Of a stretch of 64,000 nucleotides of DNA, positions 1-64,000 are shown piece by piece. A model generated the notes under the pieces. The model did not search any database. It was not told the origin of the DNA and was given only the letters and a program-made list of their open reading frames with translations. The stretch is taken from assembly GCF_014931565.1 (NCBI RefSeq), contig NZ_CP063353.1, forward strand, positions 2,356,001 to 2,420,000, read 5' to 3'. Positions within the stretch are counted from its first letter, which is position 1, and the number at the start of each line of letters is the position of its first letter. Both the position numbers and the translations under genes were made by a program. This DNA comes from Clostridium sp. 'deep sea' (GTDB lineage Bacteria > Bacillota > UBA994 > PWPR01).

Positions 1-1
1 A

Positions 2-676
2 GCACCCAAAACTTATGCCTTAATACTGGGTAACCCCAACCAGTACGCTATACCATTTAGGTCTTTAGTTCCACTAAATATAGACAATTTACTAATTGTT
101 GGCAGAAGTGCTGGTTTTGATTCACTAGCTCATGGTAGCGCTCGAATGGTTCCTGTAGGAATGTGTACTGGTGAAGCCGCTGGTGTTGCTGCAATTATTG
201 CCAAAAACAATAATGTAAATGTACGTGCACTAAGCAAAGATAGCACTCTCGTTAAATCACTACAAGACCAGTTGATTAACAATGGCGCATACTTGCCAGA
301 GTTTGAAATAAAGGATAAATTTCTAAACCATAAATACTATACAGGTATAAGTTTTATAAGACAATATGCTTTAGTATGTGGAAACTATAACAATGATTAC
401 TTAGTAGATAGAATAATTAATACAGGTGAATATAATTGGCTGGTTCAAGAAATAGTTAAACGCAGAGAGCTAACACTAGAGGGCGAATATCTACCTTGTA
501 AAACAGTTAAAGATCTACAAAAAACCGATATAAATAATAGCTTTGCTAATAATCCTAAACTTTTAACATACCTTAACAGCTTAGAGATATATCAGCAAAC
601 TACAGAAGATGAATTTATAAGTATAGGTAAAATGGCAACACTGCTTTACCACATTGATGAGTATTTAAATAAATAA
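2..676 (+). CDS. FAD-dependent oxidoreductase, C-terminal part (5' end outside window)
   Basis: The reading frame is open from the left edge, so the gene begins outside the window. The visible part has the GRSAGFDSLAHGSARMVP and GMCTGEAAGVAA stretches typical of the C-terminal FAD-binding segment of the FAD_oxidored family (PF12831-type proteins). The last 110 residues are a less conserved helical tail. Substrate and pathway cannot be told from this fragment. A hairpin terminator follows directly. Family assignment is fairly sure, function is not. Confidence 0.75.
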   Translation, partial: APKTYALILGNPNQYAIPFRSLVPLNIDNLLIVGRSAGFDSLAHGSARMVPVGMCTGEAAGVAAIIAKNNNVNVRALSKDSTLVKSLQDQLINNGAYLPEFEIKDKFLNHKYYTGISFIRQYALVCGNYNNDYLVDRIINTGEYNWLVQEIVKRRELTLEGEYLPCKTVKDLQKTDINNSFANNPKLLTYLNSLEIYQQTTEDEFISIGKMATLLYHIDEYLNK

Positions 677-682
677 ATAAAA

Positions 683-713
683 GCCAATGAATTTTTGTTC
701 ATTGGTTTTTTAT
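683..713 (+). terminator. Rho-independent terminator of the FAD oxidoreductase gene
   Basis: A nine-base-pair stem (GCCAATGAA / TTCATTGGT) is followed by a T-run, seven bases after the stop codon. Confidence 0.8.
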
Positions 714-724
714 TACCTTAAATA

Positions 725-820
725 AAAATAATTCCACTATGGTTATATTTCAACCAAGAGTTTATACTTTGCCGAAGATCAAACAAAATCATTTACATTC
801 CACTATGGTTATATTTCAAT
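725..820. CRISPR. CRISPR relic: two 30-nt repeats and one 36-nt spacer
   Basis: Repeats at 725-754 and 791-820 share an identical 23-nt core (731-753 and 797-819). They differ mainly in the first six bases and in the last base. The 36-nt gap and 30-nt repeat length fit a type I-B array as known in Clostridia. No further repeats, leader or cas genes are visible, so this is a relic or minimal array. Orientation is unresolved. Confidence 0.5.
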
Positions 821-952
821 AGCGCAGCCATTTTTCATTATAAATACAATGCTTTTATGTGTCAAATCTGTCGATGTCAGGGTATTTTTTAAAAGTTTTA
901 ATTTATAAATTTAAATAATTATTAAATTCATTATAATCACAATAAAAAAATA

Positions 953-998
953 ATCTGTCGTACCCCTAGGGTTTTTACACTATTAGGGGTCGACAGAT
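953..998 (-). terminator. Terminator of the Crp/Fnr regulator gene
   Basis: A long stem (ATCTGTCG plus seven more pairs, one bulged base) is followed on the minus strand by TTATTTTTTT. It lies just beyond the regulator stop codon. Confidence 0.75.
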
Positions 999-1007
999 GT
1001 TTTTATT

Positions 1008-1706
1008 TTATACAAAGCTCTTTAAACCCTCAATATCTATAATCTTTACGGTAGATTTATAGAAGTCTATTAAACCCTCATCTCTCATTCTGCCCATTTC
1101 ACGAGACATTGAGGGTCGTGAAACATTTAGGTAGTCTGCTAGTTCATTTCGTTTTAGTGGTAATTCAAAGGTATTTTTTAGGCATTTGTTATATTGCTCT
1201 AATATATAAGTACTTAGTTTAACTCTCATGCTTTTTATGGTTAAATACTCTACTTGCTTATTGAGTTTTAGTGCTCTCATAGAGGTTATTTTAAGCATGT
1301 TTTGAATCATTTGTTTATGCCATGGGCAAACTTTATCACACTCGCCTATTATTTTGGTTTTAGATAAAAAGAAAACTGTACAATCTTTTTGTGCCTGCAC
1401 AGTTGCAGGCCACTTGCTTTTTTCCGAAAATACTACCATTTCACCAAACATATCACTTGGTTTAAGGGTCATCATAATTACTCTGTTTCCAGCGGCATTT
1501 TCTTTTATAACTATTGCTTCACCTTTTAGAATAATCCCTAACTCTTTAAAGGTATCTCCTGCCATTGTAATAAAATCATATTTTTTAAAGTGTTCTATAC
1601 GTGGTTTTAAACAACTAACCATACCATGAATATTATAAGGCTCTATATCGCTAAATAAAGTTGCTTTTTCAAGTACTTTAGAGTATAACTCAATTATTTT
1701 AACCAC
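1008..1706 (-). CDS. Crp/Fnr family transcriptional regulator
   Basis: The protein has 232 residues. Residues 15-140 form a cyclic-nucleotide-binding-like beta barrel (GDTFKELGIILKGEA, then MTLKPSDMFGEMVVF). Residues 165-225 form a winged helix with the Crp-type recognition region (LADYLNVSRPSMSREMGR). The N-terminal four-cysteine cluster of true Fnr is absent, so an Fe-S oxygen sensor of that kind is unlikely. It is divergent from the ferredoxin/cupin/hcp genes and probably controls them, as HcpR-type regulators do for hcp (inference). The start is a GTG next to an AGAGG sequence. Spacing is tight, so the true start may be a few codons away. Confidence 0.85.
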   Translation of the reverse strand: MVKIIELYSKVLEKATLFSDIEPYNIHGMVSCLKPRIEHFKKYDFITMAGDTFKELGIILKGEAIVIKENAAGNRVIMMTLKPSDMFGEMVVFSEKSKWPATVQAQKDCTVFFLSKTKIIGECDKVCPWHKQMIQNMLKITSMRALKLNKQVEYLTIKSMRVKLSTYILEQYNKCLKNTFELPLKRNELADYLNVSRPSMSREMGRMRDEGLIDFYKSTVKIIDIEGLKSFV

Positions 1707-1717
1707 CTCTTACACTT

Positions 1718-1733
1718 GGTAGCTATAGCTACC
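1718..1733. promoter_or_regulatory. Perfect 16-bp palindrome upstream of the Crp/Fnr gene
   Basis: GGTAGCTATAGCTACC lies 12 bp upstream of the regulator start, in its 5' leader. It may be an operator for autoregulation. The binding protein is unknown. Confidence 0.4.
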
Positions 1734-1778
1734 GATTAGCTACTATTATTATATTATACTAACAGTAACAACACAACC

Positions 1779-1799
1779 TTGAGATTACTCAACGTAATT
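1779..1799. promoter_or_regulatory. Fnr-like dyad (TTGAG-N4-CTCAA) with overlapping ATTAC-N5-GTAAT dyad
   Basis: TTGAGATTACTCAA at 1779-1792 has the layout of a Crp/Fnr half-site pair and lies 46 bp upstream of the ferredoxin gene. A second dyad, ATTAC...GTAAT, overlaps it. A related sequence occurs at 3063-3078 before hcp. A role as target of the divergent regulator is inferred. Confidence 0.5.
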
Positions 1800-1838
1800 G
1801 ACCTAAAAATATGACTATTCCTTAATGGAGGTATAAAT

Positions 1839-2552
1839 ATGAAAAGAAAGATTATTCAAATTGATGAAGCTAAGTGTAATGGCTGTGGTTTATGTGTAGA
1901 TGCCTGTCACGAGGGTGCTTTGCAAATGATAAATGGCAAAGCCAAGCTTATATCCGACTCTTATTGTGATGGTTTAGGTGATTGTTTGCCCGAATGTCCT
2001 ACCGGAGCAATTAAAATAATTGAACGTGAAGCTGCTGAATTTGATGTTGAGGCTGTTAAAGCTAATATGAAGAAAAAAGCAGCTACAAAAATACCCCATA
2101 ATGGTGGTGGCTGCCCTGGATCTAAAGCTATGATGTTAGCTAAAAAAGAGGCTACCCCTACTGCACCTGCACAGCTTAAGCCAACTTCTCAATTACAACA
2201 ATGGCCTGTGCAAATTAAATTAGTGCCTGTTAATGCCCCTTATTTTAATAATGCTAGTTTGCTAGTTGCTGCTGATTGTACTGCATTTGCATATGCAAAT
2301 ATTCACCAAGATTTTATGAGAAATAAAATTACTATTATTGGCTGCCCTAAGCTCGATGCTATGGACTATAGCGAAAAGTTAACAGCAATTATAAGCAATA
2401 ATAATATTAAAAACATAACTGTTTTAAGAATGGAAGTGCCTTGCTGTGGCGGTATGGAACATGCTGTGAAAAAAGCATTAATAAATAGTGGTAAAATGCT
2501 ACCTTGGCAAGTTGTTACTATAACCTCAGAAGGAAATATAAAAGAGAATTAG
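1839..2552 (+). CDS. 4Fe-4S ferredoxin-type protein linked to hcp
   Basis: The protein has 237 residues. The N-terminus carries two cysteine clusters (CNGCGLCVDACHEGA at about 14-28 and CDGLGDCLPECPTGA at about 43-57) for [4Fe-4S] centres. A low-complexity linker follows. The C-terminal part (about 125-230) contains CTAFAYANIHQDF, GCPKLD and EVPCCGGM, seen in iron-sulfur proteins that accompany hybrid cluster protein in Clostridia. It is probably an electron donor to Hcp (inference from context). The RBS GGAGG precedes the ATG. The cupin and hcp genes follow on the same strand. Confidence 0.85.
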   Translation: MKRKIIQIDEAKCNGCGLCVDACHEGALQMINGKAKLISDSYCDGLGDCLPECPTGAIKIIEREAAEFDVEAVKANMKKKAATKIPHNGGGCPGSKAMMLAKKEATPTAPAQLKPTSQLQQWPVQIKLVPVNAPYFNNASLLVAADCTAFAYANIHQDFMRNKITIIGCPKLDAMDYSEKLTAIISNNNIKNITVLRMEVPCCGGMEHAVKKALINSGKMLPWQVVTITSEGNIKEN

Positions 2553-2561
2553 AACTCGCTC

Positions 2562-2610
2562 TTGGTGATATATGTTTGGGTAATTTATTATTGCCCAAAC
2601 TCTGCACCAA
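2562..2610 (+). promoter_or_regulatory. Long stem-loop between the ferredoxin and cupin genes
   Basis: TTGGTG...CACCAA encloses a second stem, GTTTGGGTAA / TTGCCCAAAC. No clear U-run follows, so it may be an intercistronic structure or a weak terminator. Confidence 0.4.
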
Positions 2611-2665
2611 AGTAATTTGGCTTTAAGGATTATGAATCCATTAATAAATAATAGGAGGTATTGTA

Positions 2666-2989
2666 ATGGTAGAGAAGCTTTATAACTTTACGCTAGAAAA
2701 AGGTAAAAAGTTAATTGAGAGAGTTATTAGTGATAATAATGCTGACATAAACCATGCAGTTTTACCTAACGGCGAATGTTTACCAGAACACTATTCAAAT
2801 TCACATGTGTACTTAATTGTTGTTAAAGGAACAATTACCTTACAACTAAACGATCAAGACTCTCATAGCTACCCTACAGGTAGTATAGTTAATATTCCTT
2901 ACAAAACAAAAATGAATGTAAGCAATGCTCATAGTGAAGTATTAGAGTTTTTTATTGTAAAGGCACCAAGTCCAAAGAGCTTTAATTAA
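2666..2989 (+). CDS. Cupin domain protein
   Basis: A single small cupin of 107 residues: LPNGECLPEHYSNSHVYLIVVKG is the first cupin motif, followed by a beta-rich second half with the PTGSIVNIPY turn. The second-motif histidine is replaced (IPYKTKMNVSNAHSEV), so metal binding is uncertain. A strong RBS (AGGAGG) precedes the ATG. It lies between the ferredoxin and hcp genes and probably shares their control. Substrate unknown. Confidence 0.75.
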   Translation: MVEKLYNFTLEKGKKLIERVISDNNADINHAVLPNGECLPEHYSNSHVYLIVVKGTITLQLNDQDSHSYPTGSIVNIPYKTKMNVSNAHSEVLEFFIVKAPSPKSFN

Positions 2990-3062
2990 AACTGTGATGT
3001 ACAGAGCAACAAAGTGATTTTTTTTAACAGTAATTATTAGTAACAAAATAACAGTACTAAAA

Positions 3063-3078
3063 TTTACTCAATATAATT
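3063..3078. promoter_or_regulatory. Possible second regulator site upstream of hcp
   Basis: TTTACTCAATATAATT matches 13 of 16 positions of ATTACTCAACGTAATT at 1784-1799. It lies close to the hcp RBS, so repression or coincidence are both possible. Confidence 0.3.
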
Positions 3079-3092
3079 CTGGAGGTTTTTAA

Positions 3093-4661
3093 ATGGACAA
3101 TAATATGTTTTGTTTTCAGTGTGAACAAACTGTAAACGGTAAAGGTTGTACCAAAGTAGGCGTTTGTGGTAAACAAGCAAGTACAGCTAATTTACAAGAC
3201 GAGTTAACAGGGTCATTAGTTGGTTTAGCAAGGGCGACATATGAAAAAGAGACTAGCAAAACTGCTAATGAGTTAATGATGCAGAGTTTATTTGCTACTA
3301 TCACCAATGTTAATTTTGATGACGAGCGAATTAAAGAGCTAATTCGGCTAGTTAGAGAAGAAAAAAGCAATTATGGAGACGCCCAAGATTTAGCGCCAGA
3401 GGCTTTATGGCAAGGCAACGAAGATGTGGTTTCTTTACGTTCAACTCTGTTACTTGGTATGAGAGGAATGGCTGCATACGCTTGGCATGCCTATATTTTA
3501 GGACATGAAGACACAGAAGTAACTGCTTGGTTCTTTAAAGGTATGAAAGCCTTAGCTGAAGAACACACCGTTGAAGAATGGCTTGGATTATTAATGGAGT
3601 TTGGTCATATTAATCTCAAATGTATGGGTTTATTAGATACAGCTAATACCTCAACCTATGGCCACCCAGTTCCTACTCAGGTAACTACTAATGTTGAAAA
3701 AGGTCCTTTCATTGTAATTACCGGACACGATCTACACGATTTAAAAATGTTACTTGAGCAAACAGAGGGTAAAGGAATTAATATTTATACTCACGGTGAA
3801 ATGTTACCATCCCATGGTTATCCAGAGCTAAAAAAGTATAGCCACTTAAAGGGCAACTATGGTACTGCTTGGCAAAATCAGCAAAAGGAATTTGATAATT
3901 TGCCTGCACCGATTTTATTTACCACAAACTGCTTAATGAGACCCCGTATTAGTTATCAAGACAGAGTGTTTACTACAGATGTAGTGGGTTATCCGGAACT
4001 AATTCACATTAATAAAGAAAATAACGGGCATAAAGACTTTACGCTTGTTATTAACAAAGCTTTAGAGCTTGGTGGTTTTAGTGAGGATACCCAGTTTACA
4101 GGTATAAATGGTGGCTCTGTTTTAACAACAGGTTTTGGGCACAGTACTGTATTAGGTGTAGCCGACAAGGTTATTAGTGCTGTAAAAGATGGAGCAATAA
4201 AGCACTTTTTCTTAGTTGGTGGTTGTGACGGTGCTAAACCTGGTAGAAACTATTACACAGATTTTGTTAAACAAACACCAAATGATTCTATAGTTTTAAC
4301 ACTAGCCTGTGGTAAATTTCGATTTAACGATTTAGACATTGGTGAAATTGGTGGACTACCTCGCATTATGGATATGGGTCAGTGTAACGATGCTTACTCG
4401 GCAATTCAGGTGGCAGTTGCTTTATCTAAAGCCTTTGAGTGTGATGTAAATGAACTACCATTAACCCTTGTTTTATCTTGGTACGAGCAAAAAGCGGTAT
4501 GTATTTTGTTATCTTTGCTTGCTCTTGGTATTAAAAATATATACATTGGTCCCACGTTGCCTGCATTTTTCTCCTCTAATGTACTAGATGTGTTGGTATC
4601 GATGTTTGACTTACACCCTATAACTACCCCAGAGCAAGATTTACAAACAATATTGGGCTAA
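3093..4661 (+). CDS. hcp: Hydroxylamine reductase / hybrid cluster protein
   Basis: The protein has 522 residues, close to the family length. The N-terminal cysteines C7, C10, C19 and C25 (CFQCEQT, GCTKVGVCG) bind the cubane cluster. The C-terminal half has the hybrid-cluster ligands, including GGCDGAKPGRNYY and ACGKFRFN. Hcp reduces nitric oxide and hydroxylamine and is used by anaerobes against nitrosative stress. The RBS GGAGG precedes the ATG. Likely electron donor: the ferredoxin-like protein two genes upstream. A hairpin terminator follows. Confidence 0.96.
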   Translation: MDNNMFCFQCEQTVNGKGCTKVGVCGKQASTANLQDELTGSLVGLARATYEKETSKTANELMMQSLFATITNVNFDDERIKELIRLVREEKSNYGDAQDLAPEALWQGNEDVVSLRSTLLLGMRGMAAYAWHAYILGHEDTEVTAWFFKGMKALAEEHTVEEWLGLLMEFGHINLKCMGLLDTANTSTYGHPVPTQVTTNVEKGPFIVITGHDLHDLKMLLEQTEGKGINIYTHGEMLPSHGYPELKKYSHLKGNYGTAWQNQQKEFDNLPAPILFTTNCLMRPRISYQDRVFTTDVVGYPELIHINKENNGHKDFTLVINKALELGGFSEDTQFTGINGGSVLTTGFGHSTVLGVADKVISAVKDGAIKHFFLVGGCDGAKPGRNYYTDFVKQTPNDSIVLTLACGKFRFNDLDIGEIGGLPRIMDMGQCNDAYSAIQVAVALSKAFECDVNELPLTLVLSWYEQKAVCILLSLLALGIKNIYIGPTLPAFFSSNVLDVLVSMFDLHPITTPEQDLQTILG

Positions 4662-4680
4662 CCCCCTTTTACCCCGAATT

Positions 4681-4705
4681 GGAGCCAGAAATGGCTCCTT
4701 TTTTT
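4681..4705 (+). terminator. Terminator of hcp
   Basis: GGAGCC-AGAAAT-GGCTCC is followed by seven T. Confidence 0.85.
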
Positions 4706-4747
4706 GTGGCTATAAGTCACTTTATAAGAATTTTGAAAATTAAAAGG

Positions 4748-4773
4748 GTAGCCTTAATTTACTATAAGGCTAC
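4748..4773 (-). terminator. Terminator of the desulfoferrodoxin gene
   Basis: The stem GTAGCCTTA / TAAGGCTAC lies just past the minus-strand stop and is followed there by CCCTTTTAATTTT. Confidence 0.65.
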
Positions 4774-4803
4774 TCCTATGTATTTAAATTAACTTTTTTA
4801 CTA

Positions 4804-5181
4804 TTAAGCCTTCCACAAACCATGTAAATTGCAGTATGCTCTTACCTGTTTAACTTCTTTAGGGCACACATTAAAATATGCTTCTGGCTTATCATTAGGT
4901 TTTAATTCTGCTCTTAATACTTTATTTTCTGTTAAAACTTCTATAAAGTTAATACTATGCTCCTCAGTCATGGGGTGATTAATGCTACCTACACAAACAT
5001 GTATGCCATTATCTTTTTCTGTTACTACAGGTACATGTTTTTCTAAACCTGTATCACTGTTTTTAGCCTCAAGTTTTTGCATTGGTTTACCACAACATAC
5101 TAAAGCAGGAGCGCCTTCATGTACAACCTCTGTTACATTTTTGCAAATAGAGCAGTAATATAGTTCTCTCAATTTAGTCAT
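4804..5181 (-). CDS. dfx: Desulfoferrodoxin (superoxide reductase)
   Basis: The protein has 125 residues. The N-terminal desulforedoxin-like domain has C10, C13, C29 and C30 for a rubredoxin-type iron. The C-terminal neelaredoxin domain has the iron ligands H49, H69, H75, C117 and H120. It reduces superoxide to peroxide in the cytoplasm without making oxygen, as is usual in anaerobes. RBS (AGGAGG) and ATG are clear. It is monocistronic, next to hcp, giving a small oxidative/nitrosative defence cluster. Confidence 0.95.
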   Translation of the reverse strand: MTKLRELYYCSICKNVTEVVHEGAPALVCCGKPMQKLEAKNSDTGLEKHVPVVTEKDNGIHVCVGSINHPMTEEHSINFIEVLTENKVLRAELKPNDKPEAYFNVCPKEVKQVRAYCNLHGLWKA

Positions 5182-5345
5182 TTAATATTTACCTCCTTAA
5201 TAATGGCTTTTTATCAGAACATAAGCCAATTATTTTATTATTATAACAATATATTTTAGTATTTCTTAGTTTTTAATTTTTATAATAAACACTATGTTAT
5301 ATAATTCGACAAAGTAAACATGGGAGCTTAGTAAAAGTTGTTGTT

Positions 5346-6203
5346 TTATTGCTGATTTTTGCATAAATCTTGTTTGGTTTTAAAACCCGAACTCAAAGCC
5401 CCAGTTGGGCAAACATTAACACAATCTCCACAGCGTATACACTCTGCACTTGTTGTTGTTTTAGTAATATCTATATTCATTTTACAAGCTCTAACACAGG
5501 CCCCACAAGAGGTACAAGAGCTTTTATTATAGTTAATTTGGTATAGAGATATTTTATTAAATAAGGCATAAATAGCACCTAACGGGCACACGGTATAACA
5601 GAACGGCCTAAAAATTATAATGGAAGCTACAATAGTTATTATTAATAGAGCTATTTTCCAAGTAAATAAAAAGCCTGTTATTGCCTGCAATTGGGTATTA
5701 GTTGCCACTAATGGTATACCTGCCTCAAGTGTTCCTGCTGGGCAGAGATACTTGCAAAAAGCAGGCGCCCCAAGCCCTACAAAGTCAACAACTAAGGCGG
5801 GTAGTAAGATAACAAATATAATTAATATTAGGTATTTACCAAAACGCAAAAAGCTGTTTTTACTTGTCCATTTTAGTTTTGGGGTTTTAATTTTATATAG
5901 AAGCTCCTGAATTAAACCAAACGGACACAGCCAGCCACAAATAAACCTACCAGCTATTGCTCCGAAAAGCGCTACTAGGCCAAGTACATAATATGATATT
6001 TGATACCGTATTGAACCTATAACCGCCTGCAGGGCACCAATAGGGCAAGAACCTAAAGCACCGGGGCATGAATAACAGTTTAGCCCCGGCACACATATTT
6101 TTTTTATTATACCCTGATAAATAGTACCCGTAAAAAAGCCTTTGATGTTTAGGTTGGTAATTAAGGCCGTAATTAGTTGAACAAATTTTCTTTTATTAAC
6201 CAA
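5346..6203 (-). CDS. Membrane 4Fe-4S protein (NapH/MauN-like)
   Basis: The protein has several transmembrane segments. Cysteine motifs typical of NapH-type proteins are CGWLCPFG in a membrane loop, then two ferredoxin clusters near the C-terminus (CTSCGACVRACKMN and CIRCGDCVNVCPTGA). It probably passes electrons across the membrane to extracytoplasmic thiol-redox partners. I place the start at a TTG that overlaps the stop of the preceding CXXC gene (GGAG ten bases upstream). An in-frame GTG at 6260 would add 19 residues read from inside the CXXC gene. It is the last gene of the pump / selenothioredoxin operon. Confidence 0.85.
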   Translation of the reverse strand: MVNKRKFVQLITALITNLNIKGFFTGTIYQGIIKKICVPGLNCYSCPGALGSCPIGALQAVIGSIRYQISYYVLGLVALFGAIAGRFICGWLCPFGLIQELLYKIKTPKLKWTSKNSFLRFGKYLILIIFVILLPALVVDFVGLGAPAFCKYLCPAGTLEAGIPLVATNTQLQAITGFLFTWKIALLIITIVASIIIFRPFCYTVCPLGAIYALFNKISLYQINYNKSSCTSCGACVRACKMNIDITKTTTSAECIRCGDCVNVCPTGALSSGFKTKQDLCKNQQ

Positions 6204-6333
6204 TGCCAATACACTCCAAACATATATTAATGGCCTTTGTAAAAACCTCTTGCACTTCACCTCGGGTTATACCTACTGCAATAAACACTAAAGATACTAC
6301 AATAGTTATTTTAGCTATTCGCCTTTTATTCAT
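6196..6333 (-). CDS. Small CXXC membrane protein (CD1871A family)
   Basis: This is a 45-residue ORF. It begins MNKRRIAK, continues with one hydrophobic helix (about 8-24) and ends KAINICLECIGIG, the C-terminal CXXC signature of the CD1871A family. It starts one base after the stop of the selenothioredoxin gene and its stop overlaps the start of the 4Fe-4S membrane protein gene. This three-gene order (thioredoxin-like, CXXC peptide, 4Fe-4S membrane protein) recurs in Clostridia. It may relay electrons or thiols between its neighbours (inference). Confidence 0.85.
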   Translation of the reverse strand: MNKRRIAKITIVVSLVFIAVGITRGEVQEVFTKAINICLECIGIG

Positions 6334-6334
6334 A

Positions 6335-6856
6335 TTACTCAACTGCCTTTAACGCTATGTCTAAGAACTCTTTAAGGGCTTCTAGGTCTTTTTTACCAGA
6401 AAAATCTTCTCCAACAACCTTGCCTTCATTATCTACAAACATGGTGTAAGGTATATATTGTACCTTTTGATAGCTATTATATATTTCTTTATTACTGAGT
6501 ATATTTTTTGATTTAAAACCAGTTTCATTAACCACTTTTTTAGCCGAGCTGGCATTTTGTACATCGGTTAAAATACCTAAAATAGCAGTATTATCTGGCA
6601 ATTCTGCTTCTAGCTTTACGAGCTCAGGAAACTCCTGAATACACGATGGTCAACCTGTTCCCCATAAAAATACTAGTGTTACATCGTTATCTTTAAATAC
6701 CTCATTAGTAACTTCATTGCCATCTAAATCTGTTGTTGTAAACTCCGAAAAATCTGTTCCTAAAACTTCATTGTTTTTTTTATTACAAGCTGTTACCAAC
6801 ACTGTTATAGATAATAATATTATGGTTATTAACACTAATTTGCTTTTTTTCCGCAC
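6335..6856 (-). CDS. Selenocysteine-containing thioredoxin/TlpA-like lipoprotein
   Basis: Two adjacent ORFs join in frame through a TGA at 6650-6652, giving 173 residues with Sec at 69. The N-terminus is a lipoprotein signal (lipobox LVTAC, Cys24). A TlpA/AhpC-type fold follows (DLDGNEVT, VTLVFLWGTG), then the active site U69-P-S-C72 where relatives have CxxC, and the cis-proline region YIPYTMFVDNEGKVV. The protein is probably anchored outside the membrane as a thiol oxidoreductase. The start is GTG with a GAGGTG RBS. It lies 28 bp after the RND pump gene and one base before the CXXC gene. A SECIS-like hairpin follows the TGA. A nonsense mutation is the alternative but fits less well. Confidence 0.88.
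6623..6639 (-). promoter_or_regulatory. SECIS-like hairpin for Sec69
   Basis: In the mRNA, UUCAGGA-GUU-UCCUGAG forms seven pairs with a GUU apical loop, 17 nt after the UGA. This distance is close to that of the known E. coli fdhF element. The element lies inside the coding region, as in other bacteria. Confidence 0.7.
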
Positions 6857-6884
6857 TAAATCACCTCTTATTATTCTAATACTA

Positions 6885-9800
6885 CTACACTCTCTTCTGT
6901 TTTTTCAAGATTTTTTTCAGTCTTTTTTCAAGCATACTGTATACTACAGGAACAACAACTAAGGTTAATACTGTAGAAACTAGTAAACCAAACATAAGTG
7001 AAATAGACATAGGTCCAAATAAATCACTACCCGAGAATAGTAAAGGTATCATACCAATAAAGGTTGTTGTAGTGCTTAGGATTATTGGTCTAAAGCGTTT
7101 ATTGGTTGCTTTTAAACAAGCCTGCTGAATTGGCTCACCTTCACTGCGGGCTCTATTAATGTAGTCTATTAACACTATAGCATTATTTACTACTATTCCC
7201 ATTAAGCTTATCATACCCATAAGCGCAGTAAAGCTTAAAGGATGTCGAGTTAGGTATAATCCACATATTGAGCCTATTGCCGATAAAGGTATTGTTAATA
7301 AAATAATAAAAGGTTGTCTAAACGATCTAAACTGAAATAGCAGTATTAAATAAACCATTAAAACTGCAAATACACCCTGTTTACCCATATCACCAAAGTT
7401 CTCTTTAATTTTGGCTTGTTCACCATCATAGCTCACCTGAACACCTAATAAATTTACTTCATTAAGTTTATCATTTAATACTTTAACTATATCTTTGGCT
7501 TCATAACCATTTAGCAAGTCACTTGCAACTACAATTGCGTAGTCTCGGTCGTACCTATACAACCCAGGAATAGTTGCAAGTGGTTGAGGCTCTGCCACAT
7601 TTTTTAGCAGTGTTTTTTTATTAGTGTTATCTACATTTACGTTATATTCATACATTCTATCTGGAAAATTGTTGTTGCTTTTAATTTTTATATTAAAGTC
7701 CTCACCACGATACCTTAGTGTTGAAGCAATTCTACCTCTTAAAGCAATGCTGACTTCGTTTTGAATATCGTACTTAGTTAAGCCCATATAGGCAGCTTTA
7801 TCGTTATCTACATTTACGTTATATTCATACATTCTATCTGGAAAATTGTCGTTTACATTGGTGACCCCAGGTATACTGTATAGCTGTTGTTTTACTATTT
7901 CGGCCGCAGACTCTAATTGGGCTAAATTATCACCTGTGAGCCTTACTTGAACAGGGTTACCAATATATTCAGCCAATTCTAATCTTCTTACAGTGGCCTT
8001 GCCACCCATTACTTTTTCATCTATTTTACGCTGTAATTCCTCAAGTAATTGACTATAATCGTCAAATTCTCCTTCACTCAAGTCAACTTTCATGAGTATT
8101 TGAGCAGTACTAGCTGATTTTTTATAGTTAAATACTGTTGTATAAAACTTTGGTAAACCCCCACCCAAAGAGGTTGTGTATTGTAGAATTTCTTTTTGAT
8201 CCTTAATTATTTCTTCTATTTGATCTGTTACTTGTTTAGTAGTTTCAATATTTATGTTTCTTTCGGCCTCTATATCTATAAACATAAGGTCTTTATCTGC
8301 AAATGGGAAAAACTGCAAGTGTAGTTGCATTACCAATATCCCTGCTCCAATAATCATTACAAAAGCCAAAACAACAGTCATTTTTTTATTTTTCATGGCG
8401 CGTGCTAATAGTTTATCAAAAAAGCCTCTCACAATTTTAGATTTATCGTGTTTTTGCTCGCTTGGCTTAAAGAATATATACGCCATTGTGGGTGTTACAA
8501 ATAAAGCAATTATATAAGATGCAGTTAATGAGGTTATGATGATTTTAGGTAAAGTAATCATAAACTCACCTGCTATAGAGTCCATTAATAAAAAAGGTGA
8601 AAAAGCTGCAATTGTTGTTAAGGTTGAAGTTAAAACTGGTATAGCTACCTCTTTAACACCATTAACACATGCATTTAATTTTTCTTCTCCATCATCTAAT
8701 CTATTTTGAATAGCATCACTAACTACTATGGCATTATCCACTAACATACCTAAGGCTATTATTAAGGAGGCTATGGATATGGTATGCAGTTCTACGCCTG
8801 TCATAATCATGACCCCAAAGGTTACCAAAATAGATAGCGGTATAGCAGTAGATACTATAATGGCATTTCTTAAACCCATGCCAAAGAAAACTACTGCAAT
8901 TACAAATAAAATGCCCTGCAATAAGCTCATAGCAAAGTTATTAACAGATTTTTTTACATCATAGGGTTGATCTAAAACTTTGTCTACTGTAACTCCTTCT
9001 GGTAGATTACTAATAAAGTCGCTTACAACAGTTTCTACATTTTTACCTGTTAAAACTATGTTAGTTCCCTTTTGAAAAAATCCAGTAAGCAAAATAGCAT
9101 TTTGACCATTATGTTTAACCCTATACATATCATCTGAGATCTTTAAACTAATATCTGCTATGTCTGAAAGCCTTAAAACTGTTCCATTATTTGTTGATAT
9201 GCCAACAACAATAGCTTTTATATCCTCTAATGAAGAGAATGTACCATCTGTTTTAACATTAAGGGTACTCGATCCATCTGTAATGGTACCCGATGGAATT
9301 TCAATATTTTGTCCCCTTATTAAGTTTAATATATCATTTAAAGATAAGTTATATTGGTTTAAGAGCTTGTAATCTATATCAATAATAACCTCTTTATCTT
9401 GTTTTCCTTCTATTTCAAAACGGGTCATGCCCTTTATTTTGCTTAACTGGCGTGACAAATCCTCGGCATAGGTGTTTAACTCTTCATAAGAATAGTTTTC
9501 ACCAGTAAGGGCTAATATCATGCCTGCTGTTTCCATAATATCGGTATCAATGTCTATTGTTTGACACTCTGTAGGCAACTCTTTTTGCACATCTTCCATT
9601 TTACGCCTTAATTCATCCCAGGTTTTTGTGGTATCAATACCAAAGTCCATACGTAAGAGTATAAAGGCATAACTATTGTAAATATAAGACTGGGCATAAT
9701 CATAACCCTCTAGTTCCACGAGCTCTTTTTCAATTTTATCTACTACAAGCCTATCAATATCTGCTGGAGTAGCCCCTGGATAAACGGCTGTTATTACAGC

Positions 9801-9935
9801 AACTGGAGCTGGTACGTCGGGCATTTCGTTACGAGGTAACATATAATAACTATACATACCTGCTAGGGCTATTATTCCTACAAGAAAAAGGCTGATTTTT
9901 CGGTATTTTATAACGTTCTTTAATAATTTACTCAT
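6885..9935 (-). CDS. RND family efflux pump (AcrB/MdtB-like inner membrane transporter)
   Basis: The protein has 1016 residues with the two-fold RND layout. A first transmembrane helix (about 13-31) is followed by a periplasmic-type domain, a block of membrane helices (about 330-540) with the proton-relay segment GMLVDNAIVVSDAI, a second extracytoplasmic domain and a last helix block (about 840-1005, GIVVNNAIVLIDYI). It uses the proton gradient to expel drugs, lipids or metabolites. The membrane fusion protein gene is 14 bp upstream. Oddity: an exact 47-bp direct repeat puts a second copy of NNFPDRMYEYNVNVDN into the second extracytoplasmic domain. No outer-membrane partner is seen. Confidence 0.93.
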   Translation of the reverse strand: MSKLLKNVIKYRKISLFLVGIIALAGMYSYYMLPRNEMPDVPAPVAVITAVYPGATPADIDRLVVDKIEKELVELEGYDYAQSYIYNSYAFILLRMDFGIDTTKTWDELRRKMEDVQKELPTECQTIDIDTDIMETAGMILALTGENYSYEELNTYAEDLSRQLSKIKGMTRFEIEGKQDKEVIIDIDYKLLNQYNLSLNDILNLIRGQNIEIPSGTITDGSSTLNVKTDGTFSSLEDIKAIVVGISTNNGTVLRLSDIADISLKISDDMYRVKHNGQNAILLTGFFQKGTNIVLTGKNVETVVSDFISNLPEGVTVDKVLDQPYDVKKSVNNFAMSLLQGILFVIAVVFFGMGLRNAIIVSTAIPLSILVTFGVMIMTGVELHTISIASLIIALGMLVDNAIVVSDAIQNRLDDGEEKLNACVNGVKEVAIPVLTSTLTTIAAFSPFLLMDSIAGEFMITLPKIIITSLTASYIIALFVTPTMAYIFFKPSEQKHDKSKIVRGFFDKLLARAMKNKKMTVVLAFVMIIGAGILVMQLHLQFFPFADKDLMFIDIEAERNINIETTKQVTDQIEEIIKDQKEILQYTTSLGGGLPKFYTTVFNYKKSASTAQILMKVDLSEGEFDDYSQLLEELQRKIDEKVMGGKATVRRLELAEYIGNPVQVRLTGDNLAQLESAAEIVKQQLYSIPGVTNVNDNFPDRMYEYNVNVDNDKAAYMGLTKYDIQNEVSIALRGRIASTLRYRGEDFNIKIKSNNNFPDRMYEYNVNVDNTNKKTLLKNVAEPQPLATIPGLYRYDRDYAIVVASDLLNGYEAKDIVKVLNDKLNEVNLLGVQVSYDGEQAKIKENFGDMGKQGVFAVLMVYLILLFQFRSFRQPFIILLTIPLSAIGSICGLYLTRHPLSFTALMGMISLMGIVVNNAIVLIDYINRARSEGEPIQQACLKATNKRFRPIILSTTTTFIGMIPLLFSGSDLFGPMSISLMFGLLVSTVLTLVVVPVVYSMLEKRLKKILKKQKRV
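7626..7672 (-). repeat. 47-bp exact direct repeat inside the RND gene, downstream copy
   Basis: Identical to 7803-7849. It encodes a second DRMYEYNVNVDN at a position where RND relatives normally have unrelated sequence. The offset of 177 bp (59 codons) keeps the frame. Confidence 0.85.
7803..7849 (-). repeat. 47-bp exact direct repeat inside the RND gene, upstream copy
   Basis: Identical to 7626-7672. This copy fits the family sequence at this position and is probably the original. Confidence 0.85.
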
Positions 9936-9949
9936 CGTAATAAGCCCCC

Positions 9950-11155
9950 TTACTCGCTTACTACTTTAACTTTATCGCCGGGTTTAACTTGACCTGAGTT
10001 GGCTATTACCAACCTATCGCCTTCGGCCAAGCCGTCTACTAAAACCTTACTGCCACGTGTTTCTAGTAGAGTTATAGAACGACGCTCTATTTTATCTTCA
10101 TTTACTATATACACAAAGTCTTCTCCCGAAAACATAATTTTATCTAGTGGTATCCAAATGCCCTCAAACTCACCTACTATAATTTTTACCTCGGCAACCA
10201 TACCCAGCCTAAACTTACCCTCTAATAAGGCTATTTCGGTGTCATAAGTACGGGTGTCACTATTAGGCATTTCAGATATCATTGTAACTACACCATCAAC
10301 AGTTTCTTCTCCAATTTTCACTTTAGTTTTATCCCCTACTTTAACCTCGTTTACATCTTGTTGAGATAAACCTACATTAACAACCTGATTTTCACTACGT
10401 ACTACTACTACCGGATAACCAGCGCCAACTATTTCACCAGCCTCAAATAATATTTCAGCTACATAACCACTAATACCCGAAACCAAAGTAGTTTCATTGT
10501 ACTGCTTTTTTTTGTGCTCATAGTTTGTTTTGGCCTGATTATACTGGGCACGAGCGGCATCTATATCCTCTTGACGAGCCCCTTTAATTGCTTGATTATA
10601 CAAACCTTGTGCTTGATCTAGGGTTGCTTTTTTTATGTCAACATCTAACTGAGCTCCTTCGTACTCACTCTGTGATACTCCACCAGCATTGTAAAGCTTT
10701 TCTATGCGTGCTAAGTTATCTTTAGAATAATTATAGGCATTCTCAGCTTTTTGGAGGTTTATTTTGGCATTGTTTTTATCTTCTTCAGAAGACCCTGCTA
10801 CAGCCTTATTATAAACAGCTTTGGCAGCATCCATTTGGGCTTTAGCCGCATTTACAGAAAGCTGTAAATCACTTTTATCTAAAGCTACTAATACTGTGCC
10901 GCCAATTACTTTGTCACCTTTTTGCACATTTATTGTTTGTAGCTTTCCACCTGTTTTAAAGCTGTATTTAACTAAATCATCGGCAACAATTGTGCCTACA
11001 TAGTTAAGAGTTTTATCTGTTTTTTCGTTTTGTAATGTTTTAACACTCACTGGCTGAATAACTGGATCCTTATCTACTATTTTATTTGTTTGGCATGCAG
11101 TTATCACACAAATACTAAGCACTATAATTATGAGTGTAGTTGCTAACTTCTTCAT
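9950..11155 (-). CDS. RND/HlyD-type periplasmic adaptor (membrane fusion) lipoprotein
   Basis: The protein has 401 residues with a lipoprotein signal (lipobox VITAC). It then has the barrel-sandwich/lipoyl half motif (GGKLQTINVQKGDKVIGG), a long alpha-helical hairpin (about 95-215), the second lipoyl half (VSGISGYVAEILFEAGEIV) and beta-barrel and membrane-proximal domains. It couples to the RND transporter encoded 14 bp downstream. It is the first gene of the five-gene minus-strand operon and divergent from tetR. Confidence 0.93.
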   Translation of the reverse strand: MKKLATTLIIIVLSICVITACQTNKIVDKDPVIQPVSVKTLQNEKTDKTLNYVGTIVADDLVKYSFKTGGKLQTINVQKGDKVIGGTVLVALDKSDLQLSVNAAKAQMDAAKAVYNKAVAGSSEEDKNNAKINLQKAENAYNYSKDNLARIEKLYNAGGVSQSEYEGAQLDVDIKKATLDQAQGLYNQAIKGARQEDIDAARAQYNQAKTNYEHKKKQYNETTLVSGISGYVAEILFEAGEIVGAGYPVVVVRSENQVVNVGLSQQDVNEVKVGDKTKVKIGEETVDGVVTMISEMPNSDTRTYDTEIALLEGKFRLGMVAEVKIIVGEFEGIWIPLDKIMFSGEDFVYIVNEDKIERRSITLLETRGSKVLVDGLAEGDRLVIANSGQVKPGDKVKVVSE

Positions 11156-11543
11156 TTTAACCTCTCCATTATTTTATTTTTATTATGCTCCCCTGCACAA
11201 GTAATTTATTTGCTATCACAAAATTTACTATAGTTATTAAACTCTGTTTTTAGAAGAATTATTTATTAAAACTATTAACTTTAATTATAGCATTATGATT
11301 ACCTGTAATTACAATTAATAATACAAAAAAACAACGTATTTAAGATTATTTTAACCCTAGTAAAAAGGCATAATCTGTCTATAATTGTTGTTTTTAGGTA
11401 TAGTATGTTGTAGAAATGCAATATATGTTAATTGCTATTTTGGTAGTTAATGTGTTTAATTTTATTGCTATTATAAATAAAGAATTATAGAATAAATATA
11501 TACAATAGTTTATTTATGTTTAATATACAACAGGAGGCCATAA
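11156..11543. other. Divergent intergenic region between the efflux operon and tetR
   Basis: 388 bp, very AT-rich. It should hold both promoters and the TetR operator. I found no convincing short palindrome and name no site. Confidence 0.4.
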
Positions 11544-12128
11544 ATGTCTGAAAAAATTGATTTGAGGGTAATAAAAACTAAGCGAGCTTTGAAAAAAGCC
11601 ATGATTGAATTAATGAAAAAGCAAAAGTTTGAGGATATAAAAGTTAAACATATTGCAGACGAAGCCTTAGTAAATAGGGCTACCTTCTATTATCATTTCA
11701 AAGATAAATATGATTTATTATATAAGATTTTAGATGATGAGTTAAATAATTTAGAGAAAATGGCAGATGACTTAGTTACTCAAGAGGAGTTAAAAACTAA
11801 GCCAATGATTGCCATACTTCATATGTTAAAATATTTTGAAAAAAATTCTTTATATTATAAAAATGCCTTTGAAACAGAGGGTTATGAATCACTTAGCGTT
11901 TACCTAAAAAAAAGGGTAGAAGAGTTACTTTTACTATGGGTAGAAAGACTCAATTTAAAAGAAGACCCCTTGGTTCCTGCCAAGATTTTATGTAATTGTT
12001 ACAGCGCTGCTTTCTCCTATTTGGCTATGGATTGGCTAAAAACAGAAAATAGAGAACCACCAGAGCAAGCTTATCATTATATAAAAAATATTATTGAAAA
12101 AGGTTTTTTTGCTTGTTTAAAAGTGTAG
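11544..12128 (+). CDS. TetR/AcrR family transcriptional regulator
   Basis: The protein has 194 residues. The N-terminal TetR helix-turn-helix (about 10-56) includes KVKHIADEALVNRATFYYHFKDKYDLL. The helical C-terminal ligand domain resembles the TetR_C group of Firmicute regulators. The RBS ACAGGAGG precedes the ATG. It is divergent from the efflux operon and most likely represses it until the pump substrate binds (inference from arrangement). Confidence 0.9.
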   Translation: MSEKIDLRVIKTKRALKKAMIELMKKQKFEDIKVKHIADEALVNRATFYYHFKDKYDLLYKILDDELNNLEKMADDLVTQEELKTKPMIAILHMLKYFEKNSLYYKNAFETEGYESLSVYLKKRVEELLLLWVERLNLKEDPLVPAKILCNCYSAAFSYLAMDWLKTENREPPEQAYHYIKNIIEKGFFACLKV

Positions 12129-12240
12129 TAAAACAGTCTGTCTAAAGTAAATAGTGCTTTATAATTTTAAATTAATATAGAAGCATATGTAAACTGCACC
12201 CCAATTTCCAAATGTAAAAGTTTAGAAAAGGGGTGTTGTT

Positions 12241-13086
12241 TTAACAAGTTATTCTTAACAAATACTCCTGCCTTACAAATCTTTTAAAACCAACACAGTT
12301 TATTATTTTGTTTTCAAATATATTATTATGGCTTATATTTACCACAACTTTTCTGACACACTGAGGGTTGTTAATTTGAGCGACATCTAATAGCTTATGT
12401 AATGCACGCTCAGAGTGAAACTGGTCTAAAGAATCTAATCTATAAATAGACAAAGATTTATGGTTATTGTAGCCAAGTATAGCTACAGGCTCTTGTTTAT
12501 AATACGCTGTTAGCCAATTTATTTTTCTTTTTAATAAAGTATTATAGCGCCTAGACCAAACATCATTGTTTTTGGGTAGGTTTTGGTATTTATTATAAGC
12601 CTCATCTGTTAAAGTTTCTTGATAAGAGTATTGCTGATACTTACTAACTTGCATTGCTCCAGATAATGAATATGAGTCTAAATAACAATATCTTTTAAAC
12701 CCATTTTTATAATATAAATTACGAGCCCTTTTATTTTGCAGTAGCACCTCTAATCCCATATGTTTTATGTTATTATTATTGTTTATATTTAGTAAATAAG
12801 TTAAAAACTGTTTACCATAACCATAATTTCTTTCACTAGGAATTATGCCAAAACAGTATAACCAACTATAGCTTTCACGTTTAGCAACTAAAGCTAAGCC
12901 AATCAGCTTATTATTTTTGGTAACTATTGTTGATAAGCATTTATCTATATTCATATAGTCTATTAATTCGCTCAAACTAGTTAATGTGTGTTGATTTGGC
13001 CAATAATAATCTGAGTACACTTTATTAAATAACATTAATACTGACTCTATATCAAAATTGTTTAATGATAAATATTCAATGTTCAT
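12241..13086 (-). CDS. GNAT family N-acetyltransferase (two-domain)
   Basis: The protein has 281 residues. The N-terminal half has the acetyl-CoA-binding region of GNAT enzymes (FGIIPSERNYGYGKQFLTYLL at about 82-102) and the NKRARNLYYKNGF motif at about 124. The C-terminal half looks like a second, degenerate GNAT domain. Acceptor substrate unknown. It begins seven bases after the Rae1-like gene and is probably co-transcribed with it. Confidence 0.8.
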   Translation of the reverse strand: MNIEYLSLNNFDIESVLMLFNKVYSDYYWPNQHTLTSLSELIDYMNIDKCLSTIVTKNNKLIGLALVAKRESYSWLYCFGIIPSERNYGYGKQFLTYLLNINNNNNIKHMGLEVLLQNKRARNLYYKNGFKRYCYLDSYSLSGAMQVSKYQQYSYQETLTDEAYNKYQNLPKNNDVWSRRYNTLLKRKINWLTAYYKQEPVAILGYNNHKSLSIYRLDSLDQFHSERALHKLLDVAQINNPQCVRKVVVNISHNNIFENKIINCVGFKRFVRQEYLLRITC

Positions 13087-13093
13087 TTTATTC

Positions 13094-13615
13094 TTAATAA
13101 AAACCTCTTCTCATCTTTTCTAACCGATCTCTTACAGTTGAGTCTATCCGGTTTTTTAAAAAATTATTCTGAATAGTTTGGTGCTTTATTTTTTTGTTTT
13201 CCATCATTTTATTTTCAGCATCTGTTATTTTAATCCATAACTCTCTAGCAGAAATTCTATTAGCCCCTTGAGTCATTACATAGTATTGCTCGTCTTTATC
13301 AGACGTAGCGACCCAAATATTACATTCATTTGTCATATCGTGCACCATTTTTTCAATAAAACTATCTGCAGTTTCATTTTTACCTGTAAACACAATATGC
13401 GTATTACTATCATACTGTTCACAACTACCAATACCATCTTTTACTTTATGGGCATCAAATACTATCATTAAAGTCCAGCCTATATAACTTACATAGTTAG
13501 CTAATATTTCTATTAAACGAAATCTAGCATCATCCATACTTTTCATAAAAATTTTTTTAAGTTGCTCATGTTGATGTATTACATTGTAACCATCAACTAT
13601 TAGCACATCACCCAT
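13094..13615 (-). CDS. NYN-domain endoribonuclease, YacP/Rae1-like
   Basis: A protein of 173 residues with the PIN/NYN signature VLIVDGYNVIH at the N-terminus, acidic residues (IVFDAHK, ETADSFIE) and the TSDKDEQYYVMTQGA segment. Rae1 of Bacillus cleaves mRNA in the ribosomal A-site, and YacP-family proteins share this fold. An in-frame ATG at 13663 would add 16 residues, but AGAGGAA eight bases before the 13615 ATG and conservation from GDVLIVDGYN favour the shorter start. Confidence 0.85.
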   Translation of the reverse strand: MGDVLIVDGYNVIHQHEQLKKIFMKSMDDARFRLIEILANYVSYIGWTLMIVFDAHKVKDGIGSCEQYDSNTHIVFTGKNETADSFIEKMVHDMTNECNIWVATSDKDEQYYVMTQGANRISARELWIKITDAENKMMENKKIKHQTIQNNFLKNRIDSTVRDRLEKMRRGFY

Positions 13616-13714
13616 TAGGGGTTCCTCTTCTCTATAAATATATATTTTATAGTATATCATCATTTAGAAAAAATGGCTTGTCCATTTAAATAAAAAGTTG
13701 CAGTTAGCAACTTT

Positions 13715-14416
13715 TTATTTATCCCATATGGTTTTGCCTAATCTGTATAAAATATTTCCTTTAAACATTTTATATGATATTAAAAACTCTTGTATACCTT
13801 CTGAATAAGGAGCAATGGTATATAAAGGATAATAGATTACTATACCCTGTCTTGTAAGGTAAAAGTTTTTAGAGTCATAATAACGCTCAATACTTTCAGC
13901 TAGTTGATCAAAGTAAATATCTGCTTTACTATCTTCTCTTTTATGGGCTTGTTTTTTTATTTCTTCTAAAATAATTTTTTTATAGCTATAGTTCTTTTTA
14001 AATAATTTAGAAAGTGTTAGCTTTTTACCATAAGTTAAATTCCAGGTTTGGCTATCTCTAAAGGTCATGCCATGAGCTCCACCTGTAAACTCATATTTAT
14101 CCATGTAAAGACTAATAATAGGGTAGTTAAAATACTTAACTACATAGTTACTCTCTAAGAAATAAGGGTTAAATGGAAAATCCTCTTCTAATCTAAATTC
14201 ATACTCTTTAGTTGCAGACGGATAAAGTTTTTTGAGAGCATAGTCACTAAACTCTACCACTTTTTTGCGGTAATAGGCATTAAAAATTTTACTTTTACAT
14301 TGTTTATGTATATGTTTACAAATTATTCCCGGATACTCTAGGTCAACATTTAGCATAGTTACATCTTGAAATGGTATCTTATAACTAGCTATATTCTTTA
14401 TTATTATTTCTTTCAT
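13715..14416 (-). CDS. DUF4163/DUF3298 domain protein
   Basis: The protein has 233 residues without a signal peptide. The first half resembles DUF4163 and the second half has the DUF3298 motif GGAHGMTFRDSQTWNLTYGK. These domains occur in PdaC- and RsiV-like extracytoplasmic proteins of Firmicutes, where RsiV binds lysozyme. Because this copy lacks a membrane anchor, its location and role are unclear. The upstream RBS region is GGTGATTTAA. Confidence 0.75.
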   Translation of the reverse strand: MKEIIIKNIASYKIPFQDVTMLNVDLEYPGIICKHIHKQCKSKIFNAYYRKKVVEFSDYALKKLYPSATKEYEFRLEEDFPFNPYFLESNYVVKYFNYPIISLYMDKYEFTGGAHGMTFRDSQTWNLTYGKKLTLSKLFKKNYSYKKIILEEIKKQAHKREDSKADIYFDQLAESIERYYDSKNFYLTRQGIVIYYPLYTIAPYSEGIQEFLISYKMFKGNILYRLGKTIWDK

Positions 14417-14576
14417 TTAAATCACCTAATATATATCTATTCAGTGATTTTTATTGTTGTGTTATTTTTAACTAATTTATCTAAAGTATTTTTATTTGGA
14501 GCATAAAATAAAAGTTATTAAATTTTTAAAGCCTGACCCCATTTTATAAAAAAAGAACCAAGGCTATTGCCTTGAC

Positions 14577-15383
14577 CTAGTTATGTTCTAATTTATTAAG
14601 TATCATTAATGCGTCTAAGGTAAATGTTGCGTTCCAGGCGGGTAAATCTGTATAGGGATTGGGGAGTTTTCCGTTAATTTTAATGTCTTTAACTATTGTA
14701 TTTAGTTCACCTTTTATTATTTCGGAGGGTACTTCAGGTAGTAACCAATGCCAGTATCTACTAAACAGTGGATAATATTGTTTATTTTGCTCTAAAAACT
14801 CTGGTAAATTTCTCAAAAGGTGTTCGATTGAGGGGTTACTAGAGCCAAAAAGGGCATAGTTATATAAATAGTATGGATAATCGTAAAATTTAATATCTCG
14901 TTCTAGTATAAATGCTTTATTTAGGGTTTTTAAGCCTTCACAAAGGTCGTTTTCATAAAACTTTTTAAGCCTTTTTAATTGACCTATAATAGCTAATGAA
15001 CGCCATTTATCTACTTTACTCCACCAGGGTTGGGTTGGGTATTTGTGAAAATCGATAGGAGGGTGTTTAATTGTTCCATCTACTCTAATATTATGCCTTA
15101 CCCAATAATGAATATCCTCTACAATAGATCCTTGATAAGCATTTAACATTTCAATGTAGAACAATGCTGTTTCTGTAGCAATGGCGCTACTATTAGGGCA
15201 AAGTATATCTTGCTCTAATCCATTGCCAAAGCCACCATCGGAGTTTTGGTAGGCTTTTAAGGCAGCCAAACATTGGTATTGCTGAATGTTTCCAAAATAA
15301 TAGCCAAATAACAGTCTTTCAATTAAGCGACCTTCTTTAAATATGTGATCCTTACAAATAGATGCCATTTGAGTTACACTCAT
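14577..15383 (-). CDS. Terpenoid-cyclase/prenyltransferase-like alpha-toroid protein
   Basis: A helical protein of 268 residues. QNSDGGFGNGLEQD near residue 50 resembles the QW repeats of squalene-cyclase and prenyltransferase toroids, and WRSLAIIGQLKRL-type helices follow. Full-length cyclases are much longer and no catalytic DXDD motif is seen, so enzymatic activity is doubtful. The ATG at 15383 has GAGGTG seven bases upstream, favouring it over a GTG three codons earlier. Function unknown. Confidence 0.65.
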   Translation of the reverse strand: MSVTQMASICKDHIFKEGRLIERLLFGYYFGNIQQYQCLAALKAYQNSDGGFGNGLEQDILCPNSSAIATETALFYIEMLNAYQGSIVEDIHYWVRHNIRVDGTIKHPPIDFHKYPTQPWWSKVDKWRSLAIIGQLKRLKKFYENDLCEGLKTLNKAFILERDIKFYDYPYYLYNYALFGSSNPSIEHLLRNLPEFLEQNKQYYPLFSRYWHWLLPEVPSEIIKGELNTIVKDIKINGKLPNPYTDLPAWNATFTLDALMILNKLEHN

Positions 15384-15613
15384 CTTTATCACCTCAGCTT
15401 GCTTATTCTCTGATTTATCTATCTATAAACCGATTTTAGTAAAATCACTAATTTATTTATTGTGCGTTTATCAGGTAACCATTTGCCCTAGCAGGGTGTT
15501 TGATTATGTATATACTAATAATTTTACTTTAACCGATTAGTTCTTCTATTCTTTCGCCATTTTCTATCATTTTACCTGCCAAATTTAGTTTATTTTAAAT
15601 ATATTAAAAGATT

Positions 15614-16852
15614 TTATTGCATCTGTTTATATTTTTTTTTGCTCCAGTTTTTTAGCAATAATAAAAATAATATAATCACTATTGCTATAACATAAATCCA
15701 CCATATTTGTAACCGTGATACCGACCTTGCAGAGACTAGATTTACTCTTGCCACAACTTTACCATTCTCAGTATAAATTAATTCGCCTAAAACAGTTCCC
15801 TTTTTTATTGGAGCCTGCAACTTATTGGCAATACTAATGGTTTTTAAAAGATTTCTTTGCTCACCTTTTTTATTGGTAATAAAAATGCTGTTCTTTGCAA
15901 GCACATCAACATTATCTTTTAGGCCATATTTTACTGGTAAATTTGTGATTAATTGATCTTTTTTTATGGATTGTGTTGTTTCATAGTTATATAGGCCATA
16001 ATCTACTAAGTATCTTGTATCTCTATACAAATCATTACCACTGGATTTTAATACTACCGAAATAACACTTCGATTTTCTTTTTTGGCATATGATACAAAG
16101 CAGTTACCAGCTACTTTGGTATAGCCAGTTTTAATCCCTAAGATGGTTGGATACATTATGTCTACTGATTTGCCCAAGTATTCAAATCTATGTTTACCCC
16201 CTTGCCCCCATAAAAATCTGTTGCTATTCTTTAAATATCTAACCTGCGGGTAAAGCTCTGTAGCAGGAATTTGATACCGTGCTGTGCTAGATATTTCAAT
16301 AAGTTTTTCTATAGTAATAGCATGTAAGGCTATTTTTGCTAAATCTGCTGCTGTTGTATAGTGATTTTTATTGGGTAAGCCATGTGGATTAACAAAGTTA
16401 GAGTTTATGGCTCCAAGTTCTTTTGCACGCAATGTCATCAGCTTACCAAACTCTGCTACGCTACCACTTACATGGCACGCCAGCGACTCTGCTACATCAT
16501 TAGCTGACTCTAATAATAAGGCATATAATAGCTGTTCTACAGTAAACTGCTCTCCAGGTTGCAGGTATATGCTACTGCCTTCGGTATTAGCGCAATTAAA
16601 ATCTATGGTTACTGTTTCATGTAAATTGCAGTTCTCTAATACCAGTATTGCAGTCAACATCTTAGTAGTACTTGCTGGGTACTTTTGCTGATTTTCATTT
16701 TTACTGTATATAACTTCATGGCTCTTTGCATCTATCACAATTGCTGACTGTCCTTTTATTTTAGGAACTTCTGCAGGGTATTCTTGGGCATGTACTAATA
16801 GCGCTGAGCTTATATAAAGTATTGCTAAAAAGATTATTATTGTTTTTTTCAC
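15614..16852 (-). CDS. D-alanyl-D-alanine carboxypeptidase (DacA/PBP5-like, S11 family)
   Basis: The protein has 412 residues with an N-terminal signal peptide (cleavage near VHAQ). The serine peptidase motifs are S61-T-T-K64, SANDVAE (SxN) and KTGYT. The PBP5 C-terminal beta domain and a final transmembrane helix (about 382-400) followed by a lysine-rich tail anchor it. It trims the terminal D-Ala of peptidoglycan stem peptides. It lies near alr, but a terminator separates it from pyrG. Confidence 0.94.
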   Translation of the reverse strand: MKKTIIIFLAILYISSALLVHAQEYPAEVPKIKGQSAIVIDAKSHEVIYSKNENQQKYPASTTKMLTAILVLENCNLHETVTIDFNCANTEGSSIYLQPGEQFTVEQLLYALLLESANDVAESLACHVSGSVAEFGKLMTLRAKELGAINSNFVNPHGLPNKNHYTTAADLAKIALHAITIEKLIEISSTARYQIPATELYPQVRYLKNSNRFLWGQGGKHRFEYLGKSVDIMYPTILGIKTGYTKVAGNCFVSYAKKENRSVISVVLKSSGNDLYRDTRYLVDYGLYNYETTQSIKKDQLITNLPVKYGLKDNVDVLAKNSIFITNKKGEQRNLLKTISIANKLQAPIKKGTVLGELIYTENGKVVARVNLVSARSVSRLQIWWIYVIAIVIILFLLLLKNWSKKKYKQMQ

Positions 16853-16977
16853 AAGTATCCTCCTACAAATTACTATAATAATTTATAATCGTTTAAATCC
16901 AGTAATATGAAAAGAATAGTATTTTTGAGGTCTGAAAACTAAAAAAGAAAATAGAAAAGCAAACTTCAATATAAAAA

Positions 16978-17018
16978 AACACTCAAAATAGATTTACTAT
17001 ATCTACTTTGAGCGTTTT
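16978..17018 (-). terminator. Terminator of pyrG
   Basis: On the minus strand CGCTCAAAGTAGAT pairs with ATCTATTTTGAGTG (one G-T pair), followed by seven T. Confidence 0.8.
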
Positions 17019-17022
17019 TAGT

Positions 17023-18747
<1,725 letters not shown>

Positions 18748-18763
18748 TTATGCATATCATCTA

Positions 18764-18793
18764 ATTTTACCTAAACATCATTTTTGATGTCAA
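18764..18793 (-). promoter_or_regulatory. Sigma-A type promoter of pyrG
   Basis: TTGACA, 18-bp spacer, TAAAAT on the minus strand, about 140 bp upstream of the pyrG start. Confidence 0.55.
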
Positions 18794-18808
18794 GAAAAAA
18801 AAGCAATT

Positions 18809-19978
18809 TTAAAGATTGTCAAGATGTCCACGATTTACTAAAAGCTTATTATTTTTTAAATAATACCTTGGCACACGCCTATTAATTAAACACGGAAACT
18901 CATAATTTATTGTTTCTGTCCATTCTGCCATTTCCGCTAAAGAAATTACTTCTCGGCCTTGACAACCACATAATACTACTTCATCACCAACCTCAACATC
19001 TTTTATATGGCTAACATCTACCATACATTGATCCATTGTAACTGTACCAATAATTGATGCTCTTCTTCCACCTATTAAAACCTCAGCTTTATTGCTTAAT
19101 ATTCTTCGATAACCATCAGCATATCCAATAGGTAAAGTTGCTACTACTGTTTCTTTAGCTGTTTTATAAGTACAGCCATAACTAACATATACATCTTTTG
19201 GCAGTGTTTTAATATGAGCCACTACTGTCTTCATTGTTAATACCGGTATTATTTTTTCTTTCATCCACAAATTTTGCATTTTATTATTGGGATAAAAACC
19301 ATATATTGCTGCGCCTACCCTAACAAAATCTCTTTCAACTGCTATACCTCTTAATAAAGCTGCACTGTTGGCCATGTGAGTAACAACATTCTTAAAACCT
19401 GCTGACTTAACTTTTTCAACCTCTTTATTAAATTGCTGATGTTGAGTTTGGGTGTAGCCTGTATCATTAAAATCTGCCACTGCAAAATGACTATATACAC
19501 CAGATACATTTAGGTATTTAAAGTTCTTTAAACAACCTAATAAAGTATCTAATTCACTACTTAAAACACCCAATCTACTCATACCAGTATCAATATTTAA
19601 GTGAATATCTACCTGTTTACCCCAGCGAGAGGCACTAGCGTTTAAAGCCCTAGCAAAACTACATGAATATACAGTTGGTGTTAAGTCATAGTGCAAAACT
19701 AAATCACAATTGTCTTCTGGTATATAGTTAAAAATTATTATAGGAATACTTATTCCAGCTCTTCTCAGTTCAATTCCTTCGCTCAATACGCTTACTGCTA
19801 AAGCTGAAACTCCTTTTGCGGTTAAGTACCTTGCTACTTCAACTGCTCCAAATCCGTAAGCATCGGCTTTAACTACGGCCATAATTTTATTATTATTATT
19901 TAATTTATTTTTAATTATATCTAAATTCTTCCCCATGGCATCAAAATTTATTTCTACCCAAGTATGTGGTTTATACAT
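18809..19978 (-). CDS. alr: Alanine racemase
   Basis: A 389-residue PLP enzyme interconverting L- and D-alanine for peptidoglycan. The PLP lysine is K37 in VVKADAYGFGAV. The opposite-face tyrosine lies in VYVSYGCTYKT (about 260). PIGYADGYRR and TMDQCMVDV are C-terminal family motifs. The ATG at 19978 has TTGGAGGT upstream, preferred over an in-frame start five codons earlier. It is transcribed toward pyrG, whose promoter begins just past the alr stop. Confidence 0.95.
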   Translation of the reverse strand: MYKPHTWVEINFDAMGKNLDIIKNKLNNNNKIMAVVKADAYGFGAVEVARYLTAKGVSALAVSVLSEGIELRRAGISIPIIIFNYIPEDNCDLVLHYDLTPTVYSCSFARALNASASRWGKQVDIHLNIDTGMSRLGVLSSELDTLLGCLKNFKYLNVSGVYSHFAVADFNDTGYTQTQHQQFNKEVEKVKSAGFKNVVTHMANSAALLRGIAVERDFVRVGAAIYGFYPNNKMQNLWMKEKIIPVLTMKTVVAHIKTLPKDVYVSYGCTYKTAKETVVATLPIGYADGYRRILSNKAEVLIGGRRASIIGTVTMDQCMVDVSHIKDVEVGDEVVLCGCQGREVISLAEMAEWTETINYEFPCLINRRVPRYYLKNNKLLVNRGHLDNL

Positions 19979-20131
19979 TACTTTTACCTCCAATCAGTTA
20001 CTTAATTTATATGTTTCCATTTTTTTTATTAGGCTGAATCTTTAACTAAAAGTATAATTTTATTTGCTTTGAAACACTATATAATAGCTAGTATTTAAAG
20101 ATTCTTACTGTTAAAGAAACGAGGCGATACC

Positions 20132-22093
20132 ATGACAGATTCAGCCACACTCTATAATATTATTGCCGTGATATATATTGGGTTATTTTTACTGTTTGCA
20201 CGTTTGTTTTATTATCGTTACTATACCTATAAGCGATTTTGGAAAAATGAACCCCAATATTCATTAACTGAAATCAAAGATTTAGCTAAAGAAAACAATA
20301 AGCCATTACCATTTTTTTCGTTAATGATTCCTGCCCGTAATGAGGCAGCTGTTATAGCAAAAACTCTAGATCACATTACAAACCTTACTTATCCTAAAGA
20401 TAAATACGAGGTTATTGTAGTTACAGACGAAAAAGAATGTATTCAAAATAGAATTGATAAACAAAAATCTATTGATAGTATTATTAGTTATTTTAATGGC
20501 AGTAATTCATTGCTTGATATAGATAATTACAATATTAAAAAGCTATTGTACGGATTAACCTCATACTTATTACTCAGTAATAAACTATTTTATAATCCCT
20601 TAACTGCTAATTCAAAAACTAGAACTTTGGTTGAAAAAGACATTTTTACTGAGGCAGCTCTGTTAACAGAGATTACAATGCTCATTAATAAAAGCAGTTT
20701 GTATATAAATAAATATAAGATATTTGGTATTATTAAAAGATATTACCCCAATATATCTACTACTAGTTTAAATGATTTATTAGTTCGTTATTTGTCGCTA
20801 AGTCTGCCAGTGATTGAAACAGCCCATAGACTTCAGGGAAAATATCAGCAAAAACGTTATAGAGAAGGACTTATTTCACGAATAAACAAAGTACGTAAAC
20901 AGCTAACTCGTGAAATTATAACTGAACTAACGGCCGCTGCTTGTGATAGCATTGGCACTTATTTAACCCATATTCAGCATGATAACATGTTACCAGGAAT
21001 TTTACATCATTTATATGTAGAAATTTTACCTACTACTCAACAGGTTATAGAAAAATGGCAACAGCAAAGGGTTAAAGATTTACCCATTGTAGTTCATAAA
21101 ATTGTGCCGCCTAATTTTAATGGTGACTATAAAGGTCAAATTTTAGATAAAGAAGTACCTTCTACAAAGGGTCGGGCTCTAAACTATGCTATTCCTGATA
21201 TTAATCCTAAGGCTGCTATGTGTGGCTTTTACGATGCCGAGAGTAGACCCAAATTAGATGTGTTATTACATGTAGCTTGGCGATGCATAAAAGCAGGAGA
21301 AAATAACAGAATACTTCAAGGACCAGTGTTTCAGGTTCGTAATTTTTTCTCTATGGGACCTGTAAGCCGCATAGCCTCATTATACCAGTCCGCTACCCAT
21401 AATTGGACACTACCTATAACATTTAAAAAAATACCTTTTGTGGGTGGTACAAATGTCTATATATCATGTGATTTACTATTTAAACTACGAGGTTACGATC
21501 ACTTAACTTTAACCGAAGATCTCGAAATAGGAACAAGGGCTTGGTTAGACTTTAATGTGTGGCCAGAGTATTTGCCTTGTCCCTCAAGTGAGCAAACACC
21601 ACCTAACTTTAAGGCCTATTTCCGACAAAGATTACGCTGGGGTACGGGTCATTTACAGGTTGTCGATAAAATAACACATGATTTTAGCGCCTCAGACAAA
21701 AAAGATAGGTTAATACATTCATTGCAAATAAAAGGGCCTGTAGAATGGACATTTTATCAATGCATTAGCCTAATTCCTATAACTGTATGGATATTATTTA
21801 TGGTAGGTTTAGTAAGGCCAGAAGAGGCAGCAATTGAGTTAAGGTTATTGCTTTTACTACTGAGTACGGTATACTTCGCCTTTACTTATTTTTGCTACTT
21901 TCAATATAAGCCTTATATAGATTTTAGCTCAACTGCCACTACTCTATGGAGTAAAACTTTAGCGATGCTTGGATTACTGCTTTTACCGTTATCGGCACTT
22001 TTATTTCCACTGCCGTTTAGCAGTGCTCTGTTACTAAAGTCTTTAGACAAACACCCTAAGCTGTGGGTAAAAACACCTAGAACACAAGAATAA
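20132..22093 (+). CDS. Family 2 glycosyltransferase with an internal insertion, membrane-bound
   Basis: The protein has 653 residues. One N-terminal transmembrane helix (about 8-28) precedes the GT2 start (SLMIPARNEAAVIAKTLDHI). The UDP-sugar and acceptor motifs come much later: KGRALNYAI (about 350), the acidic motif FYDAESRP (about 366), LTEDLEIGTRAW (about 465) and the QXXRW-type RQRLRWGTG (about 503). Several membrane helices end the protein. About 220 residues, mainly helical, separate the first motif from the rest, where relatives have far fewer. The product is probably a polysaccharide or glycolipid; the sugar is unknown. Monocistronic with its own terminator. Confidence 0.88.
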   Translation: MTDSATLYNIIAVIYIGLFLLFARLFYYRYYTYKRFWKNEPQYSLTEIKDLAKENNKPLPFFSLMIPARNEAAVIAKTLDHITNLTYPKDKYEVIVVTDEKECIQNRIDKQKSIDSIISYFNGSNSLLDIDNYNIKKLLYGLTSYLLLSNKLFYNPLTANSKTRTLVEKDIFTEAALLTEITMLINKSSLYINKYKIFGIIKRYYPNISTTSLNDLLVRYLSLSLPVIETAHRLQGKYQQKRYREGLISRINKVRKQLTREIITELTAAACDSIGTYLTHIQHDNMLPGILHHLYVEILPTTQQVIEKWQQQRVKDLPIVVHKIVPPNFNGDYKGQILDKEVPSTKGRALNYAIPDINPKAAMCGFYDAESRPKLDVLLHVAWRCIKAGENNRILQGPVFQVRNFFSMGPVSRIASLYQSATHNWTLPITFKKIPFVGGTNVYISCDLLFKLRGYDHLTLTEDLEIGTRAWLDFNVWPEYLPCPSSEQTPPNFKAYFRQRLRWGTGHLQVVDKITHDFSASDKKDRLIHSLQIKGPVEWTFYQCISLIPITVWILFMVGLVRPEEAAIELRLLLLLLSTVYFAFTYFCYFQYKPYIDFSSTATTLWSKTLAMLGLLLLPLSALLFPLPFSSALLLKSLDKHPKLWVKTPRTQE

Positions 22094-22137
22094 AAGAATA
22101 CTAGGGTTTATTTATCTTTAATAAATTATATAAGATT

Positions 22138-22180
22138 AAACTCCGTTTCTATTTAGCTAGATTGACGGAGTTTTTTATTT
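22138..22180 (+). terminator. Terminator of the glycosyltransferase gene
   Basis: AAACTCCGT pairs with ACGGAGTTT across an 18-nt loop, followed by TTTTTTATTT. Confidence 0.75.
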
Positions 22181-22344
22181 GCTAATTATTTATTAATACA
22201 CAACATACTATATATGATACAATTAATGAAAATAATACAATTATAATTCAATTCATATCCATTGAGTTCTTATACATAAACATAGTTTTAGAGTAATACT
22301 AAATAGTTTATTTCACTAGATTAATAAAAAGGAGTTATAAGACT

Positions 22345-22980
22345 TTGAGAATTAATTCGATCTGCCAAAGCAAATCGTTACCTTATAAATTAGCAATAAT
22401 TAAAAAACAAAAAATTGTTTTAGTTACATTATTAATACTTCTCTTAATTTTTGTATCAGCACATATAATACAAGAAAGAGAAGTTTTTAGTCATATAAGA
22501 TATTTATATATAAAGCAATTAATGGATGGCAATGACCAAATTAGTTTTATTATACAACAACAAATATCTCCAGAAAGCAATAATTGGTATACTCTTGGAG
22601 ACATTTTGAATAATGAATGCCACCTATTTGCCCTAATAGATAAATCTCAGTTTTTAAAGGTATCTTCATTAAATAAACTTTTGAATAAATATATTAAAAC
22701 TAATAGCCTTAACGGTCAACCTAATGATAGATCTGTTTTTTATTATAGAACACCTTTCTACACTTATGTTTCAAGAACTATTAGAACTTATAATAGTGAT
22801 GATATGACCTCTTTCAGCACTACTAAGTTAGAAAAAATATTAAAAGTTAGAAGACAATTACTTAGTGACTTGCAATTTAGACAGAATAGACCTCAAGGGG
22901 TCAGTGAAAGAGAATATATATTCTCAAAAATATTGAATGCTCAGGAGCTAATTACTCAAATATTATCGACTCAAAATTAA
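22345..22980 (+). CDS. Hypothetical membrane-anchored protein
   Basis: I do not recognise this 211-residue protein. It has a basic N-terminus, one hydrophobic helix (about 27-45) and an otherwise polar, probably extracytoplasmic, helical domain. The start is TTG, ten bases after AGGAG. A bidirectional-looking terminator follows. Confidence 0.65.
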   Translation: MRINSICQSKSLPYKLAIIKKQKIVLVTLLILLLIFVSAHIIQEREVFSHIRYLYIKQLMDGNDQISFIIQQQISPESNNWYTLGDILNNECHLFALIDKSQFLKVSSLNKLLNKYIKTNSLNGQPNDRSVFYYRTPFYTYVSRTIRTYNSDDMTSFSTTKLEKILKVRRQLLSDLQFRQNRPQGVSEREYIFSKILNAQELITQILSTQN

Positions 22981-23024
22981 ACAGCCCGCTAAGCAAATTG
23001 TTACCTTATTACTTAGCAATAATT

Positions 23025-23060
23025 AAAAAAAACTCACTCTTTAATTGGAGTGAGTTTTTT
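23025..23060. terminator. Bidirectional terminator
   Basis: AAAAAACTCACTC pairs with GAGTGAGTTTTTT between convergent genes. Confidence 0.85.
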
Positions 23061-23118
23061 TCATTATAATACACTTTTTTCGATGTTTAATCAAAAAATA
23101 TAGTATGCAACCTATAAC

Positions 23119-24252
23119 TTAAATTAAAGCTTTTTCACTTTTGCGTTTTTTCTTTCTTAATTTTTCTTTTAAGTATTCTTGAAACAGTAATAAAATTACA
23201 GTACCAATAGGAACAGCTATAATCATACCTATTGCTCCATTGAGTTTTCCACCTATAGAGATAAATACTAAAGTCCAAAATGGTGATATACCAACATAAC
23301 TGCCTAATACTCTTGGTCCTACAATAAGGTTATCTATCTGCTGTAATACCAAAATTATTACTACTACTGCAATTCCCTCTGGTATGCCTGTAAAGAGGGC
23401 CATAATAATACATGGTATTGCACCTAGTAAAGGTCCAAAGTAAGGAATCATATTTGTTAACCCAATAATAATTCCTATTAAAGGTAAAAACGGTATGGTA
23501 TAAGGCGTTACTAAGTTAAATATAAACATAGCGACATAGGTCATGCCACCTAAAATAGCACATGTAACTAGTTTTCCTATTATAAATCCTCTAAAGGCTG
23601 TATCTGATAACTCCATTATATGAGTAAGTTTTTTAGCAGTACGGGGTTTAAATAATGCTTTAAAATGCTTTTGCATATGTTTACCAAGGTTAGGGTATTC
23701 TTTTAATCCATACCAAGCTATTAACAAAGCAATAACCCATTTAACAATCATCAATAATATTACTCTGGCTGAGTTAATCGTAAAATCAATTACGGATATT
23801 AAGCTCTGAGATATCTTTAAGACAATTTCATTTAAGCTTTTAATAATGCTATTTAATATCTCTCCAGAGATATTAAATTTTTCAAGATCTAGTTTGTCAG
23901 TAATTTCAATTAGGGTTTGTTCATAGTTTGGTACTGCATTAGCTAAAGACTTAATACTATCAACAACTGCTGGTGAAATTATCATTATTAATGCTACTAT
24001 AACTAATACTAAAATTAAATAGCTTAGGGCAACACTAGAAGATCTCGACATTTTAAATTTTTCTTCTATTGTTCTTACTAATGGATTTAGCAAATATATT
24101 AATATTATAGCTAAAGTAACCTCTCCTAATGATCCCCAAATGGTTTGTAAAATGTTATCTACCATTACAAGCCTAACTATAAAAATACATGTTAATATAT
24201 ATAGGATAATATTTGTTCTACTAAAATACCTTCTTTTTATATCTTCGCTCAC
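23119..24252 (-). CDS. AI-2E family transporter (PF01594)
   Basis: A 377-residue membrane protein with about eight helices. It has the family core FIIGKLVTCAILGGMTYVAM and the C-terminal GLTNMIPYFGPLLGAIPCII and NLIVGPRVLGSYVGISPFW signatures. Members of this family export AI-2, sodium/protons or other small molecules, and the substrate here is not determinable. A GTG at 24252 with GGAG eight bases upstream is the likely start. Confidence 0.88.
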   Translation of the reverse strand: MSEDIKRRYFSRTNIILYILTCIFIVRLVMVDNILQTIWGSLGEVTLAIILIYLLNPLVRTIEEKFKMSRSSSVALSYLILVLVIVALIMIISPAVVDSIKSLANAVPNYEQTLIEITDKLDLEKFNISGEILNSIIKSLNEIVLKISQSLISVIDFTINSARVILLMIVKWVIALLIAWYGLKEYPNLGKHMQKHFKALFKPRTAKKLTHIMELSDTAFRGFIIGKLVTCAILGGMTYVAMFIFNLVTPYTIPFLPLIGIIIGLTNMIPYFGPLLGAIPCIIMALFTGIPEGIAVVVIILVLQQIDNLIVGPRVLGSYVGISPFWTLVFISIGGKLNGAIGMIIAVPIGTVILLLFQEYLKEKLRKKKRKSEKALI

Positions 24253-24614
24253 TACATCAACTCCCTCTAGGCTAATCAATAAATGATTAATTATATATTA
24301 ACATTAATTATCCAAAAATCCACCTGATATTTCTTAAAAATTTATTAAAATAGATTATACTATACTTTAACAATATTAACATATATTATATCAGTTATTC
24401 CTCTCAATATATGCTTAACAGACACTATTTTTAATAATCTATAATTTTTAAATCACTAAGCATTTTAGTTTTAGTTATTACAAATTACTTAAACTTTTTA
24501 ATATTATATAGCGTTTTTGCTTAAATATTAACAAAAAAATAAAAGTTATTTTGACAAAAACACCTATATTACCTTATAATTAATATTAAATTTCAGTAAC
24601 TATGGTGAAGTTAA
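24253..24614. other. Divergent intergenic region
   Basis: Apart from the response-regulator promoter at 24551-24580, I see only AT-rich sequence without clear structure. Confidence 0.5.
24551..24580 (+). promoter_or_regulatory. Sigma-A promoter of the response regulator
   Basis: TTGACA, 18-bp spacer, TATAAT, ending 35 bp before the ATG. Confidence 0.7.
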
Positions 24615-25316
24615 ATGAAAGATTATAAGATTTTAATTATTGATGATGAAATTGATATTTGTGAATTGCTGAAACTATACTTAGAAAATGCTGGTTATCA
24701 GGTTGAGTATTGTCATACAGGAGAACAAGCTTTAGAGTATGCTCAAAGTTTTAATCCTGATTTAATTATACTCGATGTTTTATTACCCGATACAACCGGC
24801 ATTAAACTCTGCCCTGAGCTTCGTACTATTGTTAGTTGCCCAATTATCTTTTTAAGTTGCAAAAAACAAGAACATGAAAAAATTAGTGGATTAGAAGCTG
24901 GTGGAGATGACTACATATCAAAACCATTTAGTCCAAGAGAACTAGTAGCACGTATAAAAGCAAACCTAAGACGAGAGAATATTGCTACAGCGAGAAATAG
25001 ATCAGTGTTGCAAGAAAATATTAAGCTACCATCAATGACAATTAATCGCAATAATCATACGGTTGATATTAATGGTGAGGTAGTGCCTCTCTCAGTTAAA
25101 GAGTTTGAACTTTTAGTTTTCTTGGCTTCATCTCCAAATAAGATTTTTAGTGTTGAAGAAATTTACGATGAAATATGGGGAGACGCAGGAGTAGGCGATA
25201 TCCGTACCGTAATGGTACATATCAGAAATGTGCGCAAAAAAATTGAAAAGAACCCTGCCCGCCCACGCCATATAATTAATGTTAGAGGCGCTGGTTATAT
25301 GTTGAAGTTAAATTAA
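24615..25316 (+). CDS. OmpR/PhoB-family response regulator (orphan)
   Basis: The protein has 233 residues. The receiver domain has the acidic pair D10-D11, phospho-acceptor D54 (IILDVLLP) and K in SKPFSP. The C-terminal winged helix (about 135-230) has the VMVHIRNVRKKIEKNP recognition region and the RGAGYML end. No histidine kinase gene is adjacent, and terminators follow on both sides of the next junction. It may act on the convergent vanY-like gene, but nothing in the sequence shows it. Confidence 0.93.
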   Translation: MKDYKILIIDDEIDICELLKLYLENAGYQVEYCHTGEQALEYAQSFNPDLIILDVLLPDTTGIKLCPELRTIVSCPIIFLSCKKQEHEKISGLEAGGDDYISKPFSPRELVARIKANLRRENIATARNRSVLQENIKLPSMTINRNNHTVDINGEVVPLSVKEFELLVFLASSPNKIFSVEEIYDEIWGDAGVGDIRTVMVHIRNVRKKIEKNPARPRHIINVRGAGYMLKLN

Positions 25317-25341
25317 AAAACGTTCCATTGGAACGTTTTTT
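25315..25341 (+). terminator. Terminator of the response regulator gene
   Basis: AACGTTCC-ATT-GGAACGTT followed by T's. Confidence 0.85.
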
Positions 25342-25359
25342 GTTTTCATTCAAAACAAA

Positions 25360-25381
25360 AAAAGAGTCGTTAGACTCTTTT
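25360..25381 (-). terminator. Terminator of the VanY-like gene
   Basis: AAAAGAGTC-GTTA-GACTCTTTT, overlapping the last codons on the minus strand. Confidence 0.65.
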
Positions 25382-26375
25382 AATTTATACTACTAAAATA
25401 CTCTTCTAATGTTAATCCATCTTTCATTATTTTTGGTGCAAGCTCTTTGCCAACATATCTAAAATGCCATGGCTCATAGCTGTAACCAGTGATATCTTCT
25501 TTGCCTTTAACATAGCGCAATACAAATCCGAATTTAGCACAGTTTTCTTTTAGCCATTTTCCTTCTTCTGTTTCTTCAAAACTTTCTACTAAACTATAAC
25601 CAGATGCTCTACAAGATATATCCATTGCTAAACCAGTTTGATGTTCACTTTGCCCAGGTTTGGCACTAATTTTATTGGCTTCTTCTTCAGAACCGCCGTG
25701 TCTACCAACTTGGTATTTAAATATTCCTTTTTGCAAATTATATGATCTATAACCAGATATGCCAAAAAGCTCTACGCCTTCTTCTTTGGCGGCTTTAAAC
25801 ATCTCTTCTAAGGCTGTTGCAGCATCCTGTCTCATATGCATTTTTTCTAACTTACCTTTGTACGATGAAGGAAAAGCTATATTAGGGATAACTAAATCTG
25901 CTGGTTTATAGGTATCTGCCAAATGAATACTTTTGTTTACAAGTACATCTAACCTAGCAGCGTCTTTTACTACTGTATCACCGTCATCAGTTGTATTAAA
26001 TGCAGTAATAGGATTCTCGGTTATGTTTATAGTAATTTCAGCCTCTTTTCCCTCATTGGTAAAGGTAAGAGTAAGATTAGCATTTTCAATATTATTAGTA
26101 GCTTTAATATAACCGCTATCTATACTAATAACATTATCTTGACTAACTTTATATGAAAAGTTATTTGCAGAAGCTAAATCCACTGTCTCACCATCCGACA
26201 TTGTGGCAGTTAAACTAAAAGCCACCTTCTCTCCGGAATATAAGTTAATAGTGTTAGGAGATGCTGATATTGATACTAACTCGGCTTTGTCTCCTCCTAT
26301 AGGTGTAGCATTATCACAACCTGTAAATGTTACTAAAAATGTTAGCAACACCAACATTGATACTAGTTTTTTCAT
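25380..26375 (-). CDS. VanY-type D-Ala-D-Ala carboxypeptidase lipoprotein (M15B) with Ig-like domain
   Basis: The protein has 331 residues with a lipoprotein signal (lipobox FTGC20). A bacterial Ig-like domain (about 35-120) is followed by the zinc peptidase (about 145-330). GISGYRSYNLQ, SEHQTGLAMDIS (zinc His and Asp) and EPWHFRYVG (catalytic Glu and zinc His) are intact. It cleaves terminal D-alanine from peptidoglycan precursors outside the membrane. It is convergent with an orphan response regulator. No vanHAX genes are present, so a vancomycin-resistance role is not implied. Confidence 0.93.
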   Translation of the reverse strand: MKKLVSMLVLLTFLVTFTGCDNATPIGGDKAELVSISASPNTINLYSGEKVAFSLTATMSDGETVDLASANNFSYKVSQDNVISIDSGYIKATNNIENANLTLTFTNEGKEAEITINITENPITAFNTTDDGDTVVKDAARLDVLVNKSIHLADTYKPADLVIPNIAFPSSYKGKLEKMHMRQDAATALEEMFKAAKEEGVELFGISGYRSYNLQKGIFKYQVGRHGGSEEEANKISAKPGQSEHQTGLAMDISCRASGYSLVESFEETEEGKWLKENCAKFGFVLRYVKGKEDITGYSYEPWHFRYVGKELAPKIMKDGLTLEEYFSSIN

Positions 26376-26583
26376 AATTAAACCTTTCTTAGGTATATTT
26401 TTTTCTTAAATCTACTCCTTTATTTTAATCCTATAGTTAGCGTTTGTACAGACCTAAAATCCTAATGTAATAGCATCTTAATGAAGGCTTAAGAATTTTT
26501 ACTTCCTTATTATATAGGCGTTCTATATTAATTTAATTGTTCACTGGTGTTATTAGTTAGTTATAACAATATTAAGCCTTAAT

Positions 26584-26620
26584 AAAACTGCCCCCCTAAA
26601 ATAGGGTAGCAGTTTTATTT
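26584..26620 (-). terminator. Terminator of the T-box-controlled opp operon
   Basis: ACTGCTACCCTA pairs with AGGGGGGCAGT on the minus strand with one mismatch region, followed by TTTTATT. It lies downstream of oppC. Confidence 0.7.
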
Positions 26621-26648
26621 GTATTATTAAATATTTGAATACTAGTTA

Positions 26649-27506
26649 TTAATAACTCTTCATTCTTGGATCAAGCACATCTCGTAACCAATCCCCTAAC
26701 AGGTTTATTCCTAATACCGTTACCATGATAGCAATCCCAGGAAAAGTAGCTACCCACCAAGCATTTGTAATGTAGTCTCTACCATCGGCTAACATACTAC
26801 CCCAGGTAGGTATGCCAGATTCTACCCCTAACCCCAAGAAAGTTAAGGATGATTCTGCAATAATCATGTTAGCTACTCTTAGAGTACCTACAACTATAAT
26901 CGTGGGCAGAATGTTAGGTAGTATATGCTTCACCATTATTTTGAGGTCTTTTTGCCCGAGAGCCTTTGCTGCTTTTACATACTCTAATTCTCTTAAAAGT
27001 AAAACCTCACCTCGCACTAGTCTACTGTATATTACCCAGCCTGTAATGCTTAAAACTATTATTACGTTTTTTAGACCAGCACCTAAAACTGCCATTATGG
27101 CTAGTGCCAATAAAATAAAGGGAAAGGCTAGTTGTATTTCTGCTAAACGCATAATTATATTATCTACAGTGCCTCGGTAATAGCCTGCCAAAAGTCCCAA
27201 AAAGGTACCTATTGTACCTGCTATTAAAACTGTTACAATACCAACTAATAATGATACTCTTGTTCCAAAAATTATTCTGCTGAGTATATCTCTACCCTGA
27301 GGATCGGTGCCTAAAAAATGCTCTTTGCTGCCACCCTTTTCCCACGAAGGAGGCAATAATCTTTTTTTAAGACTACTTGCATTCGGGTCATAAGGAGCAA
27401 TTAAGGGAGCCAAAAGGGCCGTTGAAATTACTATTACTAAAATAATAAATCCAATTAGGGCAGTCTTTCTTTTAAACAACATTCTAAACATTTTTTTTAT
27501 ATTCAT
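26649..27506 (-). CDS. oppC: Peptide ABC transporter permease, OppC/DppC type
   Basis: A 285-residue permease with six predicted helices and the family N-terminal region (GTDPQGRDILSRIIFGTR). The EAA loop EYVKAAKALGQKDLKIMVKH contacts the ATPases. It pairs with the OppB-type permease encoded 16 bp upstream. It is the last gene of the operon that starts with the Ile T-box, so it is expected to rise on isoleucine shortage. Confidence 0.94.
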   Translation of the reverse strand: MNIKKMFRMLFKRKTALIGFIILVIVISTALLAPLIAPYDPNASSLKKRLLPPSWEKGGSKEHFLGTDPQGRDILSRIIFGTRVSLLVGIVTVLIAGTIGTFLGLLAGYYRGTVDNIIMRLAEIQLAFPFILLALAIMAVLGAGLKNVIIVLSITGWVIYSRLVRGEVLLLRELEYVKAAKALGQKDLKIMVKHILPNILPTIIVVGTLRVANMIIAESSLTFLGLGVESGIPTWGSMLADGRDYITNAWWVATFPGIAIMVTVLGINLLGDWLRDVLDPRMKSY

Positions 27507-27522
27507 ATTCTTATGCCCTCAC

Positions 27523-28440
27523 TTATTCGTACTTTATTCGAGGATCAAGCAGACTATAAACTACATCAGTTAATATATTTATTAACACAATGCTAGCCGC
27601 CAAAACAAATACTCCCGCCTGAACTACTGGCATATCTCGATTATGAATAGATTGAATCATAAATCTACCAACCCCTGGCCAAGAAAATATTGTTTCAGTT
27701 ATTACAGCTCCTCCAAGTAAAACTCCTAATTGCATACCTAAGATGGTTACAACAGGCAGTAAGGCATTCCGCAAGGCATGTTTAACTATGATAATTTTCT
27801 TTTTAACACCCTTGGCTCGCGCAGTTTTAATATAGTCTTGTTGCATTACCTCAACCATTCGTGACCTTAATAATCTAACTATAGTAGCAGCCGTATAGGC
27901 TCCAACAGTGATTGCAGGTAAAACTAAGTTTTTCCAGCTACCTCTACTATGAGTTGGCAGTAAATCCCATTTTAAACCTACTAGGTATAAGAGCATTAAA
28001 CCCAACCAAAAAACTGGCATAGACTGTCCTATTAAAGCTAGAACAGAGCCAATATAATCTACAATGCTGTTCTTTTTAACCGCAGTAATTATACCCACCG
28101 GTATTGCAATTATTAAGGCTACTGCCATACCTGCAAATGTTAATTCTAAGGTTGCGGGCATTCGGTCTAGTACTAATCGTAATGCTGGTTGATGGTGACG
28201 AAGTGATGTACCAAAATCACCCTTTATAGCATTGCCCATAAATCTAAAATACTGCTGCCACAGAGGGTCATTAAATCCCAAGGTATCACGCAGTAATTCA
28301 GCATCTTCGGGAGAGGCATCCATAGGCAGTAATAAAGCAACTGGATCTCCGGTTAGATACATAAGCAAAAACACAATTATTGAAACACCAAATATAACAA
28401 TTAAGGCATTTATTATTTTTTTTAATACTCTTTTATGCAT
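27523..28440 (-). CDS. oppB: Peptide ABC transporter permease, OppB/DppB type
   Basis: A 305-residue membrane protein. The N-terminal region (TGDPVALLLPMDAS, FGTSLRHHQP) and the EAA loop QDYIKTARAKGVKKKIIIVKH are characteristic of OppB/DppB. It forms the channel with OppC. It begins two bases after the OppF stop. It is one of only two permease pairs for six binding proteins in this island. Confidence 0.94.
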   Translation of the reverse strand: MHKRVLKKIINALIVIFGVSIIVFLLMYLTGDPVALLLPMDASPEDAELLRDTLGFNDPLWQQYFRFMGNAIKGDFGTSLRHHQPALRLVLDRMPATLELTFAGMAVALIIAIPVGIITAVKKNSIVDYIGSVLALIGQSMPVFWLGLMLLYLVGLKWDLLPTHSRGSWKNLVLPAITVGAYTAATIVRLLRSRMVEVMQQDYIKTARAKGVKKKIIIVKHALRNALLPVVTILGMQLGVLLGGAVITETIFSWPGVGRFMIQSIHNRDMPVVQAGVFVLAASIVLINILTDVVYSLLDPRIKYE

Positions 28441-28442
28441 TT

Positions 28443-29417
28443 TTACTTACCTCCCAATTTTCCAGCAAAGTGACACGACACTGAGTGTTTATTTTGCTTA
28501 TTTATTAACTCCGGTGCTGTTTCTTTACACCTTGCTTTGGCGTAAGGGCATCGGGGGTGAAAGCTACACCCTGTTGGTGGATTAAGAGGACTAGGTATAT
28601 CCCCTGTTAAAACTATTTCATTGCGTTTTGCTAATGGATCTGGCACTGGTACAGCAGAGAGCAACGCCTTTGTGTAAGGATGTTGAGCATTAGTATATAA
28701 ATCCTCTGTGTTTGCTAGTTCAACTATTTTACCTAAATACATTACTGCTACTCGGTCACAAATATGTCTAACTACTCCCAAGTCATGGGCAATAAATAAA
28801 TATGATAAAGCCAATTCTTTTTGCAAATCTTGTAGTAAATTTATTACCTGAGCCTGAACCGATACATCGAGAGCAGAAACAGGTTCATCACAAACTACAA
28901 ATTGTGGTTTTACAGCCAGTGCTCTTGCTATGCCAATTCGTTGTCTTTGACCACCACTAAACTCGTGTGGATATCTATTTTTATAGCTAGGATCAATACC
29001 AACTCTATCTAGCAATTGCTCTACCCTAAGGTTTTTTTCTTTGCCAGTAACAAGCTTGTGTATTTCCAGTGCTTCAGCTATGGTATTGCCAATCTTCCAA
29101 CGTGGATTTAAGGAAGCAAAAGGGTCTTGAAAGACAATCTGCATTTTTTTTCGGTATAATCTCATTTTATTGCTGTTTAATTTACAGATATTTTCACCCT
29201 CAAAAAACACCTCACCACTAGTTGGCTCAGTTAGTCTTAAAACAGACATACCTGTTGTTGATTTACCACAACCTGATTCGCCTACAAGCCCTAGTGTTTC
29301 TCCAGCTTGGAGTGAAAAGCTAACACCATCAACTGCTTTAACTGTAGCCTGTTTTCGCCAATTAACACTTATAGGGTAATGCTTTTTCAGGTCCTTTACT
29401 TCTAACAGTTTACTCAT
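28443..29417 (-). CDS. oppF: Peptide ABC transporter ATP-binding protein, OppF type
   Basis: The protein has 324 residues with Walker [10 protein letters not shown], the Q-loop, ABC signature SGGQRQR, Walker B FVVCDEP and the switch histidine in IAHDLG. The C-terminal oligopeptide/dipeptide extension has the CSFHPRCPYAKARC cysteines, which bind a 4Fe-4S cluster in some Opp proteins. Its start overlaps the OppD stop by four bases. Confidence 0.95.
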   Translation of the reverse strand: MSKLLEVKDLKKHYPISVNWRKQATVKAVDGVSFSLQAGETLGLVGESGCGKSTTGMSVLRLTEPTSGEVFFEGENICKLNSNKMRLYRKKMQIVFQDPFASLNPRWKIGNTIAEALEIHKLVTGKEKNLRVEQLLDRVGIDPSYKNRYPHEFSGGQRQRIGIARALAVKPQFVVCDEPVSALDVSVQAQVINLLQDLQKELALSYLFIAHDLGVVRHICDRVAVMYLGKIVELANTEDLYTNAQHPYTKALLSAVPVPDPLAKRNEIVLTGDIPSPLNPPTGCSFHPRCPYAKARCKETAPELINKQNKHSVSCHFAGKLGGK

Positions 29418-30394
29418 TGATGGCTCACCTCACTCTCTGTACTAGCATGAAAACAGGCAACTTTATGTCCTGCTATATCTCTTAGCTTAGGTACTTGTTT
29501 TTGGCATTTTGCAGTAGCTTTTTCACACCTAGGGTGAAATGGACAACCCTTTGGCATATTGCTTAATGTTGGCACTGTGCCTGTTATTTGATTTAATCTC
29601 TTGGCTTTTTTAGAAACATCAGGTACCGATCGAAGAAGCCCCTGTGTATAGGGATGTTGAGGTCGGTAAAATATTTGCTCCACAGAAGCCTCTTCGACCA
29701 GTGTACCTAAATACATAACTGCAACTCTATCTGCCATTTCAGCAACAACACCTAAGTCATGAGTTATAAATAAAATTGCAGTATTAAACTCTTTTTGAAG
29801 CTTACGCATCAGCCGTAATATTTGCGCCTGGATAGTAACATCAAGAGCCGTTGTTGGCTCATCTGCTATCAGTAACTTTGGCTCACATGCTAAAGCCATT
29901 GCTATCATAGCCCGTTGTCTCATACCACCGCTCATTTGGTGTGGATACTGCTCTGCACGTCGCTCTGGGGTAGCTATTCCAACATGATCCATCATTTCTA
30001 CGGCTTTTTTCCAAGCCTCTTTTTTTGATGCCCCAGTATGAACTCGCACTGTTTCAGCTATTTGCTCGCCTACTTTAATCACTGGATTAAGTGAAGTCAT
30101 AGGCTCTTGAAATATCATAGCTATATCTTTACCCCTAATTGTTTGCATGTATTTATCGCTTTGTTTAGCTAAATCAGTTTTATTAAACAACATACTACCA
30201 TCTGCAATTACGCCTGGAGATGATAAGAGTTGCATTAAGGCGTGGGCGGTTGTTGATTTACCACAGCCAGATTCTCCTACAATAGCTAATGTCTCTCCAC
30301 TATTAATTTCAAAGCTTATACCTTTAACAGCCTTAACAGTTCCCTCTTCTACAGGAAAATGTACGTGCAAATTATCTACTTTTATTAAAGTCAT
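29414..30394 (-). CDS. oppD: Peptide ABC transporter ATP-binding protein, OppD type
   Basis: The protein has about 326 residues with Walker [10 protein letters not shown], signature SGGMRQR, Walker B LLIADEP and switch [13 protein letters not shown]. The C-terminal CPFHPRCEKATAKC cysteine motif is present. It pairs with OppF as the ATPase heterodimer. The ATG at 30394, seven bases after GGTGGG, is preferred over the ATG two codons earlier. It starts 47 bp after the binding-protein stop. Confidence 0.94.
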   Translation of the reverse strand: MTLIKVDNLHVHFPVEEGTVKAVKGISFEINSGETLAIVGESGCGKSTTAHALMQLLSSPGVIADGSMLFNKTDLAKQSDKYMQTIRGKDIAMIFQEPMTSLNPVIKVGEQIAETVRVHTGASKKEAWKKAVEMMDHVGIATPERRAEQYPHQMSGGMRQRAMIAMALACEPKLLIADEPTTALDVTIQAQILRLMRKLQKEFNTAILFITHDLGVVAEMADRVAVMYLGTLVEEASVEQIFYRPQHPYTQGLLRSVPDVSKKAKRLNQITGTVPTLSNMPKGCPFHPRCEKATAKCQKQVPKLRDIAGHKVACFHASTESEVSHQ

Positions 30395-30441
30395 TTTCAT
30401 CCCACCAAAAATTTTTTACAAGCTATATCTTGTAGTTATTT

Positions 30442-31989
30442 TTATTTCCAACTCGCATCAACTAGTCGAATAGTCTCATCTGGACGAGCCTTCCAGTTAA
30501 TACGTGTACTAACACCATAAAGATCTTCTTGCTGGTATAGTGTTACAAAGGCTGCATCATCATATATTTTTTGAATTACTTGATGATACATCTCAACTCT
30601 GTTATTTTCATCAATTGTTTTAAGTGCTGTATTTAAAGTATTGTCTAAAAACTCAGTGGTTTTAGCATCTGCTTGATAGTAGCGAGTAACTAGTGCTGAA
30701 TTTAACCAAAAGTTTAAGGTGCTACCAGCATCAAAGGTACTGCTACCCCAACCAATTAACCATAAATCATAATCCATTGTTCCTTGCAGGGTTTTTGTGG
30801 CGTAGTTTCCCCATTCTTCAAATGTTAAGTCAATTTCAAAACCAGCCTGTTCAAGCTGTAGCTTAACTGCCTCTGCAACCTCTTTGTCCATAATATATCT
30901 GCCATTAGGAGAACCTAATCTTAGCTTTAAACCATCCCCATAACCGGCTTCTTTTAGTAATTGTTTAGCTTTTTCTGGATTATATCCATAGGGCTTTAAG
31001 TCTTTTTTATAGCCTAAATCAAAATTACCTACAGGTTGTGAGCTTGCTGTAGCTCTACCACCAAAGATGTTTTCTATAATGCTATCCACATCAATGGCAT
31101 AATTTACTGCTTGGCGAACTCTCACATCACTAACGGCTGAGTTTTTGGTAGTGAATGGCAACATAATAAAACGTGTACTACTTACACTTTCAACCGCAGT
31201 TTTATCATTTTTTTCTAAATCTGCAACCTGATGTGGTGGTAAGTTTACAATTAAATCAGCCTCACCCTTTTGTAACGCCATAACTCTTGCGGCTGCTTCA
31301 GGTACAGGTTTAAATACCACTTTTTTAACCTCGGGCTCACCACCCCAATACTTATCATTAGCAACAAGCTCTACACTCTCATCTTTCACCCATTTACTTA
31401 GTTTATATGGGCCACTACCTAATGGTTTAAGTGCAAACTGTTCTTTACCAACTTCTTTTACATAATGCTCTGGAACAAGCCTTAATGCTGATAATCTAGT
31501 AAGCAGTAGTGGGTATGGGCCATCTGTTTCCATTGTTAGATTAAAGTCATTATCTACTGTTATTTTTTTAATGGCTTTGAAATTGCCAATTTGAGCGCTT
31601 TTATTCTCTGGCTTTAAGATTCTCTCAATTGAAAACTTAACGTCTGAGGCAGTAAGTTGCTCTCCATCATGAAAATATACATCATCACGTAATTCAAACT
31701 TCCAAGTTGTTTCGTTTACCGCTGTCCAGTTTTTTGCAACCGAAGCTGTTACTTTCATATCATCACCTTGGTCTAAAAAGGTATCATATAGCTGGCGATC
31801 AATATTATAAGTTGGTCCCTCTGAATGCATTCCTGGGTCTAAGGTGGTAGCATCTACTCCTTGTAAAACGGTAAACACTTTTTCCTGATCTGTATCAGGA
31901 CCTGCATTATTACATCCGGTATAAGCCAATAACATAGTTACTAAAAGCAGCATAGCGCTAAACTTTTTTAGTGTATTTTGTTTTTTCAT
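30442..31989 (-). CDS. Peptide-binding lipoprotein 1 (Ile T-box), family 5 SBP
   Basis: The protein has 515 residues with a lipoprotein signal (lipobox AYTGC) and the SBP family 5 fold of DppA/OppA proteins. Segments shared by all five T-box paralogues are VLQGVDATTLDPGMHSE, PVPEAAARVMALQKGEAD, MDKEVAEA and WLIGWGSSTFDAG. It captures peptides outside the membrane and delivers them to OppBC. It is the only T-box paralogue followed directly by permease and ATPase genes. Transcription is gated by a T-box with an AUC (Ile) specifier, so its ligand may be Ile-containing peptides (inference). Confidence 0.93.
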   Translation of the reverse strand: MKKQNTLKKFSAMLLLVTMLLAYTGCNNAGPDTDQEKVFTVLQGVDATTLDPGMHSEGPTYNIDRQLYDTFLDQGDDMKVTASVAKNWTAVNETTWKFELRDDVYFHDGEQLTASDVKFSIERILKPENKSAQIGNFKAIKKITVDNDFNLTMETDGPYPLLLTRLSALRLVPEHYVKEVGKEQFALKPLGSGPYKLSKWVKDESVELVANDKYWGGEPEVKKVVFKPVPEAAARVMALQKGEADLIVNLPPHQVADLEKNDKTAVESVSSTRFIMLPFTTKNSAVSDVRVRQAVNYAIDVDSIIENIFGGRATASSQPVGNFDLGYKKDLKPYGYNPEKAKQLLKEAGYGDGLKLRLGSPNGRYIMDKEVAEAVKLQLEQAGFEIDLTFEEWGNYATKTLQGTMDYDLWLIGWGSSTFDAGSTLNFWLNSALVTRYYQADAKTTEFLDNTLNTALKTIDENNRVEMYHQVIQKIYDDAAFVTLYQQEDLYGVSTRINWKARPDETIRLVDASWK

Positions 31990-32103
31990 TGAGAAACCTC
32001 CGAGTATTTTTTTTAAGCTATTATTAAAGTTTCAAAGCAATGTATCAAGCTAATACTGGAATTGAACCACTAGTATAATTAAATTTGTTCATAAAAAACA
32101 AAA

Positions 32104-32390
32104 AACCCGTCTCTTTGTAAGAGACGGGTTATATTCCCGTGGTACCACTCTTGTTTCAAATATGACTAAACAAAGCCATATTCAACACTTAGCAGGATAC
32201 TATCATATCCCCTTCCTGATAACGGTGGAATACCGTTTACCTTACTTATAGTTCAGGTGCAAGCTCAAGGGTGATGTTTTGTTAAGTAGGAAGTACCGGT
32301 TTCCACCTTATCCGGCTCTCTGTAACTATACTTCAAAAAACGAAATCCCTATCACAGCTGTGATTACTTTATTGCTTAAATTTAATAAGC
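32104..32390 (-). promoter_or_regulatory. T-box riboswitch 1, specifier AUC (Ile)
   Basis: The T-box sequence AAGAGTGGTACCACGGG lies at 32136-32152 and the terminator AACCCGTCTC/GAGACGGGTT at 32104-32130. Stem I has AGAGAGCCGG and the downstream lower helix AGGG/CCCU. The specifier loop reads AAC-AUC-A directly before CCCU-UGAGC, and the upper helix pairs UACUU and AACAA with the opposite strand. Uncharged tRNA-Ile should favour antitermination into binding protein 1 and oppDFBC. Confidence 0.9.
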
Positions 32391-32419
32391 ACTATACCAT
32401 GACGTGTTACCTCCGTCAA
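32391..32419 (-). promoter_or_regulatory. Promoter of T-box 1 with inverted repeat in the spacer
   Basis: TTGACG, 17-bp spacer, TATAGT. TGACG...CGTCA arms (32400-32418) lie in and around the -35 element and spacer, as at T-boxes 2 and 3. Confidence 0.75.
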
Positions 32420-32547
32420 GGCTTTTTTAAAAATTTCTCAATATTTTATGAATATTTATACACTTGAATGTATATTATGCAATTTAAATCCTATATCTTG
32501 TTGTTATATACCGTTTTTTGGTAAAAAAATAATAGGCCCTATGAATA

Positions 32548-34104
32548 CTACTGAATATTTTTCCAACTAGCTTCGTATACCCTAATAGACTCATCAGGTC
32601 GTGGTTGCCAGTTTATTCTATTGCTAACTCCATATAAATCTACCTGTTGATAGAGATTTACAAAGGTAGCATCGTTATATATTTTATTAGTAATTTGCTG
32701 ATAAATGTTTATTCTATCCTGCTCGTTTATTTCAGTTAAAGCCTGCTTTATTAATTGATTTAGTTCATCATTTGTTTGTTTATCAGTTTGGTAATAACAA
32801 GTTTTGAGTGACGAATTTAACCAAAAGTTAAGGGTGTTACCAGCATCAAAGGTACTACTTCCCCAACCAATTAACCAGATATCATACTTAAGTTCTCCAG
32901 CAAAAAGTTCTGCTACATAATTACCCCATTCAGGAAAACTCAATTCAACCTCAAATCCAACCTGCTCTAACTGATTTTTAATGGCCTCCGCCACTTCTTT
33001 ATCCATAATATATCTGCCTGTAGGTGCACCCATTGTTATTTTAAGACCCTGTTCATAACCAGCCTCTTTTAAAAGCTGTTTAGCCTTTTCAGGGTTATAT
33101 CCATAGGGTTTTAGGTCTCTATTAAAGCCTAAATCATAACTACCAACTGGCTGAGAACTGGGTTTAGCATTGCCAGAAAATATATTATCAATAATGCTAT
33201 TAACATCTATTGCATAGTTAAGGGCTTGCCTAACTTTTAAGTCCTTCATTTTTTCATTACGGGTAGTTATGGGTAGCATGATAAACCTTACACTATCCAC
33301 TTGCTCTACACTGGCTTTTTCACTATTATTTATTTGCTCCACCTGATGAGGTGGAACATTCACTATGATATCGGCTTCACCTTTTTGCAAGGCCATAATC
33401 CGAGATGCCGCCTCGGGTACTGGCTTAAATTTTATGTTTTGAATTTTAGGTTTTCCTTGCCAGTAGTTCTCATTAGCAGTGAAAAGTACGTATTCGTCTT
33501 TTATCCACTCTTTAAGTTTATAAGGTCCACTGCCGATAGGTTTTAAACTAAATTGCTGGTTTCCAACCTCTTTAATATAATGTTCTGGCACTATTCTGAG
33601 CGAAGCTAAACGGGTTAATAATAATGGATAAGGCTCTGTTGTTTTAATGGTTAAATTATAATCTCCATTAGTTTCAATGGCCTTAACCGCTTTATAGTCT
33701 CCTATTTTTGAGCTCTTATTGTTGGGGTCTAAAATTCTTTCTATTGAAAACTTTACATCCTTAGTCGTTAGTTGTTTACCATCATGAAAGTAGATATCAT
33801 CACGTAATTCAAACTGCCATGTTGTATCATTTAACATTTTCCAAGACTTTGCAACTAAGGGTATGATCTTCATCTCTGTATCTTGGTCTAAAAAGGTATC
33901 AAATAGCTGTTTTTCTATATTTGCTGTAGGCCCTTCGGAATGCATGCCAGGATCCAGAGTTGTAGCATCTACCCCTTGTAAAATTATCAATGTATCATTT
34001 TCATTAGTTGTTGCTTGATTTTTGCCACAACCAGAGCCCGCTATCGCTATTGCTATTAGTAAAATTATTAAACTTATTCTTTTGGTAAAAGTTGATTTCA
34101 TCAT
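32548..34104 (-). CDS. Peptide-binding lipoprotein 2 (Val T-box), family 5 SBP
   Basis: The protein has 518 residues with a lipoprotein signal (lipobox AGSGC) and the same family 5 fold and motifs as its four paralogues (ILQGVDATTLDPGMHSE, PVPEAASRIMALQKGEAD, WLIGWGSSTFDAGNT). No permease gene is attached. The next element downstream is the promoter of T-box 1, so the protein must use permeases encoded elsewhere, most likely those of the two flanking opp operons. Its leader has a GUC (Val) specifier. A short ORF overlaps its first 100 bases. Confidence 0.92.
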   Translation of the reverse strand: MMKSTFTKRISLIILLIAIAIAGSGCGKNQATTNENDTLIILQGVDATTLDPGMHSEGPTANIEKQLFDTFLDQDTEMKIIPLVAKSWKMLNDTTWQFELRDDIYFHDGKQLTTKDVKFSIERILDPNNKSSKIGDYKAVKAIETNGDYNLTIKTTEPYPLLLTRLASLRIVPEHYIKEVGNQQFSLKPIGSGPYKLKEWIKDEYVLFTANENYWQGKPKIQNIKFKPVPEAASRIMALQKGEADIIVNVPPHQVEQINNSEKASVEQVDSVRFIMLPITTRNEKMKDLKVRQALNYAIDVNSIIDNIFSGNAKPSSQPVGSYDLGFNRDLKPYGYNPEKAKQLLKEAGYEQGLKITMGAPTGRYIMDKEVAEAIKNQLEQVGFEVELSFPEWGNYVAELFAGELKYDIWLIGWGSSTFDAGNTLNFWLNSSLKTCYYQTDKQTNDELNQLIKQALTEINEQDRINIYQQITNKIYNDATFVNLYQQVDLYGVSNRINWQPRPDESIRVYEASWKNIQ

Positions 34105-34225
34105 TTAGATAACCTCCGTATTTTTGGGCAGTTATGTTGATATTATTTAAGGCAACTTTATTTTTAAAGACGCCCTGGAAATACACCATAAAAGCTGAAA
34201 AAACGTTAATTAGGTATTTCTCCAT
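34004..34225 (-). CDS. Upstream ORF overlapping binding protein 2
   Basis: A 73-codon ORF begins MEKYLINVF. It has a strong RBS (AGGGAGGTG) between the T-box 2 terminator and the SBP start and overlaps the SBP in another frame. Val codons occur at positions 8, 14, 19 and 24. It could be a translated leader that modulates SBP translation, or chance. Part of its downstream half is simply the out-of-frame SBP signal-peptide region. Confidence 0.35.
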   Translation of the reverse strand: MEKYLINVFSAFMVYFQGVFKNKVALNNINITAQKYGGYLNDEINFYQKNKFNNFTNSNSDSGLWLWQKSSNN

Positions 34226-34320
34226 GATTTTCACCTCCCTTTACATACTAAATTAGTATGTCTTGCGCTTGTTTTATTAAAGTGATTAACTTAAATCACT
34301 AAATAATCTTAAAAAACAAA

Positions 34321-34602
34321 AAACTCGTCTCTTAATAATAATAGAGACGAGTTTAAACCCGTGGTACCACTCTTTTTCTGTATGTAAAAAAAACACACAG
34401 CACTTAGCAGGATACAATCATATCCTCTTCCTTGTAACGGTGGAAAAACCGCTCACCCTAATCTTATTTCAGGATCATAGCTCAGGGGCGACTTCGAAAG
34501 CTGTAGGTAGTACCGGCTCACACCAAACCCGGCTCTCTGTGACTTTACTGCTATCTACTATTCCCCATCGATGCTAATTTATTTTGCTTAAATTTATAAA
34601 GC
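34321..34602 (-). promoter_or_regulatory. T-box riboswitch 2, specifier GUC (Val)
   Basis: The T-box AGAGTGGTACCACGGG lies at 34358-34374, with the terminator stem ACTCGTCTC/GAGACGAGT at 34321-34354. Stem I has AGAGAGCCGGG. The specifier loop is GAA-GUC-G, directly followed by CCCC (pairing with GGGG) and UGAGC. The opposite loop strand is AATAGTA. It responds to uncharged tRNA-Val by inference. Confidence 0.9.
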
Positions 34603-34631
34603 AATATACCATGACGTGTTACCGCCGTCAA
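34603..34631 (-). promoter_or_regulatory. Promoter of T-box 2 with inverted repeat in the spacer
   Basis: TTGACG, 17-bp spacer, TATATT. TGACG/CGTCA arms at 34612-34630. Confidence 0.75.
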
Positions 34632-34699
34632 GTTTTTTTTAAGAGTTTTTTTATCTTTTAGCACAAAACAACCTAATATTATCCTTATACAACCATAAT

Positions 34700-36241
34700 T
34701 TACCTAAATGATGCCTCATATAAACGAATACTTTCATCAGGACGGGCTTTCCAATTAAGTCTACTACTGACCCCATACAAATCTACCTGCTGATAAAGAT
34801 TAACAAAACCAATATCGTTATTAACCTGTTTAATTATCTCCTGATAAGCTTTTTCACGCTGCTCATCATCAACAGTTTTTAGTGCCTTATTTAACAGGTT
34901 ATTTATTTTGTTATTAACTTGCTCATTTATTCGATAATAACAAGTATCATGCTCTGAATTAACCCAAAAATCCAGGGTGCTTCCAGCATCAAAGGTACTA
35001 TTACCCCAGCCAATAAGCCATAAATCGTAGTTGATTGTGCCAGCTAAAATTTGGCTTACATAGTTGCCCCACTCTGTAAATGTTAGCTTAACTTTTATGC
35101 CAACTTCTTCGAGTTGAGCTTTTATTGCTTCGGCTACTTCTTTGTCCATCATATATCTGCCAGATGGAGATCCCATTGTAATAGCTATTCCTTTTTCATA
35201 ACCAGCCTCTTTAAGCAATTGTTTAGCTTTTTCAGGATTATAACTAAGGGGCTTAAGGTTATTGTTGTACCCAAGGTCATAGCTAGCAATAGGCTGAGTG
35301 TTGGCTGTAGCTTTACCTGCAAATATATTTTGAATAATTGAGTTTACATCAATAGCATAGCTAATCGCTTCACGTACTTTTTTATTGTTAACTACTTCGT
35401 TTTTGGTGGTAAAGGGTAACATAATAAATCTAGAACTAGCTACCTCTTCAATCTTAGTATTTTTATTTTCCTCAATACTAGCTATTTGGTGAGGTGGTAA
35501 ATTTATAATTATATCAGCCTCACCCTTTTGCAATGCCATCACCCTTGCTGCCGCCTCTGGCACTGGCTTAAATACAAGCTCTTTAATTTCTGCTGCACCT
35601 AACCAATAGTCTTCATTTGCCTCTAAAGCAACGTACTCATCTTTTACCCATTCTTTTAGTTTATAGGGACCTGAACCAATTGGATTTAAGGCAAACTGCT
35701 GATTACCAACCTCTTTTACATAATGCTCTGGTACAATTCTTAGCCCTGCTAGTCTTGTTAACAAGAGCGGATAGGGGTTCTCTGTTTTGATTGTAACGGT
35801 GTATTGATCTACTACCTCAACACTGCTTATAGCACTATAGTTACTTAGCTGAGAACTTTTATTAGCTTTGTTAAGAATTCTATCAATAGAAAATTTAACA
35901 TCACTTGCAGTTAGCTGATCTCCATTATGGAACTTAATGTTTTCATGTAGTTTAAACTGCCATGTTGTTTCATTAATCATTTTATAACTCTTAGCTAGCC
36001 AAGGCTCAATTTTCATATCACTTGTTTGGTTTAACAAGGTATCATATATTTGACGTTCTATATTGCCAGTTGGTGTTTCTGAGTGCATTGCAGGATCTAA
36101 GGTTGTTGCATCTACTCCTTGCAGAACTGTTAAAGGTTTAGTTTCACTACTAGTATTGTTTGCAGTACATGCACTTGTTACTATTGCGGTAATTATTATG
36201 ATAATTATCGTTGCATATTTGGTAAAAGGAATTTTGGTCAT
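34700..36241 (-). CDS. Peptide-binding lipoprotein 3 (Leu T-box), family 5 SBP
   Basis: The protein has 513 residues with a lipoprotein signal (VTSAC) and the shared motifs VLQGVDATTLDPAMHSE, PVPEAAARVMALQKGEAD, MDKEVAEAI and WLIGWGNSTFDAGST. The RBS AAGGAG precedes the ATG. No permease gene follows. The leader has a CUC (Leu) specifier, suggesting induction by leucine shortage and uptake of Leu-containing peptides (inference). Confidence 0.92.
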   Translation of the reverse strand: MTKIPFTKYATIIIIIITAIVTSACTANNTSSETKPLTVLQGVDATTLDPAMHSETPTGNIERQIYDTLLNQTSDMKIEPWLAKSYKMINETTWQFKLHENIKFHNGDQLTASDVKFSIDRILNKANKSSQLSNYSAISSVEVVDQYTVTIKTENPYPLLLTRLAGLRIVPEHYVKEVGNQQFALNPIGSGPYKLKEWVKDEYVALEANEDYWLGAAEIKELVFKPVPEAAARVMALQKGEADIIINLPPHQIASIEENKNTKIEEVASSRFIMLPFTTKNEVVNNKKVREAISYAIDVNSIIQNIFAGKATANTQPIASYDLGYNNNLKPLSYNPEKAKQLLKEAGYEKGIAITMGSPSGRYMMDKEVAEAIKAQLEEVGIKVKLTFTEWGNYVSQILAGTINYDLWLIGWGNSTFDAGSTLDFWVNSEHDTCYYRINEQVNNKINNLLNKALKTVDDEQREKAYQEIIKQVNNDIGFVNLYQQVDLYGVSSRLNWKARPDESIRLYEASFR

Positions 36242-36320
36242 TTAGGGTATCTCCTTTAGATTTATTTGTTAATTTAGCTGTATTGTTATATTTAAGTTTT
36301 AAACCTAAGTCACTTTCCAT
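36150..36320 (-). CDS. Upstream ORF overlapping binding protein 3
   Basis: A 56-codon ORF begins MESDLGLKLKY after GGGGGTGATGGTC, between the T-box 3 terminator and the SBP, and overlaps the SBP start out of frame by 92 bases. Leu codons stand at positions 5, 7 and 9, matching the Leu specifier of this module. The MESD start recurs before binding protein 5. Leader-peptide function is speculative. Confidence 0.35.
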   Translation of the reverse strand: MESDLGLKLKYNNTAKLTNKSKGDTLNDQNSFYQICNDNYHNNYRNSNKCMYCKQY

Positions 36321-36407
36321 GACCATCACCCCCTTTTTTTCTAGGATTAATTCAAACAGGTTAACTAGCGCTGATTTTTTTGGCCTATATTTTCAGCTTT
36401 TAAATAC

Positions 36408-36682
36408 AAAAAACCCGTCTCTATATAAATTAAGAGACGAGTATTTTCCCGTGGTACCACTCTTTTTCCTAGTATAACACTAAGCACTTAGTAGGATACA
36501 ATCATATCCCCTTCCTGTTAACGGTGGAAATCCGTTTACCCTACTTTGTTCAGGTTCAGGCTCAAGAGTGAGTTCGTTTGTTGTATAGTACTGGGTTACA
36601 CCAAGCCCCAGCTCTCTGTAACTCTACTTCAAACTACTAATCCCTATCATAGCCTTTTTGCTTTTGCTTAAATTTAATATGC
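36408..36682 (-). promoter_or_regulatory. T-box riboswitch 3, specifier CUC (Leu)
   Basis: The T-box AGAGTGGTACCACGGG lies at about 36448-36463 and the terminator stem at 36411-36443. Stem I has AGAGAGCUGGGG. The upper helix GUUUG/CAAAC and lower helix AGGG/CUCU bracket a canonical specifier loop GAA-CUC-A opposite ATTAGTA. This is the clearest of the five specifier loops and sets the register for the others. Confidence 0.93.
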
Positions 36683-36712
36683 AATATACCATGACTGAAG
36701 TACCGCAGTCAA
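36683..36712 (-). promoter_or_regulatory. Promoter of T-box 3 with inverted repeat in the spacer
   Basis: TTGACT, 18-bp spacer, TATATT. The TGACTG/CAGTCA arms at 36692-36711 differ from those of modules 1 and 2 by a compensating change (G/C to T/A). Confidence 0.75.
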
Positions 36713-36731
36713 GTTCTTTTTTGTTGAGTGT

Positions 36732-38267
36732 TTAATTTTTCTTAAATGTTACTGCCGCTAGGTCTATTAACTCATCACTTCTTGCAGTGTAATTTATTCT
36801 TGTATTTATACCATAAATGTCACATTGCTGATAAAGGTTTACAAAGGGAGCATCAGCAAGAGCTTGTTGTATTAATTCATGATAAATATTTTCTCTATCG
36901 TCATTATTCATGGTTGAAAGAGCCAAATCTATTTGATTATCTACCCACTTATTTTTAGTTTCACTTACATCATATTGAGCCACTGGTTGACTGGTATGCA
37001 GAAAAGTCTGCAAGGTTGTACCTGCATCAAAGGTACTGCTTCCCCAACCAATTAGCCATAAATCTGCGTCTATGGTGCCTTTAATAATGCTAGTTACATA
37101 ACCTCCCCACTCCTCAAAAGTAAGCTCTACCTCTATACCTACTTCTTGTAGTTGAGCCTTAATAGCCTCTGCCACTTCTTTATCCATTAAATATCTACCT
37201 GAGGGCGATTTCATACGTATTTTTAAGTTTTTAGTGCCAGACTCTGCTAACAATTCTTTTGCTAATTGCGGATTATACTCATATCCCTTGATGTTTTCAT
37301 TAAATCCTAAATCGAAGTTACAGACTGGCTGAGTACTGCTTACTGCATTATTAGCAAGTATTTTTTTAATAATGATATCTTGATCTATGGCATAATTTAT
37401 TGCCTTACGCACATTAACATCTTTAACACTCTCGCGGCTAGTTGTAAAAGAGAGCATAATAAATCTGGTACTATTTACTTTTAAGGCTTGTAGGTTTTTA
37501 TTGTTATTAACTGTGTCTATTAAGTGTGGAGGTAGATTTGTTATAAGGTCAGCATCTCCACTTTGCAGGGCCATTACCCTAGCTGATGCCTCAGGAACTG
37601 GCTTAAATATAACCTCTTTTATAGCAGGACTACCATTCCAATACTGCTCATTTGCAGTCAATGAAATATGGTCATCTTTTACCCACTTATTAAATTTATA
37701 AGGCCCACTTCCTACCGGATTTAAAGCAAATTTCTCGCTACCTATTTCTTCTATATAAGATTTAGGCACAATCCTTAACTCTGCTAATCTTGTTAGTAAT
37801 ACAGGGTTAGGCTTATGGGTAATTATGACAAGCTGATTATCGTTTAGTACTTCAATTTTTTTAATGCTTTTATAATTACTAATTTTGGGGCTTTTATTAT
37901 TTGGATTTAGAATACGTTCAATTGAATACTTAACATCCTCTGCTGTAAGCACTATGCCATTATGAAATTGAATATCATCTCTAAGTTCAAATTGCCATGT
38001 GGTATCATTTATCATCTGCCATGATTTTGCTACCCTTGCTTGTATTTTCATGTTATTATCTCTAGCTAACAAAGTATCAAATATTTGATACTCAATATTA
38101 CTAGTAGGAGAATCAGAGTGTTTTGCTGGGTCAAGCGTTGTGGCATCTACCCCCTGTAAAATAGTTATGCTGTTTTTATTTTGTGGTGTTTGTTCAGCGT
38201 TAGAACAGCCTGCCAATAAAGCAATTAAAAGTATAACAACAGTAATTAGCTTTGCTAGTTTTTTCAT
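36732..38267 (-). CDS. Peptide-binding lipoprotein 4 (Phe T-box), family 5 SBP
   Basis: The protein has 511 residues with a lipoprotein signal (LLAGC) and the shared motifs ILQGVDATTLDPAKHSD, PVPEASARVMALQSGDAD, MDKEVAEAI and WLIGWGSSTFDAGTT. It is closer in its C-terminal region (ARSDELIDLA) to binding protein 5 than to 1-3. No permease gene follows. Its leader is a full Phe T-box followed by a second, Stem I-less T-box. Confidence 0.92.
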   Translation of the reverse strand: MKKLAKLITVVILLIALLAGCSNAEQTPQNKNSITILQGVDATTLDPAKHSDSPTSNIEYQIFDTLLARDNNMKIQARVAKSWQMINDTTWQFELRDDIQFHNGIVLTAEDVKYSIERILNPNNKSPKISNYKSIKKIEVLNDNQLVIITHKPNPVLLTRLAELRIVPKSYIEEIGSEKFALNPVGSGPYKFNKWVKDDHISLTANEQYWNGSPAIKEVIFKPVPEASARVMALQSGDADLITNLPPHLIDTVNNNKNLQALKVNSTRFIMLSFTTSRESVKDVNVRKAINYAIDQDIIIKKILANNAVSSTQPVCNFDLGFNENIKGYEYNPQLAKELLAESGTKNLKIRMKSPSGRYLMDKEVAEAIKAQLQEVGIEVELTFEEWGGYVTSIIKGTIDADLWLIGWGSSTFDAGTTLQTFLHTSQPVAQYDVSETKNKWVDNQIDLALSTMNNDDRENIYHELIQQALADAPFVNLYQQCDIYGINTRINYTARSDELIDLAAVTFKKN

Positions 38268-38346
38268 AAGTAACTCCTAAAAATATTTACAATTACTCAA
38301 TAAGCTTAAAAATAAGAGATTAACTAAATAGCCCTCATAGTAATAA

Positions 38347-38440
38347 AAAATCTGCCTCTTAATAAGAGGCAGATTTTATCCACGGTACCACTCTTGTTTC
38401 CTAATATTATTAGAATCTCAGTAGGATACAATTATTGCTA
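38347..38440 (-). promoter_or_regulatory. Truncated T-box 4a (antiterminator and terminator only)
   Basis: The T-box AGAGTGGTACCGTGG at about 38380-38395 is followed by the terminator stem ATCTGCCTC/GAGGCAGAT. No Stem I or specifier loop precedes it. It lies between full T-box 4b and binding protein 4 on the same transcript. Confidence 0.8.
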
Positions 38441-38490
38441 AACATGAGTTTTACCAAAGCCTTTTTATTAAAGAATTTATTATATAAACA

Positions 38491-38766
38491 AAAAAACCGC
38501 CTCTTAATTAAGAGACGGTTATTATATACCGTGGTACCACTCTTGTTCCTCACATCAAATAATGATGTTCAGCACTTTGTTAGATACAATCATATCCACT
38601 TCCCTATAACGGAGGAATCCCGTTTGCCCTACTTTTATTTCAAGCTTAAGCTCAAGGAGGAATTCACATAAAGCATTCACCACTGGATCTCACCATCCCA
38701 GCTCTCTTTAGGCTATTCTTTAAGCTACTAGTTCCTGTCAACGCCTTGGTTATTGTATTAGCCAAA
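38491..38766 (-). promoter_or_regulatory. T-box riboswitch 4b, specifier UUC (Phe)
   Basis: The T-box AGAGTGGTACCACGG lies at about 38529-38543 and the terminator at 38491-38520. Stem I has AGAGAGCUGGG. The lower helix AGGA/UCCU and upper helix (GCUUAAAG with CUUUAUGU, one mismatch) bracket GAA-UUC-C opposite ACTAGTA. The base after the specifier is C rather than the usual purine, a small deviation. Confidence 0.87.
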
Positions 38767-38795
38767 ACTATAACACGGTAATTTTTTTAAGTCAA
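38767..38795 (-). promoter_or_regulatory. Promoter of T-box 4
   Basis: TTGACT, 17-bp spacer, TATAGT. The spacer inverted repeat of modules 1-3 is absent. Confidence 0.72.
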
Positions 38796-38809
38796 GTTTT
38801 TTTTATAGA

Positions 38810-40360
38810 TTATTTTTTCCATTTTATGCTTTTAACATCTATTAGCTCATCACTTCGAGGTGAGAATTTAACTCTATCACTTACACCATATAGGTCTTTT
38901 TGCTGGTACAGATTTATAAAGGCACTGTCGTTATGAACCTGCTGAATTATATCGTAATAAATTTCAGCCCTTCTAACCTCTTCCATGGTCATTAATGCTT
39001 CTTCTAGTAAGCTATCTATATGATTATTAGTTTCTTTGCTTACCCGATAGTAGGCGGTTTTATTTGGCGTATAAAGCCACTGTTTAAGGGTTGTTCCGGC
39101 ATCAAAAGTACTACTGCCCCAACCAATAAGCCATACATCGGCATCCATTGTGCCACTAATTATTTTAGTTACATAAGTTCCAAATTCTTCAAATGTTAGC
39201 TCTACTTCTATGCCAACAGCCTCAAGCTGCAATTTTACAGCTTCTGCTACTTCCTTATCCATTAAGTATCTCCCAGAAGGAGATTTCATAGTAATTTTTA
39301 AACCCTTTTCATAGCCAGCATCTTTAAGAAGTTGTTTTGCCTTTTGGGGATTATAATCTATTTCAGTAAGATTATTATTAAATCCAAGATCAAACTTACT
39401 AATTATTTGATCACTTTTTACTGCTGATTTTTCTAGTATGTTATTTATGATACTTTGTTTGTCGATGGCATAGTTTAGAGCCTGCCTTACTCTAATATCT
39501 TTAACATTTTTACGATTTGTAGTTATGCTCATAAACATTACTCTAGTACTATCTACACTTACACTATCTACTCCAGCTGACTGCTTTAGCTCTGTTACCT
39601 GATGGGGTGGTAAATTTGTTATAATATCAGCTTCTTTAGCCCTTAACGACATTACTCTGGCTGATGATTCTGGCACTGGTTTAAATACTACTTCTTTAAT
39701 CTCAGGGCAGCCATCCCAGTACTGCTCATATGCAACTAAGTTAATAAATTCATCTCTTTGCCACTCTTTTAATTTATAGGGCCCACTGCCTATGGGTTTA
39801 ACTGCAAACTGCTCATTACCAACCTCTTGTAAGTATTTTTTGGGTACAATTCTTAAGTCGGACAATCTACTTAACAGTACTGGATAAGGCTGCTTAGTTT
39901 TTATTATTATGCTATTGTTTTCTTCTAAAATTACATCCTTAATGATATTATAATGGCTCATTCTAGGGCTTTTATTTTTAGGATCTATTATTCTTTCTAT
40001 AGAAAACTTAACATCTTCTGCTGTTAATGTTTCTCCATTATGGAATTTTACATCATCTCTAATTGTTAGTTTCCAGGTAGTGTCATTTATCATTTTCCAT
40101 GAGTTTGCTATACTAGGCTTTAAATGCATATCCGAACTACGCTTAATGAGTGTATCAAATATTTGATACTCAACATTGCTGCTAGGTGTATCTGAGTGCA
40201 TTGCAGGATCTAAACTCGTTGCATCTACGCCTTGCAGTATTATTAAGGGTTGATTTTGATTATCTACACTTGTTGCTTCATTACCACAGGCACTTAAAAT
40301 GGTTACGAACAATGTTATTGCTATTAATACTTTAAGTCTTTTTATTTTTAATGTTTTCAT
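38810..40360 (-). CDS. Peptide-binding lipoprotein 5 (Tyr T-box), family 5 SBP
   Basis: The protein has 516 residues with a lipoprotein signal (ILSAC) and the shared motifs ILQGVDATSLDPAMHSD, PVPESSARVMSLRAKEAD, MDKEVAEAV and WLIGWGSSTFDAGTT. The RBS GGAGG precedes the ATG. Only 14 bp separate its stop from the -35 element of the next T-box promoter, and there is no own terminator. The leader has a UAC (Tyr) specifier plus a second Stem I-less T-box. Confidence 0.92.
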   Translation of the reverse strand: MKTLKIKRLKVLIAITLFVTILSACGNEATSVDNQNQPLIILQGVDATSLDPAMHSDTPSSNVEYQIFDTLIKRSSDMHLKPSIANSWKMINDTTWKLTIRDDVKFHNGETLTAEDVKFSIERIIDPKNKSPRMSHYNIIKDVILEENNSIIIKTKQPYPVLLSRLSDLRIVPKKYLQEVGNEQFAVKPIGSGPYKLKEWQRDEFINLVAYEQYWDGCPEIKEVVFKPVPESSARVMSLRAKEADIITNLPPHQVTELKQSAGVDSVSVDSTRVMFMSITTNRKNVKDIRVRQALNYAIDKQSIINNILEKSAVKSDQIISKFDLGFNNNLTEIDYNPQKAKQLLKDAGYEKGLKITMKSPSGRYLMDKEVAEAVKLQLEAVGIEVELTFEEFGTYVTKIISGTMDADVWLIGWGSSTFDAGTTLKQWLYTPNKTAYYRVSKETNNHIDSLLEEALMTMEEVRRAEIYYDIIQQVHNDSAFINLYQQKDLYGVSDRVKFSPRSDELIDVKSIKWKK

Positions 40361-40466
40361 AGCTCTGGCCTCCTAAACCCTTACACTTATATTTATTATT
40401 TTTAATAGTGATATTATTACTTAGTTTATTAAATTTATTGTTATTATAATAATAATCGGATTCCAT
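40332..40466 (-). CDS. Upstream ORF (Tyr-rich start) overlapping binding protein 5
   Basis: A 44-codon ORF begins MESDYYYNNNKF after AAAGGAGAG, between the T-box 5a terminator and the SBP, and overlaps the SBP start by 29 bases. Three consecutive Tyr codons match the Tyr specifier of this module. A role as leader peptide is a hypothesis. The composition is also what AT-rich non-coding DNA can give. Confidence 0.4.
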   Translation of the reverse strand: MESDYYYNNNKFNKLSNNITIKNNKYKCKGLGGQSYENIKNKKT

Positions 40467-40493
40467 ATAATCACTCTCCTTTGCTTTAAAACA

Positions 40494-40600
40494 AAAACCC
40501 GTCTCTTTGAAGAGACGGGTTATCCGCGGTACCACTCTATTTCTATCCTATTTTTATAGGTATAGCACTTTATTGAATAATAAATTAGCTAAGTTTTTTG
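40494..40600 (-). promoter_or_regulatory. Truncated T-box 5a (Stem III, antiterminator and terminator)
   Basis: The T-box AGAGTGGTACCGCGG at about 40524-40538 is followed by ACCCGTCTCT/AGAGACGGGT. A Stem III-like hairpin (CCTATAAAAATAGG) precedes it, but no specifier-bearing Stem I does. Confidence 0.8.
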
Positions 40601-40627
40601 GGTGGAAAATTGCTTTTTGATAATAAA

Positions 40628-40890
40628 AAAAACCGTCTCTATGTAAGAGACGGATTATTTCCGTGGTACCACCCTTATTTTAACCCATAGGGTTAACACT
40701 TAGCAGAATACTATTATATTCAGGCCATGTTAACGGTTGACGACCGTTCACCCTACTAAGTATTTCAGGCTTAAGCTCCAAGGTGTATTCGTTAATAATA
40801 GGAAGCACTGGTTCTCACCATTCCAGCTCTCTTTAGCTATATTATTAATTACTAGTCCTTATCTTGGCTTTTTGTTATTACGTTTTTAGC
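40628..40890 (-). promoter_or_regulatory. T-box riboswitch 5b, specifier UAC (Tyr)
   Basis: The T-box AGGGTGGTACCACGG lies at about 40661-40675 and the terminator ACCGTCTC/GAGACGG at 40630-40655. Stem I has AGAGAGCUGG. The lower helix AAGG/CCUU and a long upper helix (AUUAAUAA with UUAUUAAC) bracket GAA-UAC-A opposite ACTAGTA. It responds to uncharged tRNA-Tyr by inference. Confidence 0.9.
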
Positions 40891-40919
40891 AATATAACAT
40901 TACTCTTTTATTTTGTCAA
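40891..40919 (-). promoter_or_regulatory. Promoter of T-box 5
   Basis: TTGACA, 17-bp spacer, TATATT. No spacer inverted repeat. Confidence 0.75.
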
Positions 40920-40967
40920 TACTATTTTAGCTATTATGTATTTTAAAGTAACCAGTCTATGAGTAAA

Positions 40968-40990
40968 GCACTTGCTAAAAGAGCAAGTGC
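40968..40990 (-). terminator. Hairpin downstream of the second opp operon
   Basis: GCACTTGCT-CTTTT-AGCAAGTGC lies 114 bp after the OppF stop. The following U-tract is weak (TTTACTC), so termination may be partial. Confidence 0.45.
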
Positions 40991-41103
40991 TGTTATTAAC
41001 ATTTTAGGTAAAACAAGCTTATACATAGCAATGCAAATTGCCACAAATTCTTTAAAGTTAATAGTCTTTTTTTCATTTTTATTATTAGCTTTATTAAACA
41101 TAA

Positions 41104-42090
41104 TTACTGATCCAAATGGCAGTGATAATAGTGGCTTTCACTAAGTTTAGTCTGCTTAGGAATTTCTTTAGAACATATATCCATAGCATAGGGACATCTC
41201 GTGTGAAATTTGCAGCCTGTCGGTGGATTTGCAGGACTTGGTACATCGCCTTGTAAAATAATACGCTCTTTTTTTTGGGTAATATCAATTACTGGCATTG
41301 CAGACAGTAATACCTTAGTATAGGGGTGTTTAGGGTTATTAAATAACTCTTCGCTTGTGCCTACCTCTACAAATGATCCCAAGTACATTACTGCTATTTT
41401 GTCACAAAAATATTTAATTACCCCTAAATCATGAGAGATAAACAAATATGTTAAATCCATTTTTTCTTTTAAATCCTGCAATAACATTAAAATTTGAGCC
41501 TGAACAGAAACATCTAACGCTGCTATAGGCTCGTCTCCAATGATAAACTGGGGATTAAGGGCTAACGAACGTGCTATACTTATTCTTTGACGCTGGCCAC
41601 CACTAAACTCATGAGGATATTTTTTAATATTAGATGAAGGCAAACCACATAGCTCTAGTAACTCTCTTGCTCTGTTTAAAGCCTCTGTTTTAGAAGCAAG
41701 CTTATGGCATATTAAACCCTCAGAGATAATAGCCCCCACGTTCATACGAGGGTCTAACGAAGCAAAGGGGTCCTGAAAAATAATTTGCATATCCTTTCTT
41801 AAATTTCTCATTTCTTGCTTATTGATTGCTACTTTTTTCTCCACATCGTAAAGGGTTTTACCATTAAACTTTACTGAACCCTGAGTAGGGTTTAAAAGGT
41901 TAAGTATTGTTCTACCTGTAGTAGATTTTCCGCATCCTGACTCTCCAACAAGTCCGTAAATTTCTCCCTTATTAATGTTAAAACTTACTCCATCTACGGC
42001 CTTAACTTCACCAATTTTTTTTGAGAATACCCCACCTGTTATAGGGAAATATTTTTTTAGATTTTTAACCTCAACTAAAGCTTTACTCAT
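41104..42090 (-). CDS. oppF: Peptide ABC transporter ATP-binding protein, OppF type (second operon)
   Basis: The protein has 328 residues with Walker [10 protein letters not shown], signature SGGQRQR, Walker B FIIGDEP (IGDEP rather than the common LADEP/CDEP) and switch FISHDLGVIKYF. The C-terminal CKFHTRCPYAMDIC motif is present. It overlaps oppD by eight bases. It is the last gene of the non-T-box opp operon and lies just upstream of the T-box array. Confidence 0.95.
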   Translation of the reverse strand: MSKALVEVKNLKKYFPITGGVFSKKIGEVKAVDGVSFNINKGEIYGLVGESGCGKSTTGRTILNLLNPTQGSVKFNGKTLYDVEKKVAINKQEMRNLRKDMQIIFQDPFASLDPRMNVGAIISEGLICHKLASKTEALNRARELLELCGLPSSNIKKYPHEFSGGQRQRISIARSLALNPQFIIGDEPIAALDVSVQAQILMLLQDLKEKMDLTYLFISHDLGVIKYFCDKIAVMYLGSFVEVGTSEELFNNPKHPYTKVLLSAMPVIDITQKKERIILQGDVPSPANPPTGCKFHTRCPYAMDICSKEIPKQTKLSESHYYHCHLDQ

Positions 42091-43078
42091 TTCCTAGGCC
42101 TCCTTGATCCATTAACCAACAACGCACACTATGATTTTTTTTATAATTTTTTAGCTCTGGCATCTCTACCAAGCATTTATCTTGACAATAATCACAGCGA
42201 GGAGCAAAGGCACAGCCCTTTGGCATGTTTAAAGGGGACGGAACCATACCCTTTATACAACGCAATTTTTCGCTACGGCTAAGGGTATCAGGACGTGAGG
42301 CTAACAGCCCTTTTGTATACGGGTGCTGGGGATTAGTAAAAAGATTATATGTATCTGCTTTTTCTACAATTTTTCCGGCATACATTACCACTACTTTATC
42401 CGCCATTTCTGCTATTACTCCCAGATCATGAGTAATAAACATTATAGACATATCTAGTTGATCTTTTAGCTGTCTTATTAAGTCTAAAACCTGGGCTTGA
42501 ATAGTTACATCTAAGGCTGTTGTAGGTTCATCTGCTATTAATAACTTAGGTTTGCAGCTCAAGGCCATGGCAATCATTACACGCTGCCGCATACCACCAG
42601 ATAACTGATGGGGATATTCATTTATGATTTGCTCGGCTCTTGGTATTCCTACCAGGTTAAGTAATTCAATACATCTTTCTTTATTTTCAGAGCTTTTTAG
42701 CTTTATATTTTGATGAATATCTAGTGTTTCTCCTATTTGCTCACCTATTCTTAATACAGGGTTAAGGGCTGTCATAGGCTCTTGAAAAATCATGGCAATA
42801 TCATTACCTCTAATGCTCTGCATTTCATACTCACTTAACGTTACAATGTCTTGGCCATTAAATTCAATGCTGCCCTCTTCTATAAAACCATTTTCTTTAG
42901 GCAATAGTTTCATTATTGATAAGCTAGTAACAGATTTTCCGCAACCTGACTCTCCTACAACTCCTAAAACTTTGCCCTCTTCTATATCTATATCTACGCC
43001 ATTTACAGCAACTACTTTACCTTCGGAGGTATTAAAGCTAGTAACTAAGTTTCTCATTTTTAGTATATTAACACTCAT
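42083..43078 (-). CDS. oppD: Peptide ABC transporter ATP-binding protein, OppD type (second operon)
   Basis: The protein has 331 residues with Walker [10 protein letters not shown] (last position Val instead of Thr, common in OppD), signature SGGMRQR, Walker B LLIADEP and [11 protein letters not shown]. The C-terminal [14 protein letters not shown] cysteines are present. Eleven bases separate it from oppC. Confidence 0.95.
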
Positions 43079-43089
43079 TTTTTAGCCTC

Positions 43090-43983
43090 CTAGCGCTTTA
43101 ATTTAGGGTCGAGGGCGTCTCTTAGCCCGTCTCCAAAGATATTTATTGATAAAACTGTAATAAAGATTAGTATACCAGGGGGAACCCATAACCAAGGGTG
43201 TTTTGTTAAAGACCTAAAGCTTTCTGCAGATCTTAACATATTTCCCCAGCTAGGCTGCGGTGGCTTTACACCCAACCCAAGATAACTCAAGCCAGCCTCA
43301 CTTAGTATTCCTCCTGCTATACCTAAAGTTACATAAACAATAATAACAGCAATAGCATTTGGTAAAATATGACTAACAATAATATGCTTTGTTTTTAGTC
43401 CTAAAGCCCTAGCTGCTTCAACAAATTCTCGCTCTTTAATAGATAGTATTTCAGCTCTTACTATTCTTGCCAGGCTCGGCCAGCTAAGTAACCCTGTAAC
43501 AACCATAACGGTATAGATACTTTGACCTATCATAGAGGCAATTACAATGGCCATTAAAAAGAATGGGAAACACATAATTATATCTACTAACCTCATAATT
43601 ACATTGTCTATCCACCCACCGTAATAGCCAGAGATTGAACCAAGAACAACTCCTATTATCATGGCAATTGAGGTAGCAACTAAACCTACACTAAGTGATG
43701 CTCTTGCTCCATAAATTAATCGAGTTAAAACATCTCGACCTAGTTCATCTGTTCCTAAAAGATGATCTTTACTCGGTGGCAAATATCTACTGTCTGGATG
43801 TACAGCATCTCTTTCATATTTAGTTATAAAAGGTGCAAATATAGCAATTAATACTAATAAACTTAATATAGCTAAAGCTAATAAAGCCATTTTATTTTTT
43901 TTAATTCTCTTAAAACCAATTGCCCAAGGAGACAAGCCATGTTCTATGGGTATTGATTTTTTAGTATCTAGTTTTACACTCAT
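43090..43983 (-). CDS. oppC: Peptide ABC transporter permease, OppC type (second operon)
   Basis: A 297-residue permease with the N-terminal LLGTDELGRDVLTRLIYGAR segment, about six helices and the EAA loop EFVEAARALGLKTKHIIVSH. It lies between oppB and oppD with short gaps, so it belongs to a single transcript with the upstream binding protein gene. Confidence 0.94.
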   Translation of the reverse strand: MSVKLDTKKSIPIEHGLSPWAIGFKRIKKNKMALLALAILSLLVLIAIFAPFITKYERDAVHPDSRYLPPSKDHLLGTDELGRDVLTRLIYGARASLSVGLVATSIAMIIGVVLGSISGYYGGWIDNVIMRLVDIIMCFPFFLMAIVIASMIGQSIYTVMVVTGLLSWPSLARIVRAEILSIKEREFVEAARALGLKTKHIIVSHILPNAIAVIIVYVTLGIAGGILSEAGLSYLGLGVKPPQPSWGNMLRSAESFRSLTKHPWLWVPPGILIFITVLSINIFGDGLRDALDPKLKR

Positions 43984-43995
43984 AACTTATCCTCC

Positions 43996-44964
43996 TTAAT
44001 CATATCTTATGCGAGGGTCTACAAAGGCATATAAGATATCCGCTAACACATTGGCAAGAAGCAACACTAAGGCCAACACCATAGTACCTGCCATAACTAC
44101 AGGGTAGTCTCTATTAGAAATTGCTTGAAAAACCATGGTGCCCATGCCTGGCCATTTAAATACCCGTTCAGTTAAAACTGCTCCAGATAAAAGACCAGCT
44201 AAAGACAGGCTCAAAATAGTTACAATTGGTATTAATGCATTTCTTAAAGCATGTTTATAAATAACCACTCTTTCAGATAAACCTTTGGCTCTAGCAGTTC
44301 GTATATAGTCTTGCCTAACCACCTCTAACATGGCTGATCTAGTATATCTCATACGACCAGCTATTTGAATAAAGGTTAAAACAGTTATTGGTAAAACCAT
44401 ATAGCTAAGTCTGTCCATCAACAACCTAATACCGGTATAACCACTCTTTATGGTTGACATACCGGAGAGCTGAAATATGCCTAAATCAAAGGCAACATAT
44501 TTAACCAATAACAACGCAAAGAAAAATGCAGGTATCGATATACCAATAAATGCTAAGAGGGTCGCTAAATAATCAAAGATTGAATACTGCTTAGTGGCAG
44601 ATATTACCCCCAAAGGAATTGCGATGATAGTGCTTAAAATAAGGGCTGGTATTGATAATAACAAAGTATTTCTTAAACGCCTCTTTATTAAATTACTAAC
44701 TGGTTCGTGAGAGTGAATAGAATAGCCTAAATTTCCTACGGCTAACTCCTTAGTCCATTTAAAGTACTTAACAGGCAACGGGTCATAATAACCTACTGCC
44801 CTTAACATATTTTCATAATCTTCACTTGTTTTTATAATTTGAGGTGAAATCATATGCGAATAGGGATCTCCAGGGGCCAGATGCACCAAAGAGAATATTA
44901 TTACTGAAATACCAATTAACACTGGTATAGTTAATAAAATACGCTTTAGAATATAAGTTCTCAT
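43996..44964 (-). CDS. oppB: Peptide ABC transporter permease, OppB type (second operon)
   Basis: A 322-residue permease with the family start (ILLTIPVLIGISVIIFSLVH, LAPGDPY), LGYSIHSHEPV and the EAA loop QDYIRTARAKGLSERVVIYKH. It is preceded by a strong stem-loop after the binding-protein gene. Confidence 0.94.
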   Translation of the reverse strand: MRTYILKRILLTIPVLIGISVIIFSLVHLAPGDPYSHMISPQIIKTSEDYENMLRAVGYYDPLPVKYFKWTKELAVGNLGYSIHSHEPVSNLIKRRLRNTLLLSIPALILSTIIAIPLGVISATKQYSIFDYLATLLAFIGISIPAFFFALLLVKYVAFDLGIFQLSGMSTIKSGYTGIRLLMDRLSYMVLPITVLTFIQIAGRMRYTRSAMLEVVRQDYIRTARAKGLSERVVIYKHALRNALIPIVTILSLSLAGLLSGAVLTERVFKWPGMGTMVFQAISNRDYPVVMAGTMVLALVLLLANVLADILYAFVDPRIRYD

Positions 44965-44988
44965 TTTTATTCTCCTCTCGTTGTATTT

Positions 44989-45018
44989 ACACCAGCAATA
45001 CCCTAGTATTGCTGGTGT
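44989..45018 (-). promoter_or_regulatory. Intercistronic stem-loop between binding protein 6 and oppB
   Basis: A perfect 13-bp stem (ACACCAGCAATAC / GTATTGCTGGTGT) with a four-base loop and no U-run after it on the minus strand. Such structures commonly protect the binding-protein message, giving more receptor than permease (inference). Confidence 0.6.
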
Positions 45019-45028
45019 ATTTTTAACT

Positions 45029-46654
45029 TTATTCTATATCCCAAAGGTGAACATCATAATAAATGCTATCGTTAAAATACTTAATATTCTTAACTCTAGG
45101 AGCAACTGCTCTGCCTTTAATAGGGTTATACATCCAAATAATTGGTTGCTCTTCATTCATGAATTGTGCCCACTCAAAATACGCCTCTTGACGCTTCTCT
45201 ACATCTGCATAAGATAAACCTTTATCTAACAAGTCAATACATTTTTTAGGAGAATATCTTGGGAAGTTAAAGGGAGCACCTTCAGCCCATATACCCATAT
45301 GGTCTCCATCCATACCTAGAGTAAATCCTATTGCAAACATGTCAAATTTACCATCTTTACATCTCTGTCGGAGGGTAGCGAACTCCATTATTTCCATATT
45401 CATTTTAACGCCAATAGCAGCTAAGTTTTGCTCTGCAATTGCACAATACTGCTCTCTAATTTGGTTGCCAGATGGATACACAAAGTCAATCTCTAACTGT
45501 TTACCGTTTGGCTTTTTCATAATGCCATCTTCGTATGTATAACCAGCTTCTTGCATTAAGCTAATAGCTTTTTCAGGGTTATACTCATAATTCTTTAAAG
45601 TATCTAATGGAGGGCAGGCCCATGATGCAGGTGAATATGGGTTATTAGCAACAATACCCTTACCATAAAGTAATGAATCTACGACTCCTTGTCGATCAAT
45701 TGCATGCGCAAAGGCTTGGCGTAGCTTTTTATTTTGGAAGGTCTCTTTGGTATGATTAAAACCTATGTATTGAAAACCTAAGTCTAAACCCTCTACAATA
45801 TTAATATTATTTTCTGCATATGTAGCCATATCATCTGGATTAAAGTCGTTTATTTCAATAATATCGATATCGCCCTTAAGTAAATGGGCAATAGCTAAAT
45901 CTTGGTTTACAGCCTTTATAACAATTCCATCAATTTTAGGACAGCCTTGCCAATACTCTTCATTTTTAACTAAAGATGCGTATTGATCTGGTTCAAAAGA
46001 TTCCAGCTTAAAGGCACTTGTTCCAACAGGATTTTGAAATAAATCTGTATGCGATTTCATATCTGCTATTGGAATATCTCCAAAAATATGCTCTGCAACT
46101 ATAGTTGTTCCACCTATATTACTTAAAAATGGAGCATATAGGCTTTCAGTAGTAATCTTGACTGTGTATGGGTCAATTATTTCAATGCCCTCAACATTAT
46201 CACTTTCACCTTCATGATAGGCCTCCATTCCTAAAATGTTTGATACATTGGAATAGCGTGGACCTGTATAGTCTGGATGACCTATAGACATAAAGGTGTA
46301 TTTAATATCTTCGGCATTAAACTCTTCACCATCGTGCCATTTTATACCCTCGCGTAGCTTAAATGTACAAGATAAATTATCCTCAGAAAATTGCCAGCTA
46401 CTAGCTAAAACAGGTATAAACTCCTTTTTTTCATTCATATCAACTAAAGAGTCGAATATTAAACCATACACTTTACTATCATATACAGCCTCTCCATACG
46501 ATGGATGAAACTCACCAGTAGGTGGATTCCATTGGGCAATTGTTATTATTTTCTGCTGATCTTTACCAACGGGATCTGTAGCATTATCACAGCCCACAAG
46601 TAAAGAGAACATCATAACAAAAACCATTAACACAACACCTAAGTTTCTTTTCAT
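45029..46654 (-). CDS. Peptide-binding lipoprotein 6, family 5 SBP (second opp operon)
   Basis: A 541-residue lipoprotein (lipobox LLVGC) of SBP family 5, clearly more distant from the five T-box paralogues (ITIAQWNPPTGEFHPSYGEA at the N-terminus, NKKLRQAFAHAIDRQG in the middle). The ATG at 46654 follows AGGAGG and is preferred over a start ten codons earlier. It is the first gene of oppBCDF operon 2. I found no T-box motif in its 600-bp upstream region. Confidence 0.92.
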   Translation of the reverse strand: MKRNLGVVLMVFVMMFSLLVGCDNATDPVGKDQQKIITIAQWNPPTGEFHPSYGEAVYDSKVYGLIFDSLVDMNEKKEFIPVLASSWQFSEDNLSCTFKLREGIKWHDGEEFNAEDIKYTFMSIGHPDYTGPRYSNVSNILGMEAYHEGESDNVEGIEIIDPYTVKITTESLYAPFLSNIGGTTIVAEHIFGDIPIADMKSHTDLFQNPVGTSAFKLESFEPDQYASLVKNEEYWQGCPKIDGIVIKAVNQDLAIAHLLKGDIDIIEINDFNPDDMATYAENNINIVEGLDLGFQYIGFNHTKETFQNKKLRQAFAHAIDRQGVVDSLLYGKGIVANNPYSPASWACPPLDTLKNYEYNPEKAISLMQEAGYTYEDGIMKKPNGKQLEIDFVYPSGNQIREQYCAIAEQNLAAIGVKMNMEIMEFATLRQRCKDGKFDMFAIGFTLGMDGDHMGIWAEGAPFNFPRYSPKKCIDLLDKGLSYADVEKRQEAYFEWAQFMNEEQPIIWMYNPIKGRAVAPRVKNIKYFNDSIYYDVHLWDIE

Positions 46655-46684
46655 TACAGTTTTCCTCCTAAACAAATTTTTCAC

Positions 46685-47309
46685 ATTATTTACAGCTAAA
46701 CTCTAATCAATACAATTTCCTATTTATGAGAAAATTCTACTAATGTTGAAGTTTAAATTCAATTTTAATCGAAATTTCCCTGCTTATTTTCTGAAAATTT
46801 TAAATTTTATTTCAAATCAAAATATAAAATTTTCTTATTTTTAGCTATTTAAGTGATTTTTAAATTAAATATTAAATATTTCATCACTAAATTACTCATA
46901 ATATATTTAGGTTATTTAAGTATTTATTTACATTTATACTATTATTTAAATAATATTAAATATTATTTGATCATACTAATAATTTACTGTGAATAAATTA
47001 AAAAAACTTATCCACAACTCTCACCTATACTCAAGCATAAATAATCTACTATTATGTTTTGTAAACTCATTATTTTATAAGAGTTTTCTATTAATATTTT
47101 ATTTATTTAAGATCTCTTATCTATAACAATTAACAACTTTTGTGAATAACTAGCCACTTTTACACAGAGTTATCCACAGAATTTTTATAAACATCTAAAT
47201 AATATTACATATATTGGATTATTGGTTAAATAAAAACTCTTTACTATTTAGGTATATGTGCTAACATATCTAATTAATAAATTTATAAGTATATAAAGAG
47301 GTACAACCA
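46685..47309. other. AT-rich intergenic region with four DnaA-box-like sequences
   Basis: TTATCCACA occurs at 47008-47016 and 47170-47178 on plus. TTATTCACA occurs on minus at 46988-46996 and 47141-47149. They form two inverted pairs (minus then plus). The region is very AT-rich and separates leftward from rightward genes. No dnaA or dnaN gene is nearby, so an origin role is unproven. Confidence 0.4.
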
Positions 47310-48206
47310 ATGAAAGCAAAGTCCGACAATAAAAATGTCGCGATACTATTCATGATTCTTGCAGCTTTTCTGTTTACTGTGATGCAATTGTTTATAAAGC
47401 TAACTCCACGCATACCAGTATTTGAAAAATTATTTTTTAGAAACTCTATTGGTTTACTAATTACATTTTTTTTGCTGAAAAAAAACAATGTATCAGTATT
47501 AGGTAAGAAGGAAAACAGAAAGTTGTTAGTTTTAAGAGGTTGCTTTGGGGTTGGGGGAGGCATTGCCTATTTTATTAGTGTAACTAATTTACCAATGGCA
47601 GATGCCTCAATAATTTATAATCTAAACCCGTTTTTTGTTACCCTATTTGCAGTTTTATGTTTAAAAGAAAAGCTTAAAAAACCACAAATTGCAGCTTTGC
47701 TGATAACATTTTTTGGTGCACTATTAGTTATAAAACCTCAGTTTAGTGCTGATACGATACCGGCATTAATAGGGTTTGTTGGTTCTATATTTATGGGAGC
47801 AGCTTATACAGTGTTAAGACAATTAAAGGGTAAAGAACATCCTTCTACAGCAGTATTTTATTTTTGCTTGTTCTCTACCTTGGCTTCTATACCATTCATG
47901 TTCTTCAATTATAAAGTACCAAATAGGTGGGAGATTTTAACTCTAATAAGCATCGGATTTTTTTCTGTAGCTGGTCAATTTGCTTTAACTTATGCTTATA
48001 AAAATGCTCCTGCCTCAGAGGTATCAATTTTTAACTATACCTCAATAATAATGTCAGTAATTTTTGGGGCGTTGGTTTGGCATGAGTTCCCTGATTTTTT
48101 AACATTGTTAGGTGCTTTTATTATTGTTGGAGTTGCAGTTACCTTATATGTAAGTGAAAGAGTTGCAAATAAAAAACTAAAGGGGGTTAATCATATTTCA
48201 TCCTAA
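47310..48206 (+). CDS. DMT superfamily transporter (EamA domains)
   Basis: A 298-residue protein with ten predicted helices in two EamA repeats (about 10-140 and 150-290). AAFLFTVMQLFIKLTPRIPVFEKLFFRN and KNAPASEVSIFNYTSIIMSVIFG are typical repeat sequences. Members export amino acids, nucleobases or other metabolites, and the substrate cannot be told. The start has AGAGG upstream. Confidence 0.88.
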   Translation: MKAKSDNKNVAILFMILAAFLFTVMQLFIKLTPRIPVFEKLFFRNSIGLLITFFLLKKNNVSVLGKKENRKLLVLRGCFGVGGGIAYFISVTNLPMADASIIYNLNPFFVTLFAVLCLKEKLKKPQIAALLITFFGALLVIKPQFSADTIPALIGFVGSIFMGAAYTVLRQLKGKEHPSTAVFYFCLFSTLASIPFMFFNYKVPNRWEILTLISIGFFSVAGQFALTYAYKNAPASEVSIFNYTSIIMSVIFGALVWHEFPDFLTLLGAFIIVGVAVTLYVSERVANKKLKGVNHISS

Positions 48207-48456
48207 CTATGATATAATTTTAGAGTAAAATATTATTAAAAATTATGTATAACAACAGATTAATACTCGTATTTTTATTATATAATTGAGGTATAGTCTT
48301 CATTCTAGTTGCTATGTTTAGAGCTTAAGTTTATTCTGTACCATACCAGTAGTACTAGTAGTTTTAGATACCTTAGTATTAATAATGTTTCAACTAATTT
48401 TACCATACTATTTAATTATTCTGTTTTTTATTAAGTTATTTTTATGGAGAAGTATT

Positions 48457-49278
48457 ATGCCAAGCTATAAAATATATTATGTAGACACCTTTACAAACAA
48501 AGCTTTTACCGGTAATCCAGCAGCAGTTTGTGTTACCAATCAGCCTCTCACCGAAGTCTTAATGCAAAAAATTGCTTTTGAACTTAATTTGTCAGAAACA
48601 GCCTTTACTTATTGTCTTAATAAACCTAAAAACTTGTATAATATAAGGTGGTATACACCAATAACTGAAGTATGTTTGTGTGGACATGCTACCTTAGCCA
48701 CAGCCCATATTTTATTTAATAACAGTTATGTAAATAGCGATTGTGTCAGCTTTTATGCTCAATACAGGGATTTATATTTACATGCCCAAAAAAGTAGTTA
48801 CGGAATTGCTTTAGAGTTTCCTAGAGACACTTTACAAGAGGTACCTACGTATTTAAAGCAAAGACTACTTAATTGTTTAAAACTGCCTAGTAACTGTCCT
48901 ATTTATCAAGGTAACCTTACAAAGCAAATTATTATTGAAGTAAATAATGAGCAAGTGGTGCAGAACTTGCAACCAAATTTTAAAGAGTTATTAAGTATAG
49001 CCTATAATTTAACAGGTGTAGCTGTTACTGCAAAATCTATAAGCTACGATTTTGTATCGCGTTTTTTCGACCCTTGGGAGGGCATAAATGAAGACCCTGT
49101 TACCGGATCTGCTCATACGGTTTTGGCTCCATATTGGAGTAAAAAGTTAAATAAAAATTCCCTAAATGCCAAACAAATATCTTCACGAGGTGGAAAGCTA
49201 AAGTTACAATTATCAAAACAACATGTTTATATTGCTGGCAACTCAATAACTACCTTAAAAGGGGAGATTTTAGTTTAA
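48457..49278 (+). CDS. PhzF family isomerase/epimerase-like protein
   Basis: A 273-residue protein with the PhzF hallmarks: YYVDTFTNKAFTGNPAAVC at the start, NLSETAF with the catalytic-type Glu, GHATLATAH, and the second-domain DPVTGSAHTVLAPYW. The physiological substrate of most PhzF proteins is unknown. The ATG at 48457 has TGGAGAAG upstream. A longer in-frame start at 48385 would add a hydrophobic stretch not seen in the family. Confidence 0.9.
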   Translation: MPSYKIYYVDTFTNKAFTGNPAAVCVTNQPLTEVLMQKIAFELNLSETAFTYCLNKPKNLYNIRWYTPITEVCLCGHATLATAHILFNNSYVNSDCVSFYAQYRDLYLHAQKSSYGIALEFPRDTLQEVPTYLKQRLLNCLKLPSNCPIYQGNLTKQIIIEVNNEQVVQNLQPNFKELLSIAYNLTGVAVTAKSISYDFVSRFFDPWEGINEDPVTGSAHTVLAPYWSKKLNKNSLNAKQISSRGGKLKLQLSKQHVYIAGNSITTLKGEILV

Positions 49279-49292
49279 AAAGGAGTGTTACC

Positions 49293-49760
49293 ATGTTTTT
49301 TGCTCGAAAAGCAACCGAAACAGAGAAACTATTAATTAAAGAGTGGTTGACGACCGAAAACCTTCCAACCACAGATATTTTTAATGAAAATATTGTTTTT
49401 TTATTAGGTGAATTGGATGATGAACTTGTAGCCTGTGGTGGTTTAGAGCTATATGATGATGTTGCAATAATGAGAGGATTATATGTTAAACCTAGTTTTA
49501 GAAAAGGTAATTTAGGAGAAACAATTGCTAGAGGTTTAATAAATTTAGCAGATAAAAGGTCTGTTAAATATATTTACACCTTAATTGATGATGATAATAT
49601 GGCTTACTTTTTAGCAAAAATGAGATACGTACCTTGTGAATGTACAGACCTTATTAAGGCTGTTCCTAGTAGTAATATCACTCAATACAAAAACAAAGCC
49701 AAAGCTTGGTGTTTAGATATTGATTTGTTTTTTAAAAATTCGTGTTGCTCAAAACACTAG
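49293..49760 (+). CDS. GNAT family N-acetyltransferase
   Basis: A 155-residue protein. GELDDELVACGGLELYDDVAIMRGLYV followed by KPSFRKGNLGETIARGL forms the acetyl-CoA site. The layout resembles ArsN-type acetyltransferases of the GNAT family, but no arsenic genes are nearby. It starts 14 bp after the PhzF gene with an AGGAG RBS, so both are probably co-transcribed. Confidence 0.8.
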   Translation: MFFARKATETEKLLIKEWLTTENLPTTDIFNENIVFLLGELDDELVACGGLELYDDVAIMRGLYVKPSFRKGNLGETIARGLINLADKRSVKYIYTLIDDDNMAYFLAKMRYVPCECTDLIKAVPSSNITQYKNKAKAWCLDIDLFFKNSCCSKH

Positions 49761-49831
49761 TTTTCTGTATAGTTGCAATAATCTTTGTTAATGTTTAAAA
49801 TATAATTATAAACAATATAGGAGGATTTACA

Positions 49832-50107
49832 ATGGCTAACGTTATTTTTTATGGTGCATCTTGGTGACCTGGCTGTAAACCAGCAAAAGAGTTTCTTTTG
49901 CAAAATAATGTGGAATATACCTATAAAGATATTGATAATAAGGATAATTTAAAAGAGTTTTACGCAATGCGTGACAAACATGAAATATATAACTCTATTA
50001 AAGCCGCTGGTAAATATGGTATTCCATCAATTCTAATTGATGGAGAACCACATGTAGATGTAATGAATCAAACAGCTATTATTAAAGAAAAATTGGGGCT
50101 AAAATAG
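49832..50107 (+). CDS. Selenocysteine-containing glutaredoxin-like protein
   Basis: This is a 91-residue reading frame. ATG at 49832 (RBS AGGAGG) runs into an in-frame TGA at 49865-49867 and on to the stop at 50107. The sequence around it is SWUPGCKPAKEF, a glutaredoxin/NrdH-like active site with Sec12 in place of the first Cys and C15 intact. IPSILIDGEPHVD carries the cis-proline. It is probably a cytoplasmic thiol reductase. A perfect SECIS-like hairpin follows the TGA. Starting at the first ATG after the TGA would lose the active site. Confidence 0.88.
49883..49901 (+). promoter_or_regulatory. SECIS-like hairpin for Sec12
   Basis: GCAAAAGA-GUU-UCUUUUGC is a perfect eight-pair stem with a GUU loop, the same loop as the hairpin after the Sec codon at 6650. 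The loop lies 23 nt after the UGA. Confidence 0.7.
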
Positions 50108-50140
50108 TTACTAAGGAAAATCATAATTTAATAATCAAAT

Positions 50141-50179
50141 AAAAAGACTATTGCCAAATAACACGCAATGGTCTTTTAA
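50141..50179 (+). terminator. Terminator of the selenoglutaredoxin gene
   Basis: AAAGACTATTG pairs with CAATGGTCTTT (one G-T pair) and is followed by TTTTAATAT. Confidence 0.75.
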
Positions 50180-50278
50180 TATATTTACTATTAATTATTA
50201 TTAGCTACTATTAGGTACCCTTGTCCATATTATCTGCATACTATATAGCAAAGATAAGTATTTTGGAGAGTGAACAAG

Positions 50279-50692
50279 GTGAGTAGATTTTTACAAGCTC
50301 AAATATCCCTTATTGCTGCTATCATAACATTTGCTTTAGGCGGTTGTACCTTTATTATAAAAGCGTTATTAGCAATAATGGCCTTAGATTATTTATCTGG
50401 AGTTATTTCTGCTGCTTATCATGGTAAGTTGAGTAGTAATATAGGAGTTAAAGGAATATCTAAGAAATTATTAATTATAATTTTAGTAAGTGTGGCTCAT
50501 TTAATTGATGGAATTTTAGGATTAGAATTTTTAGTAAGAAACACAGTTATATATTTTTATATGTCTAATGAAGTTATCTCTATTTTAGAAAATAGCATAA
50601 AACTGGGACTACCTGTACCTAAAATTTTGGTGAAAATTTGTGATGAGTTTAATGATAATAATTTGTTTAATACAATTCACAAAAATAAATAA
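50279..50692 (+). CDS. Phage holin family protein (TcdE/Phage_holin_4 type), orphan
   Basis: A 137-residue protein with three or four hydrophobic helices and the Phage_holin_4_1 pattern IMALDYLSGVISAAYHGKLSSNIGVKGISKKL. Such holins form pores in phage lysis or in toxin release (TcdE). No endolysin, other phage gene or toxin is next to it, so its use here is unclear. The GTG at 50279 has GGAG ten bases upstream; another GTG three codons earlier abuts the RBS. Confidence 0.82.
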   Translation: MSRFLQAQISLIAAIITFALGGCTFIIKALLAIMALDYLSGVISAAYHGKLSSNIGVKGISKKLLIIILVSVAHLIDGILGLEFLVRNTVIYFYMSNEVISILENSIKLGLPVPKILVKICDEFNDNNLFNTIHKNK

Positions 50693-50711
50693 ATCAAATT
50701 ACATGGTATTC

Positions 50712-50750
50712 AAAATAAGGATTCGCTCATTAGAGCAAATCCTTATTTTT
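50712..50750. terminator. Bidirectional terminator
   Basis: AAAATAAGGATT-GCTC...GAGC-AATCCTTATTTTT lies between the convergent holin and surface-protein genes. Confidence 0.8.
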
Positions 50751-50777
50751 ATCATTATATTAATGTTAATAAAGTAA

Positions 50778-53700
50778 CTAACTTACTACCGGAAACTTAG
50801 ATATTTCTTTAACAATATGATTCATAACTAAGGAGATATCTGCTTGATTAACAGTGTTATCTCCATTTACATCTCCAGCCATTAAATCAGCCCCGTTTAA
50901 AGGTTTTGAATTATTCACATGTTGCATAATCCTTACTACATCAACTACATTAATTTTACTATCTCCATTTACATCTCCGTAAGAGACAAACACTTCTACC
51001 TTACCGTGTTTTACTCTAGGTACTATGTCACTTAATAAAGCATCTGTAGCAAATGGCGATTTAATTATTAAGCTAGATGTTGTTCCTATTTCACCCAATA
51101 CCTTAAACTTAAGACTGCCTAAGTTGACTTCACTTTGAGATAAGCCACTTGTGTTTACTAAAGCAATTCTTAAAACTCCCTTTTCAACAACATTTGTGGT
51201 TATAGTCCAATCATTTAACATATTGCCAGCCTCAAAAGAACTAAACTCAATTACATCACCATTGTAACGTAGTTCATATTGTAATGCTGTTATTCCATTA
51301 GCATCTTTAAGAGTTACAGGAACTTCAGCTATAGCATTTGGAATTGTAACAATATTAGCAATGCTTAATGTTGGTCTTACTGCGGCTTCTTTAATACTGA
51401 TAACGTAATCTTTTTCTACAATTTTTGATGTTGCATCCTGTACTAAAATTGTTATATTGTAGTCCCCTGCATTAGTAGGGGTACCCGCTAGCGTACCATT
51501 ATTAAAGGACATACCATGAGGAGCAGGTGTAAGGCTAGACCATTGATATGGCTCTGTTCCTCCTATTGCCTGTAAAGTAAAGCTGTATTCTTTACCCACT
51601 ATAGCATATGGCAAGCTTTCTGTTGTGATGCTAAGATCATCACCAGCTACAGTGCACATTATGCTAAAACCACTAATTGCTTGATGCTGACCAACTGTAA
51701 TATATGCTTTTATATTATTTTGGCCTTGCTGAAGATTTAATCCAACACTAAAGTTGCCTTTATTATCGATATCAGTTACTTCAACTAATTCACCATTATT
51801 AACTTTAAACTCAAGCTTATCAAAGTCATCGGCGAAAGCTAAATAACCTGATAATGTTGTAGGTGTTTCATTTACTTCATATCCACTAGTTAAAACAACA
51901 CTTTTGTTACTAGAAAAAGTAAGATAACCAATCAAACTATTACTTTGATTATAAATTTTAAGATAAAATTGCTTACTTTTTATAGGATTATATTCTACTT
52001 CGTATTTATCATTATTTTTTGCTATTGTAATATCCTCAATATAATTAAGTTGATGATTTTCAATTTCGTATAACTCTGCACGAAGTTGGGGTTCATTACA
52101 ATTTACATGAGAACAATTAAACTTTAGTTTTATAGTTCCGCTAAACTGTTGATTAACGTTATCATAAAGATATTCTTTTTTAAAGAAGATTGTGTTATAA
52201 AAAAACTCTCTTTCATAATCAGCATAAATATTAGTGTCATCTTTATACTCAAGTTTTACAAAATTATATCCTTCTAGTAAACTTACGTTAATAGAAAAAT
52301 CCCCATTATCGTTTAATTCAACAATTTGCTCGCTATCATTGATAGTAGCCACAATTTGGTTTAGTCCACCAACTTTATTTTCTACATATCCCTCTATAAT
52401 AATATTTTGATTATCTTGATGTGAAGAATTTGGACCATTCCACCTAATTCTACTATCAACTGACTCAAGTCTAACACTAAATCCATTTCCAAATCTTCCA
52501 TCATTAGAATATATATATGTATCTATAAAGTTACTATTTGGTTGTAAATCAACCTCGAAACTAAAGTTTCCATTGTTATCTATGTTTGTTACAGTTACAG
52601 CATCTTGACCATCTAATTTGTATTCAAATTTTGTAAAATCATCAGCATATGCCAAATAACCTGTTACTGTATGATGCTGATTTTGGGTTTGACAGTCAGA
52701 AGTTATTACAACAGTAGGATAAACTTCAGTTGTATAATGCTTAATTAAATCATTATTATTATATAGTTTTATATAATAATAATCATATTTACTTGCTTCA
52801 AACTGTTCAGATTTAAATACATTATTCTCATTAGTTAATACTAAATTTTTGCTTAAATTAACCTCTTCATATTTTGAATTAACAGTATAAAGCTCCGCCC
52901 TTAGCTCTTGCACATCAGGTAAATCATTACTCTTATATAACTGTAAGCTTACCTTGCCATTATATTTTTGAGAATCATTATTGTATCCAGGGACTGATTT
53001 CATAAAGTCACAGTTATAGTATAAAGTATCGTTAAAAGTAGACTGGAACTTTGTCTCTTCTGCATACTTAATATAAATAAAGTTAATTCCTTCATTTAAA
53101 GTAACTTGCCAATGAGCCACTCCATTATCCTCAATATTTACAATAGTCTTTTCACCATTTAAATAACAATTTACAGTATTATAAGCTTCTAGTTTGTTTT
53201 CAATGTTTACATCTATGGTAATGTTTTGGTTTTGTTGATGATTTGGAAGGTTATTTAGAATATCCACCTCTGGTCTATTAACAATTTCTCCTTCAAAAGC
53301 TAAAATACTCTTATAAAACAAACCTATTTTTCCTAAATCGTATGATCCACTTACCATAAAGCCAAAGTTTGAGCTATCTACCATGGTTGGCTCTGCTATT
53401 TTCACACCCATTGTATTATTGTCGTTTATATAGTTTATTGTTAATTCACTTTTATTAATAATATCACTATTGTTATCTAGAAAACTACCTGAAACAATCT
53501 TTTGACCTTCTACTGGATAAGCCCACATCAACATATCTGGTGATTTAAGTTCCATTGAAGGTAAAACTTTATATGTACTATACGCTAAACTTGAAGTGCC
53601 TGCATTATCAAAACTAGCCGTATCGTTTGATTGGCCATAAACAAAAAATCTACCACTAACACTGGGAGTAATGACAATACTAAACTGTCCTCCTGTGGCA

Positions 53701-53987
53701 TCAATAGAGTATAAAACATCTTCTGCATTCATCTCATCTGTATCTAATAATCCGTTATTATTTTTGTCTTTTACAATATTTATTTTGTTATTTGAGTCAA
53801 TTATAGCTGATGTCTCTACAGACATTATGTACCCGTTTAAAGTAGTAGTTGTTAATTCACTATTTAAACTAATATTTGAACCGCCTGCTAAAACAACCTC
53901 AGCTTGGCTAGCCTCCGCTAAAGCCACATTTGAGAATAAACCAACAATTAATATTAGTGTAGTAATAACTACTAATGTTCTTTTCAT
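50778..53987 (-). CDS. Secreted surface protein with internal repeats, Ig-like, cohesin and dockerin domains
   Basis: A 1069-residue protein with a signal peptide (1-24). Domains in order: a unique N-terminal region (25-240), two divergent tandem repeats of about 255 residues (about 245-500 and 525-776; both start with an NQNI..ENK strand and both end with GYLA(Y/F)ADDF..E.K, D.DN.GNFS), a putative-Ig/cadherin-like domain (785-866), a cohesin-type beta-sandwich (about 872-1000) and a type I dockerin (1003-1062) with two calcium loops (GDVNGDSKINVVDV, GDVNGDNTVNQADI). No SLH or LPXTG anchor. It may attach to other cohesin proteins or to itself. Ligand unknown. Confidence 0.87.
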   Translation of the reverse strand: MKRTLVVITTLILIVGLFSNVALAEASQAEVVLAGGSNISLNSELTTTTLNGYIMSVETSAIIDSNNKINIVKDKNNNGLLDTDEMNAEDVLYSIDATGGQFSIVITPSVSGRFFVYGQSNDTASFDNAGTSSLAYSTYKVLPSMELKSPDMLMWAYPVEGQKIVSGSFLDNNSDIINKSELTINYINDNNTMGVKIAEPTMVDSSNFGFMVSGSYDLGKIGLFYKSILAFEGEIVNRPEVDILNNLPNHQQNQNITIDVNIENKLEAYNTVNCYLNGEKTIVNIEDNGVAHWQVTLNEGINFIYIKYAEETKFQSTFNDTLYYNCDFMKSVPGYNNDSQKYNGKVSLQLYKSNDLPDVQELRAELYTVNSKYEEVNLSKNLVLTNENNVFKSEQFEASKYDYYYIKLYNNNDLIKHYTTEVYPTVVITSDCQTQNQHHTVTGYLAYADDFTKFEYKLDGQDAVTVTNIDNNGNFSFEVDLQPNSNFIDTYIYSNDGRFGNGFSVRLESVDSRIRWNGPNSSHQDNQNIIIEGYVENKVGGLNQIVATINDSEQIVELNDNGDFSINVSLLEGYNFVKLEYKDDTNIYADYEREFFYNTIFFKKEYLYDNVNQQFSGTIKLKFNCSHVNCNEPQLRAELYEIENHQLNYIEDITIAKNNDKYEVEYNPIKSKQFYLKIYNQSNSLIGYLTFSSNKSVVLTSGYEVNETPTTLSGYLAFADDFDKLEFKVNNGELVEVTDIDNKGNFSVGLNLQQGQNNIKAYITVGQHQAISGFSIMCTVAGDDLSITTESLPYAIVGKEYSFTLQAIGGTEPYQWSSLTPAPHGMSFNNGTLAGTPTNAGDYNITILVQDATSKIVEKDYVISIKEAAVRPTLSIANIVTIPNAIAEVPVTLKDANGITALQYELRYNGDVIEFSSFEAGNMLNDWTITTNVVEKGVLRIALVNTSGLSQSEVNLGSLKFKVLGEIGTTSSLIIKSPFATDALLSDIVPRVKHGKVEVFVSYGDVNGDSKINVVDVVRIMQHVNNSKPLNGADLMAGDVNGDNTVNQADISLVMNHIVKEISKFPVVS

Positions 53988-54330
53988 TATAATCTCCTTA
54001 CGCCTTTCTATTTTGCATCAGTATTTAGGTAGAATATTTTCACCTCTTTTATTATTCACTCCTCTTTTTAGTTAGATATTATTAATTTTGACAAAGAAGA
54101 ATATGCCATAATAAGTATATAATATCTCTACTTATAATTTAAAGATAAGTATCATTTAAATTTTGTTTTATTTTAAGTAATTTTACCTATAACTCTTTGT
54201 TTCAGTAATTAATAGATGTACATAATTATTATTAAACTATTACAAATATTTCTTTTGTGTTACAAATGCCATTTATTGTTTAAATTCTAAATTTAAACAT
54301 ATATAATCTTTATTAAGAGAGGTGATAGTC
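53988..54330. other. Intergenic region upstream of the surface-protein gene
   Basis: AT-rich spacer between divergent genes. An AAGGAG RBS precedes the surface protein. I see no other clear element. Confidence 0.5.
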
Positions 54331-54429
54331 GTGTTAACTAAAAGCTTATTAAAAGATGTAATTCTGTCATTGGTTGTATCCATGACTGTTGCTACTATAC
54401 TGTCTACTTTACTGAGTTTTGTTGCTTAG
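54331..54429 (+). CDS. Small hydrophobic peptide (32 aa)
   Basis: GTG start eight bases after AGAGGTGATAG. The product begins MLTKSLLKDVILS and continues as a single hydrophobic helix ending LLSFVA. It has its own terminator. It might be a membrane peptide or toxin-like peptide. No homologue recognised. Confidence 0.5.
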   Translation: MLTKSLLKDVILSLVVSMTVATILSTLLSFVA

Positions 54430-54448
54430 TAATTTTTATTAAAAAAAT

Positions 54449-54479
54449 AATGGGTTCGTATATGCGAACCCATTTTATT
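54449..54479. terminator. Bidirectional terminator
   Basis: ATGGGTTCG-TATATG-CGAACCCAT, flanked by A-rich sequence on the left and T-rich on the right. Confidence 0.8.
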
Positions 54480-56396
54480 TTAATCTGAGTAAAATACAGT
54501 ATCAGTAAACTGTAGTTTAGTTTTAAATAAGGTTTTAAAATAAGTTATATTACCTTCATTATCACTAACAGAGCTCCATTTAAAACCCTTGCCTTCTTTT
54601 ATAGTATAATTGTTAATAACATCATTAAATACTATTGTATCTATTCCCCAACGGGTTCTTATAATATCCTGCCCTTTGCTTGCCATAAAAATATCCGCTT
54701 TAAAAAGGCTGCCATTCAGCGAATCATCATAATAGGTGCCCTTTATTTTATTATCTATGACATCTTCAAAATTTTCTTGATAAAAATCCTCGTCTTTAAA
54801 TCTTAATTTTTCAATATTAAGCAACGTATCTGCACCATCTGGACCTGTTATAACCTTTGGATTATACCCTTCAATGTCATAATAGACAAAGTAGCTACTA
54901 AATACAGCTATATCAAATCCTTCTCCACCATCTATGGTGTCATTAGATGCTAGTCCGTAAATTATATCATTACCTCCATGGGCAAAAATAGTATCTTTAT
55001 TAGGGGTACCCATTAATTGATTATCATCGTATTCTGTGCCATGAATGATTTCACTTGAGCCATCAACAATATCTTTAATACTTCCTGATATATCAGCAAA
55101 TCTTAATTCTTCTATATCTATTAAGGTGTCTTCGCCCTCTGGTCCTGTAATAGTATAAGGACCAATACCTGTTATTGAATATTGATTTAAGTTAAATAAA
55201 TAAACGGCTGTATCTGTACCTTCATTACCGTTTATTACATCATTACCTAAACCCCCTGTTATTGTGTCACTGCCAGTGCCTGCATAAATATAGTCGTCAT
55301 CATCTTTAGCATAAATAACATCATTACCATCCAGGGCATAAATAGTGTCACTATCATTTGTTCCCCATAAAGGATCATCTATGCCTTCTGTACCGTAAAT
55401 ACAATCCGCATTGTTAATAAATTTATCTATTTCTGCTTCTTTATCACTGAATTTTAAGTATTCAATGTTAATTAAGGTATCACTTTTATCGGGACCATTT
55501 ATGGTATACGGATCGTTACCAGTTATGTTATAGTTTTGAGATAAGCCACTGTAAACCGCTGTATCTATGCCATCTCCACCATTAATAATATCATTACCTA
55601 ATCCTCCGTAAATTAAATCATCATCATCCCCACCATAAATTTGATCATTACTTTCATACCCATAAATTGTATCATCACCAGCATATCCGTACATTGTATC
55701 TTCATACTCTGTACCATGCAGAATATTATCCTCATTTGTACCTTGAATTATTCCCTGTGAATTACCGCTATGTAAATGGGTGCTATTGAGTTTAAAATGA
55801 ACTATTCTCACCAAAAAATCATTAAAATTGTCTGCTCCATCACCATCTAAATCAAGTATAAAGCTGTTCTCTATAGTTTTTTGATTGCTACTTAAATTTG
55901 CATACTGTCGTTTTGTATATACCTGTACAGGAAAATTTGTTACTTTTATATTACTAAAATGATAGCTCTCACCATTTTCACCTAACGAAGGGTACCATAC
56001 TGAAACGCTACCATAGCCTTTTTTATTAAGCCAATCATTTTCATTAACTGATATAATTATGGTGTAGTGTTTAGCTATCTCTTTGTCTAAATAATTTTTT
56101 AAGGCCTCTGTTATAATATTGCTTTGAATATTATTGTTTGCACCATGCCATTCACCATTGTTTTTGCCAAGTCCATTCAGCTTACAGCTTTTTGGATTAC
56201 CTGTTAATAACTCTTGTTCTACACAAAATCTTTGTAAAGCACTGGCTATATTCTCCATATCACTAATTATTTTTTGCTCTTTTGCTGTATTAACAGTGTT
56301 AATTATTTTAGGGGCAGATACCGCAGAAACAACAGTAATTAATGCCAGTATAGCCAATAGCTCTAACAGCGTAAAACCTTGATTGTTTCTAATCAT
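54480..56396 (-). CDS. Prepilin-type protein fused to RTX calcium-binding repeats
   Basis: The long form has 640 residues; the likely product has 638 from the ATG with AAGGGG upstream. The N-terminus is a type IV prepilin/pseudopilin leader (NNQG|FTLLELLA, Gly at -1 and Glu at +5) with the hydrophobic helix. A pseudopilin-like globular part follows (to about 215), then four blocks of hemolysin-type nonapeptide repeats (about 221-285, 335-402, 450-505, 550-590; for example GGDDDDLIYGGLGNDIINGG). Each block is followed by a conserved DTAVYSG...YNITG...DTLINIEYLKFSD segment. RTX proteins normally leave by type I secretion, so the prepilin leader suggests export and anchoring by a pilus or type II-like system. 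No pilus gene is in the window. Confidence 0.88.
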   Translation of the reverse strand: MIRNNQGFTLLELLAILALITVVSAVSAPKIINTVNTAKEQKIISDMENIASALQRFCVEQELLTGNPKSCKLNGLGKNNGEWHGANNNIQSNIITEALKNYLDKEIAKHYTIIISVNENDWLNKKGYGSVSVWYPSLGENGESYHFSNIKVTNFPVQVYTKRQYANLSSNQKTIENSFILDLDGDGADNFNDFLVRIVHFKLNSTHLHSGNSQGIIQGTNEDNILHGTEYEDTMYGYAGDDTIYGYESNDQIYGGDDDDLIYGGLGNDIINGGDGIDTAVYSGLSQNYNITGNDPYTINGPDKSDTLINIEYLKFSDKEAEIDKFINNADCIYGTEGIDDPLWGTNDSDTIYALDGNDVIYAKDDDDYIYAGTGSDTITGGLGNDVINGNEGTDTAVYLFNLNQYSITGIGPYTITGPEGEDTLIDIEELRFADISGSIKDIVDGSSEIIHGTEYDDNQLMGTPNKDTIFAHGGNDIIYGLASNDTIDGGEGFDIAVFSSYFVYYDIEGYNPKVITGPDGADTLLNIEKLRFKDEDFYQENFEDVIDNKIKGTYYDDSLNGSLFKADIFMASKGQDIIRTRWGIDTIVFNDVINNYTIKEGKGFKWSSVSDNEGNITYFKTLFKTKLQFTDTVFYSD

Positions 56397-56561
56397 TAAC
56401 ACCCCTTTCTCAAATAAGCACGTATTTTTTTATTTATTATATACAATATCAAAATTATAGTAAAAATTAAACATATTTAATTTTAATTTAATTAAAGTTT
56501 TAGTAAATAGAGGTTTATTTATAGGCTAAGTACTAAAATAAGTATAGTACAAATAGGGATT

Positions 56562-56604
56562 TAAAAATAAGGTGCATAACCCAAAATTTTTGAGCTATGC
56601 ACCT
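56562..56604 (-). terminator. Terminator of the tldD/tldE operon
   Basis: AGGTGCATA pairs with TATGCACCT, followed on the minus strand by TTATTTTTAAA. Confidence 0.8.
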
Positions 56605-56617
56605 ATAAAATATAAAT

Positions 56618-57960
56618 TTAAAACGATGTGCTACCAGTCCATTTAACATTAGTTACATGAATTGCAGGTAGGAAAGAGGTAAAAGTGCTCCACCAGTCAC
56701 GTTGTAATTTACGCTCGCTTGATATTTTATCAACATTATTAAGCATTCTTAATACACTGTCAGTTAAACGCATATTCATTACAGAATGTTTTATCTTACC
56801 ATTTTCAATAAAGAATATTCCATCGCGTGTTGTTCCTGTCATAACAACTTCACGTGGCTCTGGACAATGGGTATAGTGGAAACGGGTCACCAGTAAACCC
56901 TTTTTAGTGTTTTTAATCATTTCCTCCACACTAGAATCGCCGGCAGCCATTATTATATTAGCAGGGCTCTCATAGTTTCCGCCTCTACGATATCGTGAAT
57001 GACCAGTTGGCTCTTTACTATATTTTTTTGCATTTGCATAATTATAAACTACCCCAGCGGCTATACCGTTTTTAACGATATCTACCCGTTTTTAGGAACT
57101 CCCTCAACATCGAATGGAATATTTAAGGTAGCTGTGTTTAAACCATCATCCCATATTGAGATATTGTCTCCAACTAGTTGCTCACCCATTTTGTTAGCCA
57201 TATAGCTTCTGCCTTCTTCATACGCTTGTCCTACAAAGCCAATATAAGCAGGGAACCTTACAATATCTGATACGGCATAAGGTAAAAATACTACTTCATA
57301 TTCACCTGTTGGTAACGGTTTAGGATCTTGTGCCAAAGCACACCTTGCTACAGCCTCTTTGCCAATGGCATCAGCATCTATTTTACTGGCATCTCTATTG
57401 AGAAAATCAGCATAGCCTGTTCCATTTTCGCCCTCTACAACTGTTCTTAAATAGGCATAAGTGCTGGCATTATAGGCCTCTAATCCTAACGAGTTTACAA
57501 CAGCTAACTCCTCTTGAGTGGTTATATGAGATCCAAATATTTTAAAGCCTTTTTCAGCTGCATGTTTAGCTAAAATAGCTACATCAGCTGCTCGTTGTTC
57601 AGCCGTATAGTTAGCTGTAGATTCATAGTAATTTTTTGTATCGTGATATTCATATTTGTTTGGTAATGAAGTAAAATCAGGGTTATCTTCTTGTATGCTA
57701 GCCATTTGACTAGCCTTTTCAACTACTCTCTTGATTGACTCTTCCTCTAAATTATTAGTAGTGGCTATTCCCATTTTTTTACCAAATACAACCCTAACTT
57801 GTAGCTCAGAGTTTACTCTATTAAGGTTTTGATGAATTGTTGAGTTTGCAAAGCGAGTTAAGTTAAAATTTTCACCCACAATTTTAGCTTCGGTCTGGTC
57901 TGCACTTGAGTATTGCAAAGCCTTTTGTAAAACCTCAAAACATCTTTGTTTGCCTAACAT
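56618..57960 (-). pseudogene. pmbA: TldE/PmbA homologue, interrupted by a one-base frameshift
   Basis: Two ORFs make up one PmbA/TldE protein. The first (from the ATG at 57960) ends LNIPFDVEGVPKNG and stops at 57082. The family sequence continues in the next frame as KRVDIVKNGIAAGVVY and runs to 56618. A run of five A (about 57090-57094 on the minus strand) where six would restore the frame explains the break. It may be a true mutation, a phase-variable tract or a base-calling error. TldE forms a heterodimer with TldD, encoded directly upstream (TAATG overlap). Together they act as a protease that matures peptides or microcins. TldE itself lacks the zinc motif. Confidence 0.88.
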
Positions 57961-59408
57961 TAATGACCCACTCCCATCTTAATATTTTTAAAGCGGGCTG
58001 GGGCTGATCCATGACCTACATGAGCTATTTGCATTGGCTCACCTTTGGCACAACTAGGTAGTCCCCATACATGCCACTCACTTGCATTGGCAACTGCATC
58101 ACAGCCACCCCAAAAATGAGGAGTCATGTCTGTATAAGCAGGATTCTTTAACATCCGGGTTATCTCGCCATCTTTTACTTCATAGGCAATTTCACAACCA
58201 AAGTGGAAATTGAGTCTTTTATCATCTAAACTCCAGCTCTTAGAACCATCCATAAAAATACCGTACTTGGTATCTTTTATTATCTCAGCTAAGCTCCAGT
58301 CACCAGCTTCAATATTTACGTTAGTCATACGAACCATGGGAATATTATTAAAGCCCTCTGCTAAGCAGGTACCATTACTTTCTTGACCTATTTTAGCTGC
58401 TGTTTCTCTAGAGGTTAGATAATCTTTAAACAGTCCTTTTTCTACTATTTGAGCTCGTTGAGCTTTAACACCCTCATCATCATAACCAAATGAACCTAAG
58501 GCTCTTGGTATAGTTGCATCTATGTTTAAATTAACGTGCTCTGATCCATACATAAAATTATTCTGTTTTTCTGGTGTTAAAAAACTTGTACCAGCAAAGC
58601 TAGCCTCATAACCCAAAACACGATCTAACTCAATAGGATGCCCACAAGATTCGTGTATTTGCAAAGCTAACTGTTGTCCACCTAAAATCATATCACCTTC
58701 AACTATTGGACATGTATCAGCTTTAAGTAAATCCGAAGCCTCTTGCGACAAATCTTGAGCAATTTCATGTAAACCTTTGTTATTCATAAACTCATATTTT
58801 TCTTCTAAGAATTCATAACCACCGGTAACTGTATCTTGGTATAATCTACGTTGCACATCACCATTACCCATTGCTGTTGCCATTAAAGCAATACCTGTTT
58901 CTAATAAATCTTGTTCAATTTCATGGCCTTCGGTACTCATAAATAGTTTATGTTGTTTAACAGCATGTAAACGAGTCATTGCCATTTTTACATCTTCATT
59001 TGTTCTAAGTTGTTTATCTAAATCCATTAAGAACTCAACTTGTTCTTCTAAATCCATATTAAATGGATCTTTTTGATATGGAGTAGCATACTTATCTTTA
59101 ACACCCTGTAATGGTGTTAATTCAATTGGCTCAGCTTGAACCATGGCACTAGCCTTAGCAATTGAAATTGCTTCTTTTACAGTTGCAAAAAGGTTGTTTT
59201 TATTAATTACTGCACACGCTGAAAAACCCCATGCACCATTTACCATTACTCTAACTCCAACACCCTTGCTCTCTGTAGAAGAGATATCTTGAATATGACC
59301 ATTACGTATTATAATTGGCTGTTTATGTCTATCTACTAAACGAACATCTGCATAGCTCGCACCTAAACTTTTAGCCTCTTCAAGAGCTTGATTGAATAAG
59401 TCTTGCAA
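57960..59408 (-). CDS. tldD: TldD metalloprotease
   Basis: A zinc protease of the TldD/PmbA family, about 482 residues. The HExxxH motif is HESCGH at about 257-262 of the longest frame, followed by the conserved GYEASFAGTSF. FNNIPMVRMTNVNIEAG and the C-terminal GCEIAYEVKDGEI complete the family pattern. I place the start at a TTG eight bases after GGGGGTG; an upstream GTG or TTG would add 3-5 residues. It is the first gene of a two-gene operon with the frameshifted tldE. Substrate unknown. Confidence 0.92.
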   Translation of the reverse strand: MQDLFNQALEEAKSLGASYADVRLVDRHKQPIIIRNGHIQDISSTESKGVGVRVMVNGAWGFSACAVINKNNLFATVKEAISIAKASAMVQAEPIELTPLQGVKDKYATPYQKDPFNMDLEEQVEFLMDLDKQLRTNEDVKMAMTRLHAVKQHKLFMSTEGHEIEQDLLETGIALMATAMGNGDVQRRLYQDTVTGGYEFLEEKYEFMNNKGLHEIAQDLSQEASDLLKADTCPIVEGDMILGGQQLALQIHESCGHPIELDRVLGYEASFAGTSFLTPEKQNNFMYGSEHVNLNIDATIPRALGSFGYDDEGVKAQRAQIVEKGLFKDYLTSRETAAKIGQESNGTCLAEGFNNIPMVRMTNVNIEAGDWSLAEIIKDTKYGIFMDGSKSWSLDDKRLNFHFGCEIAYEVKDGEITRMLKNPAYTDMTPHFWGGCDAVANASEWHVWGLPSCAKGEPMQIAHVGHGSAPARFKNIKMGVGH

Positions 59409-59657
59409 TAAATTCACCCCCAAAAATATTTTTGCATCCGAAGTTTATTCGGAGTAATATCTTATTCAACATTTTAACTTAAATTCCTTTTACGTTATTA
59501 GTATTTAGTTATGTTTACAACAAATTTGCTATGTATTAATGACTTTAAAGTAGGTAAATTAAGCTATTATTTTAAATGTAACTAAATATCGTTAAATTAG
59601 GTTATTTTACCTATTATAGTGTTTTACTTATTTAATATAAAAGTTTGCAGCTTGCTC

Positions 59658-59686
59658 TTGACTAATATTAAATTGTTAATTATAAT
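59658..59686 (+). promoter_or_regulatory. Sigma-A promoter of the LacI-type regulator
   Basis: TTGACT, 17-bp spacer, TATAAT. The LacI operator begins 11 bp after the -10 element. Confidence 0.75.
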
Positions 59687-59697
59687 TAATGCATAAA

Positions 59698-59711
59698 TGG
59701 ACACGTGTCCA
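59698..59711. promoter_or_regulatory. LacI-family operator 1 (TGGACACGTGTCCA)
   Basis: A perfect 14-bp palindrome with central CG, as usual for LacI-family operators, at about the +5 position of the regulator transcript. Implies autorepression. Confidence 0.8.
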
Positions 59712-59725
59712 AAGGTGGTTTCTAA

Positions 59726-60742
59726 ATGGATAGCAGAGATATTGCCAAATTAGCAGGAGTATCACGAAGCACGGTATCACGGGTTATAAATAATCACCCT
59801 AGTGTGTCAGTAGATACAAGAGCTAAAATACTAAAAATAATTAAAGATCAAGGTTATGTTCCAGACTCATCTGCTAGGGCTTTGGTTGGTAAACAAAATA
59901 ATATAATTGGGTTATTCATTATTAACGCAGATGGTAGTGATGAAGCTGGAATTTTTAGTAGTAACTACTATTCACCTTTCACAGCAGCTGTTATTGATGA
60001 AGCCAATAAAAATGACTATCAAGTTTTAGTATCTTTGCAAAAAAGTAAGGCAGATTATGAGCAAGCCCGTAAATTGCTTAGAAATAAATCTATAAATGCA
60101 GCAATATTTGTTGGGGCAGAGGATAACTCTGTTGAACTAAAAAAACTAATTAATGACGGTTATTGTGTTGCGCTTGTTGATCAAAGCTTGTTAAGTACTA
60201 ACAAAAATAACAATGCAGTTGTAATAAATTCTAATAACTTATTTGGCAGTTATGAAGCTACTAATTATTTGATTAATTGTGGCCATAAACAGATAGCTCA
60301 TATTACAGGCAATTTAAAAAAACTCTCTGGTTTACAACGGTATGAGGGTTATATAAATGCCTTAAAAGATAATAATATTGTGCTAAATGATAAGCTGATA
60401 ATTGAGAGCGATTTTAGTGAACAGGGTGGTTATATTTCAACAAAAAAGCTTCTGCAAACTCAAGATGTAGATGCAATTTTTATAGCAAATGATAGTATGG
60501 CATTAGGGGCACTTAAAGCTCTTAACGAATTAAGGATTAAGGTTCCTGAAAACATTGCTATAGTTGGTTATGATGATATAGATATTGCTAGGTATTTGGG
60601 ATTATCTACAGTTAGGGCTTCTATCCACGAAATGGCAAGTGTAGCAGTAAAGCAACTTATTAATATTATTGAAGGAAAACTTATTAATAGTGTTAGCAAT
60701 GTTGTAGACTGTAAATTAATAATAAGAAAAACAAGCAAGTAG
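59726..60742 (+). CDS. LacI/GalR family transcriptional regulator
   Basis: The protein has 338 residues. The N-terminal helix-turn-helix (DIAKLAGVSRSTVSRVINN) and hinge helix (SSARALVG) precede a periplasmic-binding-like sensor domain (about 60-335) with IAIVGYDDIDIARYLGLSTVR at its end. The palindrome TGGACACGTGTCCA occurs before it and before the next gene, so it probably represses itself and the ornithine-cyclodeaminase-like gene. The effector is unknown. Confidence 0.93.
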   Translation: MDSRDIAKLAGVSRSTVSRVINNHPSVSVDTRAKILKIIKDQGYVPDSSARALVGKQNNIIGLFIINADGSDEAGIFSSNYYSPFTAAVIDEANKNDYQVLVSLQKSKADYEQARKLLRNKSINAAIFVGAEDNSVELKKLINDGYCVALVDQSLLSTNKNNNAVVINSNNLFGSYEATNYLINCGHKQIAHITGNLKKLSGLQRYEGYINALKDNNIVLNDKLIIESDFSEQGGYISTKKLLQTQDVDAIFIANDSMALGALKALNELRIKVPENIAIVGYDDIDIARYLGLSTVRASIHEMASVAVKQLINIIEGKLINSVSNVVDCKLIIRKTSK

Positions 60743-60763
60743 ATGTACATTAGCTAAATAAAG

Positions 60764-60789
60764 AGCATATAAATGCTTTTTATTTTTAC
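60764..60789 (+). terminator. Short terminator after the LacI-type regulator gene
   Basis: AGCAT-ATAA-ATGCT followed by TTTTATTTTT. Confidence 0.55.
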
Positions 60790-60815
60790 GGTTAATGGAC
60801 ACGTGTCCATTAACC
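60790..60815. promoter_or_regulatory. LacI-family operator 2, perfect 26-bp palindrome
   Basis: Contains the same TGGACACGTGTCCA core as operator 1, extended by six matching bases on each side. It lies 131 bp upstream of the next gene and 48 bp after the regulator. Confidence 0.8.
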
Positions 60816-60946
60816 ATATTATTTTTGTAACTTAATCGTTTATGTAAATAAGGCGGTGATCATTATTACTCTGTTTATTTAGCTCAGCATTAAAATCGTG
60901 TTATTTTAACCCAATAATAAAAACATAAAAAAAGGAGAGTTTTATT

Positions 60947-62026
60947 ATGAGTAGGAAAGTAGAGTTTTTGTATTTACAGCAAGAAGACTGTGTTAAAGCT
61001 GGCGGTTATGATATGAGTGGTACCCTAAAGGCTACCGAAAGGTCTTTCTTTTTACATGGTAAAGAAGACTTTATTCAGCCCGGTAAACCAGTAATTCGCT
61101 GGGGAGGACCAGAAACTGAAGAAACTATAGGGCGAATTATGTCTATGCCTTCGTATTTGGGTGGTAATCAATATGTAAATGAATTAACAAAAAGAGGTTT
61201 AATTGGTCCAGTTAACACATCTGGTATTAAGTATATTCCTAGTAAACCCCATAACCCTAAAAAATATAATTTACCAAGGGCAAATGCTATCATTATTATA
61301 GTTGACCCACATACTCTAATGCCTGCTTGTATTATGGATGGTACTTTAGTAAGTGCTATGCGTACAGGTGCTGCTTCTGGGGTTGCCGCCAAGTATTTAG
61401 CCAACCCTGATTCAAAGGTTTTAGGGCTTATTGGTGCGAGTGTGCAAGGCATAACTCAAACACTAGCTATTGCTGAAGCTGTTCCATCACTAGAGATGTG
61501 TAAGGTATATGATTTAAGCCGTAAAACAAGTGAAGAATTTGTTGAAAGAATGGCTAAACAAACAAAGTTAAAATTTCAAATTGTTGATAATGCGGAATCA
61601 GCTGTTCGAGATAGTGATATTGTGAGTACTGCTACTATGGCAAAGGAACCTTATATTAAATCTGAGTGGTACAAAAAAGGTGTACTACATTGTGAGATTT
61701 CTTTCTGGGATACTCCTCCTGAGGCTTTAAAAGTTATGGATTTTGTAGTGGTAGATGATTGGTATCAAGTTAGTCATCACGGTGTAGATGTTAGTTATCG
61801 GGCAGTAAAAGCTGGTTTTATAAGCGAAGACAAAATTAGGGGTAATTTAGGAGATATTATAGTTGGTAATAAGCTAGGGAGAGAACATAAAGACCAACGA
61901 ATTTTCTTTAATCCAATTGGTATGGGTATTCACGACTTAAGTGAGGCCCACCGTGTTTACCAAAATGCTTTAAAAATGGGGATTGGTAAAAGACTTGCTT
62001 TATGGGAAAACCCAATCTTAGGATAA
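60947..62026 (+). CDS. Ornithine cyclodeaminase / mu-crystallin family protein (possible tyramine oxidase subunit B)
   Basis: A 359-residue NAD(P)-binding protein of the OCD family: IIIIVDPHTLMPACIMDGTLVSAMRTGAASGVAAKYLA is the family core, and the Rossmann motif GLIGASVQGITQTLAIAEA follows. The long N-terminal part and the C-terminal FFNPIGMGIHDLSEAHRVY match the OCD subgroup annotated as tyramine oxidase subunit B. The specific substrate is uncertain. It sits under operator 2 of the adjacent LacI-type regulator, so it is probably induced by that regulator's ligand. AAGGAGAG precedes the ATG. Confidence 0.85.
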   Translation: MSRKVEFLYLQQEDCVKAGGYDMSGTLKATERSFFLHGKEDFIQPGKPVIRWGGPETEETIGRIMSMPSYLGGNQYVNELTKRGLIGPVNTSGIKYIPSKPHNPKKYNLPRANAIIIIVDPHTLMPACIMDGTLVSAMRTGAASGVAAKYLANPDSKVLGLIGASVQGITQTLAIAEAVPSLEMCKVYDLSRKTSEEFVERMAKQTKLKFQIVDNAESAVRDSDIVSTATMAKEPYIKSEWYKKGVLHCEISFWDTPPEALKVMDFVVVDDWYQVSHHGVDVSYRAVKAGFISEDKIRGNLGDIIVGNKLGREHKDQRIFFNPIGMGIHDLSEAHRVYQNALKMGIGKRLALWENPILG

Positions 62027-62031
62027 CTGCT

Positions 62032-62066
62032 AAAAGATTTAGCCTAATTTGGCTAAGTCTTTTTCT
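62032..62066 (+). terminator. Terminator of the OCD-family gene
   Basis: AAGATTTAGCC pairs with GGCTAAGTCTT and is followed by TTTCTTTT. Confidence 0.75.
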
Positions 62067-62170
62067 TTTATAAAACAACTATGATGCAACTTTAAACCTA
62101 AATACAGTATATATTTTTAGACCTATCTATTATAATAAAACATAATAAAAATACTATAGGAATAAATAAA

Positions 62171-62890
62171 ATGAAAAGTAGCAAAGTCAGTTTAAAAAAA
62201 CGTGGTTATATTGAAGAATCTGAGATAATCAATTATCAGCATCTCAGTGAGCAAGAATTAATTACTATACTCAACTCTACACTTGCATATGAGAGAACTA
62301 TTGCAGTACGTTTATTATCAAAAATAAGGAATATAAATGATTTAAAATTTGCTGAGTTGTTATTAAAAGCACTTTATAAGGAAAAAAGTTTATACAGCAA
62401 ACTAGAGATATGTAACCTATTAAAACAAGGCAATATTAATGTTGCTAGATTAATGACCCGCTATTTAGGGTGCATTGGCAATAATCAGTACAAGCAATTA
62501 CCAAAAAAAGTTTCAAAGAAAAAGAGTTATCCCTTACCACGAGACATTATTGCCCGCAGCTTGGCAAAAATGGATCCTTTAATTATTCCTGCTCTTATAG
62601 AAGTTTTACATGGAGATGATATTAGCAAATTATCGGAGGCTATAGATGCTATAGGATTTATATTATTTTATAATCAAAACGAGCTTAGAGATGGCTATTA
62701 TAATATACTAATTAGCACAATGCAAAAATACCATAACAACAATATTATTTATTGGAAATGTGTTACTTGTTTATCGGCTTTTAACACCTCTAAAAGTATA
62801 AGTCTACTAAAAAGTATCCTTACTGGAGATACGCCAAAAATAATTAAACAAGAGGCAAATCGTTCTCTTTTAATACTTAAGCAATATTAA
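62171..62890 (+). CDS. HEAT-repeat-like helical protein
   Basis: A 239-residue, mostly helical protein. Repeating patterns such as IIARSLAKMDPLIIPALIEVLHGD, EAIDAIGFILF and CLSAFNTSKSISLLKSILTGD look like degenerate HEAT repeats, which form scaffolds for protein contacts. No signal peptide or membrane helix. Partner unknown. Confidence 0.65.
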   Translation: MKSSKVSLKKRGYIEESEIINYQHLSEQELITILNSTLAYERTIAVRLLSKIRNINDLKFAELLLKALYKEKSLYSKLEICNLLKQGNINVARLMTRYLGCIGNNQYKQLPKKVSKKKSYPLPRDIIARSLAKMDPLIIPALIEVLHGDDISKLSEAIDAIGFILFYNQNELRDGYYNILISTMQKYHNNNIIYWKCVTCLSAFNTSKSISLLKSILTGDTPKIIKQEANRSLLILKQY

Positions 62891-63450
62891 AGAAAATTCT
62901 TTTAAATCATTTAATTAATATTAGTTAACACTTAAATGTTAAAGATTATTATTCAATTATCAAAATATCTGATAAAATCAATAAGCTAGTAATTTTCATT
63001 GCTTTTACAAAACATTTTTGTAAATGATTAATGAATTTAATGAAAATACAGTTATAAAACTAATCCTTAACGCCTCAGCATCTTTTTATAGTTAATTCAT
63101 TTTTATAAATATTATTGTTAAGTCTCATTCTTAACCCACCAATTATGTTAAATCCCGATACCTCTTTGTGCCCTTTGTGCACTTAGTGTTTAAAATTTAT
63201 TTTAACTAATTGGAGAGTATGTTTTTTAAAGCTTAATGTAACAACAATATTTGAGGATTAAAAATCAAGCTTCAGGTAAATATTTAATGTTTTTAGAAAC
63301 CACCAAGTGCACAAAGAGAAAAGAAGGTGTGGCAGGTTTATGATAATCCTTACGCCTCAGCACCTTCATCTGTAGTCTTTTATGTTTATATTAGTTTAAT
63401 TAGGTCTTGTCTTTGTAGAGTTAGTGCGACAGCCCCTTTTTTGCTCATAT
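62891..63450. other. Non-coding region with dispersed direct and inverted repeats
   Basis: AATCCTTAACGCCTCAGCA near 63062 recurs as AATCCTTACGCCTCAGCA near 63345. TTTGTGCACTTAGTG near 63174 is the inverse of CACCAAGTGCACAAAG at 63301-63316. No ORF of note. It may be a small degraded insertion or an intergenic repeat element. Confidence 0.45.
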
Positions 63451-64000
63451 TTATTTTGTTATTACCTCTAACATTTGCTCTAGAGCTTTAACCACTAAAC
63501 CTAAATCCATACTTGGGAATTTCGCAGGGCGTGCTTTCACCGCAATCTGCTCGGGAATATATGGTATATGAATAAAAACAGATTTTAAATCTACATTGTT
63601 TTTTTCTGCATAATGTCTAACTGAGTAAAAAATATAGTTACATAAATATAAACCAGCTGTATTAGAAATATAACAAGGAATACCAGCTTCGCACACAGCT
63701 TTGCTCATTTCTGAAATCGGTAAGGTACTTAAATATGCATCTGCTCCATCTTCTTTTACCACTGCTTCGTTTTTTTCTACATCTTTATTATCTTTACCAT
63801 TAGCTCTATTTACAGCAACTCTTTCTATAGCAATAGCATTTCTACCACCTGCTTGCCCTACGCATATCATTACGTCTGGTTGATGTTTATTTATTGCCTT
63901 TAAATAGGCTTCATCAATTTCATTCCAAACAACTGGCATTTCCTCTACAGCTATTTCAGCACCGTTTACTATTCTTCCTTTAAACTGTTTAACAGCCTCC
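63451..64000 (-). CDS. pcp: Pyrrolidone-carboxylate (pyroglutamyl) peptidase, C-terminal part
   Basis: The frame runs open to the right edge, so the N-terminus is outside. VGQAGGRNAIAIERVAVN and SNTAGLYLCNYIFYSVRHY (catalytic Cys in the CN pair) are the family signatures, and SVFIHIPYIPEQ carries the catalytic His. The enzyme removes N-terminal pyroglutamate from peptides in the cytoplasm. This fits a peptide-consuming organism with large peptide uptake capacity. Confidence 0.93.
   Translation of the reverse strand, partial: EAVKQFKGRIVNGAEIAVEEMPVVWNEIDEAYLKAINKHQPDVMICVGQAGGRNAIAIERVAVNRANGKDNKDVEKNEAVVKEDGADAYLSTLPISEMSKAVCEAGIPCYISNTAGLYLCNYIFYSVRHYAEKNNVDLKSVFIHIPYIPEQIAVKARPAKFPSMDLGLVVKALEQMLEVITK

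Follow-up and report, generated by a model that had tools for sequence, protein, structure and literature searches.

A selenocysteine-containing TlpA-like lipoprotein and a putative ferredoxin-type reducing route beside it in Clostridium sp. 'deep sea'

The 64,000-nucleotide stretch of DNA analysed here (the window) carries on its minus strand a gene for a TlpA/ResA-like lipoprotein of 173 amino acids (6335..6856) in which an in-frame UGA (6650..6652) is, judging from sequence, near-certainly read as selenocysteine (Sec) at residue 69, the position of the first active-site Cys. The explanation that we favour, and consider reasonably probable as a whole, is that the product is an exported, lipid-anchored thioredoxin of the TlpA/ResA type with Sec as its attacking residue, and that it would act as a reductase outside the cytoplasm, receiving electrons from a NapH-like 4Fe-4S membrane protein by way of a small CD1871A-family membrane protein, in place of CcdA. 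More tentatively, a ferredoxin-type transmembrane route of this kind (NapH-like protein to CD1871A to TlpA) may stand in for CcdA/DsbD across anaerobic Bacillota-type bacteria, its TlpA having acquired Sec at least twice independently.

Selenocysteine at the active site of a TlpA-like lipoprotein

The minus-strand frame running from a GTG start at 6856 to a TAA at 6335 holds a single in-frame TGA (6652-6650), located correctly by the original prediction at the first active-site Cys of a TlpA-like protein. With the TGA read as Sec, the frame encodes a protein with the motif WGTG-U-PSC (VRKKSK...LLSITVLVTAC...TLVFLWGTG-U-PSCIQEFPELVKL...); without it, the frame breaks into ORFs of 68 and 88 amino acids. 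The sequence AGAGGTGA is read immediately upstream of the GTG. As such, the gene has what is expected of a bacterial selenoprotein: coding sequence flanks an in-frame UGA that takes the place of a redox Cys, and a hairpin with GU in its loop follows closely, as in a SECIS element. Specifically, the hairpin UUCAGGA[GUU]UCCUGAG (6623..6639, minus strand) starts 10 nt past the UGA and places its loop 17 nt from it; the seven pairs and GUU loop that had been predicted are indeed there, one of the pairs being U.G.

Taken alone, the window hairpin is only suggestive. When 16,834 codons from long open frames across the window were examined, 1.5% had a comparable GU-loop hairpin at the same distance, and when the peptide was resampled with synonymous codons, one as good arose in 2.6% of cases. 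This chance background is what favours reading the TGA as a true stop, or as a sequencing or pseudogene artefact, with no Sec at all; that reading is nevertheless very improbable. The hairpin becomes strong evidence because both of the window-family relatives compared, G001 (51% identical) and G002 (38% identical), keep it along with the TGA at the identical codon, and they keep the operon as well. The hairpins are UUCAGG[AGUUG]CCUGAA in G001 and UACAGG[AGUUG]CCUGUA in G002, where one U-A pair has become A-U, a compensatory change whose 3' side brings an amino-acid change from E to V. Downstream of the TGA, the window protein and that of G001 are identical at 58 of 104 residues, and 72 of their 129 base differences fall at third positions, so protein-level constraint continues past the TGA. 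That three species whose proteins are 38-51% identical all keep the TGA, and that the sequence beyond it is still constrained as coding, argues against a stop or artefact, as do the TGA at the identical codon in 16 further genomes (see below) and the presence of Sec machinery in this genome.

The machinery had been named as a check by the original prediction, and all of it was found. The genome, a single contig of 3.83 Mb, encodes selA (613 bits), an adjoining selB (391 bits), a tRNA-Sec with anticodon UCA (75.9 bits against RF01852) and a selD (L010, G000:C1:2714069-2714989) that has an in-frame TGA of its own (KGGG-U-SSK) and is itself a selenoprotein gene. Relatives with a Trp or a gap at the codon were to have spoken against Sec; in the first alignment, the 27 rows without Sec all have Cys in this column, and none has Trp or a gap. 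A reading of UGA as Trp was rejected because relatives have Cys here and tRNA-Sec(UCA) is present.

The assignment as a thioredoxin-type lipoprotein is likewise supported, by the lipobox LVTAC and by the fold family. Among Pfam domains, AhpC-TSA and Redoxin score best, alongside Thioredoxin_8, and the relatives of solved structure include ResA-type and streptococcal thioredoxin-family proteins (PDB 4nmu, 2yp6, 4hqz). The redoxin domain, with its motif at the CxxC position and a cis-Pro region (YIPYTMF), places the protein among TlpA/ResA-like exported thioredoxins. Read by eye, the export anchor is LVTAC in the window protein, LVAC in G002 and, in G001, no more than a hydrophobic N-terminus, the protein there missing a clear lipobox. 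The AlphaFold model is weak (pLDDT 57). NCBIfam models place neither this protein nor four relatives above a cut-off; for the window protein, scores were 54 against 170 bits for ResA (NF002854) and 39 against 210 bits for StoA (NF041202). Membership in SaoT was rejected, NF040730 giving no match among matches up to E 0.01.

A three-gene module with apparently recurrent selenocysteine

The Sec-TlpA gene belongs to a module that also comprises genes for a CD1871A small CxxC membrane protein and a NapH-like 4Fe-4S membrane protein. In the window, both follow on the minus strand. The CD1871A-family protein (6196..6333; 45 aa) is identified by NCBIfam NF040920 (63.8 bits against a cut-off of 32) and consists of N-terminal positive charges, one hydrophobic segment, predicted from hydropathy to span the membrane, and a CxxC tail ending in CLECIGIG; by the positive-inside rule, the tail would lie outside the cell. 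The NapH-like protein (5346..6203, from a probable TTG start at 6203; the longest ORF begins at GTG 6260) is polytopic, with CxxxCP motifs and two Fer4 motifs, and scores below the curated NapH cut-offs (64 against 234 bits for NF007013; 77 against 213 bits for TIGR02163).

The three genes were found together in 13 loci with Cys and 19 with Sec, and their linkage is kept in many families in different gene orders. One example with Cys lies on a megaplasmid of Peptoclostridium acidaminophilum; the annotation there names a TlpA family protein, a CD1871A family protein and a 4Fe-4S binding protein, and an MFS gene intervenes. Two loci, L127 (G045) and L144 (G155), have the CD1871A and NapH-like genes and no TlpA in the DNA examined. 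A scan of genome contigs gave a homologue with Cys, L034, together with a single partial match.

Direct protein searches had made Sec appear confined to the window family, a limit of sensitivity that was overturned by using the NapH-like protein as query and reading the genes beside each match. In 16 more genomes from eight families (f3, f18, f23, f46, f62, f74, f80 and f87), a TlpA-like gene next to the CD1871A and NapH-like genes has TGA at the same codon (L125, L126, L128, L129, L131-L141 and L143); their TlpA proteins match at E values of 1e-17 to 1e-38 with a profile that included three of them. The original prediction of Sec in an exported thioredoxin-like lipoprotein is supported, while its description of the arrangement as uncommon was too strong for the TlpA group of this module, because Sec apparently recurs there. 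The prediction did not extend to the operon or to the CD1871A and NapH-like partners.

The SECIS-like structures of these loci are of another kind. In 14 of the 16, the second Cys is followed by LQLQP, encoded (C/T)TG CAG TTG CAG CC, and the RNA forms a near-invariant hairpin, GCUGC[AGUU]GCAGC, with 25 nt from UGA to loop; L126 has a variant of it and L125 a different structure. Under local codon usage, the log10 P of the LQLQP codon choices sums to -23.5 over loci taken as independent, a value that is overstated because some are close kin. The LQLQP peptide itself appears to reflect an insertion of four residues that accommodates the SECIS in those 14 loci. On the tree of NapH-like proteins, the window family (support 99/95) and a large Sec group (98/95, 15 rows) are not joined, the deep part of the tree being weak. 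Because hairpins and their positions differ and the Sec groups stay apart on this tree, two or more separate origins of Sec in the module are probable, as read from these sequences; a single origin followed by losses may also account for the pattern.

A possible replacement for CcdA

A search for DsbD_TM/CcdA (PF02683) found no match in this genome and was positive in 10 of 14 control genomes. CcdA scored above cut-off in none of three Sec-module genomes and four of 13 Cys-module genomes (4/16 in all), compared with 13 of 13 genomes in which the best TlpA is not a module member and CcdA often adjoins tlpA (Fisher 6e-5). Across 398 sampled genomes, CcdA was present in 9 of the 37 that have a close NapH-like protein (E <= 1e-75), as against 258 of the other 361 (Fisher 2.6e-8, uncorrected for phylogeny); the 37 represent 19 families, eight of which have a CcdA-bearing member.

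We propose that the module takes over the place of CcdA/DsbD. SelB would insert Sec at the TlpA UGA using the hairpin just downstream. The NapH-like protein would take low-potential electrons from cytoplasmic ferredoxin or a similar donor, its clusters would pass them to the CD1871A CxxC thiols on the outward-facing side of the membrane, and Sec-TlpA would hand them on to extracytoplasmic substrates. This path is proposed because CcdA is scarce in module genomes and the CD1871A tail is likely to lie outside; we infer the direction of the relay, the order of its partners and its substrate. In the window family, the most likely role is to repair envelope proteins reductively or to defend them against stress, the RND pump perhaps among them, since the module is co-encoded with such a pump and sits beside desulfoferrodoxin.

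Two other readings accept Sec as real. The protein might be a stand-alone, Prx-like peroxidase or reductase whose 4Fe-4S and CD1871A neighbours act elsewhere, a reading to which AhpC-TSA and Redoxin as best Pfam domains and the nearby desulfoferrodoxin, with its hint of oxidative stress, both point. We consider it unlikely: the linkage of TlpA, CD1871A and NapH-like genes across many families in varied orders, a UxxC motif whose second Cys is kept, as befits a disulfide reductase, and the scarcity of CcdA in module genomes all argue against it. Somewhat less likely again is a module that works as proposed and forms a redox branch of the RND pump, for example one in which a metal or xenobiotic is reduced and then exported. 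All three family members do have the adaptor, permease and Sec-TlpA genes in one operon, but the remaining module loci, whether Sec or Cys, have no RND genes, save a distant one (21% identity) near L046; the link being confined to the window family, the pump was rejected as a core partner and stands outside the central function of the module.

Known relatives and the surroundings of the operon

UxxC selenoproteins resembling TlpA have been described before. Those tabulated include a Prx-like thiol:disulfide oxidoreductase (PF00578), a thiol-disulfide isomerase-like protein (cd02966), a Redoxin-family protein (PF08534) and a UGC-containing TlpA (PMC13188914, Table 1), with further UxxC redoxin/TlpA-like examples in PMC9312934; like Sec-TlpA, they combine a TlpA/redoxin fold with Sec in the active site. 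SaoT (NF040730; PMC13188914) is also a thioredoxin-like UxxC selenoprotein, although the scanned neighbours match no Sao model. With TlpA, ResA, StoA and the pneumococcal Etrx1 and Etrx2 (PMC3914529), Sec-TlpA shares the thioredoxin-type fold family, a lipid anchor, an active site at the CxxC position and, likely, an extracytoplasmic reductase role; it differs in having Sec for the first Cys, NapH-like and CD1871A partners, and no CcdA in its genome. In the CcdA/DsbD-TlpA relay, as proposed for the module, an exported thioredoxin-like protein receives its reducing power from a membrane protein, whereas the module has a 4Fe-4S membrane protein unrelated to CcdA/DsbD, and CD1871A thiols would replace the CcdA cysteines. 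Likewise, the NapH-like protein resembles the membrane ferredoxins NapH/MauN, NosR and CcoG in its polytopic form and its CxxxCP and Fer4 motifs, but it falls below all NCBIfam cut-offs and is linked to TlpA rather than to Nap, Nos or Cco genes. A 4Fe-4S binding protein of C. difficile, linked in PMC13260099 with stress from oxidants and antibiotics, was not matched to the NapH-like gene.

In a search of limited literature, which is no proof of absence, neither the module with its repeated use of Sec nor anything on CD1871A was found described. The gene group is likely to be split at the UGA by routine annotation. With the module, it becomes directly testable by what means anaerobes that have no CcdA maintain their exported thiol proteins in the reduced state, and the apparently repeated switch to Sec, with different hairpins, suggests that the reaction gains from selenium chemistry.

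The gene order in the window family is RND adaptor, permease, the TlpA, CD1871A and NapH-like trio, then desulfoferrodoxin. In the window, these flanking genes, all on the minus strand, encode an RND periplasmic adaptor (membrane fusion) lipoprotein (9950..11155; TIGR01730, 159 bits), an RND-family efflux permease (6885..9935) and, downstream, a desulfoferrodoxin (superoxide reductase; 4804..5181; TIGR00320, 149 bits); a divergent TetR-family regulator on the plus strand (11544..12128) presumably controls the operon. In a consensus scan, the minus strand showed no convincing terminator from the RND genes to desulfoferrodoxin, where a single weak match lay within the NapH-like gene; a terminator-like hairpin was found after desulfoferrodoxin (4773-4748). 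Adjoining the operon (1008-5181) are genes for a Crp-like regulator, a ferredoxin-like protein, a hybrid-cluster protein (hydroxylamine reductase) and the desulfoferrodoxin, an oxidative/nitrosative stress neighbourhood that is also kept in G001. Farther along the window, the minus strand has five successive T-box leaders, about 2 kb apart (32117-40874). Finally, at a contig end of G001 (L044, 1-1800), a short unit that reads LHSTMVKYQ or IYIPLWLNIN depending on frame is repeated many times with unique spacers between, and is probably a CRISPR array.

Follow-up and report, generated by a model that had tools for sequence, protein, structure and literature searches.

Five receptor genes of one peptide-type ABC transporter, each behind its own predicted amino-acid-specific T-box, in Clostridium sp. 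'deep sea'

Here we describe an array in a 64,000-nucleotide stretch of DNA from Clostridium sp. 'deep sea' (the whole of it is called the window), in which one peptide-type ABC transporter core is accompanied by five paralogous receptor genes, each of which seems to be transcribed separately, from a promoter of its own and through a T-box leader of its own (Table 1). The reading that we favor, with a probability of about 0.9, is that these units arose by duplication and that the receptor made is the one for the amino acid that is scarce. In the proposed mechanism, the anticodon of an uncharged tRNA (for Tyr, Phe, Leu, Val or Ile) would pair with the specifier codon, and the terminal ACCA of the same tRNA with the UGGU bulge, favoring the antiterminator and hence expression of the corresponding receptor. 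The five receptors would share the DppDFBC core and take up peptides or derivatives with those amino acids in them. The response of the leaders to tRNA is a prediction from their sequences.

All five leaders lie on the minus strand, score above the Rfam gathering score, match positions 1-219 of the RF00230 model at 99.6-142.7 bits (E 1e-20 to 7e-32) and are ~64-78% alike, and a predicted promoter is placed identically before each T-box in three genomes. The UGGU bulge is present in 5/5 leaders. Its U pairs with A73, which is found in tRNA-Ile, -Val, -Phe and -Tyr and in the Leu tRNAs that were read out, tRNA-Leu(GAG) not being among these. Genes for tRNAs with anticodons GAU, GAC, GAG, GAA and GUA are all present in the genome.

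Table 1. Features of the receptor array in window coordinates, grouped by module in order of transcription
Feature	Position	Strand	Basis or remark
Promoter of Tyr module, TTGACA-17-TATATT	40891..40919	-	11/12 consensus match only
Equivalent promoters, other modules	38795-38767, 36712-36683, 34631-34603, 32419-32391	-	consensus match only
T-box leader 1, Tyr	40643..40874	-	RF00230 131.2 bits, E 6.8e-29
Tyr specifier UAC	40785-40787	-	UAC also in orthologous leaders of two other genomes
Half T-box after Tyr T-box	40496..40565	-	RF00230 41 bits; kept in G001 and G002
Short ORF, Tyr module: MESDYYY..., 44 codons, Shine-Dalgarno AAGGAG	40332..40466	-	extends 29 nt beyond receptor start
Receptor, Tyr module, SBP_bac_5 lipoprotein, 516 aa	38810..40360	-	PF00496 E 1.6e-90; tree
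T-box leader 2, Phe	38508..38750	-	RF00230 113.1 bits
Phe specifier UUC	38660-38662	-	G002 ortholog also UUC
Half T-box after Phe T-box	38347..38425	-	sequence and alignment with five others
Receptor, Phe module, 511 aa	36732..38267	-	PF00496 E 7.1e-92
T-box leader 3, Leu	36430..36659	-	RF00230 142.7 bits, E 7.4e-32
Leu specifier CUC	36570-36572	-	alignment column
Short ORF, Leu module: MESDLGLKLKYNN..., 56 codons, Shine-Dalgarno GGGGGTGAT	36150..36320	-	overruns receptor start
Receptor, Leu module, 513 aa	34700..36241	-	PF00496 E 1.2e-101
T-box leader 4, Val	34340..34580	-	RF00230 125.4 bits
Val specifier GUC	34490-34492	-	alignment column
Short ORF, Val module: MEKYLINVFSAFMVYFQGVFKNKV..., 73 codons, Shine-Dalgarno GGAGGTGA	34004..34225	-	sequence
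Receptor, Val module, 518 aa	32548..34104	-	PF00496 E 2.8e-97
T-box leader 5, Ile	32117..32364	-	RF00230 99.6 bits, lowest of five
Ile specifier AUC	32273-32275	-	alignment column
Receptor, Ile module, 515 aa	30442..31989	-	PF00496 E 2e-93
dppD-dppF-dppB-dppC, peptide-type ABC transporter core	26649..30400	-	ORFs, order

The amino acids that a preliminary description of this DNA had assigned to the leaders, Ile (AUC), Val (GUC), Leu (CUC), Phe (UUC) and Tyr (UAC), are borne out, as is the register from which they were read. A MAFFT alignment of 23 T-boxes with Stem I, all from this genome and made blind to that assumption, puts a single three-base column on the named triplets. Read in frame 0, the column matches the downstream gene's amino acid in 16 of 18 control T-boxes, which precede known genes of the same genome (leuS, metG, valS, tyrS, ileS, serS, asnA, thrS, metG2, asnS, pheS, valS2, lysS, trpB, trpS and proC), while for serS2 and aspS the correct amino acid lies one base upstream of it. 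These two controls, together with the record of frames -1 and +1 among T-boxes in TBDB (PMC7778990), are what could suggest specifiers misread by one base and leaders that answer other tRNAs. Against this, an off-by-one reading fits 3/18 controls (upstream) or 1/18 (downstream), the controls in frame 0 include ileS, valS2, leuS, pheS and tyrS, whose T-boxes use the same five codons, and the specifiers of orthologs agree in frame 0 only, bar a trivial UCN agreement in +1 that the controls reject. A shift by one base was rejected on the 18 controls and is very improbable.

It had also been argued that the set is exactly branched-chain plus aromatic, and that this speaks for the reading. The five residues are indeed hydrophobic, but Trp is missing from the set, and the argument itself is weak because an NUC codon always stands for Phe, Leu, Ile or Val. 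Four of the five specifiers are NUC, so any register with a middle U yields a hydrophobic set; the set alone was rejected as proof, and the register is established by calibration on known genes instead. The common placement proposed for the specifiers does pick the correct triplet in all five leaders. It does not extend to the sequence context, since the AGUA/GAA S-turn of the specifier loop is present in the Val, Leu, Phe and Tyr leaders, but the Ile leader, like that of ileS in the same genome, has no S-turn, and no GAA precedes its specifier. Support for its register thus comes from the 3' side and from ileS.

The receptor tree is in line with the specifiers, with branched-chain and aromatic clades (support 100/99 and 100/92) inside an array clade (100/100). 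Phe receptors, from two genomes, form one group in which UUC is retained, and Tyr receptors, from three genomes, form another that retains UAC. The five specifiers are single-base neighbors (NUC plus UAC), and the array would have arisen by duplication of units of T-box plus receptor, their specifiers one base apart. Among related genomes, tandem Leu and Ile T-boxes precede an Ile-type receptor in two, and a Leu or Ile T-box also occurs before an entire dppDFBC-receptor operon; at 16 loci of distant SBP_bac_5 homologs, from ~400 genomes of the phylum, no T-boxes were found.

T-box-controlled amino-acid transporters (Wels et al. 2008, PMC2494555) have in common with this locus a leader that senses tRNA and bears a specifier codon and a terminator/antiterminator, the specifier indicating the amino acid. 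The difference is that here a single locus holds five paralogs of the receptor for one peptide-type ABC transporter, with a different T-box for each; the available text of that paper names no peptide transporter. The locus with five receptors and five T-boxes may be a new arrangement, and T-boxes before oligopeptide transporters may already be on record in the literature. Branched-chain transporters under T-boxes are expected to be multi-specific despite their amino-acid-specific control, as Wels et al. (PMC2494555) argue for branched-chain cation symporters, and the T-boxes described here, real and correctly read, could likewise serve five near-equivalent broad receptors, so that general peptide uptake would rise whenever one of the hydrophobic amino acids ran short. 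This possibility, to which we give a little under an even chance, accords with the single receptor behind tandem Leu and Ile T-boxes in two related genomes and with the 58-63% mutual identity of the receptors in the branched-chain group. It accords less well with the retention of separate Phe and Tyr receptors in two genomes, and of the Tyr receptor in three, in clades matching the specifier, or with the concentration of columns separating the two clades (sequence columns only) at about residues 399-431, beside the loop aligned with the amine-anchoring site. A preference of each receptor for peptides matching its specifier, as the preliminary description predicted, is a candidate link; the split of the receptor tree into branched-chain and aromatic clades speaks for it, while the expectation of Wels et al. 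and the missing amine-anchoring aspartate (see below) call for caution. The locus is a natural, near-matched set of predicted switches (five T-boxes, one cell, five tRNAs, and receptors diversified alongside), and would make it possible to test directly if a T-box specifier predicts the ligand of a transporter, which is an assumption used for annotation and rarely checked.

The receptors have the SBP_bac_5 domain and the cluster-C solute-binding fold of the DppA/OppA type (AlphaFold2 model of the Leu receptor, pLDDT 88); the nearest solved structures are 5u4o, 1uqw (GsiB/YliB) and 3m8u. They thus resemble the Dpp, Opp and Gsi solute-binding proteins in fold and family, but differ from these in being five paralogs under separate control, and from DppA and OppA in carrying Ser or Ala, in all receptors, in place of the amine-anchoring aspartate (DppA Asp436, OppA Asp445, precursor numbers; GsiB likewise). 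Since this aspartate is missing, the ligands may be other than ordinary free peptides. An invariant receptor Arg (GRY) lies one alignment column away from the carboxylate-binding Arg383 of DppA. Identity with the nickel-binding NikA, the best NCBIfam match, was rejected (221-239 bits, far below the cut-off of 600).

The bacterium appears not to make branched-chain and aromatic amino acids. Searches for ilvD, ilvC (KARI) and pheA (PDT) found none of the three in the genome, although the same searches hit their targets in 14/14 control genomes, and the search for tyrA gave a single match, below cut-off. With ilvD, ilvC and pheA absent, dependence on uptake is expected. Among relatives, ilvD is likewise missing from those with branched-chain T-box receptors, and present in G037, which has a receptor under a Trp T-box.

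The Tyr and Phe leaders each contain, after the complete T-box, a half T-box consisting of a second T-box motif with antiterminator/terminator and without Stem I. Vitreschak et al. are said to have described in 2008 both a class of partially tandem T-boxes and T-box riboswitches controlling amino-acid transporters. The leaders described here are like the partially tandem class in having one Stem I and then two antiterminator/terminator elements, and differ in that they belong to receptor genes (Tyr, Phe and Leu leaders) and are kept across three genomes. In an alignment of six half T-boxes from three genomes, 10 of 20 predicted pairs show a compensated change, and the stem before the T-box motif has covarying pairs. 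The missing Stem I would also fit half T-boxes, and some of the leaders, that are functionless remnants of deleted modules in decay, and Leu and Ile T-boxes stand before one receptor in G001, as after loss of an intervening Leu receptor. Such an origin is unlikely, given that the T-box motif, terminator and covarying stem recur at corresponding positions in up to three genomes, that the stretch between these two T-boxes in G001 yielded no remnant of a lost Leu receptor, and that partially tandem T-boxes are a recognized class (PMC7583486). The locus supplies conserved examples of this class, the mode of action of which the same source lists as unknown.

Short ORFs with a Shine-Dalgarno sequence and residues cognate to the specifier lie between leader and receptor in the Tyr, Leu and, weakly, Val modules of the window, and in Tyr, Phe and Leu modules of relatives; the window's modules for Phe and Ile have none. 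Their cognate-rich sequences are MESDYYY, MEEGYYY-stop, MELPFF and MESDLGLKL. The counterpart of the Leu-module ORF in G002 is MESGLALSDLMLL, and the Val ORF, with 4 Val among its first 24 residues, has the weakest cognate signal. The control T-boxes have a Shine-Dalgarno-led ORF in 1/18 cases, without cognate residues. In a post hoc test on related sequences, the observed pairing of peptides with specifiers ranks alone at the top of 420 label permutations and 0 of 2000 dinucleotide shuffles reach the observed numbers; with one peptide per specificity, the best possible result is 1 in 24, which is reached.

This pattern suggests, with chances that we consider evenly balanced, that the same amino acid controls the receptor gene twice, through two unrelated ways of reading codons, the T-box (dependent on uncharged tRNA) gating transcription and ribosome traffic on the short ORF (dependent on charged tRNA) gating translation; during the duplications, both would have acquired new addresses side by side, namely Tyr, Phe, Leu and possibly Val. 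In the second layer as proposed (Tyr, Leu, probably Val, and Phe in a relative), a ribosome on the short ORF would likely pass over the receptor start when supply of the amino acid is ample, and stall upstream of it when supply is low. A model for this is B. subtilis rtpA (anti-TRAP), where uncharged tRNA-Trp is sensed in tandem, at transcription and at translation, through T-box and leader peptide (Chen and Yanofsky 2003, 2004, as cited in PMC11255114). The likeness lies in a T-box followed, immediately ahead of the gene, by a short ORF in which codons for the same amino acid abound; the differences lie in the amino acids, here Tyr, Leu, Phe and possibly Val, and in the gene family. Most of the ORFs described here also overrun the receptor start codon, whereas that of rtpA reportedly ends before the rtpA start. 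As far as we found, double control by T-box and leader peptide is otherwise recorded for tryptophan only, in rtpA, and these ORFs are the first candidates found outside tryptophan.

The short ORFs might instead be small protein genes or chance ORFs that sense nothing, an alternative that we place somewhat below even odds. Two window modules lack such an ORF, the sequences diverge beyond the first 10-13 residues, and no RNA structure common to all the short ORFs was found, nor one strong enough to tie most of them to receptor translation, so that occlusion of the receptor start site is an assumed step; in two Leu-type leaders only, GGTCAT(G) at the short ORF start pairs with (C)ATGACC at the receptor start. 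A sensing role is favored by the restriction of the likeness to the first residues, where modules differ in carrying the amino acid that their own specifier encodes, by the Tyr ORF of G002, which is merely MEEGYYY-stop, by its G001 counterpart, which has the 44-codon length and the 106 nt spacing of the window's Tyr ORF, and by the rarity of such ORFs behind the control T-boxes.

The dppDFBC core begins 41 nt past the Ile receptor and probably serves all five receptors. Its position after the Ile module counts against the model in that the supply of transporter when another amino acid alone is short is left unexplained; the Ile leader, with no S-turn and the lowest score, and the Phe and Ile modules, with no cognate short ORF, also count against it. 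The dppDFBC gene order is identical in G001 and G002, and in G004 and G006 receptor and core lie within one T-box operon.

The Rfam T-box model gives five full-length matches at 32104-40890, all on the minus strand and above the gathering score, and each is followed by one Pfam SBP_bac_5 lipoprotein receptor gene. Transcription runs from high to low coordinate, with leaders in the order Tyr, Phe, Leu, Val and Ile. The window's genome contains 24 T-box matches, of which 23 have Stem I; these Stem I regions were aligned with the aligner blind to specifier position, and the column holding the CUC of the preliminary description was read off in 18 control leaders outside the array, whose downstream genes were named independently by NCBIfam. 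The triplet specifies the amino acid of the downstream gene in 16 of the 18 (leuS CUC, metG AUG, valS GUA, tyrS UAC, ileS AUC, serS AGC, asnA AAC, thrS ACC, metG2 AUG, asnS AAC, pheS UUC, valS2 GUC, lysS AAA, trpB UGG, trpS UGG and proC CCU), and the remaining two (serS2 UCC, aspS GAC) are correct one base upstream. A register moved by one base fits only 3/18 or 1/18 controls. The earlier reading of five T-boxes for Ile, Val, Leu, Phe and Tyr is confirmed as an observation, and its specifier register is calibrated.

The receptor specifier codons are identical to those of ileS, valS2, leuS, pheS and tyrS in the same genome, which has tRNA genes for all five Watson-Crick anticodons (GAU, GAC, GAG, GAA, GUA). 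All five leaders have UGGU as the T-box bulge, fitting A73 of the cognate tRNAs whose discriminator was read; in control leaders the bulge base tracks the discriminator, being A where tRNA-Thr has U73 and C where tRNA-Trp and tRNA-Asp have G73. The reading is weakest for the Ile leader, whose specifier loop contains neither AGUA nor GAA; there the register is fixed by the 3' side. Both motifs are likewise missing from the genome's ileS leader. The AGUA S-turn is missing from the Ile T-boxes of receptors and ileS (see table), unlike the Ile T-box of the related genome G006, where it is present. The duplicate metG, valS and serS genes (L002/L013, L004/L016, L009/L022) each have their own T-box, and specifiers differ between copies of valS (GUA vs GUC) and serS (AGC vs UCC).

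Coordinates of the features (window positions unless a locus of a relative is named)
Feature	Position	Strand
Tyr leader	40874	minus
Phe leader	38750	minus
Leu leader	36659	minus
Val leader	34580	minus
Ile leader	32364	minus
Second peptide-type ABC operon	41104-46684	minus
Its SBP_bac_5 receptor	45029-46684	minus
Its dppBCDF	41104-44964	minus
Ile T-boxes lacking AGUA	32117-32364; L008 (ileS); L105 5129-5370; L026 8528-8759	
Tandem Leu and Ile T-boxes	L026 8096-8759; L105 5129-6201	
GGTCAT(G)/(C)ATGACC	36300-36330 with 36225-36245; L026 counterpart	
Promoter spacer dyads	32391-32419; 34603-34631; 36683-36712	
RTX calcium-binding repeat protein	54480-56402	
Dockerin and putative Ig domain protein	50778-53987	
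TldD/PmbA-type metallopeptidase pair	57082-59423	

Compared with the receptor of the Ile module, the other four in the array show 53-63% identity. The window's leaders are about 64-78% identical to one another, which fits duplication of T-box and receptor units. AUC, GUC, CUC and UUC cover every possible first base of NUC, and UAC differs from UUC at a single position; as single-base neighbours, the five specifiers can arise by such duplication and single-base changes. The array is found in three genomes: the window's, G001 (same genus; one receptor with a Tyr T-box and another preceded by both a Leu and an Ile T-box) and G002 (same family, contig PWPR01000188; Tyr, Phe and tandem Leu+Ile T-box receptors). 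Maximum-likelihood analysis places the array receptors in a single clade (support 100/100) with two groups, one branched-chain (100/99) and one aromatic (100/92). Phe receptors from two genomes cluster with UUC kept, as do Tyr receptors from three genomes with UAC kept, and the window Ile receptor is sister to the G001 Leu+Ile receptor (100/97). A single T-box precedes the whole dppDFBC-receptor operon in G004 (Leu) and G006 (Ile), a Trp T-box precedes a receptor in G037, and none was found at 16 loci of more distant receptor homologs. Two relatives have tandem Leu and Ile T-boxes ahead of one receptor, where passing both terminators would require shortage of both amino acids, unless the second promoter is used. 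Directly upstream of the window array lies a second full peptide-type ABC operon without a T-box.

The five-amino-acid set fits missing biosynthetic pathways physiologically. Searches for ilvD, ilvC and pheA, each matched in 14/14 control genomes, gave no match in the window's genome (rated 97.6% complete), and the tyrA search gave only a single match, below the cut-off. No ilvD match was found in G001, G002, G004 or G006; the gene is present in G037, the relative with the Trp-responsive receptor. pheA is absent from all five relatives.

In 7 of 10 leaders, the stretch from the last terminator to the start of the receptor contains an ATG ORF that has a Shine-Dalgarno sequence and whose product starts with ME and goes on to include the specifier amino acid: for Tyr, MESDYYYNNN (window), MEPDYAYKT (G001) and MEEGYYY-stop (G002); for Phe, MELPFFIKS (G002); for Leu, MESDLGLKLK (window) and MESGLALSDLMLL (G002 Leu+Ile); for Val, MEKYLINVFSAFMV (window). 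The window Phe and Ile modules have no cognate short ORF of this kind. On label permutation the observed assignment tops all 420 at every length tried, with the pattern seen beforehand and orthologs not independent; when each specificity is represented by a single peptide, it ranks first of 24. Dinucleotide shuffles of the regions never reach the observed ORF or cognate-residue count (0/2000), and a comparable ORF occurs in one of 18 control leaders, without cognate residues. Since the ORF overruns the receptor start codon in 6/7 cases, a ribosome moving along it would cover the start codon, while a stalled one would leave it free. If real, the short ORFs would be independent confirmation of the specifier reading and would supply an additional sensor, acting in translation. 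The precedent is B. subtilis anti-TRAP, under dual control by a T-box and tRNA-dependent ribosome stalling, as summarized in PMC11255114 (citing Chen and Yanofsky 2003, 2004). The two Leu-type leaders share a potential pairing of GGTCAT(G), where the short ORF begins, with (C)ATGACC at the start codon of the receptor; this may act as a translational switch.

The Tyr T-box (three genomes), the Phe T-box (two genomes) and the G002 Leu T-box are each followed by an extra T-box motif that lacks Stem I but has a terminator and a preceding stem of its own. The stems vary in sequence with pairing mostly kept, at least one compensated change occurring in 10 of 20 predicted pairs. These half elements are of the partially tandem type, a class reportedly described by Vitreschak et al. 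in 2008. The mode of action of partially tandem T-boxes has been named as unknown (PMC7583486). With its array, its conserved half elements and, most of all, its matching short ORFs, the locus represents a new variant of T-box control that is worth testing.

AlphaFold2 receptor models (pLDDT 88 and 90) have a cluster-C fold, with 5u4o, E. coli GsiB (1uqw), and glutathione- and peptide-binding proteins as nearest structures. The amine-holding aspartate of DppA and OppA is replaced by Ser or Ala in all array-type receptors, resembling GsiB, which has Ser at this position. This residue (D436) is important in DppA, in line with the title of entry 8z1z (R383D+D436R). The specifier thus indicates which amino acid is short when the receptor is made, and not yet what the receptor binds.

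Most receptor promoters in the window, G001 and G002 contain a dyad inside the -35/-10 spacer, whose arms vary by module yet stay complementary (TGACG/CGTCA, TGACTG/CAGTCA, TGACGC/GCGTCA); the promoters of the 18 control T-boxes showed no such dyad. In branched-chain modules a TTGCTTA..TAAGCAA-like sequence follows. The pattern TTGACNNNGGTANNNNGTCATG occurs only twice genome-wide, both times at the array. Elsewhere in the window, two neighbouring genes encode an RTX repeat protein and a dockerin protein, and a metallopeptidase pair is also present (see table).
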